Shown in pieces: positions 1 to 64,000 of a stretch of DNA of 64,000 nucleotides. The notes beneath the pieces are model-generated. The model was not told where the DNA came from and ran no database searches. It worked only from the letters and a program-made list of their open reading frames with translations. Numbering within the stretch: position 1 is the first letter of the stretch; each line of letters begins with the position of its first letter. The DNA is taken from NCBI RefSeq assembly GCF_039645985.1, contig NZ_CP147919.1, positions 1,922,001 through 1,986,000 of the forward strand, in the 5' to 3' direction. This DNA is from Sulfurimonas sp. HSL3-7 (GTDB lineage: Bacteria; Campylobacterota; Campylobacteria; Campylobacterales; Sulfurimonadaceae). The position numbers and the translations under genes were made by a program.

Positions 1-113
1 AGGATGAGAACGGTACCATCATTGGCTACATTGCTTCGCGTAAGGTAACTGTACCCGATCGCCTTCAAAGCACTATTATCCAGTATAAGAAACTTCTAGA
101 TGAGGAGAAGTAG
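1..113 (+). CDS. C-terminal end of a PAS-domain protein (partial)
   Basis: The window opens inside a plus-strand reading frame that ends with TAG at 111-113. The visible 36 residues contain the stretch DENGTIIGYIASRKVT, which resembles the last beta strands of Aer-type PAS sensor domains (a 'D.nG.i.GY...R' motif), followed by a short helix ending in LLDEEK. Many Campylobacterota carry short single-PAS proteins, or PAS domains fused to chemoreceptors, with this ending. The gene stops right after the domain, so a stand-alone PAS protein is likely. Only the tail is visible, so ligand and partner cannot be judged. Confidence 0.5.
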   Translation, partial: DENGTIIGYIASRKVTVPDRLQSTIIQYKKLLDEEK

Positions 114-269
114 GCACCACCCTACCCCTCTTTCGTATCATTCTCTTATTCATTGCACAGCTTTATAAATCATTGTCCTATTCTTTGCATCCCGTAGATT
201 TATCGTTATACTTATAGACTCGTTTTCCCCGATAATAAACAGTATAAGATGAGTTTGAAAAGGATAGTA

Positions 270-821
270 ATGCGATATCTACTACTGGTGCTTACGCTTA
301 TAACATTAGCCAATCCACTCAGTGCAAAGGAAAAAGAAGTGTCTATCTACGACTTTAACGTGACGGCCATTGACGGGCAAGAGATCCCTATGTCCATTTA
401 TAAAGAGAAGGTACTGTTGATCGTCAACGTCGCCAGCGAATGCGGGTTTACACCGCAGTACGAAGGCTTGGAGAAACTTTATGAATCGTACAGGGAGCAA
501 GGGTTCATGGTACTCGGTTTTCCGTCCAACCAGTTCGGAGAACAAGAGCCCGGCACCAACAAGGAGATCCTGTTTTTTTGTCAGGGAAAATATGACGTTC
601 AGTTCGATATGTTCGCCAAGATCGACGTTAACGGTGACGATGCCTCGCCCCTTTACCAGTATCTCAAGCATGAACAGAGCGGTTTGTTCTGGACAGAGTC
701 GATCAAATGGAACTTTACAAAATTTTTAGTCGATCGAAAGGGCAACATCGTCAAACGCTACGGCCCTTCCACAAAGCCTGAAAGTATCAGGAAGGATATA
801 GAGGCACTACTGAATAAATAG
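270..821 (+). CDS. Periplasmic glutathione-peroxidase-family thiol peroxidase
   Basis: The protein has about 183 residues and an N-terminal hydrophobic signal peptide (MRYLLLVLTLITLANPLSA), so it probably acts in the periplasm. It shows the GPx-family signature NVASECGFTPQY with a peroxidatic cysteine in place of selenocysteine, the Gln of PSNQFGEQEPG and the Trp-Asn of IKWNFTKFLVD. A second cysteine in FFCQGKYDVQF sits where thioredoxin-dependent GPx enzymes place the resolving cysteine, so it likely reduces hydroperoxides with thioredoxin-like donors rather than glutathione. A longer start exists at 249, but the ATG at 270 is preceded by AAAGGAT and gives a normal signal peptide. It stands alone between the PAS gene and the EPS locus. 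Confidence 0.88.
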   Translation: MRYLLLVLTLITLANPLSAKEKEVSIYDFNVTAIDGQEIPMSIYKEKVLLIVNVASECGFTPQYEGLEKLYESYREQGFMVLGFPSNQFGEQEPGTNKEILFFCQGKYDVQFDMFAKIDVNGDDASPLYQYLKHEQSGLFWTESIKWNFTKFLVDRKGNIVKRYGPSTKPESIRKDIEALLNK

Positions 822-1072
822 TGCCAAGTGCTAAGAAAAGATAATTAATAAAGAGTAAGCTGTCAACACATCCATTCAAGCAGGAAAAATGGCGATGCGT
901 ATCTAAATACGGAAGCAGCATAAAAGTTATAAATTTAGAGTGAACATCATTACGTGAGGAATACCCTTCTTTTCACAGAAATGTCAGCAAGCTGAACGTT
1001 TTACTCATTTTGCGACTGGTGAGGAGAGAAAGACGATGGTCCCGAAGATTCAGAGCCAAAAACCTGCAACGT

Positions 1073-3416
1073 TTACTCGTAGTAGCCTTTGCTAGAGCCG
1101 TAGCCGTAACCGTAGCCATAGCCGTAACCATGGCGTTTGCTCGATTCAATGCCATTAAGAATAAAGCCGAGATTATTGAGGTCATGTTCTTTAGAGAACT
1201 TGTCCACATTTTTAAGATAGGCTTTCTTCGAGTAGTTCGCACGTGTCACGATCAAACCGATATCGGCCGTCTTCAGCAGGATCATCGCATCGCTCACCAG
1301 ACCGATCGGCGGTGTATCAAAAATAATATACGCATACTTTTCCGAGAGTGTTTGAATCAGTTGCTCGAAACCTTCTTTCACCAAAAGCTCCGATGGGTTC
1401 GGCGGCTTCGGTCCCGAAGTGATGACATCAACATTTTCCAAGACCTCTTTTTGCAGGGCCTCTTCGAGTGTGTTGCTGCCTGAAAGCACGGAGCTCACAC
1501 CGATCTTGTTCGTAATATTGAACTCTTCATGCATACGGGAACGACGCATATCCAGATCAAGTATGATCACTTTTTTGCCGGTTGCGGCAATCATCTTGGC
1601 CAGTGAAACCGCGATAATTGTCTTGCCTTCACCCGAGATCGAAGAGGTCAATGCAACGATCTTGGATTTTTTGGTACCGCCCACAAACTGCAGGTTCGTA
1701 CGAAGCACACGCATCGCCTCTTCAAACTGCGAATACCCCCTCTTGTTCTTACGTTGCGGGATAGCACCATAGAGGGGAATAGTGCTGATCTTATCGAAAT
1801 CCTCAGCTGTTTTAAGGGTATCGTCCAGAAAAGAGCGTAAAAAGGCCGAAGCGACCCCGACGATAAGCCCAAGGATCATCCCCACTAAAATAATAAACAG
1901 ACGTTTTGGTTTGATAGGGAGCTTCGGCAGCAGTACCGAATCAAGCACACGTGTTTTCGATATGGTCGAGGAGCTTAAGATTGCCGTTTCGGCCCGTTTT
2001 TCCAACAGATAATTATAGACTTTCTCGTTGACCGTCGTATTACGCGTCAGGTTCGCCAATCTTCGTTCATTTTCAGGAAGTGCTTCCAGCGAACGTTGAT
2101 ATTTGCTAATATACTGCTGCAGCTTCTGTTTGCGCTCTTCGATGATGCGCAGATCATTCTTCAGTGTATATTTAATCGATGATTTCAAAGTTGATCGTTT
2201 CTGTCAGTTTGATCACATCCGGATGCAGTTCGGTGAACTCGACCAGGAGGGATTGACGTGCCATCATGTTCTCTTGAAACTGTTGGATCATCTGCGCCAG
2301 TGCCGGATCCGTAGCGCCGGCAGAGCCCAGGCTGATACCGGCGAGATCTTTGCCGGTATTGACGAACTCCTGAACATTCTTCAAGATACTCGATTCGATC
2401 TCAAGTGTCTGGAGCCGACTCTCATACTCAGCCATGTTCTGTGCCGTGATCATCGCCTGCTGGCCGGTATCGACAATCGTATGTTTCGCACGGAACTGCT
2501 CCAGCTGCCCCTGGGTTCGCTCAACATCCTTGTTGATCTCGGCGATCTGTGCATCGATAAAGGCCAAGGCTCGATCCGCCTCCAGGGTCTTCTCCTCCAG
2601 CTCTTGCTGCAGGTAGCGTTCTATCAGGGCGCTGAGCACCTGTTTCGCACGGAGCGCAACGTTGTCTTGAAAAGTGATCTTCAGTATCGAACCATTTTCA
2701 GAAGCCAAAGCGGTCGAAAGGCCTTCGTTAATAAACTTGTGCATCGCTTCATTGGGTGTGATCGAAAAGGAATACTCTTTTTCAACCCGGGTCAACGATC
2801 TTTTCGATCTTAATACTGAACCACCCGGTGACGATCTCTTCGCCGAATCTATGTATATCTTCGTAAGGTTTCGGTTCATCCGCAGGCGCTTCGATAAAAC
2901 CAAACTGCCGTAAAAGTCTCTCTCTTATCTCTATATCAGGCGTCATCCTCAGAATGAAACGGTCACTGCCCAGCATATCCATATAAAAACGGGTTCCATT
3001 TAAACGCTTATCGAGCGTTTTTGCCGTCACTAAAAATGGGGGAAGCACGATAAAGCTCGACAGTACGGTAATTGCGCTTCGTAAAGTACCGTGTACCGAT
3101 ATCGAGCCCAGCAAGGACCTTCTCCGCAAGGAAACGAGACTGGATAATATACTGCTCATCTTCGAGATTGGCACTATTTCCGGCAAGAGCAAGGGCCATC
3201 GTATCACTGTTATCGCCTCTCAAACGAGGATCTTCTCGCTGGAGTTCTATTGTCGTCGCCGCTTCATAGACATTGTGGTGTAAAATAGGCAAAGACGGCC
3301 GAACCGATGGTAAAGACGATCATAAAAATAATAATAGAATATTTATACCGGTTGAGCGTGCTGAAGACCTCTTTGAGGTCGATCTCATCTTTATCGATGG
3401 TAGGGTATGTGTTCAT
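1073..3416 (-). pseudogene. wzc: Frameshifted copy of wzc (polysaccharide copolymerase / BY-kinase)
   Basis: Relative to the intact gene at 38668-41010, this copy carries four in-gene frameshifts: a 2-nt deletion near 2189, and single-base insertions near 2787 (CC to CCC), 3038 (GGGG to GGGGG) and 3271 (TGGG to TGTGG). The reading frame is split into pieces at about 1073-2188, 2172-2790, 2790-3036 and 3036-3271. The longest piece still encodes the second membrane helix, the Walker A kinase region (SGEGKT), the Walker A' segment ILDLDMRRSR and the tyrosine-rich tail, but it has no obvious ribosome binding site. The ATG at 3416 is 5 bp after the wza stop, compared with 7 bp in the other copy. 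The indels without substitutions could be true decay after a recent duplication or uncorrected errors in a repeat. Confidence 0.8.
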
Positions 3417-3421
3417 TACTC

Positions 3422-4222
3422 TTACCACGCTTTGGCTAGGTAGGTAATGCTTACAAACGGTTCTAACATCGACGCAACCAGCTGAAACGGCGGTGCGATC
3501 TCATCAAAGGCGAGCTGACGTCCTTTAGATGCACGCGGCTGTACATAGACGATATCGTTCGGTTTGAGATAAAGACTTGCAATCCTGACGGCCGACATCT
3601 GGGTCAGATCGATCGTACGGACCTGTGGGTTGCGCAGGTCCCCGCGGATTACCAGGATACCCCGGCGCTCTGCATAGTCGGTCAGGTCTCCCGAACGGGC
3701 GATCGCTTCGATCAGGTTCATCGTACCGTTTGTCACCTGTACTACACCCGGCGTGTTGACCTCGCCTAAAAGAAAGATGCGCTGATTCATGATCTCTACC
3801 GTGACATACGGGGTGCGAATGTATTTCTTATACTCTTTCATTAAATACTTCGCCGCCTCGTCTTGCGTATAGCCCTCGATCTTGACACTGCCGATCAGTG
3901 GCAGATCCACCGTCCCCTCTCGCGTTACCAAAAGACCTGTCGTCTCATCGGGTACTCTGCCCCCCGTTGGCGTGCCGCGTGAACTTGAACTGATCATCGC
4001 CGTCAGCTCGCCCGGACCTGACTGATTATAAACGATGATATTCACACGGTCATTAGGCTGTATCCTGTTCTCGAATACCATCTCATCCTGATACACCTTC
4101 TCGTTTACCTCCGTCGGCTCCTCCGAACGCTCGTCGTCCTGAAACAAGGTGTACCTTTTCATACTGCACCCGGAGAAAAAAAAGAGCGCCAAAACGGTGA
4201 TCAAAATAGTTTGTCTTAACAT
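3422..4222 (-). CDS. wza: Outer-membrane polysaccharide export lipoprotein (Wza/OPX family), left copy
   Basis: This 266-residue protein is identical in sequence to the product of 41018-41818. It has a lipoprotein signal with lipobox FFSGC, a Poly_export domain in the first half (NDRVNIIVYNQSGPGEL, then DLPLIGSVKIEGYTQDEA) and an SLBB-like domain around residues 145-220 (RIFLLGEVNTPGVVQ). It is shorter than E. coli Wza and lacks an obvious C-terminal amphipathic barrel helix; the C-terminus VSITYLAKAW suggests a membrane-proximal segment. OPX proteins of this size export capsule or EPS through the periplasm together with a Wzc-like partner, here the frameshifted gene immediately downstream. 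The wbqC end of the EPS operon lies upstream, so this copy may be read through from that block or from its own promoter. Confidence 0.9.
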   Translation of the reverse strand: MLRQTILITVLALFFFSGCSMKRYTLFQDDERSEEPTEVNEKVYQDEMVFENRIQPNDRVNIIVYNQSGPGELTAMISSSSRGTPTGGRVPDETTGLLVTREGTVDLPLIGSVKIEGYTQDEAAKYLMKEYKKYIRTPYVTVEIMNQRIFLLGEVNTPGVVQVTNGTMNLIEAIARSGDLTDYAERRGILVIRGDLRNPQVRTIDLTQMSAVRIASLYLKPNDIVYVQPRASKGRQLAFDEIAPPFQLVASMLEPFVSITYLAKAW

Positions 4223-4295
4223 TTTTTCACTTTGTATTAGTTTCTGCTTTATCTCTATATTCTAACTAAATTATTTGACATTTTGGTAAAGCCTT

Positions 4296-4710
4296 TGTTC
4301 TCTTTGCAAGATTCTTTGAATTTTGACACAGTTGGGAAAAAGCTTTTTTTTTGCTTGATTGCAGCGCTCCAAAAATTATACCGGTATTAATTTTACAAGA
4401 GAAAGAGAAAGTGTTCAGAATTACAATCGATCATCTACTTTTCTGTGATGTCAGCAGAGTGAATGACAGGTTTTTAAACAATGCGGCCGTTGAAATGTCA
4501 ATTGTATTGCGTACCCGAATTGTAATAATATGCATCAGTTTTAAAGACATGTGATCACTGCCCATATCATTCACTCCACACTGGATAGACAATTAAAAAA
4601 ACAGCAGCAACAGCCTATGGCGAACAAAGATCATCGACGGATTCATATCTTAACGAGAGAAAAGAGTGTATTTTAAACAAAAAGCGTCATGATCACCATC
4701 TAATACATTT
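4296..4710. other. Non-coding gap upstream of the left wza copy
   Basis: No intact gene is visible in these 415 bp. The part next to 4295 should hold the promoter region of the left wza copy, but unlike the first 73 bp upstream of wza it is not shared with the right copy, so the two copies can have different upstream control. On the minus strand, 4431-4590 contains a short carrier-protein-like remnant described separately. Confidence 0.6.
4431..4590 (-). pseudogene. Possible remnant of an NRPS carrier-protein (PCP/ACP) domain
   Basis: The minus-strand frame reads LSIQCGVNDMGSDHMSLKL and continues with a segment ending TAALFKNLSFTLLTSQK before a stop. This follows the layout of peptidyl/acyl carrier domains (a GVND..F.LGGdS-L core followed by the I.v..LF..pT helix). 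The 'FFEL' part is missing and His stands where the phosphopantetheine-bearing Ser should be. It has no start codon of its own and upstream stops break the frame. The call rests on a short by-eye alignment. It fits with a second possible NRPS scrap at 9708-10008. Confidence 0.35.
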
Positions 4711-5412
4711 TCATATCAATGTATAACTTTTTAGCATCGTTTGGATCTTTTCTTTAGAATTGAACATCATGATATCAATAATAGAGAGAAAAGGAACGAA
4801 CACATCATCAAATTGCTTGTACTCTATAATCTTCGTATCAATAAAGTTCAGTTTCACACCAGCTTTGGCAAAGGTTTCTTTCACATAAAGCGATTGACCA
4901 CCAATGGCATTGATATAGTGATCAGCATGCAAATACTTATTTATCGCCAATACCTTCTCTTCTCCCTTTAAAGTATGGTCAATTTTCAGTGTTGATGACA
5001 CCACTATTTCAGTATCTATATCTAAATATTCCGCTACTTTCATGATGGAGTTGTAGGTATAGAAAAACAGGTTTTTTTCATCAAAGCTGAAAATAGATTC
5101 GAGCAAAGGAAATACGTCATTAAAATAGGGCGCTTTTTTGTATCCGTTCTCAATTTGACGTAAGATTTTATCTATCTGTTGGGAAGCATGGTCCGCAAGC
5201 CTTCTTTCCACGACATCAAGCTGGTAGGAATCTTTTTTCAGAGGAATGCTGAAGAGTGTTTTCTTTCCAAATAACAGAATATTATTCTTGTTAAACCAAC
5301 CCCCCTTCTCAAACTGGATATTGTCATAAACCACAAACTTGTCCACAGCATCTATCAGCTGCCAGTAACCAATATAGGGAAAAAGATAAGGTTGCATAAT
5401 AGCGATAGTCAT
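4711..5412 (-). CDS. WbqC-like protein
   Basis: This 233-residue protein begins with IMQPYLFPYIGYWQLID, the hallmark N-terminus of the WbqC family, followed by DKFVVYDNIQFEKGGWFNKN. WbqC proteins occur in O-antigen and capsule clusters, typically beside aminotransferases and dTDP-sugar genes; their reaction is not firmly established, and a role in modifying the amino group of an amino-deoxysugar is an inference from context. It is the last gene of the rfbA-rfbB-aminotransferase block. A 32-codon ORF upstream ends on an ATGA overlap with its start. No signal peptide or membrane segment is seen, so it should be cytoplasmic. Confidence 0.85.
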   Translation of the reverse strand: MTIAIMQPYLFPYIGYWQLIDAVDKFVVYDNIQFEKGGWFNKNNILLFGKKTLFSIPLKKDSYQLDVVERRLADHASQQIDKILRQIENGYKKAPYFNDVFPLLESIFSFDEKNLFFYTYNSIMKVAEYLDIDTEIVVSSTLKIDHTLKGEEKVLAINKYLHADHYINAIGGQSLYVKETFAKAGVKLNFIDTKIIEYKQFDDVFVPFLSIIDIMMFNSKEKIQTMLKSYTLI

Positions 5413-5507
5413 ATGGCCACCTTTACTTTATTTAAATGTTCTTTATTCTCAGCAGTTTTATTCTGCTCAGAATTTTTTAGATAAAGACTCACAAGTAATT
5501 TAATCAT
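5409..5507 (-). CDS. Candidate small ORF overlapping the wbqC start
   Basis: A 32-codon reading frame (MIKLLVSLYLKN...) starts 7 bp after the aminotransferase stop, preceded by a weak GAG, and ends with TGA overlapping the wbqC ATG as ATGA. The placement would suit translational coupling across the gap. It has no recognisable domain. Chance is a real alternative. Confidence 0.25.
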   Translation of the reverse strand: MIKLLVSLYLKNSEQNKTAENKEHLNKVKVAI

Positions 5508-5513
5508 ACTCTA

Positions 5514-6590
5514 TCATCGTCTCTGCTTGTGAAGTGTTTCAATGATAATTTTACTTACTGCAGCTTCAATTCCGGAATGCATAGGAACTACCAATATTCT
5601 GCCAGCGATGTCTCTAGAGTTTCTCATCACCTGACGAAGTTTTACATAAGGGAGCGTATCCAGCGAAGGATAAAAATATTGACGAGGTGAGACAGCCTCC
5701 GCAAGCAGAGCATTCCGGACATTTTCAAGTTCTTCTTCTGATCTCAAAACGATAGGAAAATAGCTGTAACTTTGTGACGCATCTTTAGTAATACGCTGCA
5801 ACTGCACATAATCCTTCAAATGTGCGGCATAATAATCATGGCTCTTCTTGCGCTGCGCAAGAATGGTATCGATCTCATCCAACACACACAACCCCATTGC
5901 CGCTTCCAGTTCATTCATTTTTGCATTAATGCCTAATGTCTTGACTGTGTTTTGATCGTCAAGACCAAAATTTCTAACGATTTTCGCTTTTTCGTACAGG
6001 TCATCATCTTTTACAACAATCGCAGCCCCTTCAATCGTATGGAAAAATTTGGTTGCATGAAAACTGATAACAGAGATGTCTCCGTAATTGAGGATGCTCT
6101 CATTTTTATACTTAACGTCGAAAGCGTGTGAAGCATCATAAATAACTTTCAAGCTATTCTTTTTTGCGATCCTGTCGATCTCTTCTATCTCGCAGGCATT
6201 ACCAAACACGTGTACCGGGACGATCGCGGAAGTCTTTACACTCAATGATTTTTCCATTTTTACAGGATCGATATTGAATGTTTCGGGGTCAATGTCTGTA
6301 AACACAGGATCCAGCCCCTCCCATTTTATGGAACTGGTGGTTGCCACAAAACTGAAAGGGGTCGTGATCACTTCACCTTTTAGTTGCAAAAGTTTATATG
6401 AGAGCTGCAGCGCGGTTGTACCGTTTGAGACGCAAAGAAGGTTTTTGACCCCAAGATGTTTCGCAAGTCTTTTTTCGAGTTCCTGCACCAATGGTCCGTT
6501 GTTCGTCAACCATCCGCTTTCATAGACCTTTTCGACATAGTTTAGAAACTTCTGTTTATCAGGGAAATATACTTTTGAAACATTAACCAT
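5514..6590 (-). CDS. DegT/DnrJ/EryC1/StrS-family sugar aminotransferase (copy 2)
   Basis: This 358-residue PLP-dependent aminotransferase has the N-terminus PDKQKFLNYVEKVYESGWLT followed by TNNGPLVQELEKRL, the cofactor-contact motif SNGTTALQLSY, YDASHAFDVKY and the PLP lysine in SFHATKFFHTIEGAA. This subgroup resembles VioA-type enzymes that convert dTDP-4-keto-6-deoxyglucose into a 4-amino sugar, which matches the rfbA-rfbB genes just upstream. It lies 40 bp downstream of a close paralogue (6631-7707) with which it shares most motifs, so it arose by tandem duplication. The two may act on different keto positions, or one may be redundant. The exact regiochemistry cannot be read from sequence. 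Confidence 0.88.
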   Translation of the reverse strand: MVNVSKVYFPDKQKFLNYVEKVYESGWLTNNGPLVQELEKRLAKHLGVKNLLCVSNGTTALQLSYKLLQLKGEVITTPFSFVATTSSIKWEGLDPVFTDIDPETFNIDPVKMEKSLSVKTSAIVPVHVFGNACEIEEIDRIAKKNSLKVIYDASHAFDVKYKNESILNYGDISVISFHATKFFHTIEGAAIVVKDDDLYEKAKIVRNFGLDDQNTVKTLGINAKMNELEAAMGLCVLDEIDTILAQRKKSHDYYAAHLKDYVQLQRITKDASQSYSYFPIVLRSEEELENVRNALLAEAVSPRQYFYPSLDTLPYVKLRQVMRNSRDIAGRILVVPMHSGIEAAVSKIIIETLHKQRR

Positions 6591-6630
6591 TATATGCCTT
6601 CATGCGTTTTGAAATCCAAGATACAGCTTT

Positions 6631-7707
6631 TTATCTACGCAACTTTTCGAGAGTTTCAACCACTATTTTGCTCACAGTAGGCTCAACCCCCGAATGCATG
6701 GGGATCACAAGGATTCTGCTCGAGATATCCCTCGAAATCGGCATAATCCTGCGCTTTTCAACATACGAAAGCGTATCGAGTGACGGATAAAAATATTGCC
6801 GCGGTGCAATATCTTTTTCAAGCAAAGCTGACCGAACTTTGTCCATCTCCTCTTCCGATCTGAAAACAATTGGGAAATAGGTATAACTCTGCGTAGCGTC
6901 TTCATTCTTTTTCTGCATTTGAATATAGTCTTTTAGCTGTTTGACATAATATTCCCTGCTTGCTTTACGCTGTTCATGGATAATGGTCTCTTCATCCAGC
7001 ATACACAGTCCCATCGCCGCTTCAAATTCGTTCATCTTCGCATTTATGCCCAACATTCCCACGGAATCAGGACCGTCTACACCATAACTTCTGACAATTT
7101 TTGCTTTTTCATACAAGGCATCATCTTTAATGACAATTGCAGCACCTTCTATGGTATGAAAAATTTTAGTCGCATGGAAACTGATAGCTGAAATATCACC
7201 GTAATTCAATATATGTTTATCTTTGTACTTGACATCAAACGCGTGTGAAGCGTCATAAATGACCTTTAAATGATGCTTATCGGCGATTTCATCGATTTTA
7301 TCAATCTCGCATGCGTTCCCAAAAACATGGCATGGAGCGATAGCACTTGTCTTCTCGGTAATGGCACTTTCAATATTTTGGGGATCAATATTGTAACTCT
7401 CGGGATCAATATCCGCAAAAACAGGGGTAAGCCCCTCAGCCGCAATTGAACTCGTCGTCGAAACAAAACTGAAAGGCGTTGTCACTACCTCCCCCTCAAG
7501 CTCAAGCAGACGGTAAGCCAGCTGTATTGCAGACGTTCCATTTGAAACACAAAGCAGGTTTTTTACCCCAAGATACTCTTCAAGTCGTTTTTCAAGCTCC
7601 TGGACCAATGGCCCGTTATTTGTTAGCCATCCGCTCTCATATATCTTGTCGACGTAGCTTTTATACTTCTCTTTATCCGGTAAATATATTTTAGTAACAT
7701 GAACCAT
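6631..7707 (-). CDS. DegT/DnrJ/EryC1/StrS-family sugar aminotransferase (copy 1)
   Basis: This is a 358-residue paralogue of 5514-6590, of identical length and colinear throughout. It carries the N-terminal PDKEKYKSYVDKIYESGWLT, CVSNGTSAIQLAYRLL, YDASHAFDVKY and the PLP lysine in SFHATKIFHTIEGAA. It should use glutamate to aminate a dTDP-keto-deoxysugar made by RfbB. Its ATG overlaps the rfbB stop by one base (TGATG), a sign of translational coupling and of a shared substrate. Both paralogues end with a KLRR/KQRR-type C-terminus right at the stop, so neither is truncated. Confidence 0.9.
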   Translation of the reverse strand: MVHVTKIYLPDKEKYKSYVDKIYESGWLTNNGPLVQELEKRLEEYLGVKNLLCVSNGTSAIQLAYRLLELEGEVVTTPFSFVSTTSSIAAEGLTPVFADIDPESYNIDPQNIESAITEKTSAIAPCHVFGNACEIDKIDEIADKHHLKVIYDASHAFDVKYKDKHILNYGDISAISFHATKIFHTIEGAAIVIKDDALYEKAKIVRSYGVDGPDSVGMLGINAKMNEFEAAMGLCMLDEETIIHEQRKASREYYVKQLKDYIQMQKKNEDATQSYTYFPIVFRSEEEMDKVRSALLEKDIAPRQYFYPSLDTLSYVEKRRIMPISRDISSRILVIPMHSGVEPTVSKIVVETLEKLRR

Positions 7708-8753
7708 CAGTTTCTCTCTTTTTTTAGATCTTTAACACTGTATTTTTTCAAATACCATTCCACTGTTTTCACTATCCCGCTTTCAAAATTCTCATCCGCT
7801 TTCCACCCAAGTTCGTTCTCGATTTTTGTCGCATCAATAGCATAACGCCTGTCGTGTCCAGCCCTATCTTCTACAAAAGATATTAGTTCATTGTAACTTT
7901 TTAATGATAATTTTTCAATCGGGTGCAATTTATCCAGGATTTCACATATTTTATGCACTATGTAATTGTTTGTACGCTCATTACGGCCTCCAATATTGTA
8001 AACCTCGCCGCTGTCCCCCTTATGGTAGACCAGATCAATACCTTTGCAGTGATCGAGTACATAGAGCCAGTCGCGGATATTCTCGCCGTCACCGTAAATA
8101 GGGATCTGCTCACCGGCAAGCGCCTTTCGAATGATGGTCGGGATCAGCTTCTCATCATGCTGCTTTGGTCCGTAGTTGTTTGAGCAGTTGGTGACAACGG
8201 TATTCATCCCATAGGTATGATGGTAGCTGCGCACAATCATATCGCTTCCTGCTTTTGATGCACTGTAGGGAGAATTCGGTGCATAGGGGGTATTTTCCGT
8301 AAAAAAGCCTTCCTCTCCCAGTGTTCCATAGACTTCATCTGTGGAGATATGATGAAAACGGCATGTCTCATATCCATCTTTGCAGACAAAAGGACCCGCC
8401 ATCCAATATTTGTACGCCACATCGATAAGCGTAAATGTACCTTTTATATTTGTCTCAATAAAGACAGCAGGATTTTTGATAGAGTTATCGACATGACTTT
8501 CCGCAGCAAAATGGATCACGCCTCGGACATCATACTTTGCAAATAGCTTCTCAACAAGTGCTCGGTCGCAGATGTCGCCTTTGACAAAAGCATAACGCCC
8601 ATCTTTTTCCACCTCTTTAAGATTGTCAAGGTTACCTGCGTAAGTAAGCAGATCGAGATTAATGATGGTATAGTCAGGATATTTTTCTAAAAAGTAGGGA
8701 ACAAAGTTAGAACCTATAAACCCTGCGCATCCCGTAACCAGAATCGTCTTCAT
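7707..8753 (-). CDS. rfbB: dTDP-glucose 4,6-dehydratase
   Basis: The 348-residue SDR-family enzyme shows the NAD-binding [10 protein letters not shown] at its N-terminus, the catalytic Asp-Glu in [15 protein letters not shown] and the Tyr-Lys pair in [10 protein letters not shown]. It converts dTDP-glucose to dTDP-4-keto-6-deoxyglucose, the branch point for rhamnose and amino-deoxysugars. No rfbC or rfbD is present nearby, and aminotransferases follow directly, so the product here is likely an aminated 6-deoxysugar rather than rhamnose. Its start overlaps the rfbA stop by 4 bp (ATGA). Length and motifs are normal for RfbB. Confidence 0.96.
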
Positions 8754-9622
8754 TGCTTTTCTTTCACCAAACCTATAAGGTACTGCCCGTAACCGCTTTT
8801 TTCAAGCGGTTTGGCGATTTCCAAAATCTTTTCTGCATCAATCCATCCGTTATTAAAAGCAATCTCTTCGAGGCATGCGATCATAAAACCCTGGCGGTCT
8901 TCAACAGTCTGAACAAAGATTCCAGCATCAAGTAAACTGCTGAGCGTCCCCGTATCCAGCCAGGCAAAGCCCCTTCCAAGCAGGTGCACTTTGAGTTGTT
9001 TTCGCTTCAGGTAAGCCTCATTGACAGAGGTTATCTCCAACTCCCCTCTGGGTGATGGCTTGATCTTTTTTGCTATCTCTATGACATCGTTATCATAAAA
9101 GTAGAGCCCGGTCACGGCAAAACTGCTTTTTGGATTTTCAGGCTTTTCTTCAATGGAGATGACTTTTCTATTCTTGTCAAATTCAACGACGCCGAAACGT
9201 TTTGGGTCCTTGACTTGATACCCGAATATAATCGCACCCTCCTTTAAATTTGCAGAATCTTTCAGCAACGGCGAAAAGGCATGACCATAAAAGATGTTAT
9301 CGCCTAAAATCAAGCAAACGCTGTCATCGCCTATGAACTCTTCGCCTAAGATAAAGGCCTGGGCCAGTCCGTCCGGAGAGGGCTGTATCTTGTACTGAAG
9401 ATGAATACCCCACTGACTGCCGTCGCCGAGAAGTTCTTCAAATCGTGACGTATCCTCAGGTGTTGAAATAATCAGTATCTCTTTGATTCCCGCCAACATC
9501 AGTACAGAGAGCGGGTAATAGACCATCGGTTTGTCATAGATCGGCAACAGCTGCTTTGAAATTACTTTGGTCATAGGGTAAAGCCGTGTCCCGCTTCCAC
9601 CGGCAAGTATTATGCCTTTCAT
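8750..9622 (-). CDS. rfbA: Glucose-1-phosphate thymidylyltransferase
   Basis: The enzyme of about 290 residues has the nucleotidyltransferase signature [20 protein letters not shown] near the N-terminus, the substrate-binding [15 protein letters not shown] and [19 protein letters not shown]. It makes dTDP-glucose from glucose-1-phosphate and dTTP, the first step of the pathway continued by rfbB. The frame is open up to 9637, but the ATG at 9622 has GGAGG nine bases upstream and gives the standard MKGIILAGG start. It is the first gene of a five-gene minus-strand block ending in wbqC. A decayed second rfbA fragment lies at 32118-32277. Confidence 0.96.
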
Positions 9623-9707
9623 TGTACAAACCTCCATCCATAAATCATTTCACTCAAAGGATGACCTAACACCGTACGTTAAGTGATTATCATATATTAA
9701 CACAAAT

Positions 9708-10008
9708 CTAAACCAACACAATAGAACTTTTCAGAATCAATCCACCTTTCAATCTTTTAATAAACGCATGGAGATCTTTAAACGCATTCCCTGGCCTCTT
9801 ATAGACCCGTACCCTCACAGTACCATCCAATATCTGCAGGGAGGTTATTCTCATCTGCGGCCCCTTGACAGATAGTCGCGTTTTTTTTGTGAACACCTTC
9901 TTCATCCAGTCTGCCGACCGGCATATGTTTTACTGCATCACCGACGCATACACGTTCCAACCTGTAAATCCATAATTTAATCGTCATTGTGCACCATTTT
10001 AATTTCAT
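9708..10008 (-). pseudogene. Possible remnant of an NRPS adenylation domain
   Basis: Two overlapping minus-strand frames together resemble the end of an adenylation domain. The first contains GDAVKHMPVGRLDEEG, comparable to the A7/A8 pattern 'GDlvr.lPdGrle..G'. After a frameshift the second contains SVKGPQMRITSLQI, comparable to 'vKirG.RIElgEIE', then a strand-like segment. Stops and the frame change make it non-functional. The match is by eye only; no other family fitted better. It sits just upstream of rfbA in a stretch without intact genes from 9623 to 10216. Confidence 0.33.
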
Positions 10009-10216
10009 TATCTAAATTCCAAATCAATCAAAAACACTACACGCCAAAAAGATGTAAAACCATCCCTTTTAAAGGCTACCGTTTATAGAAAATACCCATC
10101 TAATATGCTGCTTGTTCGCACTTTATAATAATTTTTTACCCTTTTTTTTTGCCGTTTCATATTTCTATCATTTTTATGTTATTATGTGTCAAATCCCAAT
10201 TTAACGGAGTGTTGAC
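10009..10216 (+). promoter_or_regulatory. Upstream region of the cadherin/FG-GAP lipoprotein gene
   Basis: AT-rich divergent spacer between the rfbA side and the lipoprotein gene. It should contain the promoter of the plus-strand gene; the ribosome binding site is the GGAG at about 10206-10209. I see no confident -35/-10 pair or operator. Confidence 0.4.
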
Positions 10217-12940
10217 ATGAAAACGTTTTACCTAAGTATGTTATTCGCTTTCTTGGTGCTGTCTGGATGCAGTAGCAACAGCAGCAAGAGCAGTAACGAC
10301 AAACCGACATTAACAGAGTTCAGTGGCAATGTCGCAGAGAGTGCGGCGGTCAGTTCGGTCATCGGGAGTATCACGGTAGATGCCGGGGATTCTTCTATTA
10401 CTGCCATTGCGCTCAGCGGCACCGGCAGTACGGATTTCAGTGTCGATACCAACGGGACCATCACAGTGGCCAATGCACTTGATTTTGAAACGCAGGCGGA
10501 CTATAACCTGACGGCAGTAGCCACTAATGCAGGCGGGGAGAGTGACCCGGTCAGTGTGACGATAGCAGTCACTGATGTACCCGATGTTGTCCCGGTTCTG
10601 GCAGCATCAACGGCGACAGTAGCAGAGAATACTGCGGCTTCCGCTGTAATTGGCACCGTAACCATCACCAGTTCCGGAGATGCCCCGATCACAGGTATCA
10701 CCCTGAGCGGCAATGGCGCGGCAGACTTTGCTGTAGCAGCAGACGGTACGATCACCGTCGTCAACGCGCCGGACTTTGAAACGCGGCCGACATATTTGCT
10801 GACGGCAGAAGCGGTAAGCAATGCCGGAACCAGCGCTTCGGTTAATGTTACAATAACAGTCACCGATGTCGCCGATGTTGCGCCGATCTTGGCAGCTTCA
10901 ACTGCGACAGTAATAGAAAATAATACTACCGTTGTTGGCTCTGTAATCGTTACCAGTTCCGGAGATACCGCGATCACGGATATCACTCTTACCGGTACCG
11001 GTGCAACTGACTTTGCCGTAGCAACAGACGGTACGATCACCGTCGTCAACGTTCCGGACTTTGAAACGCAGGCTCTCTATAACCTGCAAGCTGTTGCCAC
11101 CAATGAAGCCGGAGGCAGCGCTCCGGTCGCTGTCACAATCACGGTCACCAATGATGTTGAGTCCGTTCCGGTCATTGAGGCATTTACTGGAAGCATAGCT
11201 GAAAACTCTCCAATCGGAACGGTTGTCGGAGACATTAATATTTCCGGTACCGGAGATGCAGGTATCGTTGACTCCATTGCTTTAAGCAGCGCCGACTTTA
11301 AAGCAGCAAAAGATGGCACAATTACTGTTGCGGGCGCTCTTGATTATGAAACAACACCATTCTACAGTATGAAGGCGATAGCGACCAATGCTGCCGGAGG
11401 CAGTACAGAGGTTGATGTCAACATCACCATTAACAATGTTCCCGATGTCCCGCCGACTCTTCAGCCTTTTACTCTGACAATAGCAGATGGTACTTCCGGT
11501 CACATAGGAGATATCAATATATCAGATAGTGGGGAGAGCACTGTCATACACGGCATCAGTCTCACCGGAATAGGTGCTGAGGATTTCACGGTAACACCTG
11601 AAGGCAACATCTCCACCACGGGAACTATTGACTATAAAACACGGGCAATATATAAGTTGACGGCTGTAGCAACAAGCGATGCTGGAGACAGCGCAGCAGT
11701 CCCTGTGACGATCATGGTTGATATCAAGCGTACTGCACCTGCACCCGAGACCCAGGACTATTTCGGTTCTTCGGTCGCCGTTGATGGTGCCTATGTGGTT
11801 GTCGGTGCTGAAGGTAATGCCTCAAAAGCCGGTATGGCTTATGTCCTTTACAAAGACGTAACAGGAACTTACAGCCAAGTGGCTGAGCTCAACGCCAGTG
11901 ATGCTACACTTGGCGACAAGTTTGGCATATCGGTAGCCATCAGTGGCGATTATGTGGTTGTCGGTGCGCAGCTCGCGGATACTAACGCAACGAATGCCGG
12001 TGCGGCCTATGTCTTTAAAAGGAACGCTCCAGATAACAATTATACTGAGATAGCCCTACTCACGGCCTCTGATCCTGCGGCTGATGACCATTTCGGTTTT
12101 TCAGTCGCCATCGATGGCGCCTATGTGATCGTCGGTGCCGATAATAAATCTTCTTCTGTCGACCCGGTCGGCCCGTCTACGGGTGCAGCCTATATCTTTA
12201 AAAACAATGGAGATGACACCTATACTGAGGTAAACAAGCTCACGGCCTTCGATCACGAACCAAGTGATTATTTTGGGTGGTCAGTTGACATCAACGGAGA
12301 TCATGCGATAGTCGGCGCCTGGTCAGAAAGTATGGGCGCAGATGCTGTAATTAGTGCCGGAGCGGCCTACGTCTATAAAAAGGATGCCGGTACAGGCCTT
12401 TTCAATCATGCAGACAAACTAATGGCTCCTCTTGGCGATGCCCAAGTAGGTGATAATTTCGGTTGGTCAGTGGGTATCGGCGCAAATGGAGAGTATGCAG
12501 TTGTCGGTGCCTATCACGACAATGCCAATCAAGACAGTGTCGATAAAAACAATACCGGTGCAGCCTATATCTTTAAAAACAACGGAGATGACACCTATAC
12601 CCAGACAACAAAACTTGCTGCTTCCGATGCCGTTGCAGATGATCTATTTGGTAGCGCAGTCAGCATTAGCGGAAATTATGTCCTTGTCGGCGCCAAAAGC
12701 GAAGATCCGGCCAGCGATATAAACGGCAATCGTGGTGCAGCCTATCTCTTCCAAAATGATGGAACAGGTGTCTTTACAGAAATCCTCAGATTCAAAGCTC
12801 ATGATACTGGCGCAGGAGACTATTTTGGATATTCAGTAGCCATCAGCGGTTCTGATATGGTTGTTGGTGCCAGATCTTATACCGAAAATATCATTAGCGA
12901 AATGGGTACGGTTTACCTTTTCAATTTTGAACTGAAATAA
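10217..12940 (+). CDS. Surface lipoprotein with five cadherin-like repeats and a seven-bladed FG-GAP propeller
   Basis: The 907-residue protein has a lipoprotein signal ending LVLSGCSS. Residues of about 35-510 form five repeats of roughly 95 residues with the pattern 'S.TATVAEN...DGTITV...DFET...Y.L.A.A.N.AG....V.VTITV', typical of cadherin-like or bacterial Ig-like modules. The rest, from about residue 515, holds seven repeats of the type D.FG.SVAI.G.Y.VVGA....GAAY.F, as in FG-GAP/integrin-alpha-like propellers, so a closed seven-blade ring is likely. Such proteins are outer-membrane adhesins or matrix proteins; calcium binding is common in the family but not shown here. GGAG precedes the ATG. 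The gene lies in the plus-strand insert of the EPS locus, which supports a role in adhesion or matrix structure. Confidence 0.82.
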   Translation: MKTFYLSMLFAFLVLSGCSSNSSKSSNDKPTLTEFSGNVAESAAVSSVIGSITVDAGDSSITAIALSGTGSTDFSVDTNGTITVANALDFETQADYNLTAVATNAGGESDPVSVTIAVTDVPDVVPVLAASTATVAENTAASAVIGTVTITSSGDAPITGITLSGNGAADFAVAADGTITVVNAPDFETRPTYLLTAEAVSNAGTSASVNVTITVTDVADVAPILAASTATVIENNTTVVGSVIVTSSGDTAITDITLTGTGATDFAVATDGTITVVNVPDFETQALYNLQAVATNEAGGSAPVAVTITVTNDVESVPVIEAFTGSIAENSPIGTVVGDINISGTGDAGIVDSIALSSADFKAAKDGTITVAGALDYETTPFYSMKAIATNAAGGSTEVDVNITINNVPDVPPTLQPFTLTIADGTSGHIGDINISDSGESTVIHGISLTGIGAEDFTVTPEGNISTTGTIDYKTRAIYKLTAVATSDAGDSAAVPVTIMVDIKRTAPAPETQDYFGSSVAVDGAYVVVGAEGNASKAGMAYVLYKDVTGTYSQVAELNASDATLGDKFGISVAISGDYVVVGAQLADTNATNAGAAYVFKRNAPDNNYTEIALLTASDPAADDHFGFSVAIDGAYVIVGADNKSSSVDPVGPSTGAAYIFKNNGDDTYTEVNKLTAFDHEPSDYFGWSVDINGDHAIVGAWSESMGADAVISAGAAYVYKKDAGTGLFNHADKLMAPLGDAQVGDNFGWSVGIGANGEYAVVGAYHDNANQDSVDKNNTGAAYIFKNNGDDTYTQTTKLAASDAVADDLFGSAVSISGNYVLVGAKSEDPASDINGNRGAAYLFQNDGTGVFTEILRFKAHDTGAGDYFGYSVAISGSDMVVGARSYTENIISEMGTVYLFNFELK

Positions 12941-12951
12941 AAAAACCAATG

Positions 12952-12978
12952 GATTTTAGGGTTTTAAGCTCTAAAATC
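12952..12978 (+). terminator. Weak stem-loop after the lipoprotein gene
   Basis: GATTTTAG pairs with CTAAAATC across an 11-nt loop, 11 bp after the stop codon. The stem is AT-rich and is not followed by a clear T-run, so terminator function is only plausible. Confidence 0.4.
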
Positions 12979-13369
12979 TATCATTTCAGCCATTTATCAA
13001 AACAAATCCATGTCATGATTGGTTGAATTGTCGCAAGACAGCTATAAAACACTCTCTTCACAATTTCTTTACAACAAGACTATCAATAAATCACATTTTT
13101 AGTTTTACACTAGTTTTCTCAAATAGCCACTGATGACATCCCATGAATTTAAAAAAGGTGCTGCCGACAATCTTTTATCCCAGGGAAAAAGGACTTTTTT
13201 CCCTAGATTTTGTTAGAATAAATACAACTCTACAAGTCAGGCTTTCTCAGGTATATCACAAACGGCCTTTGTGTCTCAATATAACATGCAATGAGCTAAA
13301 ATGGCGTTCAAGCGCTTGATTGACTAATGTAAACGTTCGCGATAGAAAAACAGTAAAATGGAGAATAAG
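12979..13369 (+). promoter_or_regulatory. Gap upstream of the SerA-like gene
   Basis: This stretch of about 390 bp has no coding signal on either strand. It should carry the promoter of the dehydrogenase gene; I could not assign a -35/-10 pair with confidence. Confidence 0.4.
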
Positions 13370-14542
13370 ATGTATAAGGTACAGACACTGAACAAGATTT
13401 CACCGCAAGGTTTGGAACTGTTTTCCCGCGAAGACTATGAAGTCGCCAGTGAAATCACACATCCCGATGCAATCGTACTTCGCAGTTTTTCAATGCATGA
13501 TATGAAACTACCAAAGTCGTTACTTGCCATTGCCAGAGCCGGTGCCGGAACCAACAATATCCCTATCGAAAAATGCTCTGAAAAGGGTATTGTCGTGTTT
13601 AACACACCCGGAGCCAACGCCAATGCCGTCAAAGAGCTGGTACTCGCCGGTATGCTGCTCGCTTCACGTGATATTGTAGAGGGTATCGCATGGGTTCATG
13701 GCTTAAAAAAAGAGGGTGACAAAGTTCCGGCACTGGTCGAAAAAGGAAAGTCCCAATTTGCAGGTCAGGAGCTCAAAGGCAAAAAGCTCGGGGTCATCGG
13801 TCTAGGCGCTATCGGTGTGATCGTGGCCAATGATGCACTCGCATTAGGCATGGACGTTATCGGCTACGACCCCTTTCTCTCTATAGATTCTGCCTGGGAA
13901 CTCTCACACAATGTACAAAAGGCCACCGGACTTGAGACACTTCTTAGCGATGTTGACTATCTGACCATTCATGTACCGCTGATGGAGAGCACAAAAGAGA
14001 TGATTGACAGCGAAAAATTTGCCATGATGAAAGACGGCGTCAAAATCATGAATTTTGCACGAGGTGGTTTGATCAATAATGATGCCCTCAAAAACGCCAT
14101 TGCCTCCGGAAAAGTCTCGGCGTATGTAACAGATTTTCCCAATGGCGACCTGCTCGATATCAAACAGGTCATTCCTATACCCCACCTCGGAGCTTCAACA
14201 GGCGAGGCAGAAGACAATTGTGCAGTCATGGCATGCACCCAGGTAAAACATTTTCTTGAAACCGGAAATATCGAGAATTCTGTAAATTTTCCTAACTGTG
14301 TACAACCTAGAATAGCAGGCGCAAAAAGAGTGGTTATAGCCAATAAGAATATGCCAAGCATGATCAGTGAGATCACCTCTTTGCTGGCAAAACACAATAT
14401 CAATATTGCCAACATGCTCAATAAAAGTAAAGGTAACCTGGCCTATAACATCATCGATATAGAAGACGGAAATCTCCCAGAATCAATGATCGAGAAGTTG
14501 CTCGCGATCAAGGGTGTTGTTATGGCCAGAATTATCGACTGA
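13370..14542 (+). CDS. D-3-phosphoglycerate dehydrogenase family protein with ACT domain
   Basis: This is a D-isomer 2-hydroxyacid dehydrogenase of about 390 residues. It has the Rossmann motif GVIGLGAIGVIVAND, the active-site Arg in MNFARGGLINND and the catalytic His in PHLGASTGEAEDN. A C-terminal ACT-like domain (about residues 318-390, SMISEITSLLAKHNINIANM) suggests regulation by an amino acid, most simply serine. It matches the short single-ACT SerA type, and would oxidise 3-phosphoglycerate to 3-phosphohydroxypyruvate in serine synthesis. An upstream in-frame ATG at 13358 exists, but its own GGAG lies 6 bp before the ATG at 13370, so the later start is better. Its position inside an EPS locus is unusual; it may be a second copy beside a housekeeping serA elsewhere. 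Confidence 0.82.
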   Translation: MYKVQTLNKISPQGLELFSREDYEVASEITHPDAIVLRSFSMHDMKLPKSLLAIARAGAGTNNIPIEKCSEKGIVVFNTPGANANAVKELVLAGMLLASRDIVEGIAWVHGLKKEGDKVPALVEKGKSQFAGQELKGKKLGVIGLGAIGVIVANDALALGMDVIGYDPFLSIDSAWELSHNVQKATGLETLLSDVDYLTIHVPLMESTKEMIDSEKFAMMKDGVKIMNFARGGLINNDALKNAIASGKVSAYVTDFPNGDLLDIKQVIPIPHLGASTGEAEDNCAVMACTQVKHFLETGNIENSVNFPNCVQPRIAGAKRVVIANKNMPSMISEITSLLAKHNINIANMLNKSKGNLAYNIIDIEDGNLPESMIEKLLAIKGVVMARIID

Positions 14543-14846
14543 GGATTTGTTCAAACAGCGTGCCAGCCTGTCCTCTTCAGTTGCCAAGTCGATTTGCACA
14601 GAGATCTCTTTACCCTGTGCTTCTTGTTCAATTTTACTGCACAACATTTTTAAAAAGTCATATAAATGATCGGCAACAAAGCAATATCTATAACATCGCT
14701 AAGTCCGAATGAAAAGAGATGCATAAACAGTGTGATCACCCTACTGACAACCAATCTATATCTGTTAAAAACTAAGAAGCACAAGCAAGAGACGTCAAGT
14801 TTCATCTATCTAATCTAAATAAGTAATGAATATTTAAGCTATTTTA
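14543..14846. other. Gap between the SerA-like gene and the first riboswitch unit
   Basis: About 300 bp without a supported gene. A short open frame with coding-like composition runs on the minus strand at about 14540-14700 (...IEQEAQGKEISVQIDLATEE...), but it overlaps the dehydrogenase gene and has no recognisable domain. The AT-rich stretch before 14847 leads into the promoter of the riboswitch transcript. Confidence 0.4.
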
Positions 14847-14852
14847 TATAAT
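14847..14852 (+). promoter_or_regulatory. Candidate -10 box of riboswitch unit 1
   Basis: TATAAT lies about 14 bp before the first aptamer begins. The homologous unit has CATAAT at the same relative place (17371-17376). The upstream region is AT-rich without a clear -35, as is common in Campylobacterota. Confidence 0.55.
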
Positions 14853-14865
14853 AATTCTGATTGTT

Positions 14866-14937
14866 TATGCCAAACCCGTTGTGAAGCGGGGACGGAAAGC
14901 TTCAGGTCTCTTTGATTAGAGATAGCTGGGTTGCCTT
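14866..14937 (+). promoter_or_regulatory. Cyclic di-GMP-I (GEMM-I) riboswitch aptamer 1A
   Basis: The stretch contains the GEMM-I core: GCCAAACCCG (P1b side), a GNRA-like GUGAAG loop, GGGGACGGAAAGC, a variable second hairpin (GGTCTC...GAGATAGC) and the closing GCTGGGTTGCC. These match the known class I c-di-GMP aptamer in order and spacing (the conserved A-rich J1/2 and the GGGA-CG-AAAGC block). It should bind c-di-GMP in the 5' leader of the lipoprotein gene at 15281. A second aptamer follows 94 bp later and the hairpin at 14935-14982 lies between them. Confidence 0.93.
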
Positions 14938-14982
14938 GTTTTATAAAGAAGATGATTTTACACTTTTTATTATAAAATCAAG
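14935..14982 (+). terminator. Hairpin directly after aptamer 1A, possible expression platform
   Basis: CTTGTTTTATAA pairs with TTATAAAATCAAG (one bulge), followed by CCTTTTCCCT. The 5' arm begins inside the last bases of the aptamer P1 strand. The homologous leader keeps a 14-bp stem at the same place with different bases, so the structure is conserved. It may act as a ligand-sensitive terminator; the trailing pyrimidine run is imperfect. Confidence 0.5.
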
Positions 14983-15030
14983 CCTTTTCCCTCTGAACCT
15001 TATTCCTCACATACATTATTAAATTAACTA

Positions 15031-15106
15031 GGCCAAACCCGTTGTGAAGCGGGGACGGAAAGCCACGGGTCTTATTTCATTTTTGAAAGAGATGGCTGGG
15101 TTGCAT
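15031..15106 (+). promoter_or_regulatory. Cyclic di-GMP-I (GEMM-I) riboswitch aptamer 1B
   Basis: Second aptamer of the tandem. It begins GGCCAAACCCGTTGTGAAGC, then GGGGACGGAAAGCC, a variable hairpin (CGGGTC...) and GATGGCTGGGTTGC. All conserved blocks of class I aptamers are in place. It ends in GGGTTGCATTG where its relatives have GGGTTGCC, so P1 differs slightly. Two aptamers in series usually give a steeper or more sensitive response. Confidence 0.92.
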
Positions 15107-15175
15107 TGACATGTATTCTTATTTATGTGGAATAGTAAGCATCTTCTCATCTACCTCCTTTCATCACTGTATCTA

Positions 15176-15192
15176 AGATAGCCGGGTTACCT
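15176..15192 (+). promoter_or_regulatory. Orphan GEMM-like 3' half in leader 1
   Basis: AGATAGCCGGGTTACC matches the 3' closing strand of a c-di-GMP-I aptamer, but no 5' half is found upstream. The same element and its surroundings recur at 17687-17702. It could be a truncated third aptamer, or a strand that competes for the AACCCG side of the aptamers. Confidence 0.5.
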
Positions 15193-15280
15193 CCTCTATA
15201 GATTCACATCCCAGGTTTGAATATTAAATTCTTACATGCCTTTTTGCATGAAGGTTTTATTCAAAAACAAGGATGAACTT

Positions 15281-16735
15281 TTGTACTTATCGACTAAAAA
15301 AAGTTTTTTGACATTACTCATCACAGTCGCTTTTCTGACAGGTTGTCAAGAAGATGCCAATCAAACAAGCAGCAGTACTGCACTAGCACCTAAGGTAAAG
15401 ACAACACTACCACCGGGCTTAGCTAAAAAAACTACTACAGAGACAGAACCTGTTGTTGAAGAGACACTTCCCGTTGTTGAAGAAACTCAACCTGTCGTTG
15501 AAGAGACACTTCCCGTTGTTGAAGAAACTCAACCTGTCATTGAAGAGACACTTCCCGTTGTTGAAGAAACTCAACCTGTCGTTGAAGAGACACTTCCCGT
15601 TGTTGAAGAGACACTTCCCGTTGTTGAAGAGACACAACCTGTCGTTGAAGAGACGCTACCCGTTGTGGAAGAGACACAACCTGTCGTTGAAGAGACGCTA
15701 CCTGTAGTGGAAGAGACACAACCTGTCGTTGCAGTATGTGTAGAAGGCGATGCAATGATCGAAGGCCATGTCACTGACAAAGCGACAGGCAGCGGATTAG
15801 CCGATGTGCAGATCAATGTGGGCGGATGTGCCACAGCAACCGATGAGAACGGCTATTTTACACTCTCCAACATTGCTGAAACTGAAAACGCCGTTGTCAA
15901 TTTTGAAAAAGAGGGCTACCTGCTTGGCAGTACACGTATTCAGGTTGATCTCTATGCGGAAGGTACAACCACTGCTTCTTCGAATTATCTCGAGTACGCT
16001 ATAGGTACCTATACTTCACAATGGAGTTATGACAGCCAGACCGCAGTTGCCGGTGCCCATCTTGACATACCTACTGATGTCTATGCAGATATGTCAGGTA
16101 ATGCCTATCACGGTACTGTTACTGCAGGATTAAAAATAGTGGATGTCACTACAGAGGAAGGCAAAGAACTGTTTCCAGGTACTTTTGAAGGGAAAAATGT
16201 CAATGGGGAGACAGTGTTGTTTAGCTCTTACGGCCTGATCAGCCTATCACTCAAAGATACTGGCGGTAATGCACTAAATCTTGCAGATGGCGCTACAGCA
16301 ACATTGACATTTGATGCCGTTACCTCTCTAGAAGAGAAGAACATTATTCCGCTATGGTATTATGACTACAGCCAAGGGACCTGGATCGAAGAAGGCTATG
16401 CAGAACTCCAGTCGGATGGAACATATGTGGGGAGCATTTCACACGTTGGTACATGGAGTCTAAATATGCCGCTAGAGACGTCGCCTGGCACATACCGCGG
16501 CCGAATCGTGTATAGCGATGGAGTCACGGTTAAAGATGCAAGAGTAGCTCTTATCGGACCTAACTGGATGAGAAGCGATTTGTCAACTGATGCTGATGGG
16601 CTATTTGAAGTTACCGTCGTTCCCGGTGATGATTTCCAAATTGTAGCTTATAACTATAAATGGAAATATGAAGCTGCACATGCCAACGTATTACCGGCTG
16701 TCGCTTCGGGTGAAATTGTTGAAGACAGGATCTAA
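15281..16735 (+). CDS. Riboswitch-controlled lipoprotein with 7-residue repeats and carboxypeptidase-regulatory-like domains
   Basis: The predicted product of about 484 residues has a lipoprotein signal with lipobox LTGC. Next comes a low-complexity stalk of thirteen PVVEETL/Q repeats (nt 15449-15730), then a carboxypeptidase-regulatory-like beta sandwich (GHVTDKATGSGLADVQINVG, DENGYFTLSN). A central domain follows (FPGTFEGKNV..., IPLWYYDYSQGTWIEEGYAE) that recalls ZU5/CILP-like modules, and a second regulatory-like sandwich (YRGRIVYSDGVTVKDARVAL) closes the protein. It is probably surface-exposed. The frame opens at 15236, but TTG at 15281 has AAGGA seven bases upstream and gives a normal 22-residue lipoprotein signal. 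Tandem c-di-GMP-I aptamers precede it. A paralogue without the repeats is at 17793. Confidence 0.8.
   Translation: MYLSTKKSFLTLLITVAFLTGCQEDANQTSSSTALAPKVKTTLPPGLAKKTTTETEPVVEETLPVVEETQPVVEETLPVVEETQPVIEETLPVVEETQPVVEETLPVVEETLPVVEETQPVVEETLPVVEETQPVVEETLPVVEETQPVVAVCVEGDAMIEGHVTDKATGSGLADVQINVGGCATATDENGYFTLSNIAETENAVVNFEKEGYLLGSTRIQVDLYAEGTTTASSNYLEYAIGTYTSQWSYDSQTAVAGAHLDIPTDVYADMSGNAYHGTVTAGLKIVDVTTEEGKELFPGTFEGKNVNGETVLFSSYGLISLSLKDTGGNALNLADGATATLTFDAVTSLEEKNIIPLWYYDYSQGTWIEEGYAELQSDGTYVGSISHVGTWSLNMPLETSPGTYRGRIVYSDGVTVKDARVALIGPNWMRSDLSTDADGLFEVTVVPGDDFQIVAYNYKWKYEAAHANVLPAVASGEIVEDRI
15449..15730 (+). repeat. In-frame 21-bp tandem repeat (about 13 copies)
   Basis: The unit encodes PVVEETL or PVVEETQ, with L and Q forms mostly alternating so that a 42-bp higher-order repeat is visible. 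Neighbouring units are nearly identical at DNA level, indicating recent slippage or recombination. Copy number is likely to vary between strains. Confidence 0.95.
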
Positions 16736-17370
16736 ATAACCAATTCGAGTTAATTAAATACCGCCAATGAAAAGTAAAGACAAGCGGTAACTAAAAAAGG
16801 TGGACTGTATAAAGAGCCAAATTGATTATCCGTCCAAAACGAAGGAAATCAATCTCTCAAAACAGTCGATCTAAAAAGAACGGCATCAGATCGTTTTGCC
16901 GTGAAATAATGCCACGGGGCATTGCATATGCCCGTCCAAAAAACACTCCATTGGTATATCTGCAAATATCAGTTTGCTATCGCCAACTTCTCACCTCATC
17001 TACTTATATATCAGTGTTCTGGCTCATCTGTATTGCTGCTAAATATTTTAATAGAAAAAGTATCTTTTGTACTGTCATTATTTCCGTAGAGCGTACTGCT
17101 TAAACATGTGTTGTCCTGCTTATACAGGATTATTCAAGTACGAATTTATAATCTTAAAGTGAGGGGAATTGCGTCTAGAGCGAGATTTAGTCTGATCATT
17201 CAACTCGGGCTTGTGAGCAGCTGTGATATCAGCCGACAGATTGTAGAACAGGGAATGTACTGCATCTTCCAACGCTAAACATATTCCAATTCCAGGAAAC
17301 CAGTCAGATTTGAATCGATGGGCTTTTAATCTAATTCAAATAAGTAATAAAGAATTAAGTTGTTTTATAG
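16736..17370. other. Gap between riboswitch units 1 and 2
   Basis: About 630 bp with no supported gene. A weak TACCGC/GCGGTA stem at 16759-16789 follows the lipoprotein gene. A 93-codon open frame starting with TTG at 16822 has no ribosome binding site or domain and is not called. The last part resembles the region upstream of 14847, consistent with duplication of the whole leader. Confidence 0.5.
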
Positions 17371-17376
17371 CATAAT
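17371..17376 (+). promoter_or_regulatory. Candidate -10 box of riboswitch unit 2
   Basis: CATAAT occupies the place that TATAAT takes in the first unit, and the following TCTGATTGTTTATGCC is shared by both leaders. Confidence 0.5.
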
Positions 17377-17387
17377 TCTGATTGTTT

Positions 17388-17457
17388 ATGCCAAACCCGT
17401 TGCAAAGCGGGGACGGAAAGCTTCAGGTCTCTTTGATTAGAGATAGCTGGGTTGCCT
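17388..17457 (+). promoter_or_regulatory. Cyclic di-GMP-I (GEMM-I) riboswitch aptamer 2A
   Basis: Nearly identical to aptamer 1A: ATGCCAAACCCGTTGCAAAG, GGGGACGGAAAGC, then GGTCTC...GAGATAGC and TGGGTTGCC. The first loop is GCAAAG instead of GUGAAG, still a GNRA-type loop, which supports a folded RNA. It leads the transcript of the lipoprotein and beta-helix genes at 17793-20596. Confidence 0.93.
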
Positions 17458-17504
17458 TGATTTATATTAGAAATGTAATGTACTATTATTAATATAAAAT
17501 CAAG
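17456..17504 (+). terminator. Hairpin directly after aptamer 2A, possible expression platform
   Basis: CTTGATTTATATTA pairs with TAATATAAAATCAAG (one bulge) and is followed by CTTTCTCCTC. It corresponds to 14935-14982 but with base changes on both arms that keep pairing, so the stem is under selection. Confidence 0.5.
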
Positions 17505-17541
17505 CTTTCTCCTCTGAACATTATTCCAAATAATATTTTTA

Positions 17542-17617
17542 GGCCAAACCCGTTGTGAAGCGGGGACGGAAAGCCACGGGTCTTATTCATTAATTTGAAA
17601 GAGATGGCTGGGTTGCC
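17542..17617 (+). promoter_or_regulatory. Cyclic di-GMP-I (GEMM-I) riboswitch aptamer 2B
   Basis: Second aptamer of the second tandem: GGCCAAACCCGTTGTGAAGC, GGGGACGGAAAGCC, variable hairpin, then GATGGCTGGGTTGCC. It has the canonical GGGTTGCC end that aptamer 1B lacks. Confidence 0.93.
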
Positions 17618-17686
17618 TTGATATTTCATTATTATTTATGCGGAATATTAAGTATCTTCTCACCTACCTCCTTTCATAACTGTATT

Positions 17687-17702
17687 AAGATAGCCGGGTT
17701 AC
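17687..17702 (+). promoter_or_regulatory. Orphan GEMM-like 3' half in leader 2
   Basis: AAGATAGCCGGGTTAC with its flanks is conserved with 15176-15192, while the unpaired spacer before it has small changes. Its retention in both leaders suggests function rather than random debris. Confidence 0.45.
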
Positions 17703-17792
17703 CTCCTCTATAGATTCACATCCCAGGTTTGAATATTAAATTCTTACATGCCTTTTTGCATGAAGGTTTTATTCAAAAACAAGGATGAACTT

Positions 17793-18971
17793 TTGTACTT
17801 AACTACGAAAAAAAGTTTTTTAGCACTATTAGTTGCTACAACATTTCTGACAGGTTGTCAGGAAACCTCAAATTCAACCAATGATTCGCTTGAAGTCGAC
17901 GCAAGTATAACTTCCGACTCAAATATTCCTTCCGAAACACAGTTCGACAGTGCGCCCGAAGCATCTTTGGTCGCCAAATTCGAAGGACAAGTCAAAGACA
18001 GTGTCACCGGAGAAGGTATCGAAAATGTTCAGGTCAGTGTCGGCGATGCTGTTACGACTACCGATGCAAACGGAAACTATGCACTGTTTGACGTTAACAC
18101 GACGATAAGAGCCGTTGTCACTTTTCAACATCAGAGTTATTTTCACAACTCTGCGGTCATTCAAGCCGATGAGTTTGCAGAAGGCACTGATATGCTTTCG
18201 TCAAACTATTTGGAATATGAACTTGCTCCAAATGAACAGCAAGCACCTTATTACAGCCAAGAAAGCACGGTATTAGATCTGGCTAATTCAGCCAGTATCG
18301 CTCTGCCGGCGGCGGTCTACAATGACCTTTCAGGAAATCAGTATGTTGGTGAAGTCATTCCCAACGTAGCCTATCTTGATCCAACAACAGATTCAGGTAA
18401 AGCGACTTTTCCAGGACTTTTTGAAGGAAAAGACAGCAGTGGGAACATCGCACTCTTTGGCTCTTACGGTTTAATTACTGCAACGTTGGAAGATGTAAAC
18501 GGTAATGCTCTGAGTTTAACTGACGGTGCAATGGCAACTTTAACTTTTCCAGCTATTGCCAGTTTAAAAGAAGAAAATATCATTCCACTATGGTATTATG
18601 ATTACAACCAGGGGATCTGGATTGAAGAAGGTTATGCCGAGCTTCAATCAGACGGAACCTATCAAGGAAACATTACGCACTTAGGAACGTGGAGCTTAAA
18701 TATGCCTCTTGAAAATGCTCCCGGTATTTACAGAGGTCGTATTGTTTATACGGATGGAATTACAGTTAAAGACGCAAGAGTGTCTGCTGTCGGACCAAAC
18801 TGGGTAAGAAGCGACCTCTCCACCGATGCAGACGGATTTTTTCAGATAGAAGTGCTTCCTGGGGATGATTTCAAACTCGTAGCGTATAACTACAAATGGA
18901 ACTATGAAGTCCAATCAAATAGTGTAATACCGGCAATCTCTTCGGACGAGATTGTTGAAGACAGATTATAA
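17793..18971 (+). CDS. Riboswitch-controlled lipoprotein, paralogue of 15281-16735
   Basis: The predicted product of about 392 residues has a signal ending FLTGCQE. A short Ser/Asp-rich linker replaces the VEET repeats of the paralogue. The remainder is colinear with it: a carboxypeptidase-regulatory-like domain (FEGQVKDSVTGEGIENVQVS, DANGNYALF), the central IPLWYYDYNQGIWIEEGYAE domain and the terminal YRGRIVYTDGITVKDARVSA sandwich ending EIVEDRL. TTG at 17793, with AAGGA upstream, is preferred over the ATG at 17748 for the same reason as in the paralogue. It is separated from the next gene by 17 bp, so the tandem c-di-GMP riboswitch should control both. The role is probably structural or adhesive at the cell surface. 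Confidence 0.8.
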   Translation: MYLTTKKSFLALLVATTFLTGCQETSNSTNDSLEVDASITSDSNIPSETQFDSAPEASLVAKFEGQVKDSVTGEGIENVQVSVGDAVTTTDANGNYALFDVNTTIRAVVTFQHQSYFHNSAVIQADEFAEGTDMLSSNYLEYELAPNEQQAPYYSQESTVLDLANSASIALPAAVYNDLSGNQYVGEVIPNVAYLDPTTDSGKATFPGLFEGKDSSGNIALFGSYGLITATLEDVNGNALSLTDGAMATLTFPAIASLKEENIIPLWYYDYNQGIWIEEGYAELQSDGTYQGNITHLGTWSLNMPLENAPGIYRGRIVYTDGITVKDARVSAVGPNWVRSDLSTDADGFFQIEVLPGDDFKLVAYNYKWNYEVQSNSVIPAISSDEIVEDRL

Positions 18972-18988
18972 AGAAATAAGGATCAATA

Positions 18989-20596
18989 ATGCGTAACAAA
19001 ACAAATACCTTAAATTCACTAAAAATCGGATTGTTAAGTTTGATGTTCATATTAAGCAGTAATGCTTTTGCAGCAGATAGTGAATATCTTGAAAATATAA
19101 CACTTCCGGAATGCGATGCCACCAATCCCGAAGTACAGTTCATCAGCAGCAACGCTGACTGGAGTAAAATAAATGACAGCAGCAAAAGTATCTTCTGTGT
19201 TAAGCCGGGTGATTACCGAAGTGCCGGAAAGATAACATTGTCTGCCGATGGCTCAAGTGCAAAACGCAGATATATTGTTCTTGACAACGGAAACGATACA
19301 CATCCTGCAAAACTTGAAACTTCAGAGCAGGCAAATGTTTGGTTATCTTTTGATAATGGTGGGAGCTATTGGGTAATTGATAGAATCTCATCCCTTTCTG
19401 TTGATACTGGAAGCGCAGAGAAGCTATATAGATTTTATGGTGGCGCTTCCAATAACATCCTAAACAGACTCCATATTACAGACCTTAAGGATCATGGAAT
19501 AGCCTTTTATCATGGCTGCGATAATAATACAATACAGAACAGCCGTATAGCAGATATGTCATTGGGAGGAAGACAAAGGGATAGAGTCGCAATTTTACTT
19601 TCAAATAGTATAACCGACGGAAGCACTACTCTCAACACAAAGATAATTAACAATGAAATTGTTAATGCATGTGATGCTATTCAACTTACAAGAGCAGACG
19701 ATGGGACTTACACTAATGTAAATTTTGCTGGTACAATAATTGACAATAACCTGCTCTGGATAACACCTGATATATATACCGATGAAGAGCATGCTTGGGC
19801 TGAAAACGCCATTGATCTCAAAGCCGGTTCTAAAGATACGGCCAATCCTGTAGTTATTACAAACAATAAAATGTGGGGATTTAGACACAACTCCAGTGGT
19901 AGCGGACAAGGTAAAGCTGTAACGATTCACTTTGGTGTTCCAAATCTTGTCTTTGAAAACAACTACATCATGGATTCTGAGTGGGGAATTTCTTTGTCTA
20001 CCAGCAGAGACAATGACATTCCCTATCCTGCTATGAATGCATTATTTAAACACAATGTGTTTTATAAAGTAAATAAAACTGTAGACGGAGACACACCCTA
20101 TGTTATGTTCTCGTATGCTTGTAATAACATTCGTATTGAAGAAAACGTATGGGTCGGTTCACTAACGGGTTATGCCATGAGATTTGAAAACAACTCGGGA
20201 GACACAACATTCAAAAACAATGTATTGATTTCCTCAGGACAAACTGCCCATGTAAGCGGTGTGCTCGAAGCCTCAGGCAACTACTACTATGATACATCAA
20301 ATGGAATCAAAGGCACAGGAGATATCAGTTATGCTAATGCCTCCGATGCTAAAATGGGGGATTACACCTTCAACTATGATCTTTTTACCAATAACCCAAA
20401 ACAAATAACACTTGTTGGCGTAGTTACTACTTCTTTAAGCCCGCATGCAAATCTTGCAGGTATTCCTGATGCTCCAGTCAGCGAAGAACCGGTTGCTGAA
20501 GAACCAGTTGCTGTAGAACCCGTTACGGTAGAGCCAGTTACGGTAGAACCAACAGGGCCGTGGATAATGGATTATCAGAATAAAGAATTGAAATAA
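18989..20596 (+). CDS. Secreted right-handed parallel beta-helix protein
   Basis: The 535-residue protein has a Sec signal peptide (LSLMFILSSNAFA). The body is rich in the N-x-I / NNxI-type turns of parallel beta-helices (ILNRLHITDLKDHGIAFYHG, DNNTIQNSRIADMSL, VITNNKMWGF, VFENNYIMDSEWGISL, FKNNVLISSG). This fold is common in polysaccharide lyases, epimerases and phage-like depolymerases; specific catalytic residues could not be assigned. The C-terminus has a proline-rich EEPVAEEPVAVEPVTVEPV tract reminiscent of the repeat stalk in the protein at 15281. AAGGA lies before the ATG, 17 bp after the upstream lipoprotein, so it is in the c-di-GMP-riboswitch unit. It may trim, modify or bind the EPS made by the surrounding locus. 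Confidence 0.75.
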   Translation: MRNKTNTLNSLKIGLLSLMFILSSNAFAADSEYLENITLPECDATNPEVQFISSNADWSKINDSSKSIFCVKPGDYRSAGKITLSADGSSAKRRYIVLDNGNDTHPAKLETSEQANVWLSFDNGGSYWVIDRISSLSVDTGSAEKLYRFYGGASNNILNRLHITDLKDHGIAFYHGCDNNTIQNSRIADMSLGGRQRDRVAILLSNSITDGSTTLNTKIINNEIVNACDAIQLTRADDGTYTNVNFAGTIIDNNLLWITPDIYTDEEHAWAENAIDLKAGSKDTANPVVITNNKMWGFRHNSSGSGQGKAVTIHFGVPNLVFENNYIMDSEWGISLSTSRDNDIPYPAMNALFKHNVFYKVNKTVDGDTPYVMFSYACNNIRIEENVWVGSLTGYAMRFENNSGDTTFKNNVLISSGQTAHVSGVLEASGNYYYDTSNGIKGTGDISYANASDAKMGDYTFNYDLFTNNPKQITLVGVVTTSLSPHANLAGIPDAPVSEEPVAEEPVAVEPVTVEPVTVEPTGPWIMDYQNKELK

Positions 20597-20631
20597 TCAA
20601 AGCTGCAGGTTCTTTTTTTTAAACTCGAAAA

Positions 20632-20656
20632 TAGCAGTCAATTCAATTGGCTGCTA
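20632..20656 (-). terminator. Stem-loop between convergent operons
   Basis: TAGCAGTCAATT and AATTGGCTGCTA form a near-perfect inverted repeat between the ends of the plus-strand beta-helix gene and the minus-strand glycosyltransferase. On the minus strand it is followed by TTTTCGAGTTT, so it is best as the terminator of the EPS operon; it may also stop plus-strand transcripts, which pass a T8 tract at 20613-20620. Confidence 0.6.
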
Positions 20657-20705
20657 AAGTTGGATGGAAGCTTCGAGTGAAATATACCCTTTTACCTTAC
20701 AAATA

Positions 20706-21914
20706 CTACATCAGATTCTTTAAAATTTCCAACATGTCATTAGCCAGTTTTTCCCTGTCAAAATCAAGTGCCAATTGTTTACAGCCTTCCTGATAGCTTT
20801 TGTATAAAAACTTGTCATCTTTCATGAGTTTAACTTTAGTAATGAAATCTTCTTCATTTTCCGGTTGAAAACACAGTCCTGCATTGTATTTTTCAATGAT
20901 TTCCTTTGCTTGTCCTTCGACACCAAGTAAAGTTGGTTTTTGCATGGCAGATGCTTCAAAGATCTTAGATGGAATAACTGTTTTGAAAGTATCGGATTTT
21001 TTCAAAGGTGCCAATGAAACATCAATGATTGAAAGATAGCGGGGAACTTCTTCTTTTGCAATTGGATCTAAAAATGTAATATTTTTTAGATCCAATGCAG
21101 AAGCCAGACTAACAATTTCGCTTTTCTTCGCCCCATCACCAATAAATAAAAAATGGATGTTCGGATCATCTATCTTTGAAATCGACTGCGTAATAAAATC
21201 CAAACTATGCGCCATACCATGTGTACCTATATAGCCAATCACAAACTTATCTTCTAATTTCAACGCTCTTAAAAGTGTTTGATCTTTTTCACGAGGAGTA
21301 AAAAGCTCCATATTTGAGCCATTGGTAACAACTTTAATTTTTTTTTGACTAATTCCTCGATCTATTAAATTAGCTTTAAAGGCCTGAGTAACTGCTATCA
21401 CCTTGTCACTATCCCTATAAAGAGAAAGTTCTATCTTTTCAAGTAAATCAAGTACTCTACCCTGTTTAATAGCGCCTACGGTTCTGATGGAATCAGGCCA
21501 TAGATCTCTTAGTTCAAACACCCATGGTTTACGTTTGATTTTTGAGAGTCCCGATGCTGCCCAGGTAGTAAAAAATTGTGGTGAAGTTGCAATAATAACA
21601 TCAGCTTTCTGGAACAAACCCACAAAAAATGCCATAAAAGCAAAACTGACATAATCCAGAATCCTTTTAACAACTCCTCTATTGGCCGCGATATAGCTCC
21701 ATACTCTTATCACCTCTATACCATCAATCTGCTCTTTTTGATAAAGTTTATTTTTGTATCCTTCATAGACTTGACCATGCGGAAAATTTGGAGCACATGT
21801 GATAATTGTGACTTTGACTCCTTTTTTAATCCACTTCTGACAGTGTTCATAGGTTCGCGTAGCTGGGGCATTAACTTCTGGTGGAAAGTTGTCGGTAATA
21901 AAAAGTATTTTCAT
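20706..21914 (-). CDS. Glycosyltransferase family 4 (WbuB-like)
   Basis: The 402-residue GT-B enzyme begins ITDNFPPEVNAPATRTYEHC, typical of WbuB-like GT4 enzymes that transfer N-acetyl-fucosamine-type sugars. The nucleotide-binding half has KVVTNGSNMELF, FVIGYIGTHGMAHSLD and the donor-contacting IPSKIFEASAMQKPTLLG. It is cytoplasmic or membrane-associated and should add one sugar to the lipid-linked EPS repeat unit. Its start overlaps the stop of the heparinase-like gene by 4 bp, and it is the last gene of the long minus-strand EPS operon before the terminator stem. Confidence 0.88.
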   Translation of the reverse strand: MKILFITDNFPPEVNAPATRTYEHCQKWIKKGVKVTIITCAPNFPHGQVYEGYKNKLYQKEQIDGIEVIRVWSYIAANRGVVKRILDYVSFAFMAFFVGLFQKADVIIATSPQFFTTWAASGLSKIKRKPWVFELRDLWPDSIRTVGAIKQGRVLDLLEKIELSLYRDSDKVIAVTQAFKANLIDRGISQKKIKVVTNGSNMELFTPREKDQTLLRALKLEDKFVIGYIGTHGMAHSLDFITQSISKIDDPNIHFLFIGDGAKKSEIVSLASALDLKNITFLDPIAKEEVPRYLSIIDVSLAPLKKSDTFKTVIPSKIFEASAMQKPTLLGVEGQAKEIIEKYNAGLCFQPENEEDFITKVKLMKDDKFLYKSYQEGCKQLALDFDREKLANDMLEILKNLM

Positions 21915-23485
21915 GATATCTGAATTTCCATTTTCAATCTATTTTCAAATGCTATTTTTACACTAACCGCTTCGTTAAGCTTATTAAACTCAGGAGCATA
22001 TTGATATGCTCCTATTTCAATTTTTATAGCATTATCTATGATTATTCCAGTTTGATCAATTATGATTTTATTATCTTTAATCACCGGTCGCACTTTTGGA
22101 TGGAAATGTATATAGGCGATACATTGATGTTTACTAGCACTATTGATATAATCTTCGATAACTATAGATCGCTCATTCACTGTAAATTTTCTTGTGTGGA
22201 GGACACCTATGCGTTTATATCCATCATGAGTAGCTTCAATAATATGACTATTTTCATCCAAATGAATAATTTTTGCACGTCTTGCAACTCTAAAACCACC
22301 CCAGACCTCGCTCTGATTTAAACCATCGACTTCTACAGTGTTGTGTGCCGATGTAGAACGTTCAATCATACGCCTTTGATTTGTTTCGTAGGTTGATAAT
22401 CCAGTATCAACGATTAATGGCTTGCCATCAACATGCATTATAAAATTAAACGTATCACTATGAGCATGACCGGGAATATAATCAGGCCCAATGTTTCCTA
22501 CATCTATTATACATTCATACCGATCTTTTTTGACTTTTCTATAGCCACTCTCTTTAAGTATTACAGAACCTTTTTTGACTTTTAATTGTTCAGCATAAAG
22601 ATTTAACTCGTTTGTAGTAGGTGTTATATTGAAAGAACTGTCATTTAAAAGAGGAATAGTTCCATCGTCAAAAGCAATAGCATTTAGCCAACCAAGCATT
22701 AATGAAGCTTTATCTTTTAACAAAGTTAAAAGATCACTTTTCTTCCAACTGTTGTTTTGAACCAGATTAATGGAATCAAGTAATCTCAAGAGCATAATCT
22801 GATGGTACATAGGACTTAATTCAAAATGTGCTCCATCTCTTAAGACCTGTTCATCTAATTCGGTTATTAGAATCTCTTTGGCTTTTGTATACAATTCTTC
22901 ATCTTTAAAGTAGTAGGCACCGAAAAGCAGTGAAAAACCATTTTCCAACAGATGATTTCCCAAAAGGTGATATTCTAAATTATCCAATAGTATTTTATAC
23001 TGCGCATAAAGTGAATCATCTATCTTTTGATCACGTATCTCGTATTTGGTCAAAAATTTGATCCAGTTGACCCCACGTAAAGCAATGGGAAAGGATTCTA
23101 AGCCATCTTTTACAGACAGCATCTGATCAATGAAGTCTTTGATCAGAAGTAGTCCTTCATCTTGTTGCATTTTTGATTGGTTTAAGTATTCAAAATAGGT
23201 CAGATTATAAGTCCAAAGTTTTCCATAAGTAGAAAAATTCCAATCAATTTTATTTAGAAATACAAAAGACTTATTTAAAAAAACAAATTCCCTATCCAAC
23301 AAAGCATTTGTAAGTGGGATGGAAGGTCGTAAAGAGAGCTGTGCAGGCTGTGATACTATAGACAAAGGGTAAGAAAAACCACTCAATTGCCTAAGTAGCT
23401 TTCTTATGTAATAAAATAGTCGGAAATATATTTGTCTACATTTTAAATACTGAACAGTATGAAACAGCCTGAAAAGTTTGTACAC
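21911..23485 (-). CDS. Heparinase II/III family protein (uronic-acid polysaccharide lyase)
   Basis: This is a 524-residue protein with an alpha/alpha toroid-like N-terminal half and a C-terminal beta-sheet half. The heparinase II/III core is visible as DYIPGHAHSDTFNFIMHVDG followed by VDTGLSTYETN and RSTSAHNTVEVDGLNQSEVW, which carries the His and Tyr residues used for beta-elimination. Family members cleave polymers with uronic acids, and the locus makes several of them (ugd, epimerase, wecC, tviB). I do not see a clear signal peptide. EPS loci often carry such a gene for chain trimming or turnover. It is one base away from the upstream glycosyltransferase gene, so it is in the operon. Confidence 0.86.
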   Translation of the reverse strand: MYKLFRLFHTVQYLKCRQIYFRLFYYIRKLLRQLSGFSYPLSIVSQPAQLSLRPSIPLTNALLDREFVFLNKSFVFLNKIDWNFSTYGKLWTYNLTYFEYLNQSKMQQDEGLLLIKDFIDQMLSVKDGLESFPIALRGVNWIKFLTKYEIRDQKIDDSLYAQYKILLDNLEYHLLGNHLLENGFSLLFGAYYFKDEELYTKAKEILITELDEQVLRDGAHFELSPMYHQIMLLRLLDSINLVQNNSWKKSDLLTLLKDKASLMLGWLNAIAFDDGTIPLLNDSSFNITPTTNELNLYAEQLKVKKGSVILKESGYRKVKKDRYECIIDVGNIGPDYIPGHAHSDTFNFIMHVDGKPLIVDTGLSTYETNQRRMIERSTSAHNTVEVDGLNQSEVWGGFRVARRAKIIHLDENSHIIEATHDGYKRIGVLHTRKFTVNERSIVIEDYINSASKHQCIAYIHFHPKVRPVIKDNKIIIDQTGIIIDNAIKIEIGAYQYAPEFNKLNEAVSVKIAFENRLKMEIQIS

Positions 23486-23486
23486 T

Positions 23487-24509
23487 TCATATTCTCTCTA
23501 AGAACTTTTTTATTTGCTTATCAAAATCAAAATTTTCAAATTTTCTATATGCATTTTCCGACATACTACTATAGTTATTTTCATTGAAATATTTTATTGC
23601 ATTGACAAGTTCTTCTACACTTTTTGGTTCAATTAGTATACCCGTTTCAAAGGGGTCAACAATCTCTTTAATTGGCTGTAACGCGGTGACAATAACAGGA
23701 ATACCCAACGAATATGCCTCGATAACAATTCCTGGATACCCTTCTTTATAGCTTGGTAACAGGACGACATCATATTCATTTAATTTTTGCATTACATTGT
23801 CAGCTTTCAAAGCTCCGTTATACGATACATTATGTTCTTCAAAATACTCTTCTGTATATTTTTCATCAAATATAGGGCCAAAGATATCTATAGTATAACT
23901 ACGATCCAACTGATTTGATGCTTCAATAATTTCATCAATACCTTTTTCACGTATAACATGGCTGACAAAAACAAATCTCTTTTGAAAAGATCGAGGTAAT
24001 GTTGGTTCGATGACTCTACTTCTTACATTTGGAAACCAAAAAGTATTCTCATTTATTTTTGAAAAAAAATCAACCAAATATTTGGTTTGAAGAAACAATG
24101 TATCGATATGTGAAAAAATAAATTTCAATACATATTTCTTTATCCTTTTGCTTTCTTTGTATGTATTTATTACCTCTGCTCCAAACTTTCGAATACTAGT
24201 TCTTTTTTTAAATATTTTCCCAATAAAAATAATAATTATCCCAAGTATCATGTAATCGCGAGAACTATGCAATGAAATATGACTGCACCCTCTCTGTTTG
24301 AACAAAATTTGAAAAAAGATATTAATATATGCAGAGAAGAGATTGCAATAATTTTTTTTATTAGTATCAATAATATTATATTGAACACTATTTTTATCTA
24401 ATTGCTTAATGAACCCTTCAAAAAAGACTATTGGCCCACCTGCCAATTCGGGATTTTTTCTATTAAGACAAGGACCGATTATTAATATTTTTTTTGGACC
24501 TTTTTTCAT
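23487..24509 (-). CDS. Glycosyltransferase (GT4-type)
   Basis: The 340-residue GT-B enzyme has the N-terminal IIGPCLNRKNPELAGGPIVF loop and the C-terminal E-x7-E donor-site motif in PSYKEGYPGIVIEAYSLGIP. KRFVFVSHVIREKGIDEIIE marks the start of the nucleotide-binding half. The substrate cannot be deduced. The gene is AT-rich like its neighbours up to about 32 kb, a stretch whose base composition looks lower in GC than the wec/ugd side, consistent with acquisition of this glycosyltransferase block. About 170 bp without a gene separate it from the deacetylase upstream. Confidence 0.85.
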   Translation of the reverse strand: MKKGPKKILIIGPCLNRKNPELAGGPIVFFEGFIKQLDKNSVQYNIIDTNKKNYCNLFSAYINIFFQILFKQRGCSHISLHSSRDYMILGIIIIFIGKIFKKRTSIRKFGAEVINTYKESKRIKKYVLKFIFSHIDTLFLQTKYLVDFFSKINENTFWFPNVRSRVIEPTLPRSFQKRFVFVSHVIREKGIDEIIEASNQLDRSYTIDIFGPIFDEKYTEEYFEEHNVSYNGALKADNVMQKLNEYDVVLLPSYKEGYPGIVIEAYSLGIPVIVTALQPIKEIVDPFETGILIEPKSVEELVNAIKYFNENNYSSMSENAYRKFENFDFDKQIKKFLERI

Positions 24510-24682
24510 TTTTTCCCTTAAACTAGCCTACTGCTGAAGAATATTTGTATGTTGCTAGTTAGATTATATTGTAGATTAGGCAGTATTTAATTTTCCTGAT
24601 GCCCTAACGATATGAACGTTCATCATTCTTTCATATTGAAGAAGTCAGTTGTATTTGCATAAACAAACTACCTATATTTACA

Positions 24683-25861
24683 TTATATAATTTTAAAGCT
24701 ATTCAGACCATTTACAATCGGCAAATTTACAACATGCATGCCATTATTCATTGCTGATGAAAAAGTTTGATCATTGCATTCTAAAGAAAATGCTTTTTTA
24801 TTAATTAACGAAATTACAGCATTGCTTATTTTTTTTGTATTTTTAAAATTTATTATCAATCTATCGTTTTTAAATATTAATTGACTGTGTTCCCTGATAT
24901 AAATATATTTTGCAATTTCTTTACAGTTAGCATACCAGATGGATAAATTTTTTAAAAATGTATATATTTTTTTTAGACTTTTGATATCTGTCACAATATT
25001 AGCAGACTGGACTAAACCTGAAGATTTAGAAGGAGAGTTATGTTCTTGTATACTTATTATATGCCCATTTCTGTATAGTTTGTAGATTCTTATGTAACTT
25101 AGAACATTATATAAAGGTTGAAAATATTTAAAAAATTTTTTCTTTCTATCTTTCCGTACATCCCCTGTCTCATAAGACAACCTTACAAATGAATTGCCTG
25201 GAAAGTTAGTGGGAAAAGAGACTATTTCATTCTTGCCAAAAAAGCTTTCTTGATAGTTGTGAAAATTATAATTTGGTTTTTCACACCAATATAAAAAATT
25301 ACATTTATCTATAATTTTTCTAGAATTATCAATCATAATATAACCACAATATTTTCCTCCTACAACCTCTATTCGACATATTTCTTTGAATTTTTCAACA
25401 CCTTTCAACGTAGTATCTATTCCTGTATCAACATCTTTAAACAATGCCCATTCGTGAGTCCAATTATTTACAGTTGTCGGTATATTCTCATCTATATATT
25501 CACCATGATTGGAACCATGATGTGCGATCTCATGACCTTGCTTATCCAACTTTACTAAAAAATCAGTATATTGATCTCGTTCTCCAAGAGAATATTTCAT
25601 ATATTTGTATCTACTTTTTTCACTAATTGCATTATGTCTAGCATAGGGTGCAAAAAAAGTAATCTTGATATGTGGGAAAACATCCAATAGGCTTTTTTGT
25701 AAAAATTTAAACGATGATCCCTCAGAATCACATAAATAGCCCCAATCGTTTTTATATGATTCACGATATACCTCAATATATGCATCACTCAAATCATCTA
25801 TCATAAGCACTGACGGTGATTGAAAGTTATTGAACCATTTAGCAATTTTATACATGCTCAA
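24683..25861 (-). CDS. Polysaccharide-deacetylase-like (NodB-fold) protein
   Basis: This 392-residue protein has the features of a divergent carbohydrate-esterase-4/DUF2334-type fold. An early Asp pair SVLMIDDLSDAY is followed by ITFFAPYARHN and the metal-binding HEIAHHGSNHGEY (His-x4-His-like), with the usual order of motifs. The C-terminal third (from about residue 300) is a small beta domain. The likely role is removal of N-acetyl groups from an EPS sugar, or recognition of it. No signal peptide is visible, so action on cytoplasmic lipid-linked intermediates is possible. The assignment rests on motif order, not overall similarity. Confidence 0.6.
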   Translation of the reverse strand: MSMYKIAKWFNNFQSPSVLMIDDLSDAYIEVYRESYKNDWGYLCDSEGSSFKFLQKSLLDVFPHIKITFFAPYARHNAISEKSRYKYMKYSLGERDQYTDFLVKLDKQGHEIAHHGSNHGEYIDENIPTTVNNWTHEWALFKDVDTGIDTTLKGVEKFKEICRIEVVGGKYCGYIMIDNSRKIIDKCNFLYWCEKPNYNFHNYQESFFGKNEIVSFPTNFPGNSFVRLSYETGDVRKDRKKKFFKYFQPLYNVLSYIRIYKLYRNGHIISIQEHNSPSKSSGLVQSANIVTDIKSLKKIYTFLKNLSIWYANCKEIAKYIYIREHSQLIFKNDRLIINFKNTKKISNAVISLINKKAFSLECNDQTFSSAMNNGMHVVNLPIVNGLNSFKII

Positions 25862-25912
25862 TTATCCATATTTCTTAAATTATATACACAGGATAGGAAA
25901 GGCCATTGCAAG

Positions 25913-26995
25913 TCATATTTTGACACCCAAGGATTTAAAAAAATCGTTAACATAATACCGGGTTTCTATTGGCTTTGGAAACTCCATCGTTATCTTGTTA
26001 TAATTTATAATTGCGTCAGCCAAGGCAGTTATATCATTTACATCTACTAAAAAACCATTTTTTCCGTTTTGGATCAATTTATTCATATATGGAATACAGT
26101 TGGTGGCAACTATAGGTTTTCTGAGGTATAGATTTTCAATTACAGTATTTGGCATTCCCTCCCATCTGGATGAAAGTACATAGAGATCTGAAAAAAAGAA
26201 AAACCTATAAGGATTATTTTGGTAATCCCAAAACTTTACATTATTTTCTAGCGAGAGTTCATGCACAATTTGTTCTAAACGTTCCTTTTCACCCAAGTCT
26301 TCTCCAATAATGTGTAAAAAAAATTGATTATTATTTTCAACAACGTATTTGAATGATTTTATAAGAATATCGAAACCTTTTTGTTTAGCCAATCTACCTG
26401 CTGCTACAACATTAATACGTTGTGGATCAAAAGGATTTTCGATTTTTTCAATTTTTGCATTGATATTATCTGTATCCAATGGATTTAATAGAACATGGAC
26501 TTTGGTCGCGTTGATGTTATGATATTTAATAATTTCATCTTTCATCTCAGGTGTTTGGGCCAAAACAAGATCCGCACTCTTATAGGCTGTTTCTAATAAG
26601 AACTTCGAGAAAAGGCCCATTCTCTTATTTTGTAATAGCAGCTTGGGAGAGTTCTGGCTTCTCATTACAACTATAGGTCTATTTTGAACATTTAACAATG
26701 CAAAGTAGAGTGCTTCATGAGTGCGGAACAGTGTTGAGTAAATGACATCCGGACTGATTTGCAAAATTTTTTGTCTAAGTTTGAAAATTGAAAACATCGT
26801 TTTTGATACTTTTATATCATGCAATGTAATATCCGAAGGCAAATACTCAAAAGAAGGACCATCACTGCACATCACTAGTAAATGAATATCAAATATATTC
26901 CTATCTAATAGTCTCATGATATTTATGGTAACTCTTTCGGCACCACCACCGACAAGTTGTGCTAAAACAAAAAGTACTTTAATCTTTTTTTTCAT
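25913..26995 (-). CDS. Glycosyltransferase family 4
   Basis: The 360-residue enzyme opens with VLFVLAQLVGGGAERVTINI, the typical GT4 nucleotide-sugar loop, and has INVVAAGRLAKQKGFDILIK and the E-x7-E motif of SSRWEGMPNTVIENLYLRKP. It should transfer a sugar in assembly of the EPS unit. Its start lies 17 bp inside the end of the upstream membrane protein gene, indicating translational coupling in the operon. Confidence 0.9.
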   Translation of the reverse strand: MKKKIKVLFVLAQLVGGGAERVTINIMRLLDRNIFDIHLLVMCSDGPSFEYLPSDITLHDIKVSKTMFSIFKLRQKILQISPDVIYSTLFRTHEALYFALLNVQNRPIVVMRSQNSPKLLLQNKRMGLFSKFLLETAYKSADLVLAQTPEMKDEIIKYHNINATKVHVLLNPLDTDNINAKIEKIENPFDPQRINVVAAGRLAKQKGFDILIKSFKYVVENNNQFFLHIIGEDLGEKERLEQIVHELSLENNVKFWDYQNNPYRFFFFSDLYVLSSRWEGMPNTVIENLYLRKPIVATNCIPYMNKLIQNGKNGFLVDVNDITALADAIINYNKITMEFPKPIETRYYVNDFFKSLGVKI

Positions 26996-28202
26996 TGTCT
27001 ACACTTTTTATTGTATATTGATTTTCCAATTCTACGATTACGAATATAAATAGTAGTAAAAATAATAATGTTTTATTTCTGTATGAGACAAGAGCAAAAT
27101 CCATTAATAGTATAATACCTACTATCGCTAAAAAAATCGTTTTCAAAAAAAAATCTTTCATACGAAGAATTTTCTTAACTAAGAAAAAATATATTGAATA
27201 AAAAATCATCATTCCCACCAATCCTACACCGACCAGTAATTCAATATAGTTGTTATGAGAATACGTATGTGCGAATTCACGAAAATTGTCCAATCCGTAA
27301 CCAAATAAAGGTTTATCTTTAAATAAACCCCATCCTAATTCTATAAAATATTTTCGTTCTCCAGTGCTTCCAAATTTAGTTTGGTGCTGAGATGTAATTT
27401 GAGAGTGAAAATTACTAAATCTTCGTTCTATACCATTAAGAGTATTCATAATATCATCTAAAGTAATAAAGTTATAAATCAACACTATACCAATAATACT
27501 CAGCATGATAAGTTTAAGTACTGTTTTTGGTTTTTTTATGGATTTGATAGATAATATTAAAAAAATGAAGATAAGTAGAAAACCAAAAATAACTCCTTTT
27601 TTCGACAATGTCAGCATTATCATATATGCCGCTAAAAGTATATTGATATATTGGTAATAAAGAAACATTGTGTGGATTTCTTTTTTTTTATGTAAAATTA
27701 CAATACTTGCAAATATTGATGCGATCATAACAATAGCCAATGAGTTGGCATTGCCTACTGTTCCGAAATATCTTTCTCCCCATGCATCTATAATTGGAAA
27801 GGGCGCAGGGATAATTTCAAGTATAAATACATAATTTACAAAAGAGCCTAAAAGAACACCGTATAAAAATGTATTTTGCAGATCGAATTTTTTCATGCTA
27901 TTGTATATAACAAATAAATTGATCAAGATAATAAAAAGTTGAAGACTCCGAAATGATGGATTATCAAAATTAACACCCCACAAGGAACTTGCCAATGCTA
28001 TAAAAAGAAATAAAGCATATACATTGATCATTTCATTAATCTGAAATGTTCTTTTTGTTATAAATAATAAAATAACAAAATTACTAATTACTAATATATT
28101 AACAGAATGCGCAATATATGTATAATTTATGTCAAAAACGATAAAGCATCCAAAATATAACGTTAAAAGGATCGATAAAGATTTAATTAATAGATTTTGC
28201 AT
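26979..28202 (-). CDS. O-antigen ligase / Wzy-type polymerase family membrane protein
   Basis: This is a 407-residue, very hydrophobic protein with about ten to twelve predicted membrane helices. A periplasmic loop carries the Wzy_C/WaaL signature: RKYFIELGWGLFKDKPLFGY, then GLDNFREFAHTYSHNNYIEL, with the conserved His in HNNYIE. In an EPS cluster with a Wzx flippase and Wzc this is most simply the Wzy polymerase; the same fold is used by O-antigen ligases, so the two cannot be separated here. It is very AT-rich, as usual for wzy genes. Confidence 0.82.
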   Translation of the reverse strand: MQNLLIKSLSILLTLYFGCFIVFDINYTYIAHSVNILVISNFVILLFITKRTFQINEMINVYALFLFIALASSLWGVNFDNPSFRSLQLFIILINLFVIYNSMKKFDLQNTFLYGVLLGSFVNYVFILEIIPAPFPIIDAWGERYFGTVGNANSLAIVMIASIFASIVILHKKKEIHTMFLYYQYINILLAAYMIMLTLSKKGVIFGFLLIFIFLILSIKSIKKPKTVLKLIMLSIIGIVLIYNFITLDDIMNTLNGIERRFSNFHSQITSQHQTKFGSTGERKYFIELGWGLFKDKPLFGYGLDNFREFAHTYSHNNYIELLVGVGLVGMMIFYSIYFFLVKKILRMKDFFLKTIFLAIVGIILLMDFALVSYRNKTLLFLLLFIFVIVELENQYTIKSVDNEKKD

Positions 28203-28211
28203 TTCAAAACT

Positions 28212-29228
28212 TCATTTATTTGCTTTTGAACTTTTAAGAATATTTATAAAATGTTCCACTCTCAATATATTGCTAAAGAATTTATTGAACTCCCCTTCTT
28301 CAAATACAAACGTATCATTTTTCAATATATAGCGGCCTGGGATGCCATTTAAATACATTTGAGGACGATCATAAGCGCCAAAATGCGTTTGTAACTCATT
28401 TATAAGATATTCGCCGTTTACTGTTTCAAAAATATCCACAGACATCGAATAGAATCGACCTTGTTCACAAACATCTTTGACTAGACAGAGAAGTTCTCTA
28501 GGCGGATCGACCCATCCAACAGCATCAATACCACTGCCACTTGCAAACTCTCCTTTTAAAAGTTTTTGATGACCAAAATAAGAATCTCCGATTTTTATGA
28601 TTCTCCATTCCCATTTGATTTTATGGTATTCTTGGATAATGACATAGTGCTTTTGAATTGCACCAAAAGCTGGAAACTTTAATCCATTAAGTTTATTGGA
28701 TTTAAAAAAAGGAACTTTCCCAATAGCAAACAAGCTTTGAAATCTACCGAAAACACTTATAATTATTTTTTTGGCATGTTGTTTGTTCTTCACAATTGTC
28801 ACACCAGTTGCGGAAGCACCTACATTGGATTTGAACACAATGGGATAGACGCAGTTCTCAATGTACAATAGTGCATCTTCTTTTCTGGAAAAAACGTTGG
28901 TTTTAGGATGTGGAAAATTCATAATCTCAAGAAAATAAGCCATATTTCTTTTATTTTCGTATATAAACTGTTCATCAAATGAAGGATAAATTGGCTTATT
29001 TAGAAATTTATGAATAAAATATATTTTTTCATCATAAATACTTTTTCTTTCTTGATAGTCGCATGGTGGTCTGCATAAAAATCCATCGCAGTTACTCGAC
29101 CGTACTTTATCTATCCAGTCTGCACATAAGATATCGATAACTTCATAATTAATCTTCAAATACTCACATGCATTGACAAAACGACTATAATGTAATTTAT
29201 CCCACGCTTTTAAAATACCAAGCTTCAT
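28212..29228 (-). CDS. ATP-grasp enzyme of the EPS locus
   Basis: The 338-residue protein has an ATP-grasp layout: an N-terminal alpha/beta domain, a central segment YPIVFKSNVGASATGVTIVK with the ATP-binding Lys and glycine-rich loop, then IIQEYHKIKWEWRIIKIGDS and the metal-binding SVDIFETVNGEYLINELQTH near residue 280-295. ATP-grasp enzymes join a carboxylate to an amine or thiol. In polysaccharide clusters they may attach amino acids to uronic acids or amino sugars, but the substrates here are unknown. It lies between the Wzy-like gene (9 bp away) and a 266-bp gap. Confidence 0.75.
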   Translation of the reverse strand: MKLGILKAWDKLHYSRFVNACEYLKINYEVIDILCADWIDKVRSSNCDGFLCRPPCDYQERKSIYDEKIYFIHKFLNKPIYPSFDEQFIYENKRNMAYFLEIMNFPHPKTNVFSRKEDALLYIENCVYPIVFKSNVGASATGVTIVKNKQHAKKIIISVFGRFQSLFAIGKVPFFKSNKLNGLKFPAFGAIQKHYVIIQEYHKIKWEWRIIKIGDSYFGHQKLLKGEFASGSGIDAVGWVDPPRELLCLVKDVCEQGRFYSMSVDIFETVNGEYLINELQTHFGAYDRPQMYLNGIPGRYILKNDTFVFEEGEFNKFFSNILRVEHFINILKSSKANK

Positions 29229-29494
29229 CCATACCCTTTTTGATTAATTTTTCCTTGAATATTCTTTTATTTAATAAAAAGATTTTGATATTAATAATAA
29301 ATGATTATTGACTATGTACGCCTTAATGGTTGGAAGCATTGATTTCGTCAAATTTCATATTCATAACATCCTGATTAAAGGCATTAAATATTGAAATATC
29401 ATTTACCGACCATAAACGCGGCATAACCTTATTTTTGGTTGTTTATAAGCTTAACCCCCCCACCCCTTCTATTCATTAGTATAATTCGGAAGAA
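29229..29494. other. Intergenic gap with a C7-A-C4 tract
   Basis: No gene is seen. The run of seven C at 29455-29461, followed by A and four C, is conspicuous in this AT-rich region. It lies downstream of the GT2 gene and upstream of the ATP-grasp gene on the minus strand and might be a slippage site, though seven bases is short for phase variation. Confidence 0.5.
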
Positions 29495-30475
29495 TCATTT
29501 TGTATAAATAAATTGATGTAAATATTTTATAAATTTTGGAAATAACCGTAAATAATACAAAATCAAAAACTTAAATGATTTAAAAGCATACAAATTATAA
29601 CTTAATTCTATGTTTTTTCTGAACTCTTTATAAAAATCATTTTTCAAGTAGAGAATTGACATTCTGTAATAATGATTTGATATCCTTTGGTCAAATTCTT
29701 TTTGATAATTAAAATTCAAATATTTATTTAACTCATTTAGTGACTTAATAGAATCATGATGCCATTTTATCTTTCTGTCAATATCAATATTTTTCAATGA
29801 TGTTGACCAGGACCCTTCTACGCCTTGTCTGTAAACCGACATAACCCTGTCTATATACAAAGCACCTCCATTCAGAGCACCTAATACTTGCATATAATAA
29901 TCCCCAACAGTGGTCTCTACAAAAAAATCCGGAAGGTTATCGATTACTTCCCGATGAAAGATGGTTGAAGCGGTAGGGGTAAAGCCACCGCCACCGAGAA
30001 TCACTTCCGAAGTACTGAATATTTTATTTTTATTAGCATGTTTGGCAATAATCTTTCCTGTTTCAGCATTATCGATTCTTGCTTCCGCAGGGTGGAAGCT
30101 CATGTGACAGTCAGGATTTCTTTCCATTAAATCAATTTGAATTTGTAGTTTTTTCGGATCTATCCAGTAATCATCGCCGTCAAGCATGGCGATATATTTT
30201 CCGCTACAGTTTTTCAATGTAGTCATCACATTTTTTTTCCCGCCCATATTTTTTTCATGCAACAAAAGTTTGAGTTTATCAGGATACTTCGCTTTATAGT
30301 CAAGTAAAATCTTGCGAGTATTATCCGGTGAACAATCTTCTCCGACAACTATCTCATACTTGAAGCCCACCTCTTGCATCAGGATGGAATCCAAAGCCTG
30401 TGCAATATATTTTTCATGATTATAAGCTGTCAAGCAGACCGAAACAATGATATCGTCATTTTGATATTCCTGCAT
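29495..30475 (-). CDS. Glycosyltransferase family 2
   Basis: The 326-residue GT-A enzyme has the family-2 N-terminus VSVCLTAYNHEKYIAQALDS, GEDCSPDNTRKILLDY and the metal-binding DxD-type motif in MLDGDDYWIDPKKL. The segment LGGGGFTPTASTIFHREVID probably lines the acceptor site. It likely adds a sugar to the growing EPS unit on the cytoplasmic face. The gene starts 18 bp after the flippase stop and belongs to the same operon. Confidence 0.9.
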   Translation of the reverse strand: MQEYQNDDIIVSVCLTAYNHEKYIAQALDSILMQEVGFKYEIVVGEDCSPDNTRKILLDYKAKYPDKLKLLLHEKNMGGKKNVMTTLKNCSGKYIAMLDGDDYWIDPKKLQIQIDLMERNPDCHMSFHPAEARIDNAETGKIIAKHANKNKIFSTSEVILGGGGFTPTASTIFHREVIDNLPDFFVETTVGDYYMQVLGALNGGALYIDRVMSVYRQGVEGSWSTSLKNIDIDRKIKWHHDSIKSLNELNKYLNFNYQKEFDQRISNHYYRMSILYLKNDFYKEFRKNIELSYNLYAFKSFKFLILYYLRLFPKFIKYLHQFIYTK

Positions 30476-30493
30476 ACCTATCTCTCCTTACTT

Positions 30494-31948
30494 TCAAATG
30501 CTAATTTTTCTTCTTATAACCTGCAACGCCTGGTTTCTGAATGTCATAAAAGGGGCTGTCCGAAAAACTGCACTTGTAAAAAAATACAGAAACGTAAATA
30601 AAAGTCCCTTTATGACGATCAGTAAAATGTTATTTAATTCCAGGTCCGATGTAATATACACAACTAAAATTACTGTGGAAACCGATAGTAACATTTGAAC
30701 GATCATCGGCTTTATAAACTGAAGTACCGACAAATGAATCTCACGCGAAGCAAACAGTGTATTTAATATCACGGACAAAACAGAAACAACGACAAGTCCG
30801 TAAAGATATCCCTCAATCCCCCACAAAAAACCAACATAGAAGTTAATACTAATCAGGATTTTTTTGTAAATCTCCAAACGCAGAAAAGCCTTCGAGTTTC
30901 CTTTGCCTTTCAAAATATTGACTAACAAAGCACTAATGGGATATGCAAACCCGCTGAGCACGAGGATCTTGAAGTACGCAGCTGTGGGAAGCCACTTTTC
31001 CGTAAAAAGCATCACGATCAGCTCTTCTGAGATTAGGTACATACCGCCCAGCAGTAAAAAAAGGATAAAACAGATAACCTCCAACGTTCGAATGGCAATG
31101 TGCTGAAACCGCGGCAGATCATTTTGCACTTTACTCAGGATAGGGAACAGCACGGCCATAATGCTACTGGAAGAGTACGTGACGATCAACCCATCCAAAG
31201 CCTTAGCCTGTTGAAAAAAACCTAATGCTGCCGGCGTGAACAGTTTCCCTATGATGATGATATCAAGACGGGTAAAAATGGTCTCCAACAACCCGGACAA
31301 AAATATACGAAATCCGTATCCCCACAACTGCCGCAAAGCTTTAAAGGAGAACAATAAGGAGGGTGTCCATTGGGATGCAAACCAGATAAAAAGGTTGTAA
31401 AACACCACTCTTGATAGAGCCTGGGCAACCAGGCTCCAGACCCCGGCCCCGTAAAATGCCAAGGCAACACCTGCTATACCACTGAGCAATGCAGACGCGA
31501 AATTGACTTTTGTTAAAGCGGCGTATTTCAACTCTTTACGTAATATATTGGTATGCACACTGCTAAATGCGGTAAAAAAAAACATGATAGACATCACTTG
31601 GACGATCGGGATAAGCTGTTCATTTTTATAGAACTCGCTTACCAGCGTAGCGGAGGAATAAGTGATGATCGTTAAACAGGCACCTACAAAAATATTGAAA
31701 TAAAAGACGGAAGTATAATGGATCGGCAGAACCCTACGGCGCTGGATCAAAGCACCGCCGAGGCCGACATCGGTAAAAACTTTTGCGACAGTAACGATGA
31801 CCATCACCATTGCGACAAGACCAAACGCTGACGGTTCCAGCAGTCGTGCAAGAAAGATCATTACCACAAAGGCGGTTCCGTGCATGGCCATTTTTCCAAA
31901 AAAGTCCCAGAGAAAGGCCGTTGCTCCTTTTGACTTCAGGTTATCCAT
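30494..31948 (-). CDS. Wzx-type lipopolysaccharide/oligosaccharide flippase
   Basis: This is a MOP-superfamily protein of about 484 residues with roughly fourteen hydrophobic helices. The start GATAFLWDFFGKMAMHGTAF and LARLLEPSAFGLVAMVMVIV are typical of WzxC-like polysaccharide transporters, as is VFTDVGLGGALIQRR. It should flip the undecaprenyl-linked EPS unit across the inner membrane for polymerisation. The frame is open to 32002, but the ATG at 31948 has GGAAGGAA upstream and begins with the usual MDNLKSK. The upstream gap holds an rfbA fragment. Confidence 0.9.
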   Translation of the reverse strand: MDNLKSKGATAFLWDFFGKMAMHGTAFVVMIFLARLLEPSAFGLVAMVMVIVTVAKVFTDVGLGGALIQRRRVLPIHYTSVFYFNIFVGACLTIITYSSATLVSEFYKNEQLIPIVQVMSIMFFFTAFSSVHTNILRKELKYAALTKVNFASALLSGIAGVALAFYGAGVWSLVAQALSRVVFYNLFIWFASQWTPSLLFSFKALRQLWGYGFRIFLSGLLETIFTRLDIIIIGKLFTPAALGFFQQAKALDGLIVTYSSSSIMAVLFPILSKVQNDLPRFQHIAIRTLEVICFILFLLLGGMYLISEELIVMLFTEKWLPTAAYFKILVLSGFAYPISALLVNILKGKGNSKAFLRLEIYKKILISINFYVGFLWGIEGYLYGLVVVSVLSVILNTLFASREIHLSVLQFIKPMIVQMLLSVSTVILVVYITSDLELNNILLIVIKGLLFTFLYFFTSAVFRTAPFMTFRNQALQVIRRKISI

Positions 31949-32117
31949 TAAATATAATTCCTTCCATCTACCACTATAGTCGCTATACAAACTCAATGTC
32001 AATTAATGAATTGTTCAAATGTTTATATCATAAAATATCTCTTTACGGTGCACTATTCAGTGAAATTCATTCTCTTGGTTGATTAAGCGTTTGAGACTTC
32101 ACACTAAAACTCTTTAT

Positions 32118-32277
32118 CAACTCTGGCATGCAGATAATCTAACTTCTCTTATACCAGCTAACACCAGCATGGAAAACGGATGCATAAACCATTGGTTTAT
32201 CATAAATCGGCAGCAGTTGCTTTGGCAATAGATTAAAGGCTTGTCCCGCTGTAATCTGCAAGTATGATACCTTTCAC
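32118..32277 (-). pseudogene. Decayed fragment of rfbA
   Basis: Three consecutive frames on the minus strand spell pieces of RfbA in the right order: VKGIILADYSGTSL, then [13 protein letters not shown], then PFSMLVLAGIREV. They match the first 45 or so residues of the intact RfbA encoded at 8750-9622 ([40 protein letters not shown]), with frameshifts and stops between. Only the 5' end remains, so an rfb block probably once stood between the tviB-type gene and wzx and was deleted or displaced. Confidence 0.88.
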
Positions 32278-32279
32278 AA

Positions 32280-33542
32280 TTACAGCCTTCCATCTGACAA
32301 TTCAACATCTAAAAACGATTTGATATCAAAGACAACCTGATGTTCTGACTTATGTATTTCAAGTTTACGAAACGCGTCATGGGAAACTGCAAGTACAATT
32401 GCATCATACGATTCCATGTTCAGACTATCAATCAAATCAACACCGTATTCTCGTTGAACGTCCTCTTTTTCTGCCCATGGGTCATAAATATCTACATAAG
32501 TGCCAAAGTCTTGTAATTCCCGAATCACATCGATCACCCGTGAATTGCGGATATCTGGACAATTCTCTTTAAATGTAATCCCTAGTACAAGGACTTTGGA
32601 ACCTTCAATTTTCTGTCCTTTTTTAATCATCAGTTTAATCACCCGGTTGGCTACATATATTCCCATATTGTCATTGAGCCTACGTCCCGACAGGATAATC
32701 TCGGGGTTGTATCCCACTTCTTGAGCTTTGTAGGTCAGGTAATATGGGTCTACACCTATGCAGTGCCCTCCAACAAGTCCTGGTCTAAATTTTAAAAAAT
32801 TCCATTTAGTTCCAGCTGCCTTTAACACCGCATTAGTGTCAATACTCAACTTGTTAAATATAATAGCTAGTTCATTCATAAAGGCGATATTGATATCACG
32901 TTGAGAGTTTTCAATTACTTTTGCTGCTTCGGCCACTTTAATGCTGGGAGCAAGATGTGTTCCCGCTGTAATAATACTTTTATATAACGAATCAACCTTT
33001 TGTGCAACGTCAGGTGTTGAACCAGAGGTTACTTTCTTTATCTTGGTCACAGTATGTTCTTTGTCCCCCGGATTTATACGTTCCGGCGAATAACCGCAAA
33101 AAAAATCTTTGTTAAAAGTCAAACCGCTGAATTTTTCAAGCACAGGCACACACACTTCTTCCGTTGCACCCGGGTATACTGTCGACTCATAAATAACGAT
33201 ATCATCCTTCTTCAATACTTTGCCTATAGATTCGCTTGCTTTAATTACAGGCATAAGATTCGGACGTTTATGTTCATCCACTGGAGTAGGAACACTGACA
33301 ATATAAAAATTACATACTTTGATATCATCCAGGTTGGTACTGAAAGAGAGTGTGTGATTGGTGATAACATTCGTCAAATCATCATCAGCTATCTCTAACG
33401 TTCTATCATAGCCATTTTGCAATTCATCAACGCGCCATTGCGCAACATCGAAACCAATTGTCTCATATTTTTTACCAAACTCTACCGCTAAAGGTAATCC
33501 TACATAGCCCAAACCGATGATTGCGATTTTAGTATTTTGCAT
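32280..33542 (-). CDS. tviB: UDP-N-acetylhexosamine 6-dehydrogenase (TviB/WbpO type)
   Basis: The nucleotide-sugar dehydrogenase of about 420 residues has the NAD-binding [49 protein letters not shown] and the catalytic Cys in [20 protein letters not shown]. The last motif and [11 protein letters not shown] are typical of the TviB/WbpO branch, which oxidises UDP-GlcNAc or UDP-GalNAc to the uronic acid. The frame is open to 33587, but ATG 33542 has GGAGAG at the right distance. It is the fourth enzyme of the operon's acidic-sugar block. The C-terminus SDGRL ends right before the rfbA fragment. Confidence 0.9.
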
Positions 33543-33552
33543 GTTCTCTCCG

Positions 33553-34605
33553 TTACAACTTAAAAAATTCTCTGTACCATGCGACAAAGTTATCTATACC
33601 TTTTTGCACGGGTGTTTCAGGTTTATAATGTAAATCTTCAACCAAATCATCTACATTGGCATAGGTGGCAGGTACGTCACCTGGTTGTAATGGCATCAGA
33701 TTCTTTTCTATTTTTTTCCCTACCGTCTTTTCAATAGCTTCAATAAAATCCATTAATTTCACCGGATTGTTATTACCTATGTTATAGATCTTATATGGAG
33801 CACTTGAACTCGATGGGTCCGGTTTCTTTCCATTCCAGTTAGGGTTACTTTTTGCCGGACTGTCCATAACGCGGACAACGCCCTCAACGATATCATCAAT
33901 GTAGGTAAAGTCACGCAACATATCGCCATTATTAAAGACATCGATTGTTTTATCCTCCAGCGCTGCCTTAGTAAATAAAAACAGTGCCATATCCGGCCTT
34001 CCCCACGGGCCATAAACCGTAAAGAACCTCAATCCTGTCGTCGGAAGGTTATAAAGATGGCTATAAGTATGGGCCATAAGTTCATTACTTTTTTTAGTTG
34101 CAGCATACAAGCTCATAGGATGATCAACATTGCTTGAAGTTGAAAAAGGCATCTGCTCATTTAACCCATACACAGAAGAACTGCTTGCATATGCCAAATG
34201 TTTTACATTATTATGACGGCACCCTTCAAGAATATTTATAAATCCACTAATATTGCTTTCAATATAGGCAAAAGGGTTTTCTATAGAGTAACGCACGCCG
34301 GCTTGCGCTGCCAAGTTTACTACTTTATCAAATTTCTCTTTTTCAAATAACTCCAAAACTGCTTTACGGTCTTCAAGATTGAGCTGCACAAATTTGTAAT
34401 TTGGGTACTTGCTGCTTTGAATAAATTTGGCATACACTATTTTTTCTTTTTCAATGCCTGTTTCTTGCAATCTGCCATACTTTACATTCACATCATAATA
34501 GTCATTAATGCTGTCTAATCCTATGACTTCATCGCCGCGCTCAAGAAGTTTTTTCGCAAGATGAAATCCTATAAATCCTGCAGTTCCTGTCACCAAAATT
34601 TTCAC
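33553..34605 (-). CDS. UDP-glucuronate 4-epimerase
   Basis: The 350-residue extended SDR enzyme has [20 protein letters not shown] at the N-terminus, [17 protein letters not shown] (typical of the GAE/CapI/LspL group), [14 protein letters not shown] and the catalytic Tyr-Lys of [19 protein letters not shown]. It interconverts UDP-glucuronate and UDP-galacturonate, using the product of the ugd gene immediately upstream, whose stop overlaps its start by 4 bp. The pair therefore provides UDP-GlcA and UDP-GalA for the polymer. Confidence 0.9.
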
Positions 34606-35930
34606 GAACTGACTCCTATCTGAAAATACTCAAAACCCATATCATGCATCCGCTCTTTACTGTACTGGTTACGGCCGTCAAAAAAGACCGCCGATTTAAG
34701 CAGTTTGTGGATCTCGCCGAAATCCGGGCTTCTGAACTCCTGCCACTCTGTCACCAGGATGACGGCATCGGCACCGGTGAGCGCTTCGTATTTGCTGTCA
34801 ACATAACGGACACGCGCATTGCCTTTGAGATAAAAATTCTCCGCCTCATGCCGCGCTTTCGGGTCATACGCGACAATTTCGGCACCGCGGGAAGTAAGTT
34901 CATTTATGATGGTAATGGAGGAAGCTTCGCGCATATCATCGGTCTCCGGCTTGAACGCCAGTCCCCAAACAGCAAAAGTCCTGCCGGAAAGGTCTTCTCC
35001 AAAGCGTCTGATCACCTTGTTTGAGATTACGCTCTTTTGATCGTAGTTGACCGCTTCTACCGCTTCTAGAATGCGCGGGGTATAGCCATGTTTTTTTGCC
35101 GTTTTCGCAAGCGCCTGCACATCTTTCGGGAAACAACTGCCGCCGTAGCCGCTACCCGGGTAGATAAAGCTGTACCCGATACGGGCGTCCGACCCGATAC
35201 CGTTACGGACCTTATTGACATCCGCCCCTACCCGCTCGCAGATATTGGCGATCTCGTTCATAAAGGAGATCTTTGTCGCCAACATGGCATTGGCGGCATA
35301 TTTGGTCATCTCCGCACTTTTTACATCCATTTCAATAAAACGGTCACGCGTTTTCATAAACGGCCCATAAAGTTCGCGCATCATCTGCATCGCTTTGTCA
35401 CTCTCCGCTCCTACAACGACACGGTCTGGCTTCATGAAATCTTCTATCGCCGCGCCTTCCTTTAAGAACTCAGGATTAGAAACTACATCAAACTTCAGAT
35501 CGCTTCCGCGTCTGTCAAGCTCAGCCTGAACAGCCGCTTGTACCTTATCTGCCGTTCCTACCGGAACCGTGGATTTATCAACGATGACCATGTAGTGCTG
35601 CATATGTTCACCGATGCTTTTGGCAACGGAGAGAACATACTGCAGATCGGCACTGCCGTCTTCGCCCATCGGCGTGCCCACCGCGATAAAAATGATATCT
35701 GTATTTGCAACTGCTTCCGCGACATCTGTTGTAAAACTGAGACTGCCGTTTTTATGGTTTTTCAATACCATCTCTTCAAGACCCGGCTCATAGATCGGGA
35801 TGATGCCGTTTTTCAGGTTTTCTATTTTTTTCTTGTCGATATCCACACAGATGGTACTGTTACCCATCTGCGCGAAACAAGTTCCACTCACCAGGCCTAC
35901 ATAGCCTGTCCCGATAACACTGATTTTCAT
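34602..35930 (-). CDS. ugd: UDP-glucose 6-dehydrogenase
   Basis: The 442-residue enzyme has [20 protein letters not shown], the sequence [35 protein letters not shown] and the catalytic Cys in [20 protein letters not shown], all diagnostic of UDP-glucose dehydrogenases. It makes UDP-glucuronate with two NAD+. Its start overlaps the wecC stop by 4 bp and its stop overlaps the epimerase start, so the three genes are translationally coupled. Confidence 0.95.
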
Positions 35931-37126
35931 TTATTCACCCCGCAAAAATCCAAAACAATTTTATACTCAGTATTCAAATTACCGAACTCTTTATGCGACA
36001 CTAAAAACACCACAATATCTGCTTCGTTGACAGCTTGTTCAAAATCAACCAGTGTAAACTCATCGGACTTATGGATGTTGGGTTCAACGGCCAAAACATC
36101 AAGATTCTCGGAAACAAGCCTTCTTGTAATATAAAGAGCCGGGGACTCCCTCAAATCGTCGATATTCGGCTTGAACGCAAGCCCCATACATGCAATTTTC
36201 GCCTCTGAGCCATGTTCTTTTTCATACGTCAATGCGGCATTTTTAATCTTTTCTATTACCCACTCGGTTTTATACATATTTACTTCTCTTGCCGTACGGA
36301 TCATCTTCGCATCTTTTCCGCCTTTATGCACAATAAACCAAGGGTCAACCGCGATACAGTGTCCCCCTACTCCTGCTCCCGGTCTGAGAATATTGACCCT
36401 TGGATGACGGTTTGCAAGCGCGATCAGTTCCCATACGTCAATACCGAATTTATCACATAGTATAGAAAGTTCATTGGCAAATGCGATATTGGTATCACGG
36501 AAGCTGTTCTCGGTCAATTTTGCCATCTCTGCCGTTTTGGCGTCGGTTTGCAACACTTCACCGTCAACAAACGTCTTATAAAATGCAGCCGTCACTTTGG
36601 TGGCTTCCGGTGTAATACCCCCGACAATCCGATCATTCGCAACCAGTTCCTGCATAATCTGCCCGGGCAGTACCCTTTCCGGACAATGGGCTATATAGAT
36701 ACTTGAAATGTCAACGCCGTTTTGCTCCAAAACTTCGGCTACCTTCTCCGTTGTACCGACTGGCGATGTTGATTCCAGAATGACGATATTTCCGGCTTTG
36801 ACATAGGGCGCAATCGACTTCGTGGCATCGATCACAAAATCGATATTCGGTACAAACCCCTCGTAAAAAGGTGTCGGAACGGCAATAATGAAGATATCGG
36901 ACTCCTTAGGCAGGGTATCCGCTTCCAATCGACCCGAATTGACGGCGGAACGGACAAATGTGTCTAGTCCGGGTTCAACAATATGAATCTTTCCGTGGTT
37001 GATCGTGTCAACCGTACTTTGTATGATCTCGACTCCGTGGACTTTATACCCCCGGTTTGACAACAATGCCGCTGTCGGCAAACCGATATAGCCTAATCCT
37101 ACAACACAGATTGTTTTATTTCGCAT
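35927..37126 (-). CDS. wecC: UDP-N-acetyl-D-mannosamine dehydrogenase
   Basis: The 399-residue nucleotide-sugar dehydrogenase has [59 protein letters not shown] and the catalytic Cys of [17 protein letters not shown], which is the WecC pattern. It converts UDP-ManNAc made by WecB, encoded directly upstream with a one-base overlap, into UDP-ManNAcA. The start is the ATG next to the wecB stop. Confidence 0.93.
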
Positions 37127-38262
37127 TACTCTCTTCCTTTTATAAATTCTACAATTCTCGAACAGGCGAGCCCATCGCCGTAAGGGTTATGTGCCTTTGA
37201 CATATTCGCATACGCCGCTGCATCATCCAGAAGTTTTTGCGCCTCATCGATGATTTTTCCGGGGTCTGTTCCCACAAGCTTGACTGTGCCCGCTTCCAGG
37301 GCCTCAGGACGTTCTGTGGTGTCACGCATCACCAGTACCGGCTTGCCGAGGCTTGGGGCCTCTTCCTGCACGCCGCCACTGTCTGTGATAATGAAATAGG
37401 ATTTTTCCATCAGGTAGATAAACGGTTCATATCCCATCGGTTGTATCAGATGGACATTTTTGACACTTTCTAGTATCCGATGAACCGGTTGCTGAACATT
37501 GGGATTCAAATGCACAGGATAGACAATATCGACTTCCGGATTATTTTCCGCCAATGCTTTAAGGGCCGTACAGATGTCAATAAAACCCTGCCCGAAATTT
37601 TCCCTGCGGTGTCCCGTCACCAGAATGAGTTTTTTTCCCTCATCAAGATTATACTCCTCATTGATCCGGGCAATGACCCTTTTTTTCAGGGCGTCATCAC
37701 TATTGATCGCCTTTAATGCAAAAAAGAGTGCATCAATGACCGTGTTGCCTGTAACCAAAATGTTCTTCTGATTGATTTGCTCTTTCAGCAGGTTCTCTTT
37801 ACTGGTCTGTGTCGGGGCAAAATGGTAGGCGGCAAGCTGGGAGGTCAACCGCCTGTTTGCTTCTTCCGGCCAGGGGCTGTAGATATTGCCGGTTCGCAAA
37901 CCGGCTTCCACATGGCCAACAGCTATTTTTTGGTAAAAGGCTGCCAGCGATGCAGCGATCGTTGTTGTGGTGTCGCCATGGACCAGGACAACATCCGGAC
38001 GATAATCCGAAAGCACCTCTTTCATACCCAAAAGCACGGCGGAGGTCACGTCATAAAGGTCCTGGCCTGCCTTCATAATATTTAAATCATACTCCGGCGC
38101 AATGGCAAATATCCCCAGTACCTGATCGAGCATTTCCCTGTGCTGCGCAGTCACACACACTTTTGTTTCTAAAGCAGCCTCTGCCTGAAATGCTTTTACA
38201 AGCGGCGCCATCTTGATGGCTTCAGGACGGGTTCCAAATACTATGAGGACTTTCTTTATCAT
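37126..38262 (-). CDS. wecB: UDP-N-acetylglucosamine 2-epimerase (non-hydrolysing)
   Basis: The 378-residue enzyme shows [57 protein letters not shown] and [20 protein letters not shown] with RDTTERPEA, the full set of WecB motifs including the allosteric UDP-GlcNAc site region. It converts UDP-GlcNAc to UDP-ManNAc for wecC. It is the first gene after wzc in the right-hand end of the locus; 405 bp separate it from the wzc stop, so it may have its own promoter. Confidence 0.95.
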
Positions 38263-38614
38263 TAGCTTTCCTCCAACTCAAGCGCCATCTGGCGGATCAG
38301 CACGATATCATCATATTACATAAAATCACAGTATAATATTTCATACTACTTTAATCTTATTTAAATTAATTGTATCAAAAAATAACCCAAAATGGGTTCG
38401 TTGGACTGAGCTTTCCAACGCGACGATTTAGTTTATCCAGGAAAACCTGCAATTGTGCACGCGCACTCTTTATAAGGACAATCCTTTGTTATCATGACAT
38501 TCTTTTAAGTTTTGGAGGATACACCGATACGATTTAAATGTGCCACACCTATGCAAAGCCATAGGCGGAATAAAGAGGTTAGCGACTGGTAGTGCAAATA
38601 GTTATCTGCAAAGA
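38263..38614. other. Gap between wecB and the right wzc copy
   Basis: About 350 bp with no supported gene. The part next to wecB is AT-rich and likely holds its promoter. CCTATG and CATAGG at 38548-38565 form a 6-bp stem, too weak to call a terminator. The stretch just before the repeat boundary shares GCGACTGGT with the left boundary (1012-1020 and 38582-38590), with 24 extra bp here before the repeat begins. Confidence 0.5.
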
Positions 38615-38667
38615 TGAGGAGAGAAAGACGATGGTCCCGAAGATTCAGAGCCAAAAACCTGCAACGT

Positions 38668-41010
38668 TTACTCGTAGTAGCCTTTGCTAGAGCCGTAGCC
38701 GTAACCGTAGCCATAGCCGTAACCATGGCGTTTGCTCGATTCAATGCCATTAAGAATAAAGCCGAGATTATTGAGGTCATGTTCTTTAGAGAACTTGTCC
38801 ACATTTTTAAGATAGGCTTTCTTCGAGTAGTTCGCACGTGTCACGATCAAACCGATATCGGCCGTCTTCAGCAGGATCATCGCATCGCTCACCAGACCGA
38901 TCGGCGGTGTATCAAAAATAATATACGCATACTTTTCCGAGAGTGTTTGAATCAGTTGCTCGAAACCTTCTTTCACCAAAAGCTCCGATGGGTTCGGCGG
39001 CTTCGGTCCCGAAGTGATGACATCAACATTTTCCAAGACCTCTTTTTGCAGGGCCTCTTCGAGTGTGTTGCTGCCTGAAAGCACGGAGCTCACACCGATC
39101 TTGTTCGTAATATTGAACTCTTCATGCATACGGGAACGACGCATATCCAGATCAAGTATGATCACTTTTTTGCCGGTTGCGGCAATCATCTTGGCCAGTG
39201 AAACCGCGATAATTGTCTTGCCTTCACCCGAGATCGAAGAGGTCAATGCAACGATCTTGGATTTTTTGGTACCGCCCACAAACTGCAGGTTCGTACGAAG
39301 CACACGCATCGCCTCTTCAAACTGCGAATACCCCCTCTTGTTCTTACGTTGCGGGATAGCACCATAGAGGGGAATAGTGCTGATCTTATCGAAATCCTCA
39401 GCTGTTTTAAGGGTATCGTCCAGAAAAGAGCGTAAAAAGGCCGAAGCGACCCCGACGATAAGCCCAAGGATCATCCCCACTAAAATAATAAACAGACGTT
39501 TTGGTTTGATAGGGAGCTTCGGCAGCAGTACCGAATCAAGCACACGTGTTTTCGATATGGTCGAGGAGCTTAAGATTGCCGTTTCGGCCCGTTTTTCCAA
39601 CAGATAATTATAGACTTTCTCGTTGACCGTCGTATTACGCGTCAGGTTCGCCAATCTTCGTTCATTTTCAGGAAGTGCTTCCAGCGAACGTTGATATTTG
39701 CTAATATACTGCTGCAGCTTCTGTTTGCGCTCTTCGATGATGCGCAGATCATTCTTCAGTGTATATTTAATCGATGATTTCAAAGAGTTGATCGTTTCTG
39801 TCAGTTTGATCACATCCGGATGCAGTTCGGTGAACTCGACCAGGAGGGATTGACGTGCCATCATGTTCTCTTGAAACTGTTGGATCATCTGCGCCAGTGC
39901 CGGATCCGTAGCGCCGGCAGAGCCCAGGCTGATACCGGCGAGATCTTTGCCGGTATTGACGAACTCCTGAACATTCTTCAAGATACTCGATTCGATCTCA
40001 AGTGTCTGGAGCCGACTCTCATACTCAGCCATGTTCTGTGCCGTGATCATCGCCTGCTGGCCGGTATCGACAATCGTATGTTTCGCACGGAACTGCTCCA
40101 GCTGCCCCTGGGTTCGCTCAACATCCTTGTTGATCTCGGCGATCTGTGCATCGATAAAGGCCAAGGCTCGATCCGCCTCCAGGGTCTTCTCCTCCAGCTC
40201 TTGCTGCAGGTAGCGTTCTATCAGGGCGCTGAGCACCTGTTTCGCACGGAGCGCAACGTTGTCTTGAAAAGTGATCTTCAGTATCGAACCATTTTCAGAA
40301 GCCAAAGCGGTCGAAAGGCCTTCGTTAATAAACTTGTGCATCGCTTCATTGGGTGTGATCGAAAAGGAATACTCTTTTTCAACCGGGTCAACGATCTTTT
40401 CGATCTTAATACTGAACCACCCGGTGACGATCTCTTCGCCGAATCTATGTATATCTTCGTAAGGTTTCGGTTCATCCGCAGGCGCTTCGATAAAACCAAA
40501 CTGCCGTAAAAGTCTCTCTCTTATCTCTATATCAGGCGTCATCCTCAGAATGAAACGGTCACTGCCCAGCATATCCATATAAAAACGGGTTCCATTTAAA
40601 CGCTTATCGAGCGTTTTTGCCGTCACTAAAAATGGGGAAGCACGATAAAGCTCGACAGTACGGTAATTGCGCTTCGTAAAGTACCGTGTACCGATATCGA
40701 GCCCAGCAAGGACCTTCTCCGCAAGGAAACGAGACTGGATAATATACTGCTCATCTTCGAGATTGGCACTATTTCCGGCAAGAGCAAGGGCCATCGTATC
40801 ACTGTTATCGCCTCTCAAACGAGGATCTTCTCGCTGGAGTTCTATTGTCGTCGCCGCTTCATAGACATTGGGTGTAAAATAGGCAAAGACGGCCGAACCG
40901 ATGGTAAAGACGATCATAAAAATAATAATAGAATATTTATACCGGTTGAGCGTGCTGAAGACCTCTTTGAGGTCGATCTCATCTTTATCGATGGTAGGGT
41001 ATGTGTTCAT
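38668..41010 (-). CDS. wzc: Polysaccharide copolymerase / bacterial tyrosine kinase (intact copy)
   Basis: The 780-residue protein has an N-terminal Wzz-type domain with a first membrane helix (YSIIIFMIVFTIGSAVFAYF), a long periplasmic coiled region and a second helix near residue 520 (IILVGMILGLIVGVASAFL). A C-terminal BY-kinase domain follows, with Walker A SSISGEGKTIIAVSLAK near residue 595, Walker A' IILDLDMRRSR and IIFDTPPIG. The end RHGYGYGYGYGYG...GYYE is a tyrosine cluster for autophosphorylation. It controls EPS chain length and export together with Wza, encoded just upstream (7 bp between stop and start). This is the working copy; the left copy is frameshifted. Confidence 0.96.
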   Translation of the reverse strand: MNTYPTIDKDEIDLKEVFSTLNRYKYSIIIFMIVFTIGSAVFAYFTPNVYEAATTIELQREDPRLRGDNSDTMALALAGNSANLEDEQYIIQSRFLAEKVLAGLDIGTRYFTKRNYRTVELYRASPFLVTAKTLDKRLNGTRFYMDMLGSDRFILRMTPDIEIRERLLRQFGFIEAPADEPKPYEDIHRFGEEIVTGWFSIKIEKIVDPVEKEYSFSITPNEAMHKFINEGLSTALASENGSILKITFQDNVALRAKQVLSALIERYLQQELEEKTLEADRALAFIDAQIAEINKDVERTQGQLEQFRAKHTIVDTGQQAMITAQNMAEYESRLQTLEIESSILKNVQEFVNTGKDLAGISLGSAGATDPALAQMIQQFQENMMARQSLLVEFTELHPDVIKLTETINSLKSSIKYTLKNDLRIIEERKQKLQQYISKYQRSLEALPENERRLANLTRNTTVNEKVYNYLLEKRAETAILSSSTISKTRVLDSVLLPKLPIKPKRLFIILVGMILGLIVGVASAFLRSFLDDTLKTAEDFDKISTIPLYGAIPQRKNKRGYSQFEEAMRVLRTNLQFVGGTKKSKIVALTSSISGEGKTIIAVSLAKMIAATGKKVIILDLDMRRSRMHEEFNITNKIGVSSVLSGSNTLEEALQKEVLENVDVITSGPKPPNPSELLVKEGFEQLIQTLSEKYAYIIFDTPPIGLVSDAMILLKTADIGLIVTRANYSKKAYLKNVDKFSKEHDLNNLGFILNGIESSKRHGYGYGYGYGYGSSKGYYE

Positions 41011-41017
41011 ATTACTC

Positions 41018-41818
41018 TTACCACGCTTTGGCTAGGTAGGTAATGCTTACAAACGGTTCTAACATCGACGCAACCAGCTGAAACGGCGGTGCGATCTCAT
41101 CAAAGGCGAGCTGACGTCCTTTAGATGCACGCGGCTGTACATAGACGATATCGTTCGGTTTGAGATAAAGACTTGCAATCCTGACGGCCGACATCTGGGT
41201 CAGATCGATCGTACGGACCTGTGGGTTGCGCAGGTCCCCGCGGATTACCAGGATACCCCGGCGCTCTGCATAGTCGGTCAGGTCTCCCGAACGGGCGATC
41301 GCTTCGATCAGGTTCATCGTACCGTTTGTCACCTGTACTACACCCGGCGTGTTGACCTCGCCTAAAAGAAAGATGCGCTGATTCATGATCTCTACCGTGA
41401 CATACGGGGTGCGAATGTATTTCTTATACTCTTTCATTAAATACTTCGCCGCCTCGTCTTGCGTATAGCCCTCGATCTTGACACTGCCGATCAGTGGCAG
41501 ATCCACCGTCCCCTCTCGCGTTACCAAAAGACCTGTCGTCTCATCGGGTACTCTGCCCCCCGTTGGCGTGCCGCGTGAACTTGAACTGATCATCGCCGTC
41601 AGCTCGCCCGGACCTGACTGATTATAAACGATGATATTCACACGGTCATTAGGCTGTATCCTGTTCTCGAATACCATCTCATCCTGATACACCTTCTCGT
41701 TTACCTCCGTCGGCTCCTCCGAACGCTCGTCGTCCTGAAACAAGGTGTACCTTTTCATACTGCACCCGGAGAAAAAAAAGAGCGCCAAAACGGTGATCAA
41801 AATAGTTTGTCTTAACAT
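41018..41818 (-). CDS. wza: Outer-membrane polysaccharide export lipoprotein (Wza/OPX family), right copy
   Basis: The same 266-residue protein as at 3422-4222: lipobox FFSGC, Poly_export domain (NDRVNIIVYNQSGPGEL) and one SLBB-like domain (RIFLLGEVNTPGVVQ). It is the first gene of the long minus-strand EPS operon and should be co-translated with the intact wzc. Its promoter region differs from the left copy beyond 73 bp, so the two may be expressed under different conditions. Confidence 0.93.
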   Translation of the reverse strand: MLRQTILITVLALFFFSGCSMKRYTLFQDDERSEEPTEVNEKVYQDEMVFENRIQPNDRVNIIVYNQSGPGELTAMISSSSRGTPTGGRVPDETTGLLVTREGTVDLPLIGSVKIEGYTQDEAAKYLMKEYKKYIRTPYVTVEIMNQRIFLLGEVNTPGVVQVTNGTMNLIEAIARSGDLTDYAERRGILVIRGDLRNPQVRTIDLTQMSAVRIASLYLKPNDIVYVQPRASKGRQLAFDEIAPPFQLVASMLEPFVSITYLAKAW

Positions 41819-42089
41819 TTTTTCACTTTGTATTAGTTTCTGCTTTATCTCTATATTCTAACTAAATTATTTGACATTTTGGTAAAGCCTTCGCGCCCTT
41901 TCGCCCCTTCTTGTAAAAAATTCTGATCAAAATTACCAAGTCAGTCCTGATCTATCCTGATTTTCTCGTACACGATCGTTGATGATGGATTGAAATAGTT
42001 CGGAAGAAATGTCATAGGATCAGACCTATGAACATTTACGATTATTATTGGGAGGTTTGATTGCCTGCTTTTTGTCTGTCAGACAACGA
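41819..42089 (-). promoter_or_regulatory. Upstream region of the EPS operon with a 7-bp palindrome
   Basis: This 271-bp gap precedes wza. AGAAT/TAGAATATA about 40 bp upstream of the wza start (minus strand) is a candidate -10 region and is shared by both repeat copies. TCATAGG and CCTATGA at 42012-42031 form a 7-bp inverted repeat with a 6-nt loop, either an operator or a weak terminator of the upstream comEA gene. Confidence 0.4.
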
Positions 42090-42326
42090 TTAGATGCTCA
42101 GTTCAGCCTGGATCTTGTCATATTTTTTTTGACCTATTCCGTTGACATTCATAATGTCAGAGGTCTTCTTGAATTTGTGCTTTTGACGATACTTAACTAT
42201 CTTTTCAGCCGTCCCTTTACCGATACCCGGCAGCGTCGACAACTCCTCAATTGATGCGGTATTGATATTGACCGCCCACAGTGATACACTCAGCATTAAT
42301 GCTGAAACAAATGCTAAAAGCTTCAT
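42090..42326 (-). CDS. ComEA-like helix-hairpin-helix protein
   Basis: The 78-residue protein has a signal peptide (LAFVSALMLSVSLWA) and a double helix-hairpin-helix: VNINTASIEELSTLPGIGKG and DIMNVNGIGQKKYDKIQ. It is a small periplasmic DNA-binding protein of the ComEA family, which in competent bacteria pulls in transforming DNA. AAAGGAG lies at the right distance from the ATG. It is chromosomal, just outside the genomic island. Confidence 0.92.
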   Translation of the reverse strand: MKLLAFVSALMLSVSLWAVNINTASIEELSTLPGIGKGTAEKIVKYRQKHKFKKTSDIMNVNGIGQKKYDKIQAELSI

Positions 42327-42650
42327 TTAACACTCCTTTTTTTAGGTTACGAAACATGGTACAGAACAACACATTAAATAAATATAAATAAATAAAAACA
42401 ATATTTAATTCTTTTCGTTTCAAGCAGGAGTTTTAGAGTGTATATTTCCGATACGTGTACAGCGTAATCCCGCTTCTTCTTCAAATGAGATCGAGGAAGA
42501 TGTGAGTACGCTTTTTCACACACTTCTTTTAAATCGTTCGATCCGTTTATATGGCTTTCTTTTTCTGCCGTGAGACCCAGAAAGATATGCGTGACGAAAA
42601 ATGCATTGCTAATAGAGATACGATAGGTATAAAGCTGATGGGGAGGGGGT
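42327..42650. other. Gap between comEA and the island's left att site
   Basis: No start-to-stop gene is visible. On the minus strand an open frame without a usual start codon (…FLGLTAEKESHINGSNDLKE…) runs from the att side to about 42404 and looks coding-like. It could be a degraded gene next to the tRNA site, but no domain was recognised. Confidence 0.35.
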
Positions 42651-42674
42651 GATTAAGTGGCTCCGGATACTGGA
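42651..42674 (+). mobile_element. Left attachment site (attL) of the tRNA-Asn island
   Basis: This 24-bp stretch repeats 57778-57801 with one mismatch and contains the last 17 bases of tRNA-Asn including its encoded CCA (TGGCTCCGGATACTGGA on this strand). Similarity stops at once outside. It is the displaced tRNA 3' end expected at the far side of a tRNA-integrated element. Confidence 0.9.
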
Positions 42675-42752
42675 AACCATTTTTAAAACCTCTATATACC
42701 ATCAAATGCCCTATGTATCGAAGTTTTCAAAGTTAAAAGATTGTCAAAAAAA

Positions 42753-42817
42753 GGTGTCTTTTGGGTCATAAATAGCACCAAATGGACACCGACAATCTAT
42801 AAATGTCCATAGGTGTC
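42753..42817. promoter_or_regulatory. Three GACACC motifs inside the left end of the island
   Basis: GGTGTC at 42753-42758, GACACC at 42785-42790 and GGTGTC at 42812-42817 lie 80-145 bp inside attL. Two more (57715-57720 and 57726-57731) lie just inside attR. The context AAAAGACACC and TTGACACC recurs on both sides, as expected for integrase arm-type sites; the right-hand pair is also coding, so chance is possible. Confidence 0.35.
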
Positions 42818-42868
42818 AAACGAGGCGCAGCATACGGCATCATTTTTTATTTTAGGTCTTCGCATATA

Positions 42869-43285
42869 CTAAATTTTGTAAGTATTGTTTACTGGGACTA
42901 ACTTTTCAGGCATTGTAATAAATACTGCCATCATCATGTTTGAAGGGGGCAGATCATTAATGTAAGAAATAGCGAACAGTGTATCTATCTCATCATCCAA
43001 GTCTTGTTGTATTGTGTCCATAATGCTAATGACATTAGACATGTCGTAGTCGCTCGTAATCCTGAAATGACATAACATGCCCTTTAAGTTATGATTAAAT
43101 GCTTGAACTCTTTCGTGGAATGCTGGAACTAAAGAAGTGGAAACACTAAATTCCATCGTGTATATTTTAGATACATCACTAGTTATAGTATCAATATCAT
43201 CTACATCAAACTGAATGTTGTTTGGGTTATCACTTGTGAGTGTTTGTAATTCGAATAAAAGTTCTTGTTTTGATATGCGTCTCAT
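42869..43285 (-). CDS. Unknown protein with an FtsZ C-terminal-like domain
   Basis: A 138-residue protein of unknown role. From about residue 65 the pattern KGMLCHFRITSDYDMSNVIS, IMDTIQQDLDDEIDTLFAIS and SNMMMAVFITMP follows the layout of the FtsZ/tubulin C-terminal domain (G.l.nit...l..v......I......a....G.........v.vi.tg). No GTPase half is present. Such a piece could bind or mimic FtsZ, as some phage and toxin proteins do; this is inference. It follows an LRR gene by 10 bp and probably forms a two-gene unit with it. It is the leftmost gene of the island. Confidence 0.45.
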   Translation of the reverse strand: MRRISKQELLFELQTLTSDNPNNIQFDVDDIDTITSDVSKIYTMEFSVSTSLVPAFHERVQAFNHNLKGMLCHFRITSDYDMSNVISIMDTIQQDLDDEIDTLFAISYINDLPPSNMMMAVFITMPEKLVPVNNTYKI

Positions 43286-43295
43286 TTTAGCTTCT

Positions 43296-43667
43296 TCATT
43301 TATTTGATTTCGATCTGTTCCATGCCCGGTTTATAGTCAACCGCCTTGGCAAAGAATTAGGTATCTCGATAATATGATTCCATGAAATATCTAAACTGGT
43401 AAGTGATTCTAATGTAAAGACCTGCGGTGGGAATACTTCGAACCTGTTGTGTGAAAGATCGAGATGTTTTAGCTCTGTCAAGCGACTCAAAGCATCTGGT
43501 AAACAACTTAGCTCTTTATAGGAAAGATCTAAAGTCTGCAAGTTCATGACGACTTGAAGAGGATTCTTTTCTAAATGCTGTAGCTCGTATATCTGATGAG
43601 CTGCAGCAAAGTCTATAAGCTCTGCAACCCATGAGAAATTTTCAGTCTGTGTTATTACATCCATCAC
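43296..43667 (-). CDS. Short leucine-rich-repeat protein
   Basis: The 123-residue protein has three or four LRR units of the LxxLxLSxNxLxxLP type: NLQTLDLSYKELSCLPDAL, ELKHLDLSHNRFEVFPPQVF and SLTSLDISWNHIIEIPNSL. No signal peptide is seen, so it should be an intracellular protein-interaction module. It is immediately upstream of, and probably co-transcribed with, the FtsZ-C-like gene. Cytoplasmic LRR proteins of this size are rare in Campylobacterota, and its location in a defence island makes a sensor role possible. Confidence 0.8.
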   Translation of the reverse strand: MMDVITQTENFSWVAELIDFAAAHQIYELQHLEKNPLQVVMNLQTLDLSYKELSCLPDALSRLTELKHLDLSHNRFEVFPPQVFTLESLTSLDISWNHIIEIPNSLPRRLTINRAWNRSKSNK

Positions 43668-43768
43668 GTACTTCTAGTGTTAAGTTACCTGAAGTATATA
43701 AGTCTATAGCGACAACATCATGTCTGGTTTTATTAATCGCTACTATGTAGAACTTGTCTACACTACAT

Positions 43769-44656
43769 TTATTGAAGTATCTCGTTCATTGCTGTCTTGA
43801 TATTATTGACATGGTTTTTAAATTCTTCCAACAAAGTTTCTTTATCCACATCTGCATTAAAGTTAATATTGTCAATATAAAAACAATCTAGAAGCTCATC
43901 ATTATCAGCATATTTATAAAATGTATATTTTCCTGATTTTCTGATTTTTTCCATCACCAATTTATCTTCAGAATATATTTGAAACATTAATGGTACTTTT
44001 TCGACTTCCCAAATTTCATAATCCACTCCAAACCATATTTTATATTTAGCATTGACATCAAAGTAATCGTTTAACGAGACTCCATAATATTCATCTTCAT
44101 CTTCAATTTCCATTGTTGTGACATCTGCTATGAGTTCAACTATTTTATAGTTTGCATACTTCTCCCAAAAATATTTACTATCTAAAACTGCTGCAAGTCT
44201 TCTGTAGTTGCCTTCATTGTGAATCATGTATCTACCATCAATAAAATCATCATGCGCACTTTGAATATTTGAAGAGTTGTACGCAGGTTTATGCGCGTTA
44301 ATCAGTAGTATTTCAGCCTTATCAATTAATTTTTTACTTAATATCTCGTCTTTTGACAATTTATTTAAATCACTCATAATTGTTCCAAGATATATTTGCA
44401 CATTTTCAGCATCACTCCCATTTTCAATAACCCATCTATTTTTTAGTCGAGATCTGAAACCCTTTTTACCTTTTGTTCTGCCAATATATACCAGTACGTT
44501 ATCTCCATACAGAGGATGACAACCATAAATTTGGTAAAGGCCAATATCACTTGCTTTAACTTCATACTTTTTAGAATCAATCCCATCTTTTTGGAGGATT
44601 TGTTCTATCGAAAATGGGCCTTCCCACAATACTTTTATCTCTTCTCTTTCAATCAT
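43769..44656 (-). CDS. GIY-YIG nuclease-like protein
   Basis: The 295-residue protein has a GIY-YIG fold in its first half: IGLYQIYGCHP and VLVYIGRTKGKKGF, then SRLKNRW (catalytic Arg region), a conserved Glu in DKAEILLINAHKPAYN and the terminal Asn of that motif. The second half (from about residue 160) is acidic and of unknown fold. GIY-YIG proteins cut DNA and occur in restriction enzymes and homing endonucleases. Its start lies 8 bp inside the end of the WYL regulator gene, so the two are a coupled pair. There is no methylase partner, so specificity may come from the C-terminal domain or from a signal. Confidence 0.75.
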   Translation of the reverse strand: MIEREEIKVLWEGPFSIEQILQKDGIDSKKYEVKASDIGLYQIYGCHPLYGDNVLVYIGRTKGKKGFRSRLKNRWVIENGSDAENVQIYLGTIMSDLNKLSKDEILSKKLIDKAEILLINAHKPAYNSSNIQSAHDDFIDGRYMIHNEGNYRRLAAVLDSKYFWEKYANYKIVELIADVTTMEIEDEDEYYGVSLNDYFDVNAKYKIWFGVDYEIWEVEKVPLMFQIYSEDKLVMEKIRKSGKYTFYKYADNDELLDCFYIDNINFNADVDKETLLEEFKNHVNNIKTAMNEILQ

Positions 44657-45572
44657 CGTTGTTCCCTTTAATATATAATTTCAACTCTTGTTTAATGATG
44701 TCATCAATCCATAATGGTTCAATAATTCTAAGATGTGGAAGCCAATATTGAATGATCGGGATGATCTCCATCTCATAGGTAATGGTAACTACAAACTCCA
44801 GGGAACCATCTGAATGAGTGCTGATTATACGTTGTGTAGACAATGGCTTACGGTTAAAGTATTTAGCAACTTTTGCGTCGGCATATATGGTTACATCAAA
44901 GGGCTCTCTGTCTGACTGGAACCATATATTTATAGAATTCTCAAGAAGAGTTTCGATCTTAGTTGATGGTGAAAAAGAATCTCTGGTAACAATGACATTA
45001 CTCACTTTTTTGAGATAGAGTTTGCGAACATATTCATCTTCATCAAGAGCAACCAGATACCAAAATCCCTCATAATTAACAATCTTTAGAGGTTTCAAAC
45101 ATTCTCGCCTAGGAGGCTCTTTTTCGTCATCATAGATACAAGTTATGATCTGTTTATTATTTATAGCCTGTTCGAGTTTTTGGATCTCGTTAAATTTATC
45201 ACTAATATCTTCTATATTGAGTTTAGTATAAATAGGGTTGAACTCTTCATTTTTAATTTTTGAAAGAAGACTGTGTGCCGTTGTATAAAAGTTGCCACCG
45301 ATATCCTCTGCCATCTTCTCCATAATATCAAGCACTAACTGTTCCTGAACAGTCTTGGTCTTTTCAACTCTAAAGCCCTTTTGCATCTTCCATTTTTTCT
45401 TCTCTTGGTAGATTGGAAAACTGCAGAGCTTTTCATTAAAGTCACGTTGTATCGTCTTAGTAGATACATTGTACTCATCTGCCAACTCTTTGACAGATAA
45501 AGCTTCACCGCTGTTAAGACGTGAAAGCGTTCTAGTTAAGCGTGTTAGAATTTTGTCATATTCATGATCCAT
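44649..45572 (-). CDS. WYL-domain transcriptional regulator
   Basis: The 307-residue protein has an N-terminal DeoR/HTH_11-type winged helix (ALSVKELADEYNVSTKTIQR) and a central WYL domain (about residues 155-225: RECLKPLKIVNYEGFWYLVA), followed by a C-terminal WCX-like region. WYL regulators of this build (BrxR/CapW-like) control phage-defence islands and respond to nucleic acid or nucleotide ligands. It is coupled to the GIY-YIG gene and faces the DUF1173-like gene across a 267-bp divergent spacer that contains paired TTGCAAC motifs. Confidence 0.88.
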   Translation of the reverse strand: MDHEYDKILTRLTRTLSRLNSGEALSVKELADEYNVSTKTIQRDFNEKLCSFPIYQEKKKWKMQKGFRVEKTKTVQEQLVLDIMEKMAEDIGGNFYTTAHSLLSKIKNEEFNPIYTKLNIEDISDKFNEIQKLEQAINNKQIITCIYDDEKEPPRRECLKPLKIVNYEGFWYLVALDEDEYVRKLYLKKVSNVIVTRDSFSPSTKIETLLENSINIWFQSDREPFDVTIYADAKVAKYFNRKPLSTQRIISTHSDGSLEFVVTITYEMEIIPIIQYWLPHLRIIEPLWIDDIIKQELKLYIKGNNDD

Positions 45573-45672
45573 AGCAGCCCTTTAGAATATTGTAGCTTTT
45601 AATGAATTATAAATAATGAACCGGACAGCATAATGTCCGGATTGTTTGTAATCTATTGTTTTTATATTGCGT

Positions 45673-45697
45673 TTTAACTACTTCACTCCGCAAAGTT
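45673..45697 (+). repeat. Left member of a 25-bp inverted repeat inside the island
   Basis: This sequence occurs in inverted orientation at 55481-55505 with one mismatch. It has internal dyad symmetry (ACTTC/GCAAAGT around CTCC) and is followed by a T-rich run. The pair encloses the module from the DUF1173-like gene to hsdR. Confidence 0.6.
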
Positions 45698-45703
45698 TTT
45701 ATT

Positions 45704-45733
45704 TTGCAACTACAGAACTTGAAATTGCAACCA
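45704..45733. promoter_or_regulatory. Paired TTGCAAC motifs, 21 bp apart
   Basis: TTGCAAC occurs at 45704 and again at 45725 (here extended to TTGCAACCA). The same pair with the same 21-bp spacing is found upstream of the Xis-like gene (56112 and 56133). It is a candidate operator for a regulator of the island, perhaps the WYL protein. Confidence 0.45.
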
Positions 45734-45839
45734 TTTTTATCTCTGGAACAAGCTTTAGATTTTTATACTTGACTTAGAAAAATATATAACTCTTAGTATA
45801 CGGATGTACTCGTAACCAGTTTTATATAAAAGGATATTT

Positions 45840-47045
45840 ATGTCAACACAATTAGTACCTATTATCTCAGATGAGAACAACAAACCTAAAAAACTTTGGA
45901 GTGAGGCGTTTCATTTATCAAGCATAACTGACAAAGATTCGAAGCAGTTCCAGCACTTCTTAAAAAAGATGAAAAATAATGAAAATGTCAAACACTTAAT
46001 TTGCGGATGTCATCAAGATAACCCTGTTCAAATATCTATAAAACGTAATATTAGTAAAGAACATGATAAGAATGAAACTTTTCATATTGCTCATTTTCCA
46101 AAACAAGGAAACGACCATACAAGTTCATGTGATTTGAGCGATGACAAACCGGATTATCATGTGAACGAATATAATAAAATTGAAAGGGTACGTGAGTGTT
46201 TATTTGATGAACCGAAGAATTATATTAAAAAGGAGAACTTATCTAAAGCTCAGACAAGGAAACAGCATAGAAAGGCGAGAAAAAACTTTAGAGGAGTGGT
46301 AGAGGGGATGCTAGCACAAGCATACACTCATGCCTTTAATAGTGCGAATATACAGAAAAACAGACTTGACAGCCAAAGAATGACTAATGTAACGATCTCC
46401 GCTTTGTTAAAACGTTTTGATGAGACCCTAAGTTCAATAAAGTTCGGTCGTTCTTCAAAAGAGCAGTATCAGCAGAAAAAAAATGTTCAATTTAAGTATG
46501 GATTAACACATGAAAACTTACCTACGGTTAATAACAAATTAGACACTATCCAAACGGTAACTCTGGAGGGTATTCAATATGATATTGTTCCTAAAAATTT
46601 GCGTTACATGCATAATTGTGCAAGGATCAAAAAAAACACAGTTACAGCACCATACTTTTATTTTGTAGTTATAAAAAACAATGAGGTGGTTCGAGGGTTT
46701 ATTTATCCAATTGTCATACATGACAATCTAATAGCAACCGTAGAAAGTGGATTGGAACGTGAAAAGGTTTTGTCACTCTTACAAGCGGGTAAAGTCATTT
46801 ATAAACCGATTACTACAAATCTAATCGCATCGGCACTTACCAATAAAGGCGAATTAGCCAAAAAGTTTTTTAAATACAATAAAAACAACTATAGACCAGA
46901 TGTAATCATTTTCGATAAAAATAAAATTAGAGTAAGTGAGATTCATGGAAATATGGGCAAAGATTATGAATTTGATTTCAGATCGAAGTTTGAACGATTT
47001 TACAGTAAATTTGATACAACTATTTTTGAATTTTTACAGATGTAA
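45840..47045 (+). CDS. DUF1173-like protein
   Basis: A 401-residue protein of unknown role. It has an N-terminal putative zinc or Cys-His element (HLICGCHQDNP, FHIAHFPKQGNDHTSSC) and a C-terminal domain ending in a nuclease- or restriction-like region (RPDVIIFDKNKIRVSEIHGN, then MGKDYEFDFRSKFERF). This order (CxC, then H..P..G..H...C, then a late E[VI][HY]GM-type motif) resembles DUF1173 proteins found on integrative elements. AAGGAT precedes the ATG. It is the only plus-strand gene in the defence part and is divergent from the WYL regulator. Confidence 0.5.
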   Translation: MSTQLVPIISDENNKPKKLWSEAFHLSSITDKDSKQFQHFLKKMKNNENVKHLICGCHQDNPVQISIKRNISKEHDKNETFHIAHFPKQGNDHTSSCDLSDDKPDYHVNEYNKIERVRECLFDEPKNYIKKENLSKAQTRKQHRKARKNFRGVVEGMLAQAYTHAFNSANIQKNRLDSQRMTNVTISALLKRFDETLSSIKFGRSSKEQYQQKKNVQFKYGLTHENLPTVNNKLDTIQTVTLEGIQYDIVPKNLRYMHNCARIKKNTVTAPYFYFVVIKNNEVVRGFIYPIVIHDNLIATVESGLEREKVLSLLQAGKVIYKPITTNLIASALTNKGELAKKFFKYNKNNYRPDVIIFDKNKIRVSEIHGNMGKDYEFDFRSKFERFYSKFDTTIFEFLQM

Positions 47046-47131
47046 ATTTCAACTGCGAAGCAACTAGGCATATTGGAATTTTTATGTCAGTCCACTATTG
47101 GCATATCCCTTTTGATGAGAATATCTAATCT

Positions 47132-47602
47132 TTACTCTTTGTATTGTGTTCGCAATGGTTTAAGTGATTTTAGCTGTTGGAGGTCATTGTGAATGACATC
47201 TAGCACTTGTTCAAGGTTTGTTTCATTTTCTTCTTCTTTGAACGTCCAAACAGCAGCTTTTTTCTCGTCACCTTCCAGGTTGTTGTAATGCCCGGCAACT
47301 TCGTTTTCCAATTTAAAATGGTGGCGCAAAGAATGAACAGCCAGCTTAAGATCATGTGAGGCGTAAAAACTTTTTTTGGTGATTAGCTCTATGATGGTGT
47401 AAGCATAATCGTATTGTCTTGCAGGATTTCCACTGTTTTCTATGTTCATCAAAAACTCTTCGTTTATGATGGTGTCGAGGGGAATGTAGAGTTCTTTTAA
47501 CTGTTCTCTCGCAAATGTCTCTTTGTCACTGTTTCGAACGTGCAGACGTTGTAAAATGTAGGAGATAGCTGCACCTGCTAAAAGCCACAAAAGCTTTTCC
47601 AT
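47132..47602 (-). CDS. Unknown membrane-anchored protein after hsdS
   Basis: A 156-residue protein with one N-terminal membrane segment (LLWLLAGAAISYILQRL) and a charged, helical cytoplasmic or periplasmic domain (REQLKELYIPLDTIINEEFL). It directly abuts the hsdS stop codon (next base), so it is the last gene of the restriction-modification operon. No domain was recognised. A role at the membrane in DNA entry surveillance would be speculative. Confidence 0.6.
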   Translation of the reverse strand: MEKLLWLLAGAAISYILQRLHVRNSDKETFAREQLKELYIPLDTIINEEFLMNIENSGNPARQYDYAYTIIELITKKSFYASHDLKLAVHSLRHHFKLENEVAGHYNNLEGDEKKAAVWTFKEEENETNLEQVLDVIHNDLQQLKSLKPLRTQYKE

Positions 47603-48841
47603 TCACAGTTCCCCTCTAAACGCCTGATCCAAAATAGAAGCTTTTAATGCTTTGAGAGCACCCATTTTATCTTTTTGAACAGATTTAATTTTTTCTATTT
47701 TTTGAGATACTTCATCTAAATACTTAACAATTTTTTGTTGAATCTGTAGAGGTGGTAGTGGTAATTCCAATGTCTTTATAAAATCTAATTTTACACCTTT
47801 TACAGTTGCACCAGTTCCATTATTAATAAGATATTCTTTAATATTTTTAAAATAGTTAAACAAAAACCTAATATTCACTTTATCATTTAAAGGCAATAAG
47901 CCTTTTAAATCTTGATTTATAGCTGTATCATGTTCCAAATAACAGACTTTACCTAATCCAACTCTCGTAGCAATAATAATTGCTTCTTTTGGAATAATAT
48001 TTGATGAACTTTCTTCTAATCCCTTTTCAGTAATTGATAATTCTGTTTTTTTAATTGTTTCTACATTCATATCACCAACCGTAGCCCAGTTAATGTTTCC
48101 ATTGTCCCAATATACTTTTTTATTTTTTGATGGTGTCCCACCCCCAATAATCTTTACTGTATTACCTAATTGATCTTTATCATACTTCTCTTCCAACTCC
48201 CCAAAAACATCATTCAAAACACTTCCCATAAACAGATCCGCTTCATCCATGTTTTTTTGATGCAGGGCTATGGATTTATCTATTTTTTCAAAGAGCAGAT
48301 CGAGTTTAGAAACTAATCTTTGTTGTTCTGAAATTGGTGGGAGTGGCAAGTCAACAGATAATATTTGTTGTTTTCCTATATTGATTTGCAAACCGCCACC
48401 CCCCAAAGATTTGTAATAATCTTTTATTTGATGGGCTGTTAAGATATATCTTAAATATTTAACAACAACTTTCTCTAAATTAAAATCATACAATTTACCA
48501 ACCCTCTGATTTAGCATAAATGTTCTACCATTTAAATTTGATACTAATGTAGGGTTCCCTAATATTCTCATCTCAGATGCCAAATCAGTCATTGCAATAA
48601 TTAAGTCACCCTCGCTAAGAATGTAGTTTGGTAACTCAATAGCGTATTTATTGGGTAGATATTTTATTTTATGTTCTGCATCAAATTCACCATTAGGACG
48701 GATATTCCCCATCCTTATTATCACGGTATCAGACTTTTCTACATACTCTTTGGCTTTGAATGCATAACCATTCAATAAGTTGCAAACAGCACCTAATTTA
48801 GTCCACTCCCATCCTTCAGGAAGTTCATACAACTCATTCAT
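47603..48841 (-). CDS. hsdS: Type I restriction-modification specificity subunit
   Basis: The 412-residue protein has two target-recognition domains. The first opens LPEGWEWTKLGAVCNLLNGY and the second IIGGGTPSKNKKVYWDNGNI; each ends in a conserved helix (LPPISEQQRLVSKLDLLFEK and LPPLQIQQKIVKYLDEVSQK). It determines the bipartite DNA target of the methylase and nuclease complex. Its start overlaps the hsdM stop by 8 bp. Both domains look complete. Confidence 0.95.
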   Translation of the reverse strand: MNELYELPEGWEWTKLGAVCNLLNGYAFKAKEYVEKSDTVIIRMGNIRPNGEFDAEHKIKYLPNKYAIELPNYILSEGDLIIAMTDLASEMRILGNPTLVSNLNGRTFMLNQRVGKLYDFNLEKVVVKYLRYILTAHQIKDYYKSLGGGGLQINIGKQQILSVDLPLPPISEQQRLVSKLDLLFEKIDKSIALHQKNMDEADLFMGSVLNDVFGELEEKYDKDQLGNTVKIIGGGTPSKNKKVYWDNGNINWATVGDMNVETIKKTELSITEKGLEESSSNIIPKEAIIIATRVGLGKVCYLEHDTAINQDLKGLLPLNDKVNIRFLFNYFKNIKEYLINNGTGATVKGVKLDFIKTLELPLPPLQIQQKIVKYLDEVSQKIEKIKSVQKDKMGALKALKASILDQAFRGEL

Positions 48842-50321
48842 TGATATCTTTACCTATTAAGATAGCTTCAATCTGATCCATCAATGCATTTATTTCGACG
48901 TTATTGAGTTTGATGTTCTCAACCAACTCAATCGGTGATTTATGTTCTATTGTTTCAACGTTGTTCGGGTTTTTAGCCGATATATCGAACTCTTTAATGT
49001 CGTTGACATTGACTATCCATGAGTTCTCTGTCAGTGTTCTATTTTCCCATACATTTAAAAACTCTTTGAAGTGCTCGTACTGGATCGGCTTGTTCTTTGT
49101 GAGTTTGTATGGTGGGTTTACTTCATAGTAAAAGATGTCAGAAGTAGAACCGTTTCTGTCAAAGAAGATGACGTTTGTTTTAACACCGCTGTACGGTAAA
49201 AATATACCTGCCGGAAGTGAAAGGATGGTGTGAACATTAAAACGCTCTAAAAGCTCTTTTTTGACCGACTGGAAGGCATTATTGGTTTGAAACAGAACAC
49301 CCTCCGGAATAACCACGCCACATCTGCCGTTTAGTTTCAAGTAGTTCATCATATGTTGTAAAAACAGCAACTCTGTAGCATTGGACTTAACGGGGAAGTT
49401 TTGCTGGATGCTGTCGTTCTCTTTTCCACCAAACGGAGGATTGGCAAGGATGCAATCAAAACGATCTTTCTCCTCCAGTCCCCGAATGTCTTTGGTAAGT
49501 GTATTCATTTTTGAGATGTTAGGCGACTCTACTCCATGCAGGATCATGTTCATGACACCCATGACATAAGAGAGAGGCGTTTTTTCGTTTCCAAAAAAGG
49601 TATCTTCATTTAAAAACTTCAGCTGCGAAGTTGATAGCTCTCTCTGCTTTTTCTTTTCAAAATCTTCATATCGAATATGATGATAAGCCTCTATAAGGAA
49701 TCCACACGAGCCTGAAGCAGGATCATAAACAGTTTGACCGATTTGAGGATTGACAACATCGGCGATCACTTTGATGAGTGGACGAGGTGTATAAAACTCA
49801 CCACTGTTGCCTCCATCACTGCCCATATCTTTCAAAAGTTTTTCATAGACAAGTGAAAGTTGAAAAAGATCTGCCTGGTTATGGAAGTCCATAACATCAA
49901 TGATGTCCAGAACCTCTCTAAGAGTATGCCCATTAGCGATGCGGTTGTCCAAAAATTCAAAGATGGCACCGATTTTGTATTTAATGGACTTTGGGTCTTC
50001 CGTAATCGATTTGAAGCCTTTAAGGTAGGGAAATAGCTTCTTATTTGTAAACTCCAAAAGGTCTTCACCACTCTTGGCATTGATAAGATCGATCTTCCCA
50101 TCTTTTTTAGGACAAGCCCAGTTCCCCCATTTGAATTCATCATCAAGTATGTACGTATAATCTTGCCCATTAAGAAGTGCTTCGTCAGCTTTTGAATCTT
50201 CCAAGTCACTGAGGAATTTTAAGAAGAGTACCCATGAGATCTGTTCGGTGTACATCATCGCACCGCTGATGCCGTCGTCACGACGAAGAATGTCTGTTAT
50301 TCTGTTTATTTTGCTTTCCAA
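48834..50321 (-). CDS. hsdM: Type I restriction-modification methyltransferase subunit
   Basis: The 495-residue N6-adenine methylase has an N-terminal HsdM helical domain, the SAM-binding motif YDPASGSCGFLIEAYHH and the catalytic NPPF in CILANPPFGGKENDS. It methylates the target set by HsdS. The start codon is TTG with AAAGG upstream; no better ATG fits the conserved N-terminus (ESKINRITDILRRDDGISGA). It lies at the end of the operon begun by hsdR, with the GHKL-STAS-PIN triad in between and about 106 bp of spacer before it, so it may have its own promoter. Confidence 0.95.
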   Translation of the reverse strand: MESKINRITDILRRDDGISGAMMYTEQISWVLFLKFLSDLEDSKADEALLNGQDYTYILDDEFKWGNWACPKKDGKIDLINAKSGEDLLEFTNKKLFPYLKGFKSITEDPKSIKYKIGAIFEFLDNRIANGHTLREVLDIIDVMDFHNQADLFQLSLVYEKLLKDMGSDGGNSGEFYTPRPLIKVIADVVNPQIGQTVYDPASGSCGFLIEAYHHIRYEDFEKKKQRELSTSQLKFLNEDTFFGNEKTPLSYVMGVMNMILHGVESPNISKMNTLTKDIRGLEEKDRFDCILANPPFGGKENDSIQQNFPVKSNATELLFLQHMMNYLKLNGRCGVVIPEGVLFQTNNAFQSVKKELLERFNVHTILSLPAGIFLPYSGVKTNVIFFDRNGSTSDIFYYEVNPPYKLTKNKPIQYEHFKEFLNVWENRTLTENSWIVNVNDIKEFDISAKNPNNVETIEHKSPIELVENIKLNNVEINALMDQIEAILIGKDINE

Positions 50322-50427
50322 GCTTTGCCTTTAGAATAACTATTAAAAATTTACTAATAGATTTACAGCTATTCACTACATTTTATTTTCGATTGAATTT
50401 ATTATGAAAAGTGTATATTGATTTAAA

Positions 50428-50970
50428 TCAACAAATATCTCGATGACAACTTAGGATATCAATATCAATATCTTTAAAATCGGTATCATTTGTTAATAAT
50501 ACGAATTGATTTTCATCACATATCTTCACAATAGCCTTGTCAGAAAAATCTAAAGTATCTACTGTACACATTAAAGTTAAGTCATGTATTGAATAACTTT
50601 TTTCTACTACTTCAAACTCACGAAATATATCTTCAGTTACAGTTAAATATATATCTTCTAAAGCCTTTTGCCCATCTTCACTATTTCTATATTTTTTATA
50701 TGGCCATTCTTCTTCAATAAGGGTATAGCTTTCTAGGTAATTTTTATATTCAATCTTAATAGCTCTATTTATAAATTCTGATATAACGATGAAGTCTAAT
50801 ACAAATTTACTATCTTGAGCATTTAATTTTGAATATAATCTAGCATATTTTTCTTCCCAAGAAGAGGAAGTACTTGCCCAAAAAAGATATATCAAAACAT
50901 TCGCATCAAAAAAAATTTTTTTATCACTAATATTTCTTATATTTGATGGGTTATATCTATTCGCCATCAT
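50428..50970 (-). CDS. PIN-domain nuclease
   Basis: A PIN-fold protein of about 180 residues with KIFFDANVLIYLF (first acidic residue), FIVISEFINRAIK (Glu), DTLDFSDKAIVKIC (Asp) and FVLLTNDTDFKDI (final Asp). PIN proteins are RNases, mostly toxins, but this one has no small antitoxin; its partners are the STAS-like and ATPase genes. The frame overlaps the end of the STAS-like gene. The ATG at 50970 is chosen because AGGTG sits just upstream; the next ATG and a GTG at 50976 are alternatives. Confidence 0.82.
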   Translation of the reverse strand: MMANRYNPSNIRNISDKKIFFDANVLIYLFWASTSSSWEEKYARLYSKLNAQDSKFVLDFIVISEFINRAIKIEYKNYLESYTLIEEEWPYKKYRNSEDGQKALEDIYLTVTEDIFREFEVVEKSYSIHDLTLMCTVDTLDFSDKAIVKICDENQFVLLTNDTDFKDIDIDILSCHRDIC

Positions 50971-51316
50971 CTTCACCTAAAATTTCTTTAATGGATTCTT
51001 TCATTTTGTCAGGATTACTAAAATAGTTTTTTGCATTTGTTACAACCCTTTTGAGCCTAACCTTACCACTTTCAGATAGGTTTTCTACCGATAAACTATC
51101 TTTTAATTTAGCTTCTTCAAATTCTCCATAAAGCTTTCCTATAGCATTATTTAAAAAGGCCGTTGTTAGTTTTTCAACATTTTTAAAATTAATTATAGTT
51201 TTTTTATTTTCTACTAAAGCCTTTTTTATAGTTTGATAAACTTTATCTCCATCTTCAGGCAAGGTACAATCTTTTTGCCCAACAATGCTGAAAACATTTA
51301 TTTTCATTTCATCCAT
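50957..51316 (-). CDS. STAS-like domain protein (DUF4325 type)
   Basis: The 119-residue protein is a single alpha/beta domain with KALVENKKTIINFKNVEKLT, TTAFLNNAIGKLYGEF and SGKVRLKRVVTNAKNYF, the pattern of STAS-like DUF4325 proteins. In other systems STAS domains pair with serine-kinase or GHKL ATPases as in anti-sigma/anti-anti-sigma switches. Here it follows a GHKL ATPase by 9 bp and overlaps the PIN gene, suggesting a switch that senses a signal and controls the nuclease. Confidence 0.78.
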   Translation of the reverse strand: MDEMKINVFSIVGQKDCTLPEDGDKVYQTIKKALVENKKTIINFKNVEKLTTAFLNNAIGKLYGEFEEAKLKDSLSVENLSESGKVRLKRVVTNAKNYFSNPDKMKESIKEILGEDDGE

Positions 51317-51325
51317 AATAGTCCC

Positions 51326-52198
51326 TTAAAATATATCATTTATATCTATCTCTTCAACTTCACTTAGAAGACGATATGTTTTATTGTCATCTGTTTTAAA
51401 TGTCATGCTAATTACTGAACCCTGAAAAAAACTGTCTAATTCTTGTATTGTCTCACTACCGTTACTAAGTTCATACAAGGCATTTCCACTAATAATTTGT
51501 ATTTTACCCTTATTTTGCGTAATAAACTCTTGAAGTAAAGCGAGTCCTAAACCTCCAGAAACACCTTGTTTAGTTGTATTCCCGTCTATCATAGCCCATT
51601 TAATGGCATCCTTAGAAGTGATAACTTCTTTTAAGTTTTTCTCAATCCTTTTTGCAAAACCTATTCCTGTATCCACAATAGTAAAATTAATTTTGTCCTG
51701 CATGTGAAAATATTGTCCACAAGTGTATATAAACTCTGTTTCACTATGAATTTGAGCATTGACAAACATTTCTTGAATAGACTCACTGATTTTTTCATGC
51801 ACAGCATCACTCATCTTCGGTAAACCACTTCTTTTTAGCAAGTCATCTTCTAAATACTGGTTAAAATATCTACTATCAGACGGTTTTAATTTTTTATACT
51901 CAATCGTACTATGATATGTATCGTAAATTTTATCATATCCGTAAAATGCAAGAAAACCATTTTTTTGTAAAATTGTTTGAATATCATTCTTAATGCTTAT
52001 AAATACTATATCATTGATCCCACCATTTTCTATTTTATCAAGTATGCCACCTAAAACAGCACAGAGATTTGCATCAAACCATTGAGTCAGTTCTATTTCA
52101 ATATTTTCAAAAAAATCATCCTTATATTTATCATAAAGCTTTATCAGTTGATTATACCCATCTAAATCGTTATGTACATTTGATAATATGAAACTCAT
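51326..52198 (-). CDS. GHKL-type ATPase with an N-terminal STAS-like region
   Basis: The 290-residue protein has a GHKL ATP-binding domain in its second half: N-box ESIQEMFVNAQIHSE, G1 FTIVDTGIGFAKRI and G2 GVSGGLGLALLQEFI, then GSVISMTFK. The first 120 residues (IEIELTQWFDANLCAVLGGI, INDIVFISIKNDIQ) look like a divergent STAS-like fold. There is no histidine phosphorylation site or receiver, so it is not a typical sensor kinase. Its ATG overlaps the stop of an hsdR 3' remnant. It forms a tight operon with the STAS-like and PIN genes. Confidence 0.78.
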   Translation of the reverse strand: MSFILSNVHNDLDGYNQLIKLYDKYKDDFFENIEIELTQWFDANLCAVLGGILDKIENGGINDIVFISIKNDIQTILQKNGFLAFYGYDKIYDTYHSTIEYKKLKPSDSRYFNQYLEDDLLKRSGLPKMSDAVHEKISESIQEMFVNAQIHSETEFIYTCGQYFHMQDKINFTIVDTGIGFAKRIEKNLKEVITSKDAIKWAMIDGNTTKQGVSGGLGLALLQEFITQNKGKIQIISGNALYELSNGSETIQELDSFFQGSVISMTFKTDDNKTYRLLSEVEEIDINDIF

Positions 52199-52287
52199 TT
52201 ATATATCTCCCTTTGCAGCTCAAAATACTCATCTCGCATCTGAGGTATACCACCAAAATTATTAGCCACTTCTCGCACTGTTCCCAT
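52195..52287 (-). pseudogene. Duplicated 3' end of hsdR (93-bp scar)
   Basis: The 93 bp encode GTVREVANNFGGIPQMRDEY and the rest of an HsdR C-terminus, ending REIYK and a TGA that overlaps the ATPase start (ATGA). The intact hsdR end at 52986-53078 differs at about 10 of 93 bases and has the same overlap with the gene that follows it. The remnant starts exactly at an internal Met codon. It shows that the ATPase gene once directly followed an hsdR allele, and that the unknown gene at 52366 was inserted with a new hsdR end. Confidence 0.88.
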
Positions 52288-52365
52288 TCTGCTTTCAATT
52301 TAATATAGAAATAAATACTTGGCTCTGCCTTTTCTAAGTTTTTTTGCCATAATACTTCATTTACA

Positions 52366-52989
52366 TCAGTTAGTAATTTTTTCTTCTAGTTCACAGAAGT
52401 TCAATCCATATCTTTTTTCTATTAGTTCGATTGTTTTCAATATTGCTTTACTTATATGTAACTGGTTTGCACCAAAAGGATAATATGCAGAATAGAGTTC
52501 ATTAGCATTCATACTATTATTTAAATAATGTGTTTTTGGTTGTTTTTCATTATTTTTGTAATAATAAAATGGATATTTAAATTCTCTTCCTTCATCTAGC
52601 CATTGCCCCCAGCTTCCGTAGTTTTGGATGTGTCCATTATAGCATTGACCACCAATAGTACTTTCCAATAAGATAAATAATTGTTTCAGTTTATCTATTT
52701 TTTGATTTCGTTCATATACTGATAACCTTTGAGTGACTTCTTCGAGTTGTTCAGTATAACTATTGCCCACATTATCTGCCAAATTTTTATATTCTTCAAT
52801 TATTTTATCTGGTACACTATCACACTGTAGTGTCTGTAACTGATTATATGCATTAATTTCTTCATCAATTAATGCTTGGATTTCTTCGTCTGCCTCTTCT
52901 TGTGTATACCCACAATTTACTAGAAATGAGTTTTCTTCTTTAGTTTGTTTTACAATCTTGTCCAACACTATTTTTGGTACATTCTTCAT
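52366..52989 (-). CDS. Unknown protein coupled to hsdR
   Basis: A 207-residue protein with no recognised domain. The N-terminal half is helical and acidic (QEEADEEIQALIDEEINAYN, YTEQLEEVTQRLSVYERNQK, likely coiled coil). The second half has an aromatic and Gly-rich segment (GGQCYNGHIQNYGSWGQWLD) and ends with a helix (ISKAILKTIELIEKRYGLNF). The start overlaps the hsdR stop (ATGA), so translation is coupled. It is the gene newly placed at the hsdR 3' end, between the true end and the 93-bp scar, and may be an exchangeable defence or regulatory accessory. Confidence 0.65.
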   Translation of the reverse strand: MKNVPKIVLDKIVKQTKEENSFLVNCGYTQEEADEEIQALIDEEINAYNQLQTLQCDSVPDKIIEEYKNLADNVGNSYTEQLEEVTQRLSVYERNQKIDKLKQLFILLESTIGGQCYNGHIQNYGSWGQWLDEGREFKYPFYYYKNNEKQPKTHYLNNSMNANELYSAYYPFGANQLHISKAILKTIELIEKRYGLNFCELEEKITN

Positions 52990-55334
52990 TTGTATATCTC
53001 CTTTTGTAATCCAAAATACTCATCCCGCATCTGTGGTATACCACCAAAGTTATTAGCTACTTCTCGCACTGTTCCCATGCCACTTAGATCAACAAGATTG
53101 CCGAGTTTATCTTCGTCGAGCTCTTTGACACCGTCTTTTTTGTACCTGTTTAAAATGAACTCTAAAAACTCTTTGGCCTTTTCGTTATGGATCTTTTCAA
53201 AGAAGTCGCCATGCTCCACAGAGAAGACCCGTTCGCTTCTCGTTTTTATGTCGAGGTTAAATGACAAGTGTGCCAGTACGTCGTAGATGTCGCTCTCTTC
53301 TGCCTCAAAGATGGTTTTTAGATCCTCTAGCTGGGATTCGTCGATATTCATCTCTCTAAGCTTGTCAAGCAAATCCTTCCTGTTGGTTGGGTTGCTCCAT
53401 ATCTCTCTTAGCCCTTCTTCGTTGTTGTAGAACTTGCCGAGTACGCCGATGAGCAGTTCTAGGTAATCTTCTGTTTTGAGAGGGATGCCGTCAACACCCA
53501 CATAGGTTGTTTCTATGTTGATGACTTTGAGTTTCTTGCCTTTGATGTCGATGGTGACTATGTTGCTGCCATAAGTGGGCTGCGTTTCACCTACCGTGTC
53601 GTCACCGGGTTCGGGTGTCGGATACTCGGGTTTATCTTTCGGCTCTTTCGGTTCTCTTTTTCCACTCCCAATAGAAGGTTCATCTTCTCCATCCCAGGCC
53701 GGATCATAAAAGAGGTTCGTTGCACCGACAAAGTCCATGATTGTAAAGAAGTCTTTTCCTTCAAACACCCTCGTGCCACGACCGATGATCTGCTTGAATT
53801 CGGTCATGGACTTTATGGGCGCCGTCAGAACAACGTTTCTAACATTTTTGGCATCAACGCCCGTTGTCAGCATTTTGGAGCTTGTGAGGATCGTAGGAAT
53901 GTCTCTGTCGTTGTTTTGAAACATCTCCAAAAAGTCTCGGCCTATGTCTCCCTCGTCCGAAGTGACCCGTACACAGTAGTTATTATCTTTGATGGTTTTA
54001 AACTTGTCGATAGCGATTTTCATGTCCGAAGCATGTTGCTGATTCACACAGAAGATTATCGTTTTGTCCATCGGGTTCATGTTTTCTAGAATCGTTTTCG
54101 CGATGAGCTCGGTGCGTTTCGGAATGACGACCTGTTTCTCGAATTTCTCCAGCTCTACTATCTGTTTGTCCAGCTCACCTGTAATGATGTCGTTCGGATC
54201 AAACCGATATTCGTCTATGTTTGTCTGGATTCTCTTGACTTTGTAAGGTGTCAAGAAACCGTCGTTAATACCGTCTTTGAGAGAATATTCATAGATTGGA
54301 TCGCCGAAGTATTTGTAAGTATCGCCGTTGTCATCTCTTTTCGGTGTTGCGGTAAGTCCTAAATGCACAGCACTGCCAAAATGATCTAAAATAGCTCGCC
54401 AGCTACTCTCATCGTTAGCGCTACCTCTATGACATTCGTCAATGATGACAAGGTCGAAAAAGTTGGACGGATACTGCTTGTAGTAAGCGGTCACATCGTC
54501 CTCTTGCTCTTCTTCGGAAGTCTCTATCACTCTGTTTTTGTTCTCTGCAATGGACTGGTAGATCGCAAAAAAGATGTTTCCAGCCGTAGGAACTTTTCCA
54601 CCCCGTTTTTTGATGTTCTTTCCGTTTATCTCGACACAATCTTTTTCAAGAGGGTTGAACGTATTGATAGACTGATCTTTAAGTACGTTTCTGTCAGCTA
54701 AGAAAAGTATCTTGGGTCTTCTGTCGGCATTATCCCTGTTCCATTTGGATTGAAACAGTCTGTAGGCAATTTGAAAAGCGATGTAGGTTTTGCCTGTCCC
54801 CGTTGCAAGCGTTAGAAGCACCCTGTCCGCACTGTTTGCAATGGCTTCTATGGTTTTTTGAACCGCAATTTGCTGATAGAAACGAGGTTTCATCGTTCCT
54901 TCAATGTGGAAAGGGTGGGTAATGACTTCTTGTACTTTTGGCGTTGGTCTGCCGTACTTTCTCTCAAAGAGCTCATCAGGCGTCGGATAGTCCTCGATGT
55001 ATCTTCCATTGCCGTCTTTCAGTGAATGCTCATAGATCTTATGACCGTTGGTAGTATAGACATAATCAATGCGAAGACGTTCGGCATAGTTGATGGATTG
55101 TTGCAGGCCGTCCAGCGGGTCTCTGTTTTCGGCTTTTGCTTCGATGATGGCAAGGTTGGTGTTCTTGTAGGTCAGTAGGTAATCGACAAAATATCGCTTA
55201 CCACGCTTACCGCCGATGAGCTTTCGGCCATCCGTGAAATAGTACTCCCTAACGATATGTGCTTCATTCCACCCGCTACCTTTGATTTTCGGGTCGATAA
55301 GTTTTGAACGTGTGTCTGATTCAGAGTATGCCAT
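52986..55334 (-). CDS. hsdR: Type I restriction endonuclease subunit
   Basis: The 782-residue protein has an N-terminal PD-(D/E)xK nuclease region (VDYLLTYKNTNLAIIEAKAE), a DEAD-like translocase with Walker A LLTLATGTGKTYIAFQIAY and Walker B FFDLVIIDECHRGSANDESS, and the helicase motifs TATPKRDD and GIDAKN-like TGVDAKNVRNV. The C-terminal third (from about residue 600) is of the EcoEI_R_C type. This length fits the EcoEI-like group, shorter than EcoKI HsdR. It cuts unmodified DNA after translocation. It is the first gene of the defence operon. Confidence 0.95.
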   Translation of the reverse strand: MAYSESDTRSKLIDPKIKGSGWNEAHIVREYYFTDGRKLIGGKRGKRYFVDYLLTYKNTNLAIIEAKAENRDPLDGLQQSINYAERLRIDYVYTTNGHKIYEHSLKDGNGRYIEDYPTPDELFERKYGRPTPKVQEVITHPFHIEGTMKPRFYQQIAVQKTIEAIANSADRVLLTLATGTGKTYIAFQIAYRLFQSKWNRDNADRRPKILFLADRNVLKDQSINTFNPLEKDCVEINGKNIKKRGGKVPTAGNIFFAIYQSIAENKNRVIETSEEEQEDDVTAYYKQYPSNFFDLVIIDECHRGSANDESSWRAILDHFGSAVHLGLTATPKRDDNGDTYKYFGDPIYEYSLKDGINDGFLTPYKVKRIQTNIDEYRFDPNDIITGELDKQIVELEKFEKQVVIPKRTELIAKTILENMNPMDKTIIFCVNQQHASDMKIAIDKFKTIKDNNYCVRVTSDEGDIGRDFLEMFQNNDRDIPTILTSSKMLTTGVDAKNVRNVVLTAPIKSMTEFKQIIGRGTRVFEGKDFFTIMDFVGATNLFYDPAWDGEDEPSIGSGKREPKEPKDKPEYPTPEPGDDTVGETQPTYGSNIVTIDIKGKKLKVINIETTYVGVDGIPLKTEDYLELLIGVLGKFYNNEEGLREIWSNPTNRKDLLDKLREMNIDESQLEDLKTIFEAEESDIYDVLAHLSFNLDIKTRSERVFSVEHGDFFEKIHNEKAKEFLEFILNRYKKDGVKELDEDKLGNLVDLSGMGTVREVANNFGGIPQMRDEYFGLQKEIYK

Positions 55335-55370
55335 CTATGTAACTAAACCTAATGAATTATATTTCGATCT

Positions 55371-55376
55371 ATTATA
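55371..55376 (-). promoter_or_regulatory. Candidate -10 box upstream of hsdR
   Basis: TATAAT on the minus strand, 37 bp before the hsdR start, in an AT-rich context. No convincing -35 was found. Confidence 0.4.
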
Positions 55377-55480
55377 GCTTGTGTTCTTTAATCGACTTCA
55401 GGTCGCGGTTGAGTTAGGTACATTTCATTAACTTTTTTATTGATCACTGAAAGTCAGGTATGAAATTAAATAATCCATTG

Positions 55481-55505
55481 AACTTTGCGGAGCGAAGTAG
55501 TTAAA
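55481..55505 (-). repeat. Right member of the 25-bp inverted repeat
   Basis: Reverse complement of 45673-45697 with one mismatch. It lies 147 bp upstream of hsdR. Confidence 0.6.
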
Positions 55506-55826
55506 GCTTGCCAATCTAAAAATCTCTGATTTTTCGGTGGGCTATACCTGATTGTCTTGCTAAATCGAGGGGATATTACCCCAAAAAACGACTAATGTCC
55601 TTCAAACCCCTAAAAGTTGGGCTTTAAACGATGCTAGCAGACGGATTGCTTCCGTAAGCATGATCGGGGTAAAAATGGATATACCCAAAAAAATGGGTGT
55701 ATCCCAACAAAGCCCTGAAAACAGGACTATAAAGCTGGTAAAAACCACTAAAATCGGGCATTTGCAAATCGTATCCCTTTCACGGTTTGGAGATATACCC
55801 CGAAAAATTCGCACAAGTCTGTGTCT
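55506..55826. other. Gap between hsdR and the GATACA array
   Basis: No gene is supported. The stretch has several short complementary pieces such as ATACCCA/TGGGTGTAT around 55681-55702 and repeated 'ACCCC/GGGGT' motifs, which may form local hairpins. Open frames here on the minus strand are continuations of the repeat array and are not called. Confidence 0.4.
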
Positions 55827-56080
55827 GATACATTCTGATATATAATTGATACATTGCTGATAACACGCCGATACACAATTGATACATATCTGATACATTG
55901 GCGCAACATATTGATACATTTGCGATACATGATGAGAACATATTGATACATTGCTGATAACACGCCGATACACAATTGATACATATCTGATACATTGGCG
56001 CAACATGTTGATACATTTGCGATACATGATGAGAACATATTGATACATTCCTGATACATCAATTGATACACTTTGATACA
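55827..56080 (+). repeat. Helically phased iteron-like array of 17 GATACA motifs, with a 97-bp tandem repeat
   Basis: GATACA starts at 55827, 55848, 55870, 55881, 55892, 55913, 55924, 55945, 55967, 55978, 55989, 56010, 56021, 56042, 56053, 56065 and 56075. All gaps are 10-12 or 21-22 bp, so the motifs sit on one face of the helix with a unit of about 10.8 bp; several missing places hold weaker versions (GATAAC, GAACAT). Units 55851-55947 and 55948-56044 are a 97-bp tandem repeat differing at one base. It lies 120 bp upstream of the Xis-like gene. It resembles plasmid iterons, ParR-type centromeres or cooperative Xis filaments. Confidence 0.9.
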
Positions 56081-56111
56081 TGCTAATGCATGATGTCATT
56101 GTTCATTTCGT

Positions 56112-56142
56112 TTGCAACCAACGATTTTTTAAATGCAACCAA
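56112..56142 (+). promoter_or_regulatory. Paired TGCAACCA motifs upstream of the Xis-like gene
   Basis: TTGCAACCA at 56112 and ATGCAACCAA at 56133 are 21 bp apart, like the pair at 45704/45725. They lie 58-88 bp before the Xis-like start and could be an operator of that gene. Confidence 0.45.
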
Positions 56143-56199
56143 AATTATGTTTCATCGAATATGAACTCTTTCATAATGTTCTGACAAAAGGAGCAAATC

Positions 56200-56523
56200 A
56201 TGAAAGTAGATTTCGAAGTACTTGAACAGATTCCCAAACTTTTGGAAGTCATGCTTCAGGTCAAAAGCACCCTTGAAACCAACAGTACTGAAAAACGTTG
56301 GCTGAACACAAAAGAGTTGGCGGAGTACACCGGCTATAAACTGGAAACCATTAAAGCCAAGATCAAAAAAAATGACTTTGTACTGGGTACTCATTATTAT
56401 AAGCGCGAAGGCAAACTGCTCTTTGACAAGAGTGAAGTAGATAACTGGGTAATGGGAATAGATTCTGTCAATAACAGTACCTATACCAAGATCGATGCTT
56501 TGTTCGAAGAAGTCTTGGGATAA
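56200..56523 (+). CDS. Xis/AlpA-like helix-turn-helix protein
   Basis: The 107-residue protein has a MerR/excisionase-type winged helix (about residues 33-85): RWLNTKELAEYTGYKLETIK and LLFDKSEVDNWVMG. Such proteins act as excisionases or as regulators of the neighbouring integrase. A short N-terminal helix (EVLEQIPKLLEVMLQ) may dimerise it. AAAGGAG precedes the ATG. It sits between the GATACA array and the integrase, so the array is a natural candidate for its binding region. Confidence 0.82.
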   Translation: MKVDFEVLEQIPKLLEVMLQVKSTLETNSTEKRWLNTKELAEYTGYKLETIKAKIKKNDFVLGTHYYKREGKLLFDKSEVDNWVMGIDSVNNSTYTKIDALFEEVLG

Positions 56524-56619
56524 CGCCATGACATCTTTTACATACAGTTTACACAACACATTCTATAATGTGAATGTGAAAACTTCGTATATAGGGTTCT
56601 TGAATAAAGGATCGAATAT

Positions 56620-57753
56620 ATGAAACTGTATGTAAAAAAAGTCAAAAATGTAAAAGGCGAAGTCAAAGAGACTCTTTGGGTCAGGTTTTATGATCACCAT
56701 AGAAAGCTGATCCGCAAGCCTCTGAAACTTTCCAACACAAAGGCCAATAGAAAATTGGCAGAGACACAACTGATTCCACAATTGATGCTCAAGCTTCACA
56801 GTGGAGAGTTCTTTAATAAAACAGCACCAACACTTAACGAGTACATGCGTACCTCTTTCGAGATGAACAAGTCTCGAAGACGTGCCACTACGCAAAACGA
56901 TTATCAGATATCGTACGATAAACATATCGAACCGCATCTGGGTCATATGAAACTTGATAAGATCAAAGCCTCCGATCTGGAGCTTTGGCAGAACAAGGTT
57001 TTGGAAAGTGTCTCGCCAAGGCGTCTGAAGAATATCAGAGCTGTTCTTAGCGGTATACTAAATGATGCTTATCGTGATGAGCTGATTTCCAAAAACCCGC
57101 TCACCTTGGTCAAGACGATTAAGGCTGAGAAAGTTGAGATTCATCCTTTTTCCCTCTCGGAGATTTCAGAGATATTGGAGAATTCGGAAGGTCAGGACAG
57201 GAACTTCTTTGCTCTGGCCTTTTTCACCGGGATGCGCAGCGGTGAGATGATCGGTTTGAAGTGGTGTGACATCGATTTCAAGAAGATGGAGATCCATATC
57301 CAGCGCTCACGAAAAATGGGTGTTAATACGCCTCCTAAGACCGAATCGAGCAACAGGGTGATAGATATACTGGACTCACTCTATGTTTACCTTCAGAGCC
57401 AATACAAGCTCACTGGAGATAAAAACTCGTATGTCTTCTTGAATGAAGGTGATGAACCGATATATGACATCAAACGAATTCGAGATCGAGCTTGGAAAAA
57501 GACGCTTAAAGTATGTGAATTGGAGTATCGTCCTATCTATCATACACGTCATACCTTTGCAACAGTGATGTTGGAGAATGGTGAGGATATACTCTGGGTG
57601 TCAAACATGTTAGGGCATACGGATTCGACAATGACACTGAGTCGTTATGCTCGTTATGTGAAGAGAAAAGAGAGAAAAAGAGGTCAGTTTTTACAGCAAG
57701 AACTGGCACTAAAAGACACCGAATTGACACCGAGTAATAATTATGTTGCTTGA
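56620..57753 (+). CDS. Tyrosine recombinase / integrase of the island
   Basis: The 377-residue protein has an N-terminal arm-binding-like region, a SAM-like core-binding domain (NDYQISYDKHIEPHLGHMKL) and a catalytic domain. The catalytic residues are Arg in FFTGMRSGEMIGLKW, His-x-x-Arg in YHTRHTFATVML, His in MLGHTDSTMTLS and the nucleophilic Tyr in SRYARYVK. It should integrate and excise the element at tRNA-Asn, 32 bp away. Two GACACC motifs lie in its last codons. The start at 56620 follows AAAGGATCG. Confidence 0.95.
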   Translation: MKLYVKKVKNVKGEVKETLWVRFYDHHRKLIRKPLKLSNTKANRKLAETQLIPQLMLKLHSGEFFNKTAPTLNEYMRTSFEMNKSRRRATTQNDYQISYDKHIEPHLGHMKLDKIKASDLELWQNKVLESVSPRRLKNIRAVLSGILNDAYRDELISKNPLTLVKTIKAEKVEIHPFSLSEISEILENSEGQDRNFFALAFFTGMRSGEMIGLKWCDIDFKKMEIHIQRSRKMGVNTPPKTESSNRVIDILDSLYVYLQSQYKLTGDKNSYVFLNEGDEPIYDIKRIRDRAWKKTLKVCELEYRPIYHTRHTFATVMLENGEDILWVSNMLGHTDSTMTLSRYARYVKRKERKRGQFLQQELALKDTELTPSNNYVA

Positions 57754-57777
57754 AAGTGTTTGTTTTAGGGGTTGATT

Positions 57778-57801
57778 GATTGAGTGGCTCCGGATACTGG
57801 A
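57778..57801 (+). mobile_element. Right attachment site (attR) overlapping tRNA-Asn
   Basis: 24 bp matching 42651-42674 with one mismatch; the last 17 bases are the 3' end of tRNA-Asn with CCA. Because the tRNA stays intact, the island inserted downstream of the tRNA's 3' end. Confidence 0.9.
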
Positions 57802-57859
57802 TTCGAACCAGTGACCAAATGATTAACAGTCATCTACTCTACCGCTGAGCTAATCCGGA
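57785..57859 (-). tRNA. tRNA-Asn (GTT)
   Basis: A 75-nt tRNA with encoded CCA. The acceptor stem is TCCGGAT/ATCCGGA, the anticodon loop CTGTTAA reads GTT and the T-arm contains GGTTCGAATCC. It is the integration site of the island. Confidence 0.97.
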
Positions 57860-57878
57860 AAATGAAGCTCTTTACAAG

Positions 57879-57969
57879 TGGTGGACACGGAGGGATTCGA
57901 ACCCTCGGTACCGTTGCCAGTACGCATCCTTAGCAGGGATGTGGTTTCAGCCAACTCACCCACGTGTCC
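57879..57969 (-). tRNA. tRNA-Ser (GCT)
   Basis: A 91-nt class II tRNA with a long variable arm. Acceptor GGACACG/CGTGTCC, anticodon loop CTGCTAA reads GCT, T-arm GGTTCGAATCC, encoded CCA. It lies 19 bp upstream of tRNA-Asn and is probably in the same transcript. Confidence 0.96.
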
Positions 57970-58038
57970 AGCCTCTTTTAAAAAGAGAACGTGATTATAC
58001 TTACAGAGTTCTAATATGAACCTTAAAACAAGCGGGAA

Positions 58039-58722
58039 TTACAGCTTTTGAATGATTTTTTCGACAACCGCTGCCGGATCCTCTGCCTGATAGATCGGAC
58101 GGCCGACGACGATGAAATCGACCTTCTCATCCTGCGCCAGTTCAACCGTTGCCACACGCTGCTGATCACCGGCATCTTCGCCGAAAGGACGGATACCCGG
58201 CGTAAGTGTCAGAAAGTTGTCCGCTGTAATAGACTTGATCGATGCACTTTCAAAAGCCGAACAGACCACGCCGTCAAGCCCCGCTTCATAGCTGTCTTTG
58301 GCAAACTGATCCGCTTTGACAGCGATCTTCTCACCGTAGACACTGCTGAACTCTTCTTCGTCAAACGAGGTCAAGGCGGTTACCGCAAGGACCAGCGGCC
58401 GCTTCTCGTACTTCTCCAACCGCGCCATTACCGTCTGCATCGCACGCTTGCCAGCCGAAGCATGCACGTTGAACATGTCGACGCCCAGTCCCATGATCGA
58501 CTCTGCCGCATCCGCCATCGTATTGGGGATGTCATAGAGTTTCAGGTCCAGAAAGATCCTGCACCCCGGGTTGATCTCTTTGAGTGCTTTAATAAACGGT
58601 TCGCCGTCACGGATATAGGCGCGAAGACCCACTTTCAACCAGATAGGATAATCTTTTATCTTTTCTACAAGAGAGAGGTTTTCTTCCATTGTCGGAAGGT
58701 CCAGTGCGACGCAGAGTTCCAT
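58039..58722 (-). CDS. pyrF: Orotidine 5'-phosphate decarboxylase
   Basis: The 227-residue TIM-barrel enzyme has the catalytic DLKLYDIPNT (the Asp-x-Lys-x-x-Asp pattern), the phosphate loop region TPGIRPFGEDAGDQQRV and the end VVGRPIYQAEDPAAVVEKI. It makes UMP from OMP in pyrimidine synthesis. It is a housekeeping gene downstream of the two tRNAs, with its own promoter in the spacer to the divergent ankyrin gene. Confidence 0.96.
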   Translation of the reverse strand: MELCVALDLPTMEENLSLVEKIKDYPIWLKVGLRAYIRDGEPFIKALKEINPGCRIFLDLKLYDIPNTMADAAESIMGLGVDMFNVHASAGKRAMQTVMARLEKYEKRPLVLAVTALTSFDEEEFSSVYGEKIAVKADQFAKDSYEAGLDGVVCSAFESASIKSITADNFLTLTPGIRPFGEDAGDQQRVATVELAQDEKVDFIVVGRPIYQAEDPAAVVEKIIQKL

Positions 58723-58863
58723 GGCAAGCCTTTATATTTGATAGTGAAAGTATAGACAATTGTATCTATGAAAGTGATGAAGTTCAATACGGGCCTTAAT
58801 GCAAGTTTTAGTTCTTCCGGACTATTCTTCTTTTAAATGTACTACTCGTAATAAGGATTTTAT

Positions 58864-59319
58864 ATGGCTTCCAAAACCGAACTGCTTGGTAAGATTGACG
58901 TCGCTGTCGTTGAGCGTATCTCTCTCTATGATACCCATCCCGAAAATGAAGATCTTTTTTCACTCTTTGCCGATATCGTCTACCAAAATGACACAGAAGC
59001 CTTTAAAACACTGATCGAAGCCGGCGCCGATGTCAATATGCAAAACAAATACGGCGAAACGCTGCTGCACATCAGTATTCGCAGAGACCGTCGGGAGATG
59101 GTTGCGGTTTTGGTTGACAATGGTGCCGACATCAACCGCCAGGATGCACCCGGCTGGACGCCATTGATGGAGTGTGTCATGGATGATATGCCGGAGCTCT
59201 GTGGCTACCTCATCGAAAAAGGAGCGGATGTGACCATCGCGAACCAACGCGGTGCGACCGCAGCGATGCTGGTCCAGAAATTCGGCCGCAACAACATGTC
59301 GCACTACTTCAAGCAATAA
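58864..59319 (+). CDS. Ankyrin-repeat protein
   Basis: The 151-residue protein has three ankyrin repeats after a short N-terminal helix: AFKTLIEAGADVNMQNKYGE, then TLLHISIRRDRREMVAVLVD with NGADINRQDAPGWTPL, and LIEKGADVTIANQRGA. No signal peptide is seen. Ankyrin proteins mediate protein contacts; the partner is unknown. AAGGA precedes the ATG. It is convergent with the trehalose synthase gene. Confidence 0.88.
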   Translation: MASKTELLGKIDVAVVERISLYDTHPENEDLFSLFADIVYQNDTEAFKTLIEAGADVNMQNKYGETLLHISIRRDRREMVAVLVDNGADINRQDAPGWTPLMECVMDDMPELCGYLIEKGADVTIANQRGATAAMLVQKFGRNNMSHYFKQ

Positions 59320-59344
59320 GAGAAGTGCCGGTTCACCCCGTTCT

Positions 59345-60871
59345 TCAGTCTCGGCCGGTAACTGCTGAGGCGTTTTTCATAGCCTTTACTACTGTAGAAA
59401 AGTGATCAGCCGAAAGCATCTTCTTGCGCCCTCTTTCCTGCCTCTTACCGGCCTGTAAAAAGGCATCGACCCACCAGTAGATATCATACTTTCGGACATT
59501 CTCCTGCATCTTTTCCATTCGTTTATGCTTCTCTTCACTGTCCATAAAAAGAGCCTTTTTGAGAGCGTCTACAACAGACTCTTCATCAAAAGGGTTTACT
59601 AACAGAGCATCGTCTTTGAACTGCTGTCTTACCCCTGCGAACCGGCTGAGGATCAATACCCCCTCTCTGTCGATATTAGTAACACAATACTCTTTTGCAA
59701 CCAGGTTCATCCCGTCTTTTAACGGGGTGACCAGCGCTATATCCGATGCCCTGTAATAAGCGAGTAGTTCCTCCCTGCTCAATGTGTAATAGCAGTTTTG
59801 TATAGGGATCCAACCCGGCTGGCTGAATCTACCGTTGATCTCGCCTACCAGCTGTTCTATCTCTCTTTTAAGATTCCCATACTCGATGATATCTTCCCGG
59901 CTGGGCACGAGTACCTGTATCAATTTGACCTTGGTATGCAGCTGCGGGTTCCTTTTCAGCAAGGTCCTATAGGCTTTCAGCCTCTGCGGGATACCTTTAC
60001 TGTAGTCGAGCCGATCGACGCCGAGTATGATCTTTTGCCCGTGATACCCCTCCTTGATCTCCCTGTACCTTTGAACCACAGGCTTGCTCCCCGCCGCATC
60101 GGAAAACTCATTATAATCGATGCTGATAGGAAAAACAGCCACTTTGTTTTCTCTTTTTTTACCTACAATCGTCGCTGGATCAGGCATTTTAGCGTTAATT
60201 TCACTTTCGTCTATGCAGGTGGTGACGACCTCCAAAAAGTTCTTCTTATCTGTCTCCGTTTGAAACCCTATCAGGTCATAAGCCAACAGGGCTTTTACGA
60301 TCTGCAGACGCCATGGTATACGGTTGAAGGTCTCAGCCGGGGGAAAGGGGATATGAAGGAAAAATGCTATCCTGTTTTGTATACCGTTTTTCCTCAACTC
60401 TTCGCCTGTATTGATAAGATGATAATCATGAATCCAGATAAAGTCATTGTCGATGAGCGCCTCCGCCACCGTCTGCGCAAACTTCCGGTTGACTCTTTTA
60501 AACGCCTTGAAGTAGTCCGCCGAGAAATTGCAATAGACAGAGAGGTTATGGAAGAGCGGCCAGAGTATTTCATTGCAGAACCCCTTATAATAAAGTTCAT
60601 ACTCTTTAAGGTTGATATCTACCGGTTCATAGCTGTACGCCAGATTCTGCTCTTCCTGTCGAAGAAGCGTTTCAAGCACTACCCCCTCCTCCTCGTAATT
60701 GCCGGCCCAGCCGACCCATACTCCCCCGTCCCTTTTTAAAACCGGGGTCATCGCAGTTACCAGTCCTCCTGATGACGGTGTCAGTTCATATCGGTTCGCA
60801 CCACTCTTTTTGACCACGATGGGCAGCCGGTTTGAGACAACGATCAATCTTCCCTCTTTGTCTTCATACAT
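59345..60871 (-). CDS. otsA: Trehalose-6-phosphate synthase
   Basis: The 508-residue GT20 enzyme has LIVVSNRLPIVVKKSG, the glycine-rich SSGGLVTAMTPVLKRDGGVW, HDYHLINTGEELRK, FFLHIPFPPAETFNRIPWR and LGVDRLDYSKGIPQRLKAY, then TPLKDGMNLVAKEYC, all OtsA motifs. It makes trehalose-6-phosphate from UDP-glucose (or another NDP-glucose) and glucose-6-phosphate. GGAGC precedes the ATG. It lies 12 bp downstream of the phosphatase/GH65 fusion and is co-transcribed with it. Confidence 0.95.
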   Translation of the reverse strand: MYEDKEGRLIVVSNRLPIVVKKSGANRYELTPSSGGLVTAMTPVLKRDGGVWVGWAGNYEEEGVVLETLLRQEEQNLAYSYEPVDINLKEYELYYKGFCNEILWPLFHNLSVYCNFSADYFKAFKRVNRKFAQTVAEALIDNDFIWIHDYHLINTGEELRKNGIQNRIAFFLHIPFPPAETFNRIPWRLQIVKALLAYDLIGFQTETDKKNFLEVVTTCIDESEINAKMPDPATIVGKKRENKVAVFPISIDYNEFSDAAGSKPVVQRYREIKEGYHGQKIILGVDRLDYSKGIPQRLKAYRTLLKRNPQLHTKVKLIQVLVPSREDIIEYGNLKREIEQLVGEINGRFSQPGWIPIQNCYYTLSREELLAYYRASDIALVTPLKDGMNLVAKEYCVTNIDREGVLILSRFAGVRQQFKDDALLVNPFDEESVVDALKKALFMDSEEKHKRMEKMQENVRKYDIYWWVDAFLQAGKRQERGRKKMLSADHFSTVVKAMKNASAVTGRD

Positions 60872-60883
60872 GTTCTGCTCCTT

Positions 60884-63800
60884 CTATTTATGTGTGTACG
60901 TTATCTCTTTGCGCTCGCCGCTTGCAACGGTGAAAAGCTCGCCTTTGACATCCATATCTATGGCCTTTGCATTGGACTTTTGTGCTTCGACTACAACCCT
61001 CTTAGCACAGATATTGATAGTAAGCCAATGCCCTCTATAGTGTAATTTAAGGTTGATCTCATGCAGTTCACGGGGAAGGGAAGGCTTTAGATACAAGATC
61101 TCATCTCTTGCTTCCAGGCCGGTATAACAGCGCTGTATAATGTCGCTCGTCCCTGCCATCGCTCCGATATGCACCCCTTCGGGCGTCGTTTCTCCCTGAA
61201 TGTCTGCTATATCTGTCAGAAGTGCCTTATTAAAGGAGTTCCATGACTCTTTCGCGTTGGTTCGTGCACTTACCCAGGCATGCACAACCTGACTTAGAGA
61301 GGACCCGCTTGAGGTCCGCTGCAGATAGTACTTGACGTTTTTTTGCAGCATGGCCTGACTGAACCGGTATCCCAGCTGATGGAAGAGGGCCTTGAGCGCT
61401 TCATTGGAGAAGAGGTAGAATAGCATCAGCACATCGGCCTGCTTGGAAACCTTGTAGCGGTTGGTACTGTCGTCTTCGGCCTCCAGGATTCTGTCGAGGC
61501 GCTGGATATTGCCATACTTCTCGCGGTACGCATCCCAATCGAGTTCCCTAAGTGCTTCATACCCCTCAAACTGACTGATAATATTTCCATCGTGAAAAGC
61601 GATCTTCATCTTATGGCGTATCTCATCCCACCTTTTGATCTCCGCATCTTCGATATGTAGTTTTTCGCGCAGTTCGCTGAAACGGATCGATGAGAGTATC
61701 TTTCGCATCTCGACCGCTTTGTTAAGGACGAATACCGCCATGATGTTGGTATAGGCGTTGTTTTTCAATCCGGGTTCTTTACTTTCCGGATATGCATCAT
61801 GATACTCATCCGGCCCCATAACACCCTCGATCTCATACCTATTTTCCATACTGTTGTATACGGCCATGCTCGACCAGAACCTGGCGATCTCAATGATCAT
61901 CTCCGCACCGTAATAGGCGAGGAATTCACGGTCACCGCTCACCTGATAATATTGCCAGATGTTGTAGACAATGGCTGCGTTGACATGCCTTTGAAGATGG
62001 CTGTTGTCTTCGATCCATCGGCCGGAGCGCGGGTTAAGGTGTATCTTCTGGCTCTCCTCCTCACCGTTGCTGCCGCTCTGCCACGGATACATCGCCCCTT
62101 TATAACCCTGCTCCTTCGCTGCGCGTCTGGCTTTGGAAAGCCTGCGGTAGCGGTAGAGTATAAGCGAACGTGTTACCTGGGGAAGTCGGTAGTTAAAGAA
62201 AGGAAAGATAAAGACCTCATCCCAGAAAACATGCCCCCGATAGGCCTCTCCGTGCCAACCTCTCGCCGGGATACCGACATCCATGCCGATGCTATGGACT
62301 GACGCGGTCTGTAACAGCTGATAGGTGTAGAGGTGCAGCGTTCTTTTTACAAAGTAATCTTTTTTAATATCCCGGAGCGTAAGACCGATATCGAAATAGT
62401 TCCAGAGATGTTTCCAGACGATTTTATGGTCAACAAGAAGGTTTTGAAACCTTCCCGCATCTTCCAGAGCATCCCTTGCTTCGATATAACAGTTTGATAC
62501 AGCCTGGTCTTTTGACGTAAAGAGCGAAACGATCTTTTCTATACTCACCGAATCTCTACTGCTGATGGACTCCAGCAGAAAACGTTTAGCGATATAGGAT
62601 CTGTTCTCTACCGACTCGCTTTCAGCAGCGGGCTGCTCGCCGTTGACAAAGAGTTTTGTCTTCGCAGCCAGAAATACGGTGTGATTGGATTGCACCGTCT
62701 CCATCCTCAAAAAGACCCTATCCTCTTGCGCCTCTTTCTCTATATACCGCAGATGTTGATTGCTTAAATTGCGATAGCGTTTGACCCCCTCGTTTTTTAT
62801 ATTTCCGTCTATCCCTGATTCGACTTCAAGCCTTCCTTCCCAGTTGATCGGCATAATCGTCAGTTCAATGGCGGCCATATGCTTGTTTCCCATATGGACA
62901 AAACGTCTCTCTATGATGCGGGTCTCCCGTGCCTTGGCGTCACTAAAGTGGACCATTCTATGCAGAACCCCCTCCTGCATATCGAGCTCCTGGCGATAGG
63001 AGAGGATCGCCGTATCATCTATGCTGAACCACTCCCCCTCATCTATCCTGAAACGTAATGTCAGCCAGTTGGGAAAGTTGACCAGATCCTCATTGATAAT
63101 CGCCTTCTCCTGGATCACTGTCTTCAGACGGTTATACCCTCCTGCGATATAGGTTCCGGGATAGTGTATCTCATCAGCCTGCGATTCGGTTGCGGCGGAT
63201 CTGGTCACAAAATAGCCGTTGCCCAAAGCGCAAAGCACTTCTCTGAGCTTCTCCTCCTTAGGCTCATAATGGCTATAAGCCAAGGACCAGATATTACCCT
63301 CCTCAACTGAGGAGGAGAGTATCTCCAGAAAACGCAGGGCCTGCTCCGTGTCCTTTAACTTGTATTGCGCCCCGGTCGTTCGCTTCTCTCTACCGACCAA
63401 TATCCCTATTCCATAGCTCTTTATAGCCGAAAAAGCATCTTCATCGGTGATGTCGTCACCGATATAGAACACCTTGCTGATACGCCTGTCTATATGCAGC
63501 GCTTTCATCAGCCATTCCAGGGCCTTGCCCTTGTTCCACTGCAGGTCCGGCTGCAGCTCATACAGTTTTTTGCCGTAATTCTTACGCAATCGGGGATATT
63601 TATTGACAGCGTCATCAGCTGCTTTTTCAACACGTGCTACGTTGCGCTTTGCAACATTTCTGTAGTGCAGTGCTATACTGAACTTTTTCCGCTCGACCAG
63701 GGCCCCTTCAACATCAGCCAGGCGTTCGGTCAATTCCCCTTCCAGGGCATCAAAGGTCTCTACAAATGCCAGAGCCGGTTCATGTTCCATCTTGATACTG

Positions 63801-64000
63801 GGCCCTTCGATCTCGTAACCGTGGCTGCCGGAATAATAGATCCCTTTAATGCCCACCCTGCTCTTGATATCGTTAAGCCCTCTGCCGCTTATCACGCCCA
63901 GGGTACACTGGTTGGAGAGTCTGATCAGCGTGTTTCGCATCGTTTCTGAGAGGTAAGCATCTTTGGGGTGTGAGACAATAGGCGTCAGCGTCCCGTCAAA
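60884..64000 (-). CDS. Fused trehalose-6-phosphate phosphatase and GH65 glycoside hydrolase/phosphorylase (5' end beyond the window)
   Basis: The visible part is 1038 residues, open to the last base of the window. The visible N-terminus is FDGTLTPIVSHPKDAYLSET, the HAD motif of trehalose-phosphatase; the catalytic region continues with SGRGLNDIKSRVGIKGIYYS and YIGDDITDEDAFSAIKSYGI. From about residue 240 a GH65 domain follows (LGNGYFVTRSAATES, GHVFWDEVFIFPFFNYRLPQ). The general acid Glu lies in GVMGPDEYHDAYPESKEPGL and the phosphate-site Ser region in RTSSGSSLSQVVHAWVSART. It probably makes trehalose and also cleaves or phosphorolyses a related disaccharide. The start codon is not in the window. 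Confidence 0.9.
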   Translation of the reverse strand, partial: FDGTLTPIVSHPKDAYLSETMRNTLIRLSNQCTLGVISGRGLNDIKSRVGIKGIYYSGSHGYEIEGPSIKMEHEPALAFVETFDALEGELTERLADVEGALVERKKFSIALHYRNVAKRNVARVEKAADDAVNKYPRLRKNYGKKLYELQPDLQWNKGKALEWLMKALHIDRRISKVFYIGDDITDEDAFSAIKSYGIGILVGREKRTTGAQYKLKDTEQALRFLEILSSSVEEGNIWSLAYSHYEPKEEKLREVLCALGNGYFVTRSAATESQADEIHYPGTYIAGGYNRLKTVIQEKAIINEDLVNFPNWLTLRFRIDEGEWFSIDDTAILSYRQELDMQEGVLHRMVHFSDAKARETRIIERRFVHMGNKHMAAIELTIMPINWEGRLEVESGIDGNIKNEGVKRYRNLSNQHLRYIEKEAQEDRVFLRMETVQSNHTVFLAAKTKLFVNGEQPAAESESVENRSYIAKRFLLESISSRDSVSIEKIVSLFTSKDQAVSNCYIEARDALEDAGRFQNLLVDHKIVWKHLWNYFDIGLTLRDIKKDYFVKRTLHLYTYQLLQTASVHSIGMDVGIPARGWHGEAYRGHVFWDEVFIFPFFNYRLPQVTRSLILYRYRRLSKARRAAKEQGYKGAMYPWQSGSNGEEESQKIHLNPRSGRWIEDNSHLQRHVNAAIVYNIWQYYQVSGDREFLAYYGAEMIIEIARFWSSMAVYNSMENRYEIEGVMGPDEYHDAYPESKEPGLKNNAYTNIMAVFVLNKAVEMRKILSSIRFSELREKLHIEDAEIKRWDEIRHKMKIAFHDGNIISQFEGYEALRELDWDAYREKYGNIQRLDRILEAEDDSTNRYKVSKQADVLMLFYLFSNEALKALFHQLGYRFSQAMLQKNVKYYLQRTSSGSSLSQVVHAWVSARTNAKESWNSFNKALLTDIADIQGETTPEGVHIGAMAGTSDIIQRCYTGLEARDEILYLKPSLPRELHEINLKLHYRGHWLTINICAKRVVVEAQKSNAKAIDMDVKGELFTVASGERKEITYTHK

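Follow-up and report, generated by a model that had tools for sequence, protein, structure and literature searches.

Which genes do the paired cyclic di-GMP (c-di-GMP) riboswitches within an EPS locus of Sulfurimonas sp. HSL3-7 control, and by what rearrangement of their leaders might they do so? Within the window, by which we mean the whole 64,000-nucleotide stretch analysed (window coordinates, + strand unless stated), Rfam searches identified four c-di-GMP-I aptamers in two tandem pairs, scoring 60–66 bits (E <= 1.4e-10), all above the Rfam gathering threshold. They lie at 14860..14939 and 15022..15108 (aptamers 1 and 2 of unit 1) and at 17381..17460 and 17534..17621 (aptamers 1 and 2 of unit 2). 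An earlier, sequence-only reading had placed four GEMM-I aptamers at 14866, 15031, 17388 and 17542, assigned them to class I and expected four significant matches to the RF01051 covariance model. The matches begin at 14860, 15022, 17381 and 17534 and score 62.4, 65.6, 64.1 and 62.4 bits (cut-off 35 bits), which together with a canonical core bears out both positions and class. A scan of the whole 2.87 Mb genome gave one further RF01051 match, at genome positions 1729622-1729696 (- strand, 45 bits).

It might be argued that these aptamers have altered specificity, of the RF03167 'GGC' or cGAMP type, and do not sense c-di-GMP, as RF03167 (c-di-GMP-I-GGC variant, cut-off 59 bits) is the best-scoring model for three of the four. 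These three pass its threshold (62.7 and 62.5 bits for aptamer 1 of units 1 and 2, 60.4 bits for aptamer 2 of unit 2), and aptamer 2 of unit 1 falls below it at 56.7 bits. However, the covariance model alignments show that the aptamers read GACGGAAAGC where the GGC consensus GACGCGAA (GACGCGAAgC) replaces an A that is still present here; the replacement of A47 by G as the mark of this variant is our reading of the RF03167 family name and consensus. The cGAMP-type GEMM-Ib riboswitches have A at position 20, and all four aptamers carry G where Vc2 has G20. What we take to be the ligand-core nucleotides of the class by Vc2 numbering (G20, A47 and C92) are present in every alignment. With RF01051 scores of 62–66 bits besides, altered specificity appears highly improbable; judged by their ligand core, the four aptamers are ordinary c-di-GMP-I, because they keep the A that the GGC consensus has lost. 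In aptamer 2 an A stands in place of the C adjoining C92.

Aptamer 2 of each unit ends ~170 nt upstream of a TTG codon (15281 and 17793), a 5' leader position. This TTG, which follows a likely Shine-Dalgarno sequence AAGGA (15269..15283 and 17781..17795, start codons included), is the likely start of each lipoprotein, rather than the first ATG; the open reading frame call for lipoprotein 1 begins at ATG 15236, and the lipobox LTGC falls within the first 22 residues. Lipoprotein 1 (15281..16735) has acidic VEETLPVVEETQP repeats and a CarboxypepD_reg domain (PF13620, 4.4e-11), and lipoprotein 2 (17793..18971), also with an LTGC lipobox, has two such stretches (PF13620, 2.8e-12). After a gap of 17 nt, on the same transcript as lipoprotein 2, follows a right-handed beta-helix protein (18989..20596; PF13229, 3.2e-6). 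The lipoproteins share 58% identity over 332 aa; the paralogous lipoproteins and beta-helix protein of the earlier reading were correctly recognised. The label 'matrix proteins' for these products is one that we infer. In Foldseek, a low-confidence model of the beta-helix protein weakly matched polysaccharide lyases, hydrolases and epimerases, including alginate lyase, RbmB and AlgE4, and a search of PDB sequences with the beta-helix pair returned weak, chance-like matches only (best E 0.033, lectins); an enzyme that modifies EPS is an equally good reading of this protein.

Both units sit between polysaccharide genes of the opposite strand, as expected of a location inside an EPS locus: on one side (3422..9637, - strand) genes for Wza-type export, WbqC, two DegT proteins, a GDP-mannose-dehydratase-like protein and a nucleotidyltransferase, and on the other (20706..41818, - strand) genes for glycosyltransferases, heparinase II/III-like, Wzy_C and flippase-like proteins, UDP-sugar dehydrogenases, a Wzc-like protein and Wza. 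The further proposal that c-di-GMP acts on the surface proteins alongside EPS is not borne out, because Rfam searches of the window found no c-di-GMP-I aptamer at the EPS genes themselves. The layout resembles that of the Vibrio cholerae vps/rbm biofilm matrix cluster, in which genes for secreted proteins and for a beta-helix protein lie between polysaccharide operons; the RbmB structure is a weak Foldseek match and the likeness is one of gene arrangement, not of demonstrated sequence homology, and regulation here would be by RNA leaders.

We infer that the two leaders head separate transcription units. A gap of 645 nt separates the stop of unit 1 (16735) from the third aptamer, and the blocks directly upstream of the leaders (14806..14859, with TATAAT-like TTTTATATAATAATTCTG, and 17327..17380) are 80% identical, compared with 38% farther upstream; a promoter scan was not above chance. 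Conservation is uneven across the units, amounting to 66% in the linker between the aptamers, 73% in the signal-peptide coding sequence and 110 of 110 positions from the element termed B* below to the TTG, an identity that could stem from recent gene conversion. Predicted folds place a hairpin in the linker of unit 1 (14935..14982, CTTGTTTTATAA...TTATAAAATCAAG), and its counterpart in unit 2 (17456-17504) retains a longer stem although the linkers are 66% identical. As to whether each aptamer has an expression platform of its own, pairing of A1 with the linker went beyond shuffled controls in unit 2 (p 0.02), whereas in unit 1 it did not.

Each leader carries two complete aptamers of the same class in series before one gene. 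In sequence, fold, core nucleotides, 5' leader position and secreted or surface targets they match c-di-GMP-I (GEMM-I, RF01051) riboswitches, differing in having two aptamers per leader and a downstream orphan 3' half. The earlier reading called tandem pairs less common, a view contradicted by the 347 published c-di-GMP-I doublets, more than for any other riboswitch class (PMC9481103), and by six further doublets that we found before secreted proteins in Campylobacterales genomes. As in the published tandems (PMC9481103), near-identical aptamers stand in series before one gene, an arrangement expected to give a sharper response, and two in series would probably sharpen the dose response here. 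Unlike them, the present leaders have no clear terminator after either aptamer, are duplicated 2.5 kb apart in one locus and include the orphan half-aptamer. Tandem c-di-GMP-II riboswitches stand before surface anchor proteins (PMC9481103), and so share with these leaders the placing of tandem second-messenger aptamers before surface proteins, in a different aptamer class and a different host phylum.

Paired sensors are therefore common; the extra half-sensor is unusual. In each leader the aptamer 3' half recurs as a third copy (15176-15190 and 17688-17702) that has no 5' half and hence does not make a triplet. We term the strand containing it B* (15175..15194 in unit 1 and 17687..17706 in unit 2, both AAGATAGCCGGGTTACCTCC). 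Exactly six instances of the 3'-half motif are present in the genome (2.87 Mb), three to each leader, and the control read has none. Testing aptamer by aptamer, we found orphan halves at 4 of 122 Campylobacterales aptamers, two here and two in another Sulfurovaceae genus, and none at the other doublets, including that of a Sulfurovum MAG (L093) considered below. A phylum-wide DNA pattern for an aptamer plus orphan half matched none of 397 genomes, in a sample that omitted the two positive genomes and with a pattern that excludes the window's own spacing, so this result carries little weight.

The orphan could be the element that moves as the leader switches. In the predicted ligand-free minimum-energy folds of both units, the strand A, comprising the core and P3 5' strand of aptamer 2 (15051..15073 in unit 1, GGGGACGGAAAGCCACGGGTCTT), is captured by B*, and the native 3' half B (15085..15104, GAAAGAGATGGCTGGGTTGC) pairs with a complementary, pyrimidine-rich strand B' (15146..15165, CTCATCTACCTCCTTTCATC, in unit 1; 17659..17678, CTCACCTACCTCCTTTCATA, in unit 2). 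Duplex energy is -19.6 kcal/mol for A:B* compared to -12.8/-15.9 kcal/mol for A:B. Before B* is transcribed, no more than 3 kcal/mol separates the refolded state from the aptamer; afterwards the refolded state is 5.6 to 8.7 kcal/mol ahead. With 160 nt of downstream sequence the gap is 11.8/13.8, against ~4.1 in shuffles (p 0.033/0.016). When B* itself is shuffled the gap falls no further than from 6.3/8.0 to 3.2, and the native value is reached by 8% and 4% of shuffles. The B:B' duplex alone does not exceed shuffles (p 0.55 in unit 1, 0.12 in unit 2), and the exchange helices show no covariation between the two units.

An alternative is that these are ordinary tandem, pseudo-cooperative c-di-GMP-I riboswitches, and that the orphan is what remains, without function, of a third aptamer whose 5' half was lost. 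Twelve c-di-GMP-I triplets have been published, and a Bacillus thuringiensis triplet is cited in the same survey (PMC9481103); orphan halves are rare, and no refolding is predicted for that of L025. Nevertheless, B* is identical between units whose linkers have diverged, in all four orphans the 3' half is preserved and no 5' half can be recognised, and A pairs more strongly with B* than with its native strand. We consider a relic unlikely. Since B* is predicted by folding to capture the aptamer 2 5' strand in the absence of ligand, it is plausibly the switching strand.

We therefore favour, with moderate confidence, a model in which two complete canonical aptamers and, downstream of them, a third, orphan 3' half make up a tandem c-di-GMP-I riboswitch in each leader, controlling surface proteins in the EPS locus by strand exchange via B*: a secreted lipoprotein in unit 1, and a lipoprotein with the beta-helix protein in unit 2. 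With c-di-GMP bound, aptamer 2 would retain its own P3 helix (A:B); in the absence of ligand, B' would take B and B* would take A, dismantling the aptamer. More tentatively, and short of even confidence, the leader may be a self-mimicking expression platform, carrying a stronger second copy of its own 3' strand and an antisense of the first, with ligand determining the copy to which the shared 5' strand is paired. If true, such a four-strand exchange, present in both leaders and possibly of separate origin in another genus, would be a riboswitch wiring of which we found no description in the literature searched.

In this model readout would be at translation, as no convincing intrinsic terminator was found (4 sites against 2.6 expected, not above chance), and Rho or RNA decay are possible routes. 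Attenuation of transcription at a weak hairpin (15235-15250 and 17747-17762; CATGCCTTTTTGCATG then AAGGTTTTAT) would draw on a terminator-like match conserved in both leaders, but with a stem of just 5 bp, an interrupted T run and a number of sites so near chance it seems very unlikely. Constrained folds of both units have the predicted AAGGA site within a local hairpin whichever state is formed, and the fold therefore leaves the route from exchange to translation unexplained. The same folds do not show B* freeing AAGGA through pairing with CCCAGG. A mainly anti-Shine-Dalgarno role for the CCTCC segments was disfavoured, since G-rich aptamer strands also pair with CCTCC.

The model would have c-di-GMP raise expression, and we lean towards this polarity on the biology of matrix proteins rather than on the fold. 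The opposite is conceivable if ligand releases B', whose CUCCUUUCA resembles the anti-Shine-Dalgarno end of 16S rRNA, to block the ribosome site, and B' is indeed the segment with the most consistent predicted rise in accessibility when both aptamers are formed (15158-15163 and 17668-17676, in both units). Yet AAGGA is already paired in either state, and c-di-GMP usually raises secreted biofilm-type proteins, making an OFF switch a fairly doubtful proposition.

The genome is rich in c-di-GMP enzymes (37 GGDEF and 19 EAL matches) and gave no match to PilZ; RNA receptors may therefore rank among the main direct outputs of c-di-GMP in this organism. In the Sulfurovum MAG a tandem pair precedes the same lipoprotein and beta-helix pair near the same EPS glycosyltransferase, and this recurrence supports a functional link between the riboswitch pair, the surface proteins and EPS. 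The literature that we searched contains almost nothing on secreted proteins of Campylobacterota being controlled by riboswitches. With its duplicate leaders, conserved EPS synteny and predicted orphan-half switch, this locus offers a compact test of whether a riboswitch may use a copy of itself as its expression platform.

Rfam matches on the + strand, at coordinates agreeing with those of the sequence-only reading, place c-di-GMP-I clan aptamers at 14860–14939 and 15022–15108 ahead of one lipoprotein gene (unit 1) and at 17381–17460 and 17534–17621 ahead of another (unit 2). Scored by the RF01051 model alone, as that reading had proposed, these reach 62.4, 65.6, 64.1 and 62.4 bits respectively (cut-off 35 bits). 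The clan's top Rfam label for three of the four is RF03167 (GGC variant), and the alignments show the A that is substituted in the GGC consensus still present and a G at the position discriminating c-di-GMP from cGAMP, so that, judged from these residues, the window aptamers are canonical in their ligand core. The sole further RF01051 match in the whole 2.87 Mb genome (1729622–1729696, in the locus at 1724000–1731500) leads a 1172-aa golvesin/FG-GAP surface protein, which contains seven FG-GAP repeats as well as three golvesin/PKD-like ones that are nearly identical, and is followed by an OmpA-family gene. The genome also encodes 37 GGDEF and 19 EAL matches, with no PilZ match found.

Both units lie, as first described, inside an EPS locus, flanked on the opposite strand, to one side by genes for Wza, WbqC, DegT and sugar nucleotides, and to the other by glycosyltransferase, heparinase-like, Wzy_C, flippase, UDP-sugar dehydrogenase, Wzc and Wza genes. 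Two Wza-type export proteins (3422–4222 and 41018–41818, both −), one per end of the EPS region, are identical at 266/266 residues, consistent with recent duplication or conversion; two DegT/DnrJ aminotransferase genes (358 aa each) adjoin at 5514–7707 (−). Upstream of both units, a 907-aa cadherin/FG-GAP lipoprotein-like protein (10217–12940, +), with no aptamer of its own among the Rfam matches in the window, is 42% identical in its FG-GAP part to the protein led by the fifth aptamer.

The paralogous lipoproteins and beta-helix protein of the sequence-only reading were likewise recovered. The lipobox of the unit 1 product is clear (FLTGC), and the protein also contains acidic repeats together with a CarboxypepD_reg domain; its unit 2 paralogue is 58% identical over 332 aa; VEETLPVVEETQP-type tandem repeats occur in the first (15460–15740) and are missing from the second. 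Both likely start at TTG (15281, 17793) with AAGGA upstream; the 45 nt from the first ATG to the TTG do not differ at all between the units, whereas the signal-peptide coding sequences share 73% identity. The beta-helix gene begins 17 nt past the unit 2 lipoprotein gene. A weak AlphaFold model of its product, built from two sequences (pLDDT 54.5, pTM 0.65), gave as top Foldseek PDB matches alginate lyase, GH87 glucanase, V. cholerae RbmB and AlgE4 epimerase (E 2e-4 to 8e-4, TM about 0.3), which would suit a polysaccharide-active enzyme and add little past the beta-helix fold itself.

In a Sulfurovum MAG (L093), two c-di-GMP-I aptamers precede a lipoprotein (42%) and a beta-helix protein (42%), convergent to EPS genes that include a 58% identical glycosyltransferase; the predicted ligand-free fold of its near-identical aptamers (5640–6020) has the two pairing with one another, as a domain swap. 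Elsewhere we found a single aptamer ahead of the lipoprotein with a Wzc-like gene adjoining (G012), the lipoprotein gene close to the same heparinase and glycosyltransferase genes with no aptamer found (G024), and both genes on a contig that breaks upstream (G008). In these sequences the gene context thus reaches further than the riboswitch, with the tandem arrangement common to at least two species. In L103, a 160-aa ORF below one aptamer (691–1173, −) enters the lipoprotein frame, possibly a frameshift or fusion; the ORF contains short tandem repeats and matches DUF4214 weakly.

Tandem pairs had been regarded as less common, which does not hold: 347 doublets and 12 triplets are recorded for c-di-GMP-I, doublets outnumbering those of any other class (PMC9481103). 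The class occurs in 47/151 genomes of the family sample and 76/399 of the order sample, including four Campylobacterales genomes (G429, G567, G675, G701) with ten aptamers each, a large regulon in one genus (g61). Among 122 testable aptamers there are nine doublets, including the two in the window, that of L093 and, as the ninth, one in G610; the genes behind them look, by sequence, to encode secreted proteins or lipoproteins. Only the window, among doublets examined, has two within one locus.

Downstream of aptamer 2, the 3' half of the aptamer recurs once more in both leaders, as AAGATAGCCGGGTTACCTCC. For the motif AGAYNGCYGGGTTRC the genome has exactly six copies, three in each leader, with none in the reversed control and no chance occurrence in shuffled window sequences. 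A downstream copy of the aptamer's own 3' half was found for 13/122 aptamers (p ≤ 0.01), nine reflecting a complete second aptamer and four being orphans: the two window leaders and two single aptamers of another Sulfurovaceae genus (g12), ahead of unrelated secreted proteins. The latter orphans sit 27–30 nt past the aptamer.

In the predicted ligand-free fold of both leaders, the aptamer 2 core and P3 5' strand (A) pairs with the orphan (B*), and a complementary pyrimidine-rich segment (B') pairs with the native 3' half (B). B* would thereby serve as a switching strand, taking A when ligand is absent while B' takes B. Predicted duplex energies are −19.6 kcal/mol for A:B* and −12.8/−15.9 kcal/mol for A:B, and in folding of the growing transcript the aptamer lies at most about 3 kcal/mol from the optimum before B* and 5.6–8.7 kcal/mol behind it after. 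Shuffling B* or B' about halves this gap, control segments reducing it less. Support for the exchange is moderate, since 4–8% of B* shuffles attain the native gap and shuffling the whole downstream sequence gives p 0.033/0.016. The AAGGA lies in a local hairpin in both predicted states, the folds showing no release by exchange, and no convincing terminator was found in the leaders. That the orphan half-aptamer acts as a switching strand is, on these models, plausible but unproven.

The observation is real and makes functional sense. Riboswitches of the c-di-GMP-I class in tandem are already known; the recurring EPS-linked arrangement adds a new instance of them, and the orphan half-aptamer a new variation.

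Follow-up and report, generated by a model that had tools for sequence, protein, structure and literature searches.

We analysed a stretch of 64,000 nucleotides from Sulfurimonas sp. HSL3-7 (contig NZ_CP147919.1), hereafter called the window. It carries three minus-strand genes, termed vapK, vapS and vapC for reasons given below, that lie within a type I restriction-modification (RM) operon in the order hsdR, ORF207, a duplicated hsdR tail, vapKSC, hsdM, hsdS and ORF156 (Table 1). The original prediction described a triad of overlapping or near-overlapping genes for an ATPase, a STAS-like protein and a PIN nuclease between hsdR and hsdM, and both the open reading frames and their placement were confirmed. 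That prediction overlooked ORF207, the second hsdR 3′ end and the integrative island that encloses the operon. The triad is transcribed from vapK through vapS to vapC, with 9 nt separating vapK from vapS. The vapS and vapC frames overlap by 20 nt, or by 14 nt if vapC begins at the ATG at position 50970, and the vapC of one homologous locus (L039) begins at the equivalent of this codon.

Table 1. Features of the vapKSC locus and its surroundings, in window coordinates.
Feature	Coordinates	Strand	Description
Left attachment repeat AGTGGCTCCGGATACTGGA	42656-42674	.	19-nt direct repeat, identical to the tRNA-Asn 3′ end
Island gene	43769-44656	-	295 aa; no function assigned
Island WYL-domain regulator	44649-45572		
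Island gene	45840-47045	+	401 aa; sub-threshold DUF1173 match only
ORF156	47132-47602		156 aa; zero gap after hsdS; N-terminal hydrophobic stretch; no family match
hsdS	47603-48841	-	Specificity subunit of the type I system; 8-nt overlap with hsdM; homologous to HsdS-type loci
hsdM	48834-50321	-	Type I methyltransferase subunit; TTG start; N6-adenine methylase motifs
vapC	50428-50976	-	RNase toxin with a PIN domain; probable start codon ATG 50970; catalytic residues D24, E67, D143, D164
vapS	50957-51316	-	119 aa; STAS-like (DUF4325) antitoxin; candidate phospho-acceptor T52; C-terminal tail
vapK	51326-52198	-	290 aa; N-terminal STAS domain and GHKL serine/threonine-kinase domain
Duplicated hsdR 3′ end	52195-52294	-	Direct repeat, 87% identical to 52986-53085
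ORF207	52366-52989	-	207 aa; second embedded cargo gene; 4-nt overlap with hsdR
hsdR	52986-55334	-	Type I restriction subunit; PADLOC REase_I, 4e-156
Excisionase-like gene	56200-56523		Island right end
Tyrosine integrase	56620-57753	+	PHROG integrase, 6e-68
Right attachment repeat	57783-57801	.	3′ end of tRNA-Asn (57785-57859)

A Pfam scan assigned vapS to PF14213 (DUF4325, STAS-like; 6e-16) and the PIN domain of vapC to PF01850 (1e-8), whereas the HATPase_c match of vapK (2.7e-5) fell slightly below the cut-off. The N, G1 and G2 boxes of the kinase are nonetheless intact, and their residues E143/N147, D176/G178 and G216/G218 are invariant across 33 homologues. VapK was modelled with AlphaFold2 (mean pLDDT 89.9), and the closest structural match of residues 95-272 is SpoIIAB (Z 12.6, 2.8 Å, 134 aligned), which scores above UsfX, RsbW and histidine kinases. 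The N-terminal half, modelled alone with a pLDDT of 93.6, was matched by VIA-align 2 at residues 1-88 to STAS anti-sigma-factor antagonists (best Z 9.2, 2.1 Å, 86 aligned), and STAS-domain proteins fill the top 25 rows; with Foldseek alone, this region had no significant match to a STAS protein. Based on the model and the structure match, VapK thus opens directly with a STAS domain.

This combination corresponds to VapKSC, a system published in June 2026 (EMBO J; PMC13373217) that consists of a STAS-GHKL serine/threonine kinase (VapK), a STAS antitoxin (VapS) and a VapC-like PIN toxin (VapC). In the system from Escherichia sp. E4736, VapS neutralises VapC, the C-terminal tail of VapS blocks the toxin, and an S48E substitution abolishes neutralisation; a crystal structure of VapC2S2 has been solved (PDB 9z7o) (PMC13373217). 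The Escherichia operon protects against phage Bas42 by approximately 2 logs, and this protection is lost with VapC D28A, VapS S48A or VapK F54A (PMC13373217). Activation by single-stranded DNA (ssDNA) was demonstrated for the related kinase CapK and not directly for VapK, whose ssDNA binding could not be shown (PMC13373217).

When the window VapS was searched with phmmer against PDB sequences, its one strong match was the Escherichia VapS of 9z7o (E = 9e-15, approximately 34% identity), with an alignment that extends to residue 115 and includes the C-terminal tail. Once an 18-residue tag on the PDB chain is allowed for (134 versus 116 residues), T52 aligns with the phosphorylation site S48, and every one of the 33 sequences compared has Thr (19) or Ser (14) in this column. 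Likewise, a VapC profile built from 36 proteins found Escherichia VapC (9z7o_C, E = 2.7e-13) as its best PDB match. The window residue D24, present in 35 of these 36 sequences, aligns with the catalytic D28, and the acids E67, D143, D146, D164 and D166 are found in all of them. In VapK, 29 of 33 sequences have Trp or Phe in the column of W40, the same exchange as that between the aromatic ssDNA-binding residues of Escherichia VapK (F54) and CapK (W68) (PMC13373217), which makes W40 a candidate counterpart of F54.

The identification of the window triad as a VapKSC operon, and thus as a Campylobacterota example of a known system, is therefore well supported. It shares with the E4736 system the gene set and order, the VapS phosphorylation site, the VapC catalytic residues and the STAS-GHKL architecture of the kinase, but differs in being nested in a type I RM operon of a Campylobacterota genome and in being known from sequence. 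The proposal that an ATPase and a STAS protein form a switch over a PIN RNase gains support because the homologous VapKSC is backed by antitoxin, phospho-mimic and phage-protection data (PMC13373217), and by this homology a phospho-switch through T52 very likely operates here as it does in Escherichia. The accompanying remark that the prediction was aware of no characterised system with this gene set is superseded by the same publication.

The nearest regulatory relatives of the pair are CapK and CapS, likewise a GHKL kinase with a STAS substrate that is linked to defence loci and often flanks RM genes (PMC13373217). A corresponding role, in which the window pair would control transcription of the hsd operon, is very improbable: CapK carries a helix-turn-helix (HTH) domain and CapS a winged HTH, and the two control transcription (PMC13373217), whereas the Pfam scan found no HTH in vapK or vapS, VapK lacks one at its N-terminus in the model as well, and the 119-aa VapS contains PF14213 only. 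With these domains missing and a PIN toxin present instead, we rejected transcriptional regulation of this kind. Other identities were also considered and set aside. The partner of the toxin is a STAS/DUF4325 protein rather than a VapB-type DNA-binding antitoxin, as in VapBC, and the nuclease is a PIN protein rather than an ABC-ATPase anticodon nuclease, as in PrrC and RloC. A PADLOC scan of HsdR and of eight cargo and island proteins gave no PrrC match. The 2023 version of PADLOC has no VapKSC model matching the triad, and its sole match for VapK, a weak one to DrmA through the shared GHKL region, was discarded.

The original prediction proposed a search for co-occurrence of the three genes elsewhere and held that rare co-occurrence would count against it. 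Among 397 genomes of the phylum, 31 have a DUF4325 match above the Pfam cut-off, and full triads occur at seven loci in addition to the window. An alignment of close VapK homologues, used as the query in a VapK-only scan of 84,980 species genomes, recovered 29 loci that span Campylobacterota, Bacteroidota, Desulfobacterota-type bacteria, Planctomycetota, Verrucomicrobia, Firmicutes-type metagenome-assembled genomes and Methanosarcinales. At 27 of these 29 loci, vapS and vapC adjoin vapK in the order K-S-C, contrary to the rarity that would have counted against the prediction; the vapK of L074 is split. Prophages and a Deinococcus plasmid carry triads too. Single-protein scans with VapS against genome contigs, and with VapK, Escherichia VapS and ORF207 against viral contigs, returned no relatives. 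Because homologous K-S-C triads recur across many phyla, the arrangement in the window is not a product of chance.

Many of these triads are physically joined to other defence genes. The vapK gene overlaps the stop codon of a type IIG restriction-methylase gene by 4 nt (L039) and hsdS by 4 nt (L073), abuts the Lamassu gene LmuB (L036 and L071, the latter from a Sulfurimonas sp.), and comes after HsdR (L085). In BREX loci, it lies between PglX (with an AAA gene) and BrxHI (L090) or between two PglX genes (L091). At L097 it separates HmaA from HmaB-HmaC, with L096 arranged likewise as judged by gene size, and at L075 LmuB is immediately downstream. One type I operon from Flavobacterium (L079, 3357-11784) unites PrrC, HsdR, an Mrr-type protein and vapKSC; here the PrrC gene lies between hsdS and hsdR, and vapK comes after HsdR and the Mrr-type gene. 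A restriction or other defence gene was found within approximately four genes at no fewer than 13 of the 27 triad loci (L071, L072, L073, L075, L076, L079, L085, L089, L090, L091, L092, L096 and L097), a lower bound from selected scans that shows recurrence rather than enrichment measured against a matched background. No adjoining restriction gene was found for several other triads, among them L035, L080, L086 and L088, and therefore the module does not need restriction.

Published counts place 36% of vapKSC operons within 10 kb of an immune gene (PMC13373217). As far as the main text of that report extends, nesting of vapKSC in restriction-type operons is not mentioned, and its recurrent lodging in type I, IIG, BREX, Hma and Lamassu operons appears to be new. 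The embedding of one defence gene in the locus of another is already known. Like PrrC in EcoprrI and like RloC, vapC encodes an RNase in a type I hsd operon, where those enzymes disable translation as a second line of defence, but they belong to another protein family and are ABC-ATPase tRNA nucleases held by the RM enzyme (PMC2610378). DarTG2 and TgvAB are also second defence systems placed among hsd genes, although they are other effector systems with other insertion points in the hsd order (PMC12255303, PMC11411939). In the same phylum, Campylobacter jejuni carries variable open reading frames (rlo/mlo) between its hsd genes; these differ in gene content, and vapKSC is unreported there in the portion of the source available (PMC5183652).

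These precedents raise an alternative in which contact with HsdRMS restrains VapK or VapSC, and a phage anti-restriction protein, not ssDNA, triggers release. PrrC, itself encoded within hsd operons, is controlled in this manner (PMC2610378), the Flavobacterium operon carries both PrrC and vapKSC, and the module is translationally coupled to restriction genes. However, partners as unrelated as Lamassu, BREX, Hma and type IIG enzymes, or no partner at all, make a specific Hsd contact unlikely, and VapK has its own conserved kinase input. We thus regard this guard arrangement as quite improbable. The suggestion in the original prediction that the RNase module is backed by restriction fits the recurrent embedding in restriction-like operons, whereas functional coupling between the two is our inference.

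The gap between hsdR and hsdM that holds vapKSC was compared among relatives with hsdR genes 68-88% identical to that of the window. Only one (L104, 184 nt) has an empty gap. The others carry a Tmn-like protein (L105), a type II methylase with a GHKL protein (L107), a PD-T4-6-like kinase (L109), an AAA/Toprim-type protein (L110), PDC-S73 (L112), Avs4 (L113), PD-T4-4 (L114) or Fic (L115). The GHKL-type protein of L107 (7930-10452, 841 aa) has no PADLOC family.

The window slot holds two cargoes, ORF207 and vapKSC, with the duplicated hsdR tail between them. As a 93-nt match, this tail is 89% identical to the hsdR end of the window, and no sequence matches it better than this hsdR and those of its relatives; its stop codon shares the sequence ATGA with the vapK start codon. 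In the most parsimonious scenario, vapKSC first lay directly behind hsdR and ORF207 arrived later, bringing a second hsdR end along through recombination in that gene's tail; the duplication would then be a recombination scar that hints at a swap mechanism. The G+C content of the cargo stretch (27-30%, compared with approximately 45% for hsdR and 48% for the flanking core) fits recent acquisition. ORF207 has no Pfam family. Relatives occur on Sinorhizobium and Phyllobacterium plasmids, and on Sinorhizobium plasmids one relative adjoins an MmeI-type methylase operon and another adjoins a type I RM operon; ORF207 is a candidate defence gene without an assigned family. No terminator-like site was found on the minus strand of the operon, a slight hint that vapKSC and the hsd genes may form one transcript, and promoter-like matches were at chance level.

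The entire operon lies between direct repeats of the tRNA-Asn 3′ end. Given these attachment repeats, the tyrosine integrase and the excisionase-like gene, we conclude that positions 42656-57801 constitute a 15.1-kb integrative island at tRNA-Asn. Upstream of hsdR and before the excisionase gene, positions 55827-56060 contain repeats of TTGATACAT/GATACAT units with periods of approximately 32 nt and 97 nt, which could be regulator or integrase sites.

The presence of an integrase and attachment repeats, the toxin-antitoxin nature of VapSC, and the homologues in prophages and plasmids are all compatible with a selfish module that chiefly stabilises the 15-kb island and its RM operon by addiction, with phage defence secondary. 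We consider this unlikely: simple addiction would have no need of a kinase input, the module lies within defence operons of many kinds, and the approximately 2 logs of protection that the Escherichia homologue gives against Bas42 require all three active residues (PMC13373217).

For this locus, the analysis shows which genes and domains vapKSC comprises, which residues are conserved, how the operon is laid out, and that the module recurs and nests in other operons. The reading that we prefer, with a probability of roughly 0.8, is that vapKSC is a cargo of the type I RM operon that encodes a kinase-switched RNase, fired by ssDNA as a backup behind restriction. In the resting cell, VapS would bind VapC and block its RNase activity. 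VapK would sense a DNA-damage signal, which is ssDNA in the published model and might derive, for example, from phage replication or from the processing of restriction-cut DNA. It would then phosphorylate VapS at T52, causing VapS to release VapC, and the freed toxin would cut RNA so that growth and phage production stop. Through its position between hsdR and hsdM, the module may be expressed jointly with restriction and may act as a fallback, whether restriction cuts or fails. For the window locus, we infer the ssDNA trigger, the RNA target and the functional link to restriction.

A broader proposal is that VapKSC serves as a general second-line module of DNA-targeting defences, with ssDNA from restriction or from its failure as the trigger. 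We advance this tentatively and judge the odds to be somewhat against it; in such a scheme, this trigger would explain why the module is recruited repeatedly into operons of the type I, type IIG, BREX, Hma and Lamassu kinds. If true, RNA cutting would follow DNA attack in one coupled circuit.

What the present analysis adds to the published system is that vapKSC is repeatedly built into operons that attack DNA, often in coupling with a restriction gene. Furthermore, the hsdR-hsdM gap emerges as a swap slot for defence genes, including vapKSC, Avs4, Tmn, PD-T4-4, Fic and others. The residence of vapKSC in a restriction operon suggests a testable second line of defence, and it can now be asked by experiment whether restriction itself produces the signal that fires the RNase.

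Follow-up and report, generated by a model that had tools for sequence, protein, structure and literature searches.

What might a long array of short direct repeats do just ahead of the xis and int genes of a defence island in which no replication genes were found? The array in question belongs to Sulfurimonas sp. HSL3-7 and lies in a stretch of 64,000 nucleotides, hereafter the window. Within it, a 15.1-kb island sits in tRNA-Asn, and a 19-bp repeat, AGTGGCTCCGGATACTGGA, marks its two ends, starting at 42656 and at 57783. The first copy (42656-42674) is the attL core, a copy of the tRNA-Asn 3' end; the second (57783-57801) is the attR core and is itself the 3' end of tRNA-Asn (57785-57859). 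With att repeats, tRNA-Asn and integrase all found, the integrative-element setting assumed in a first-pass annotation of this DNA is confirmed. The island encodes a WYL regulator, a DUF1173-like protein, HsdS, HsdM, PIN, DUF4325 and HATPase proteins, a 207-aa protein, and the type I restriction subunit HsdR (52986-55334, minus strand). After hsdR, which diverges from it, comes the array region, followed by the gene for a 107-aa Xis-like protein with an HTH_17 helix-turn-helix (56200-56523, plus strand) and that for a 377-aa tyrosine integrase (56620-57753, plus strand). Replication, relaxase and partition genes were not found in the island, either with Pfam or by comparison with the genes of relatives. 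The PIN, DUF4325 (STAS-like), HATPase and 207-aa genes between hsdM and hsdR (50428-52989) are possibly a second defence module embedded in the type I restriction-modification (RM) operon.

An array of phased GATACA units

Seventeen exact GATACA motifs, all on the plus strand, lie between 55827 and 56080 at spacings of only 10-12 or 21-22 bp, which reproduces the count and spacings first reported. In dinucleotide shuffles of the same 254 bp (n = 2000), the motif occurs 0.96 times on average and at most 5 times. Every 21-22 bp gap holds one degenerate unit in register, namely GATATAT at 55837, GATAACA at 55859 and 55956, GCAACAT at 55903 and 56000, or GAGAACA at 55934 and 56031. The array (55827-56085, plus strand; consensus YGATACATNNN) thus consists of 24 contiguous units of 10-12 bp, 17 exact and 7 degenerate, with a mean step of 10.78 bp. 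The core consensus is YGATACAT, and in its GATACA part two bases, G at position 1 and A at position 4, are invariant across all 24 units. Nine of these units make up a 97-bp segment that is tandemly duplicated, as had been noted, at 55845-55941 and 55942-56038 (both plus strand; 96/97 identical, i.e., one difference).

The phase coherence of the array is 0.98 at 10.8 bp, a value reached by none of 20,000 random placements, and it is still 0.97 when the second copy of the duplication is left out; at 10.5 bp, by contrast, the coherence is only 0.40. The sites therefore track a face that rotates slowly, and do not stay strictly on a single face of relaxed B-DNA. Such a slow winding of units round relaxed B-DNA would fit a protein superhelix better than a fixed face.

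The divergent hsdR and xis genes are separated by 865 bp, and the array lies inside this interval. The non-coding stretch between hsdR and the array (55560-55826, plus strand) has strong hairpin potential (DNA fold z of -3.9 for 55560-55830) and includes the hairpin GGATATACCCAAAAAAATGGGTGTATCC at 55677-55704 (plus strand), with one inverted GATACA. The AT content of the array region ranges from 54 to 74% in 50-bp steps, with no clear AT-rich peak. Two other identities were considered for this region and rejected: a minus-strand coding sequence (165 aa) belongs to no Pfam family, and among known RNAs only tRNAs score above their thresholds. The intergenic DNA of the array region has no plasmid or phage match, and only short matches elsewhere in the bacterial family, several of them at the hsdR promoter. 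The 2.87-Mb genome of the organism, a single contig, holds no second array, and with one GATACA pair outside the array it shows no GATACA-pair regulon.

The Xis-like protein as a candidate binder

Recombination directionality factors (RDFs) are described as occupying tandem repeats at intervals of one DNA turn, head to tail and cooperatively (PMC7498355); lambda Xis is counted with Apl and RdfS among those that recognise such direct repeats close to att. In phage 186, Apl binds cooperatively to 6-bp operators at 10-11 bp spacing, seven of which lie between pR and pL and a further five at attP (PMC7498355). RdfS of ICEMlSym-R7A binds attP as well as the promoter of rdfS itself, and in crystals it forms a head-to-tail filament by way of an oligomerising N-terminal helix (PMC11963761). 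With direct repeats of about 6 bp at intervals of one helical turn, the array matches the definition of RDF operators (PMC7498355). Because known RDFs recognise direct repeats with this spacing, some of them also at their own promoter, an RDF reading fits best, and the array would appear to work most like an RDF operator array. We therefore tentatively favor the interpretation that its 24 units are operators for the island's own RDF, i.e., the 107-aa Xis-like protein. Of the three ideas offered in the first-pass annotation, a platform for an Xis filament is thus the best supported, by likeness to known RDFs (PMC7498355, PMC11963761).

As we infer it, each unit would take up one Xis protomer, and the protomers, arranged head to tail, would polymerise along the 10.8-bp step; the resulting filament would bend and cover the DNA ahead of xis-int. 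Occupancy of the array would then regulate xis-int, most simply by autorepression or by buffering the level of Xis, and the array could also nucleate or titrate Xis destined for the att site. If the Xis-like protein does bind, this would be by far the longest directionality-factor operator array found described, and its 24 in-register sites would offer a natural substrate for filament cooperativity, spreading and autoregulation.

The 107-aa protein matches HTH_17 with an E-value of 3.2e-5 and 24.6 bits, below the 27-bit Pfam cutoff; its gene adjoins that of the tyrosine integrase. Its N-terminal stretch is conserved among relatives, and viral relatives were not found. A structure model from the single sequence has a mean pLDDT of 66, too weak for the fold comparison, which was not significant.

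Six strong matches to the array unit, identified with a PWM, lie outside the array in the 64 kb, and one of them, CGATACAT (42713-42720, minus strand), falls 39 bp inside attL; about 0.02 such matches are expected by chance, a post hoc figure for 100 bp at each end. It lies within a conserved P-arm block, ATACCATCAAATGCCCTATGTATC (42696-42719), a candidate Xis region with homologous blocks in relatives. In the nearest relatives the block lies roughly 20-60 bp inward of the core and reads approximately ATACCATCAAATACC; it contains ATACC..ATACC with a 10-bp spacing and has only ATAC in common with the array word.

The integrase has arm sites of its own. Defined from the att regions of relatives, those of its family read GRCACM and follow one another at 10-11 bp; as a rule the P arm has two of them and the P' arm two or three. 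Here, GCACC and GACACC lie about 11 bp apart at 42775-42790 (P arm, plus strand), and GGCACT, GACACC and GACACC lie 10-11 bp apart at 57705-57731 (P' arm, in the 3' end of int, plus strand), the latter three being conserved in relatives. The arm sites are thus a different 11-bp-phased word at both ends, and the array is not simply a set of integrase arm sites.

Further features that agree with the RDF reading are the position of the array directly upstream of an HTH_17 gene whose N-terminal stretch is kept in relatives, the failure to find rep, mob or par genes in the island, the lack of a GATACA-pair regulon in the host, and the strong unit just inside attL. Its weak points are that no related xis gene examined has an array; that the att region offers the single strong unit and no cluster, as opposed to the cooperative cluster that an RDF needs; and that the RDF operator sets found described have 5-7 units, far fewer than the 24 here. 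Also against it, the array ends about 115 bp ahead of the xis start, with no confident promoter found between the two. The array is real and highly ordered, several times longer than any such strip found described, and so far seen only in this island; its membership of the RDF operators is putative.

The Apl operators, like the array, are 6-bp direct repeats 10-11 bp apart, and lie in a promoter region controlled by an RDF, as proposed for the array, but they number 7 + 5, with a matching attP cluster, as against 24 units, one strong att match and a presumed binder (PMC7498355). RdfS, like the predicted form of the island's protein, is a wHTH RDF with an N-terminal helix in an integrative element; however, it has no consensus motif, unlike the strict motif of the array (PMC11963761). 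BldC, a MerR-like wHTH protein that forms head-to-tail oligomers on direct repeats, is close to the favored arrangement, but it is a developmental regulator of Streptomyces with few 9-bp repeats (PMC5859096). We also considered RptR, a repressor with direct repeats beside a type I RM system, and set it aside, its 9-bp repeats being palindromic and different (PMC12255303).

Related elements and alternative explanations

The integrase family of the island is common in its bacterial family, and its elements are often in tRNA-Asn. The relatives examined carry xis and int, and ahead of these two there are usually genes of replication type, i.e., for a replicase and a small protein of 83-94 aa, sometimes with an RHH-like gene; in L334, an MbeA-like relaxase takes their place (labels partly by eye). 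In most relatives in which the region is seen, the genes immediately before xis encode a Rep protein or a relaxase. No phased chain was found at 25 other xis loci or at 29 other int loci, and none at L388, whose xis is 47% identical. Absence of the array from related islands, which the first-pass annotation had named as part of a refutation, thus speaks against a conserved role. Our survey places the integrase family in a series of elements in which Rep and relaxase modules replace one another at a single position ahead of xis: L334 to L340 and L371 to L390 form an element family (about 4-18 kb where both ends are seen), often in tRNA genes, whose members swap replicase or relaxase modules at that position.

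Since relatives with the same int and xis mostly carry replication-type genes (L334, a relaxase) where this island has the array region, the array might instead be the initiator-binding part of the excised circle's replication origin, with the initiator encoded elsewhere, by a helper element or a phage. In two genomes of the same bacterial family, phased GATACA clusters adjoin replicases, namely a P4-type primase-helicase (L138 = G027) and, in L224/L284 (G080; units at about 0, 11, 21, 44 and 65), a replicase whose N-terminal part is that of a DnaB, and these two clusters (L138 via G027; L224) make an orphan origin a serious rival; the strongly structured flank at 55560-55826 is consistent with it. 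We nevertheless consider it unlikely. An iteron origin would be expected to have its cognate initiator gene nearby, and no initiator was found in the island; the organism's own genome has no relative of the L138 primase-helicase, and it matches the G080 replicase in a DnaB-like stretch at the N-terminus only. There is no perfect DnaA box near the array, and outside the array we found no convincing similarity to origin-like regions of the L138/G080 type, nor to that of L342, although the G080 and L342 regions align with each other. Furthermore, judged by eye, the Rep proteins of some relatives resemble rolling-circle types, and iteron arrays are not used by such proteins. The first-pass annotation had also proposed a partition site; because no gene for either function was found in the island, origin and partition site alike would be possible only with a protein acting in trans. 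In the latter case, the array would be a centromere-like site served by the protein of a co-resident plasmid. ParR centromeres are similar to the array in step. StbA of R388 acts on ten 9-bp repeats that are separated by 2-bp spacers, and these stbDR repeats, TTGCATCAT, share the 11-bp step of the array and lie around the promoter of the DNA-binding gene (PMC3098194); SGI1, also an integrative island, has cis sites of a helper's partition system, borrowing IncC ParABS (PMC10954446). GATACA triplets, read by eye, also lie 10-21 bp upstream of RHH-like genes elsewhere (L066, L088 and L205, among the matches listed). However, the stbDR repeats form two sets of five on a plasmid, parS of SGI1 is palindromic, in two copies and with a known helper, and in ParR and StbA centromeres the repeats share an operon with a partition or Stb gene, whereas no ParM, ParA, StbA or RHH gene was found in the island and its one-contig genome has no other array; a centromere is thus quite improbable. 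A more general variant, no likelier than the orphan origin, is that this non-autonomous defence island uses its 24-unit strip to capture a helper's polymerising initiator or centromere protein for its own replication or segregation, titrating the helper. If a helper protein does bind, this would explain the maintenance of a defence island that lacks replication genes.

The array could also be a relic, i.e., a decayed origin or operator, enlarged through tandem duplication and now without a function. The recent 97-bp duplication is in line with this, as is the fact that the array has so far been seen only in this island and in none of the relatives examined; a relic is improbable, however, as the register is held over 24 units, degenerate ones included, by compensating steps of 10, 11 and 12 bp. 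Even more doubtful is that the array serves a host regulator of sulfur genes. About 14 genomes of the family have three 11-bp-phased TGATA-type units some 30-45 bp before an sqr-like gene, and the organism's own genome has such triplets before its sqr-like gene and two other genes. Nonetheless, these sites were found using the array's own word, so that the likeness arises partly by selection; the base after TGATA is C in about 1 of 8 own-genome units as against 19 of 24 array units; and the degenerate array units keep ACAT and break TGATA. The array therefore departs from the sqr-type host operator, three copies of TGATA with a free sixth base.

Phased repeats elsewhere and other features of the window

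The TGATA sets before the sqr-like flavoprotein gene are likely sites of a host regulator. They occur in L392, L403-L405, L407, L410, L412-L415, L417, L419, L422 and L423, and in the organism's own genome in L440, at about 2995-3045 on the minus strand. Its two other triplets, at 831825-831851 (L429) and 1709385-1709422 (L427), precede a PsrB/NrfC-like Fe-S operon and a gene for a secreted protein of about 800 aa, respectively.

Our pattern scans covered genome and viral collections. Many of the genome matches listed are 12-bp coding repeats or perfect microsatellites; the viral collection gave 65 matches for the motif and 29 for the reversed motif. Among the phased GATACA clusters listed, those of L073, L138, L168, L184 and L224 lie in replicase-like neighbourhoods, and those of L086 and L135 in integrase or tRNA neighbourhoods. 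L138 (6376-6700) and L285 (2990-3350) are P4-type satellites with primase-helicases 79% identical, and their downstream repeated words are GATACAC and ATGGACG, respectively. Paludibacteraceae MAGs (L042, L056, L108, L119, L129, L146 and others) have many non-coding 11-bp arrays, several per genome, that read, e.g., GATACATTAAC or GATAGATTAAC.

Elsewhere in the window, polysaccharide-export-type genes occur in duplicate, at 1073-4222 and 38668-41818; their 266-aa protein looks identical in both, and its 780-aa partner is encoded by a single ORF at one of the two places but is split at the other. A 21-bp coding tandem repeat with an 84-bp higher order, in 14 copies, lies at 15439-15731.
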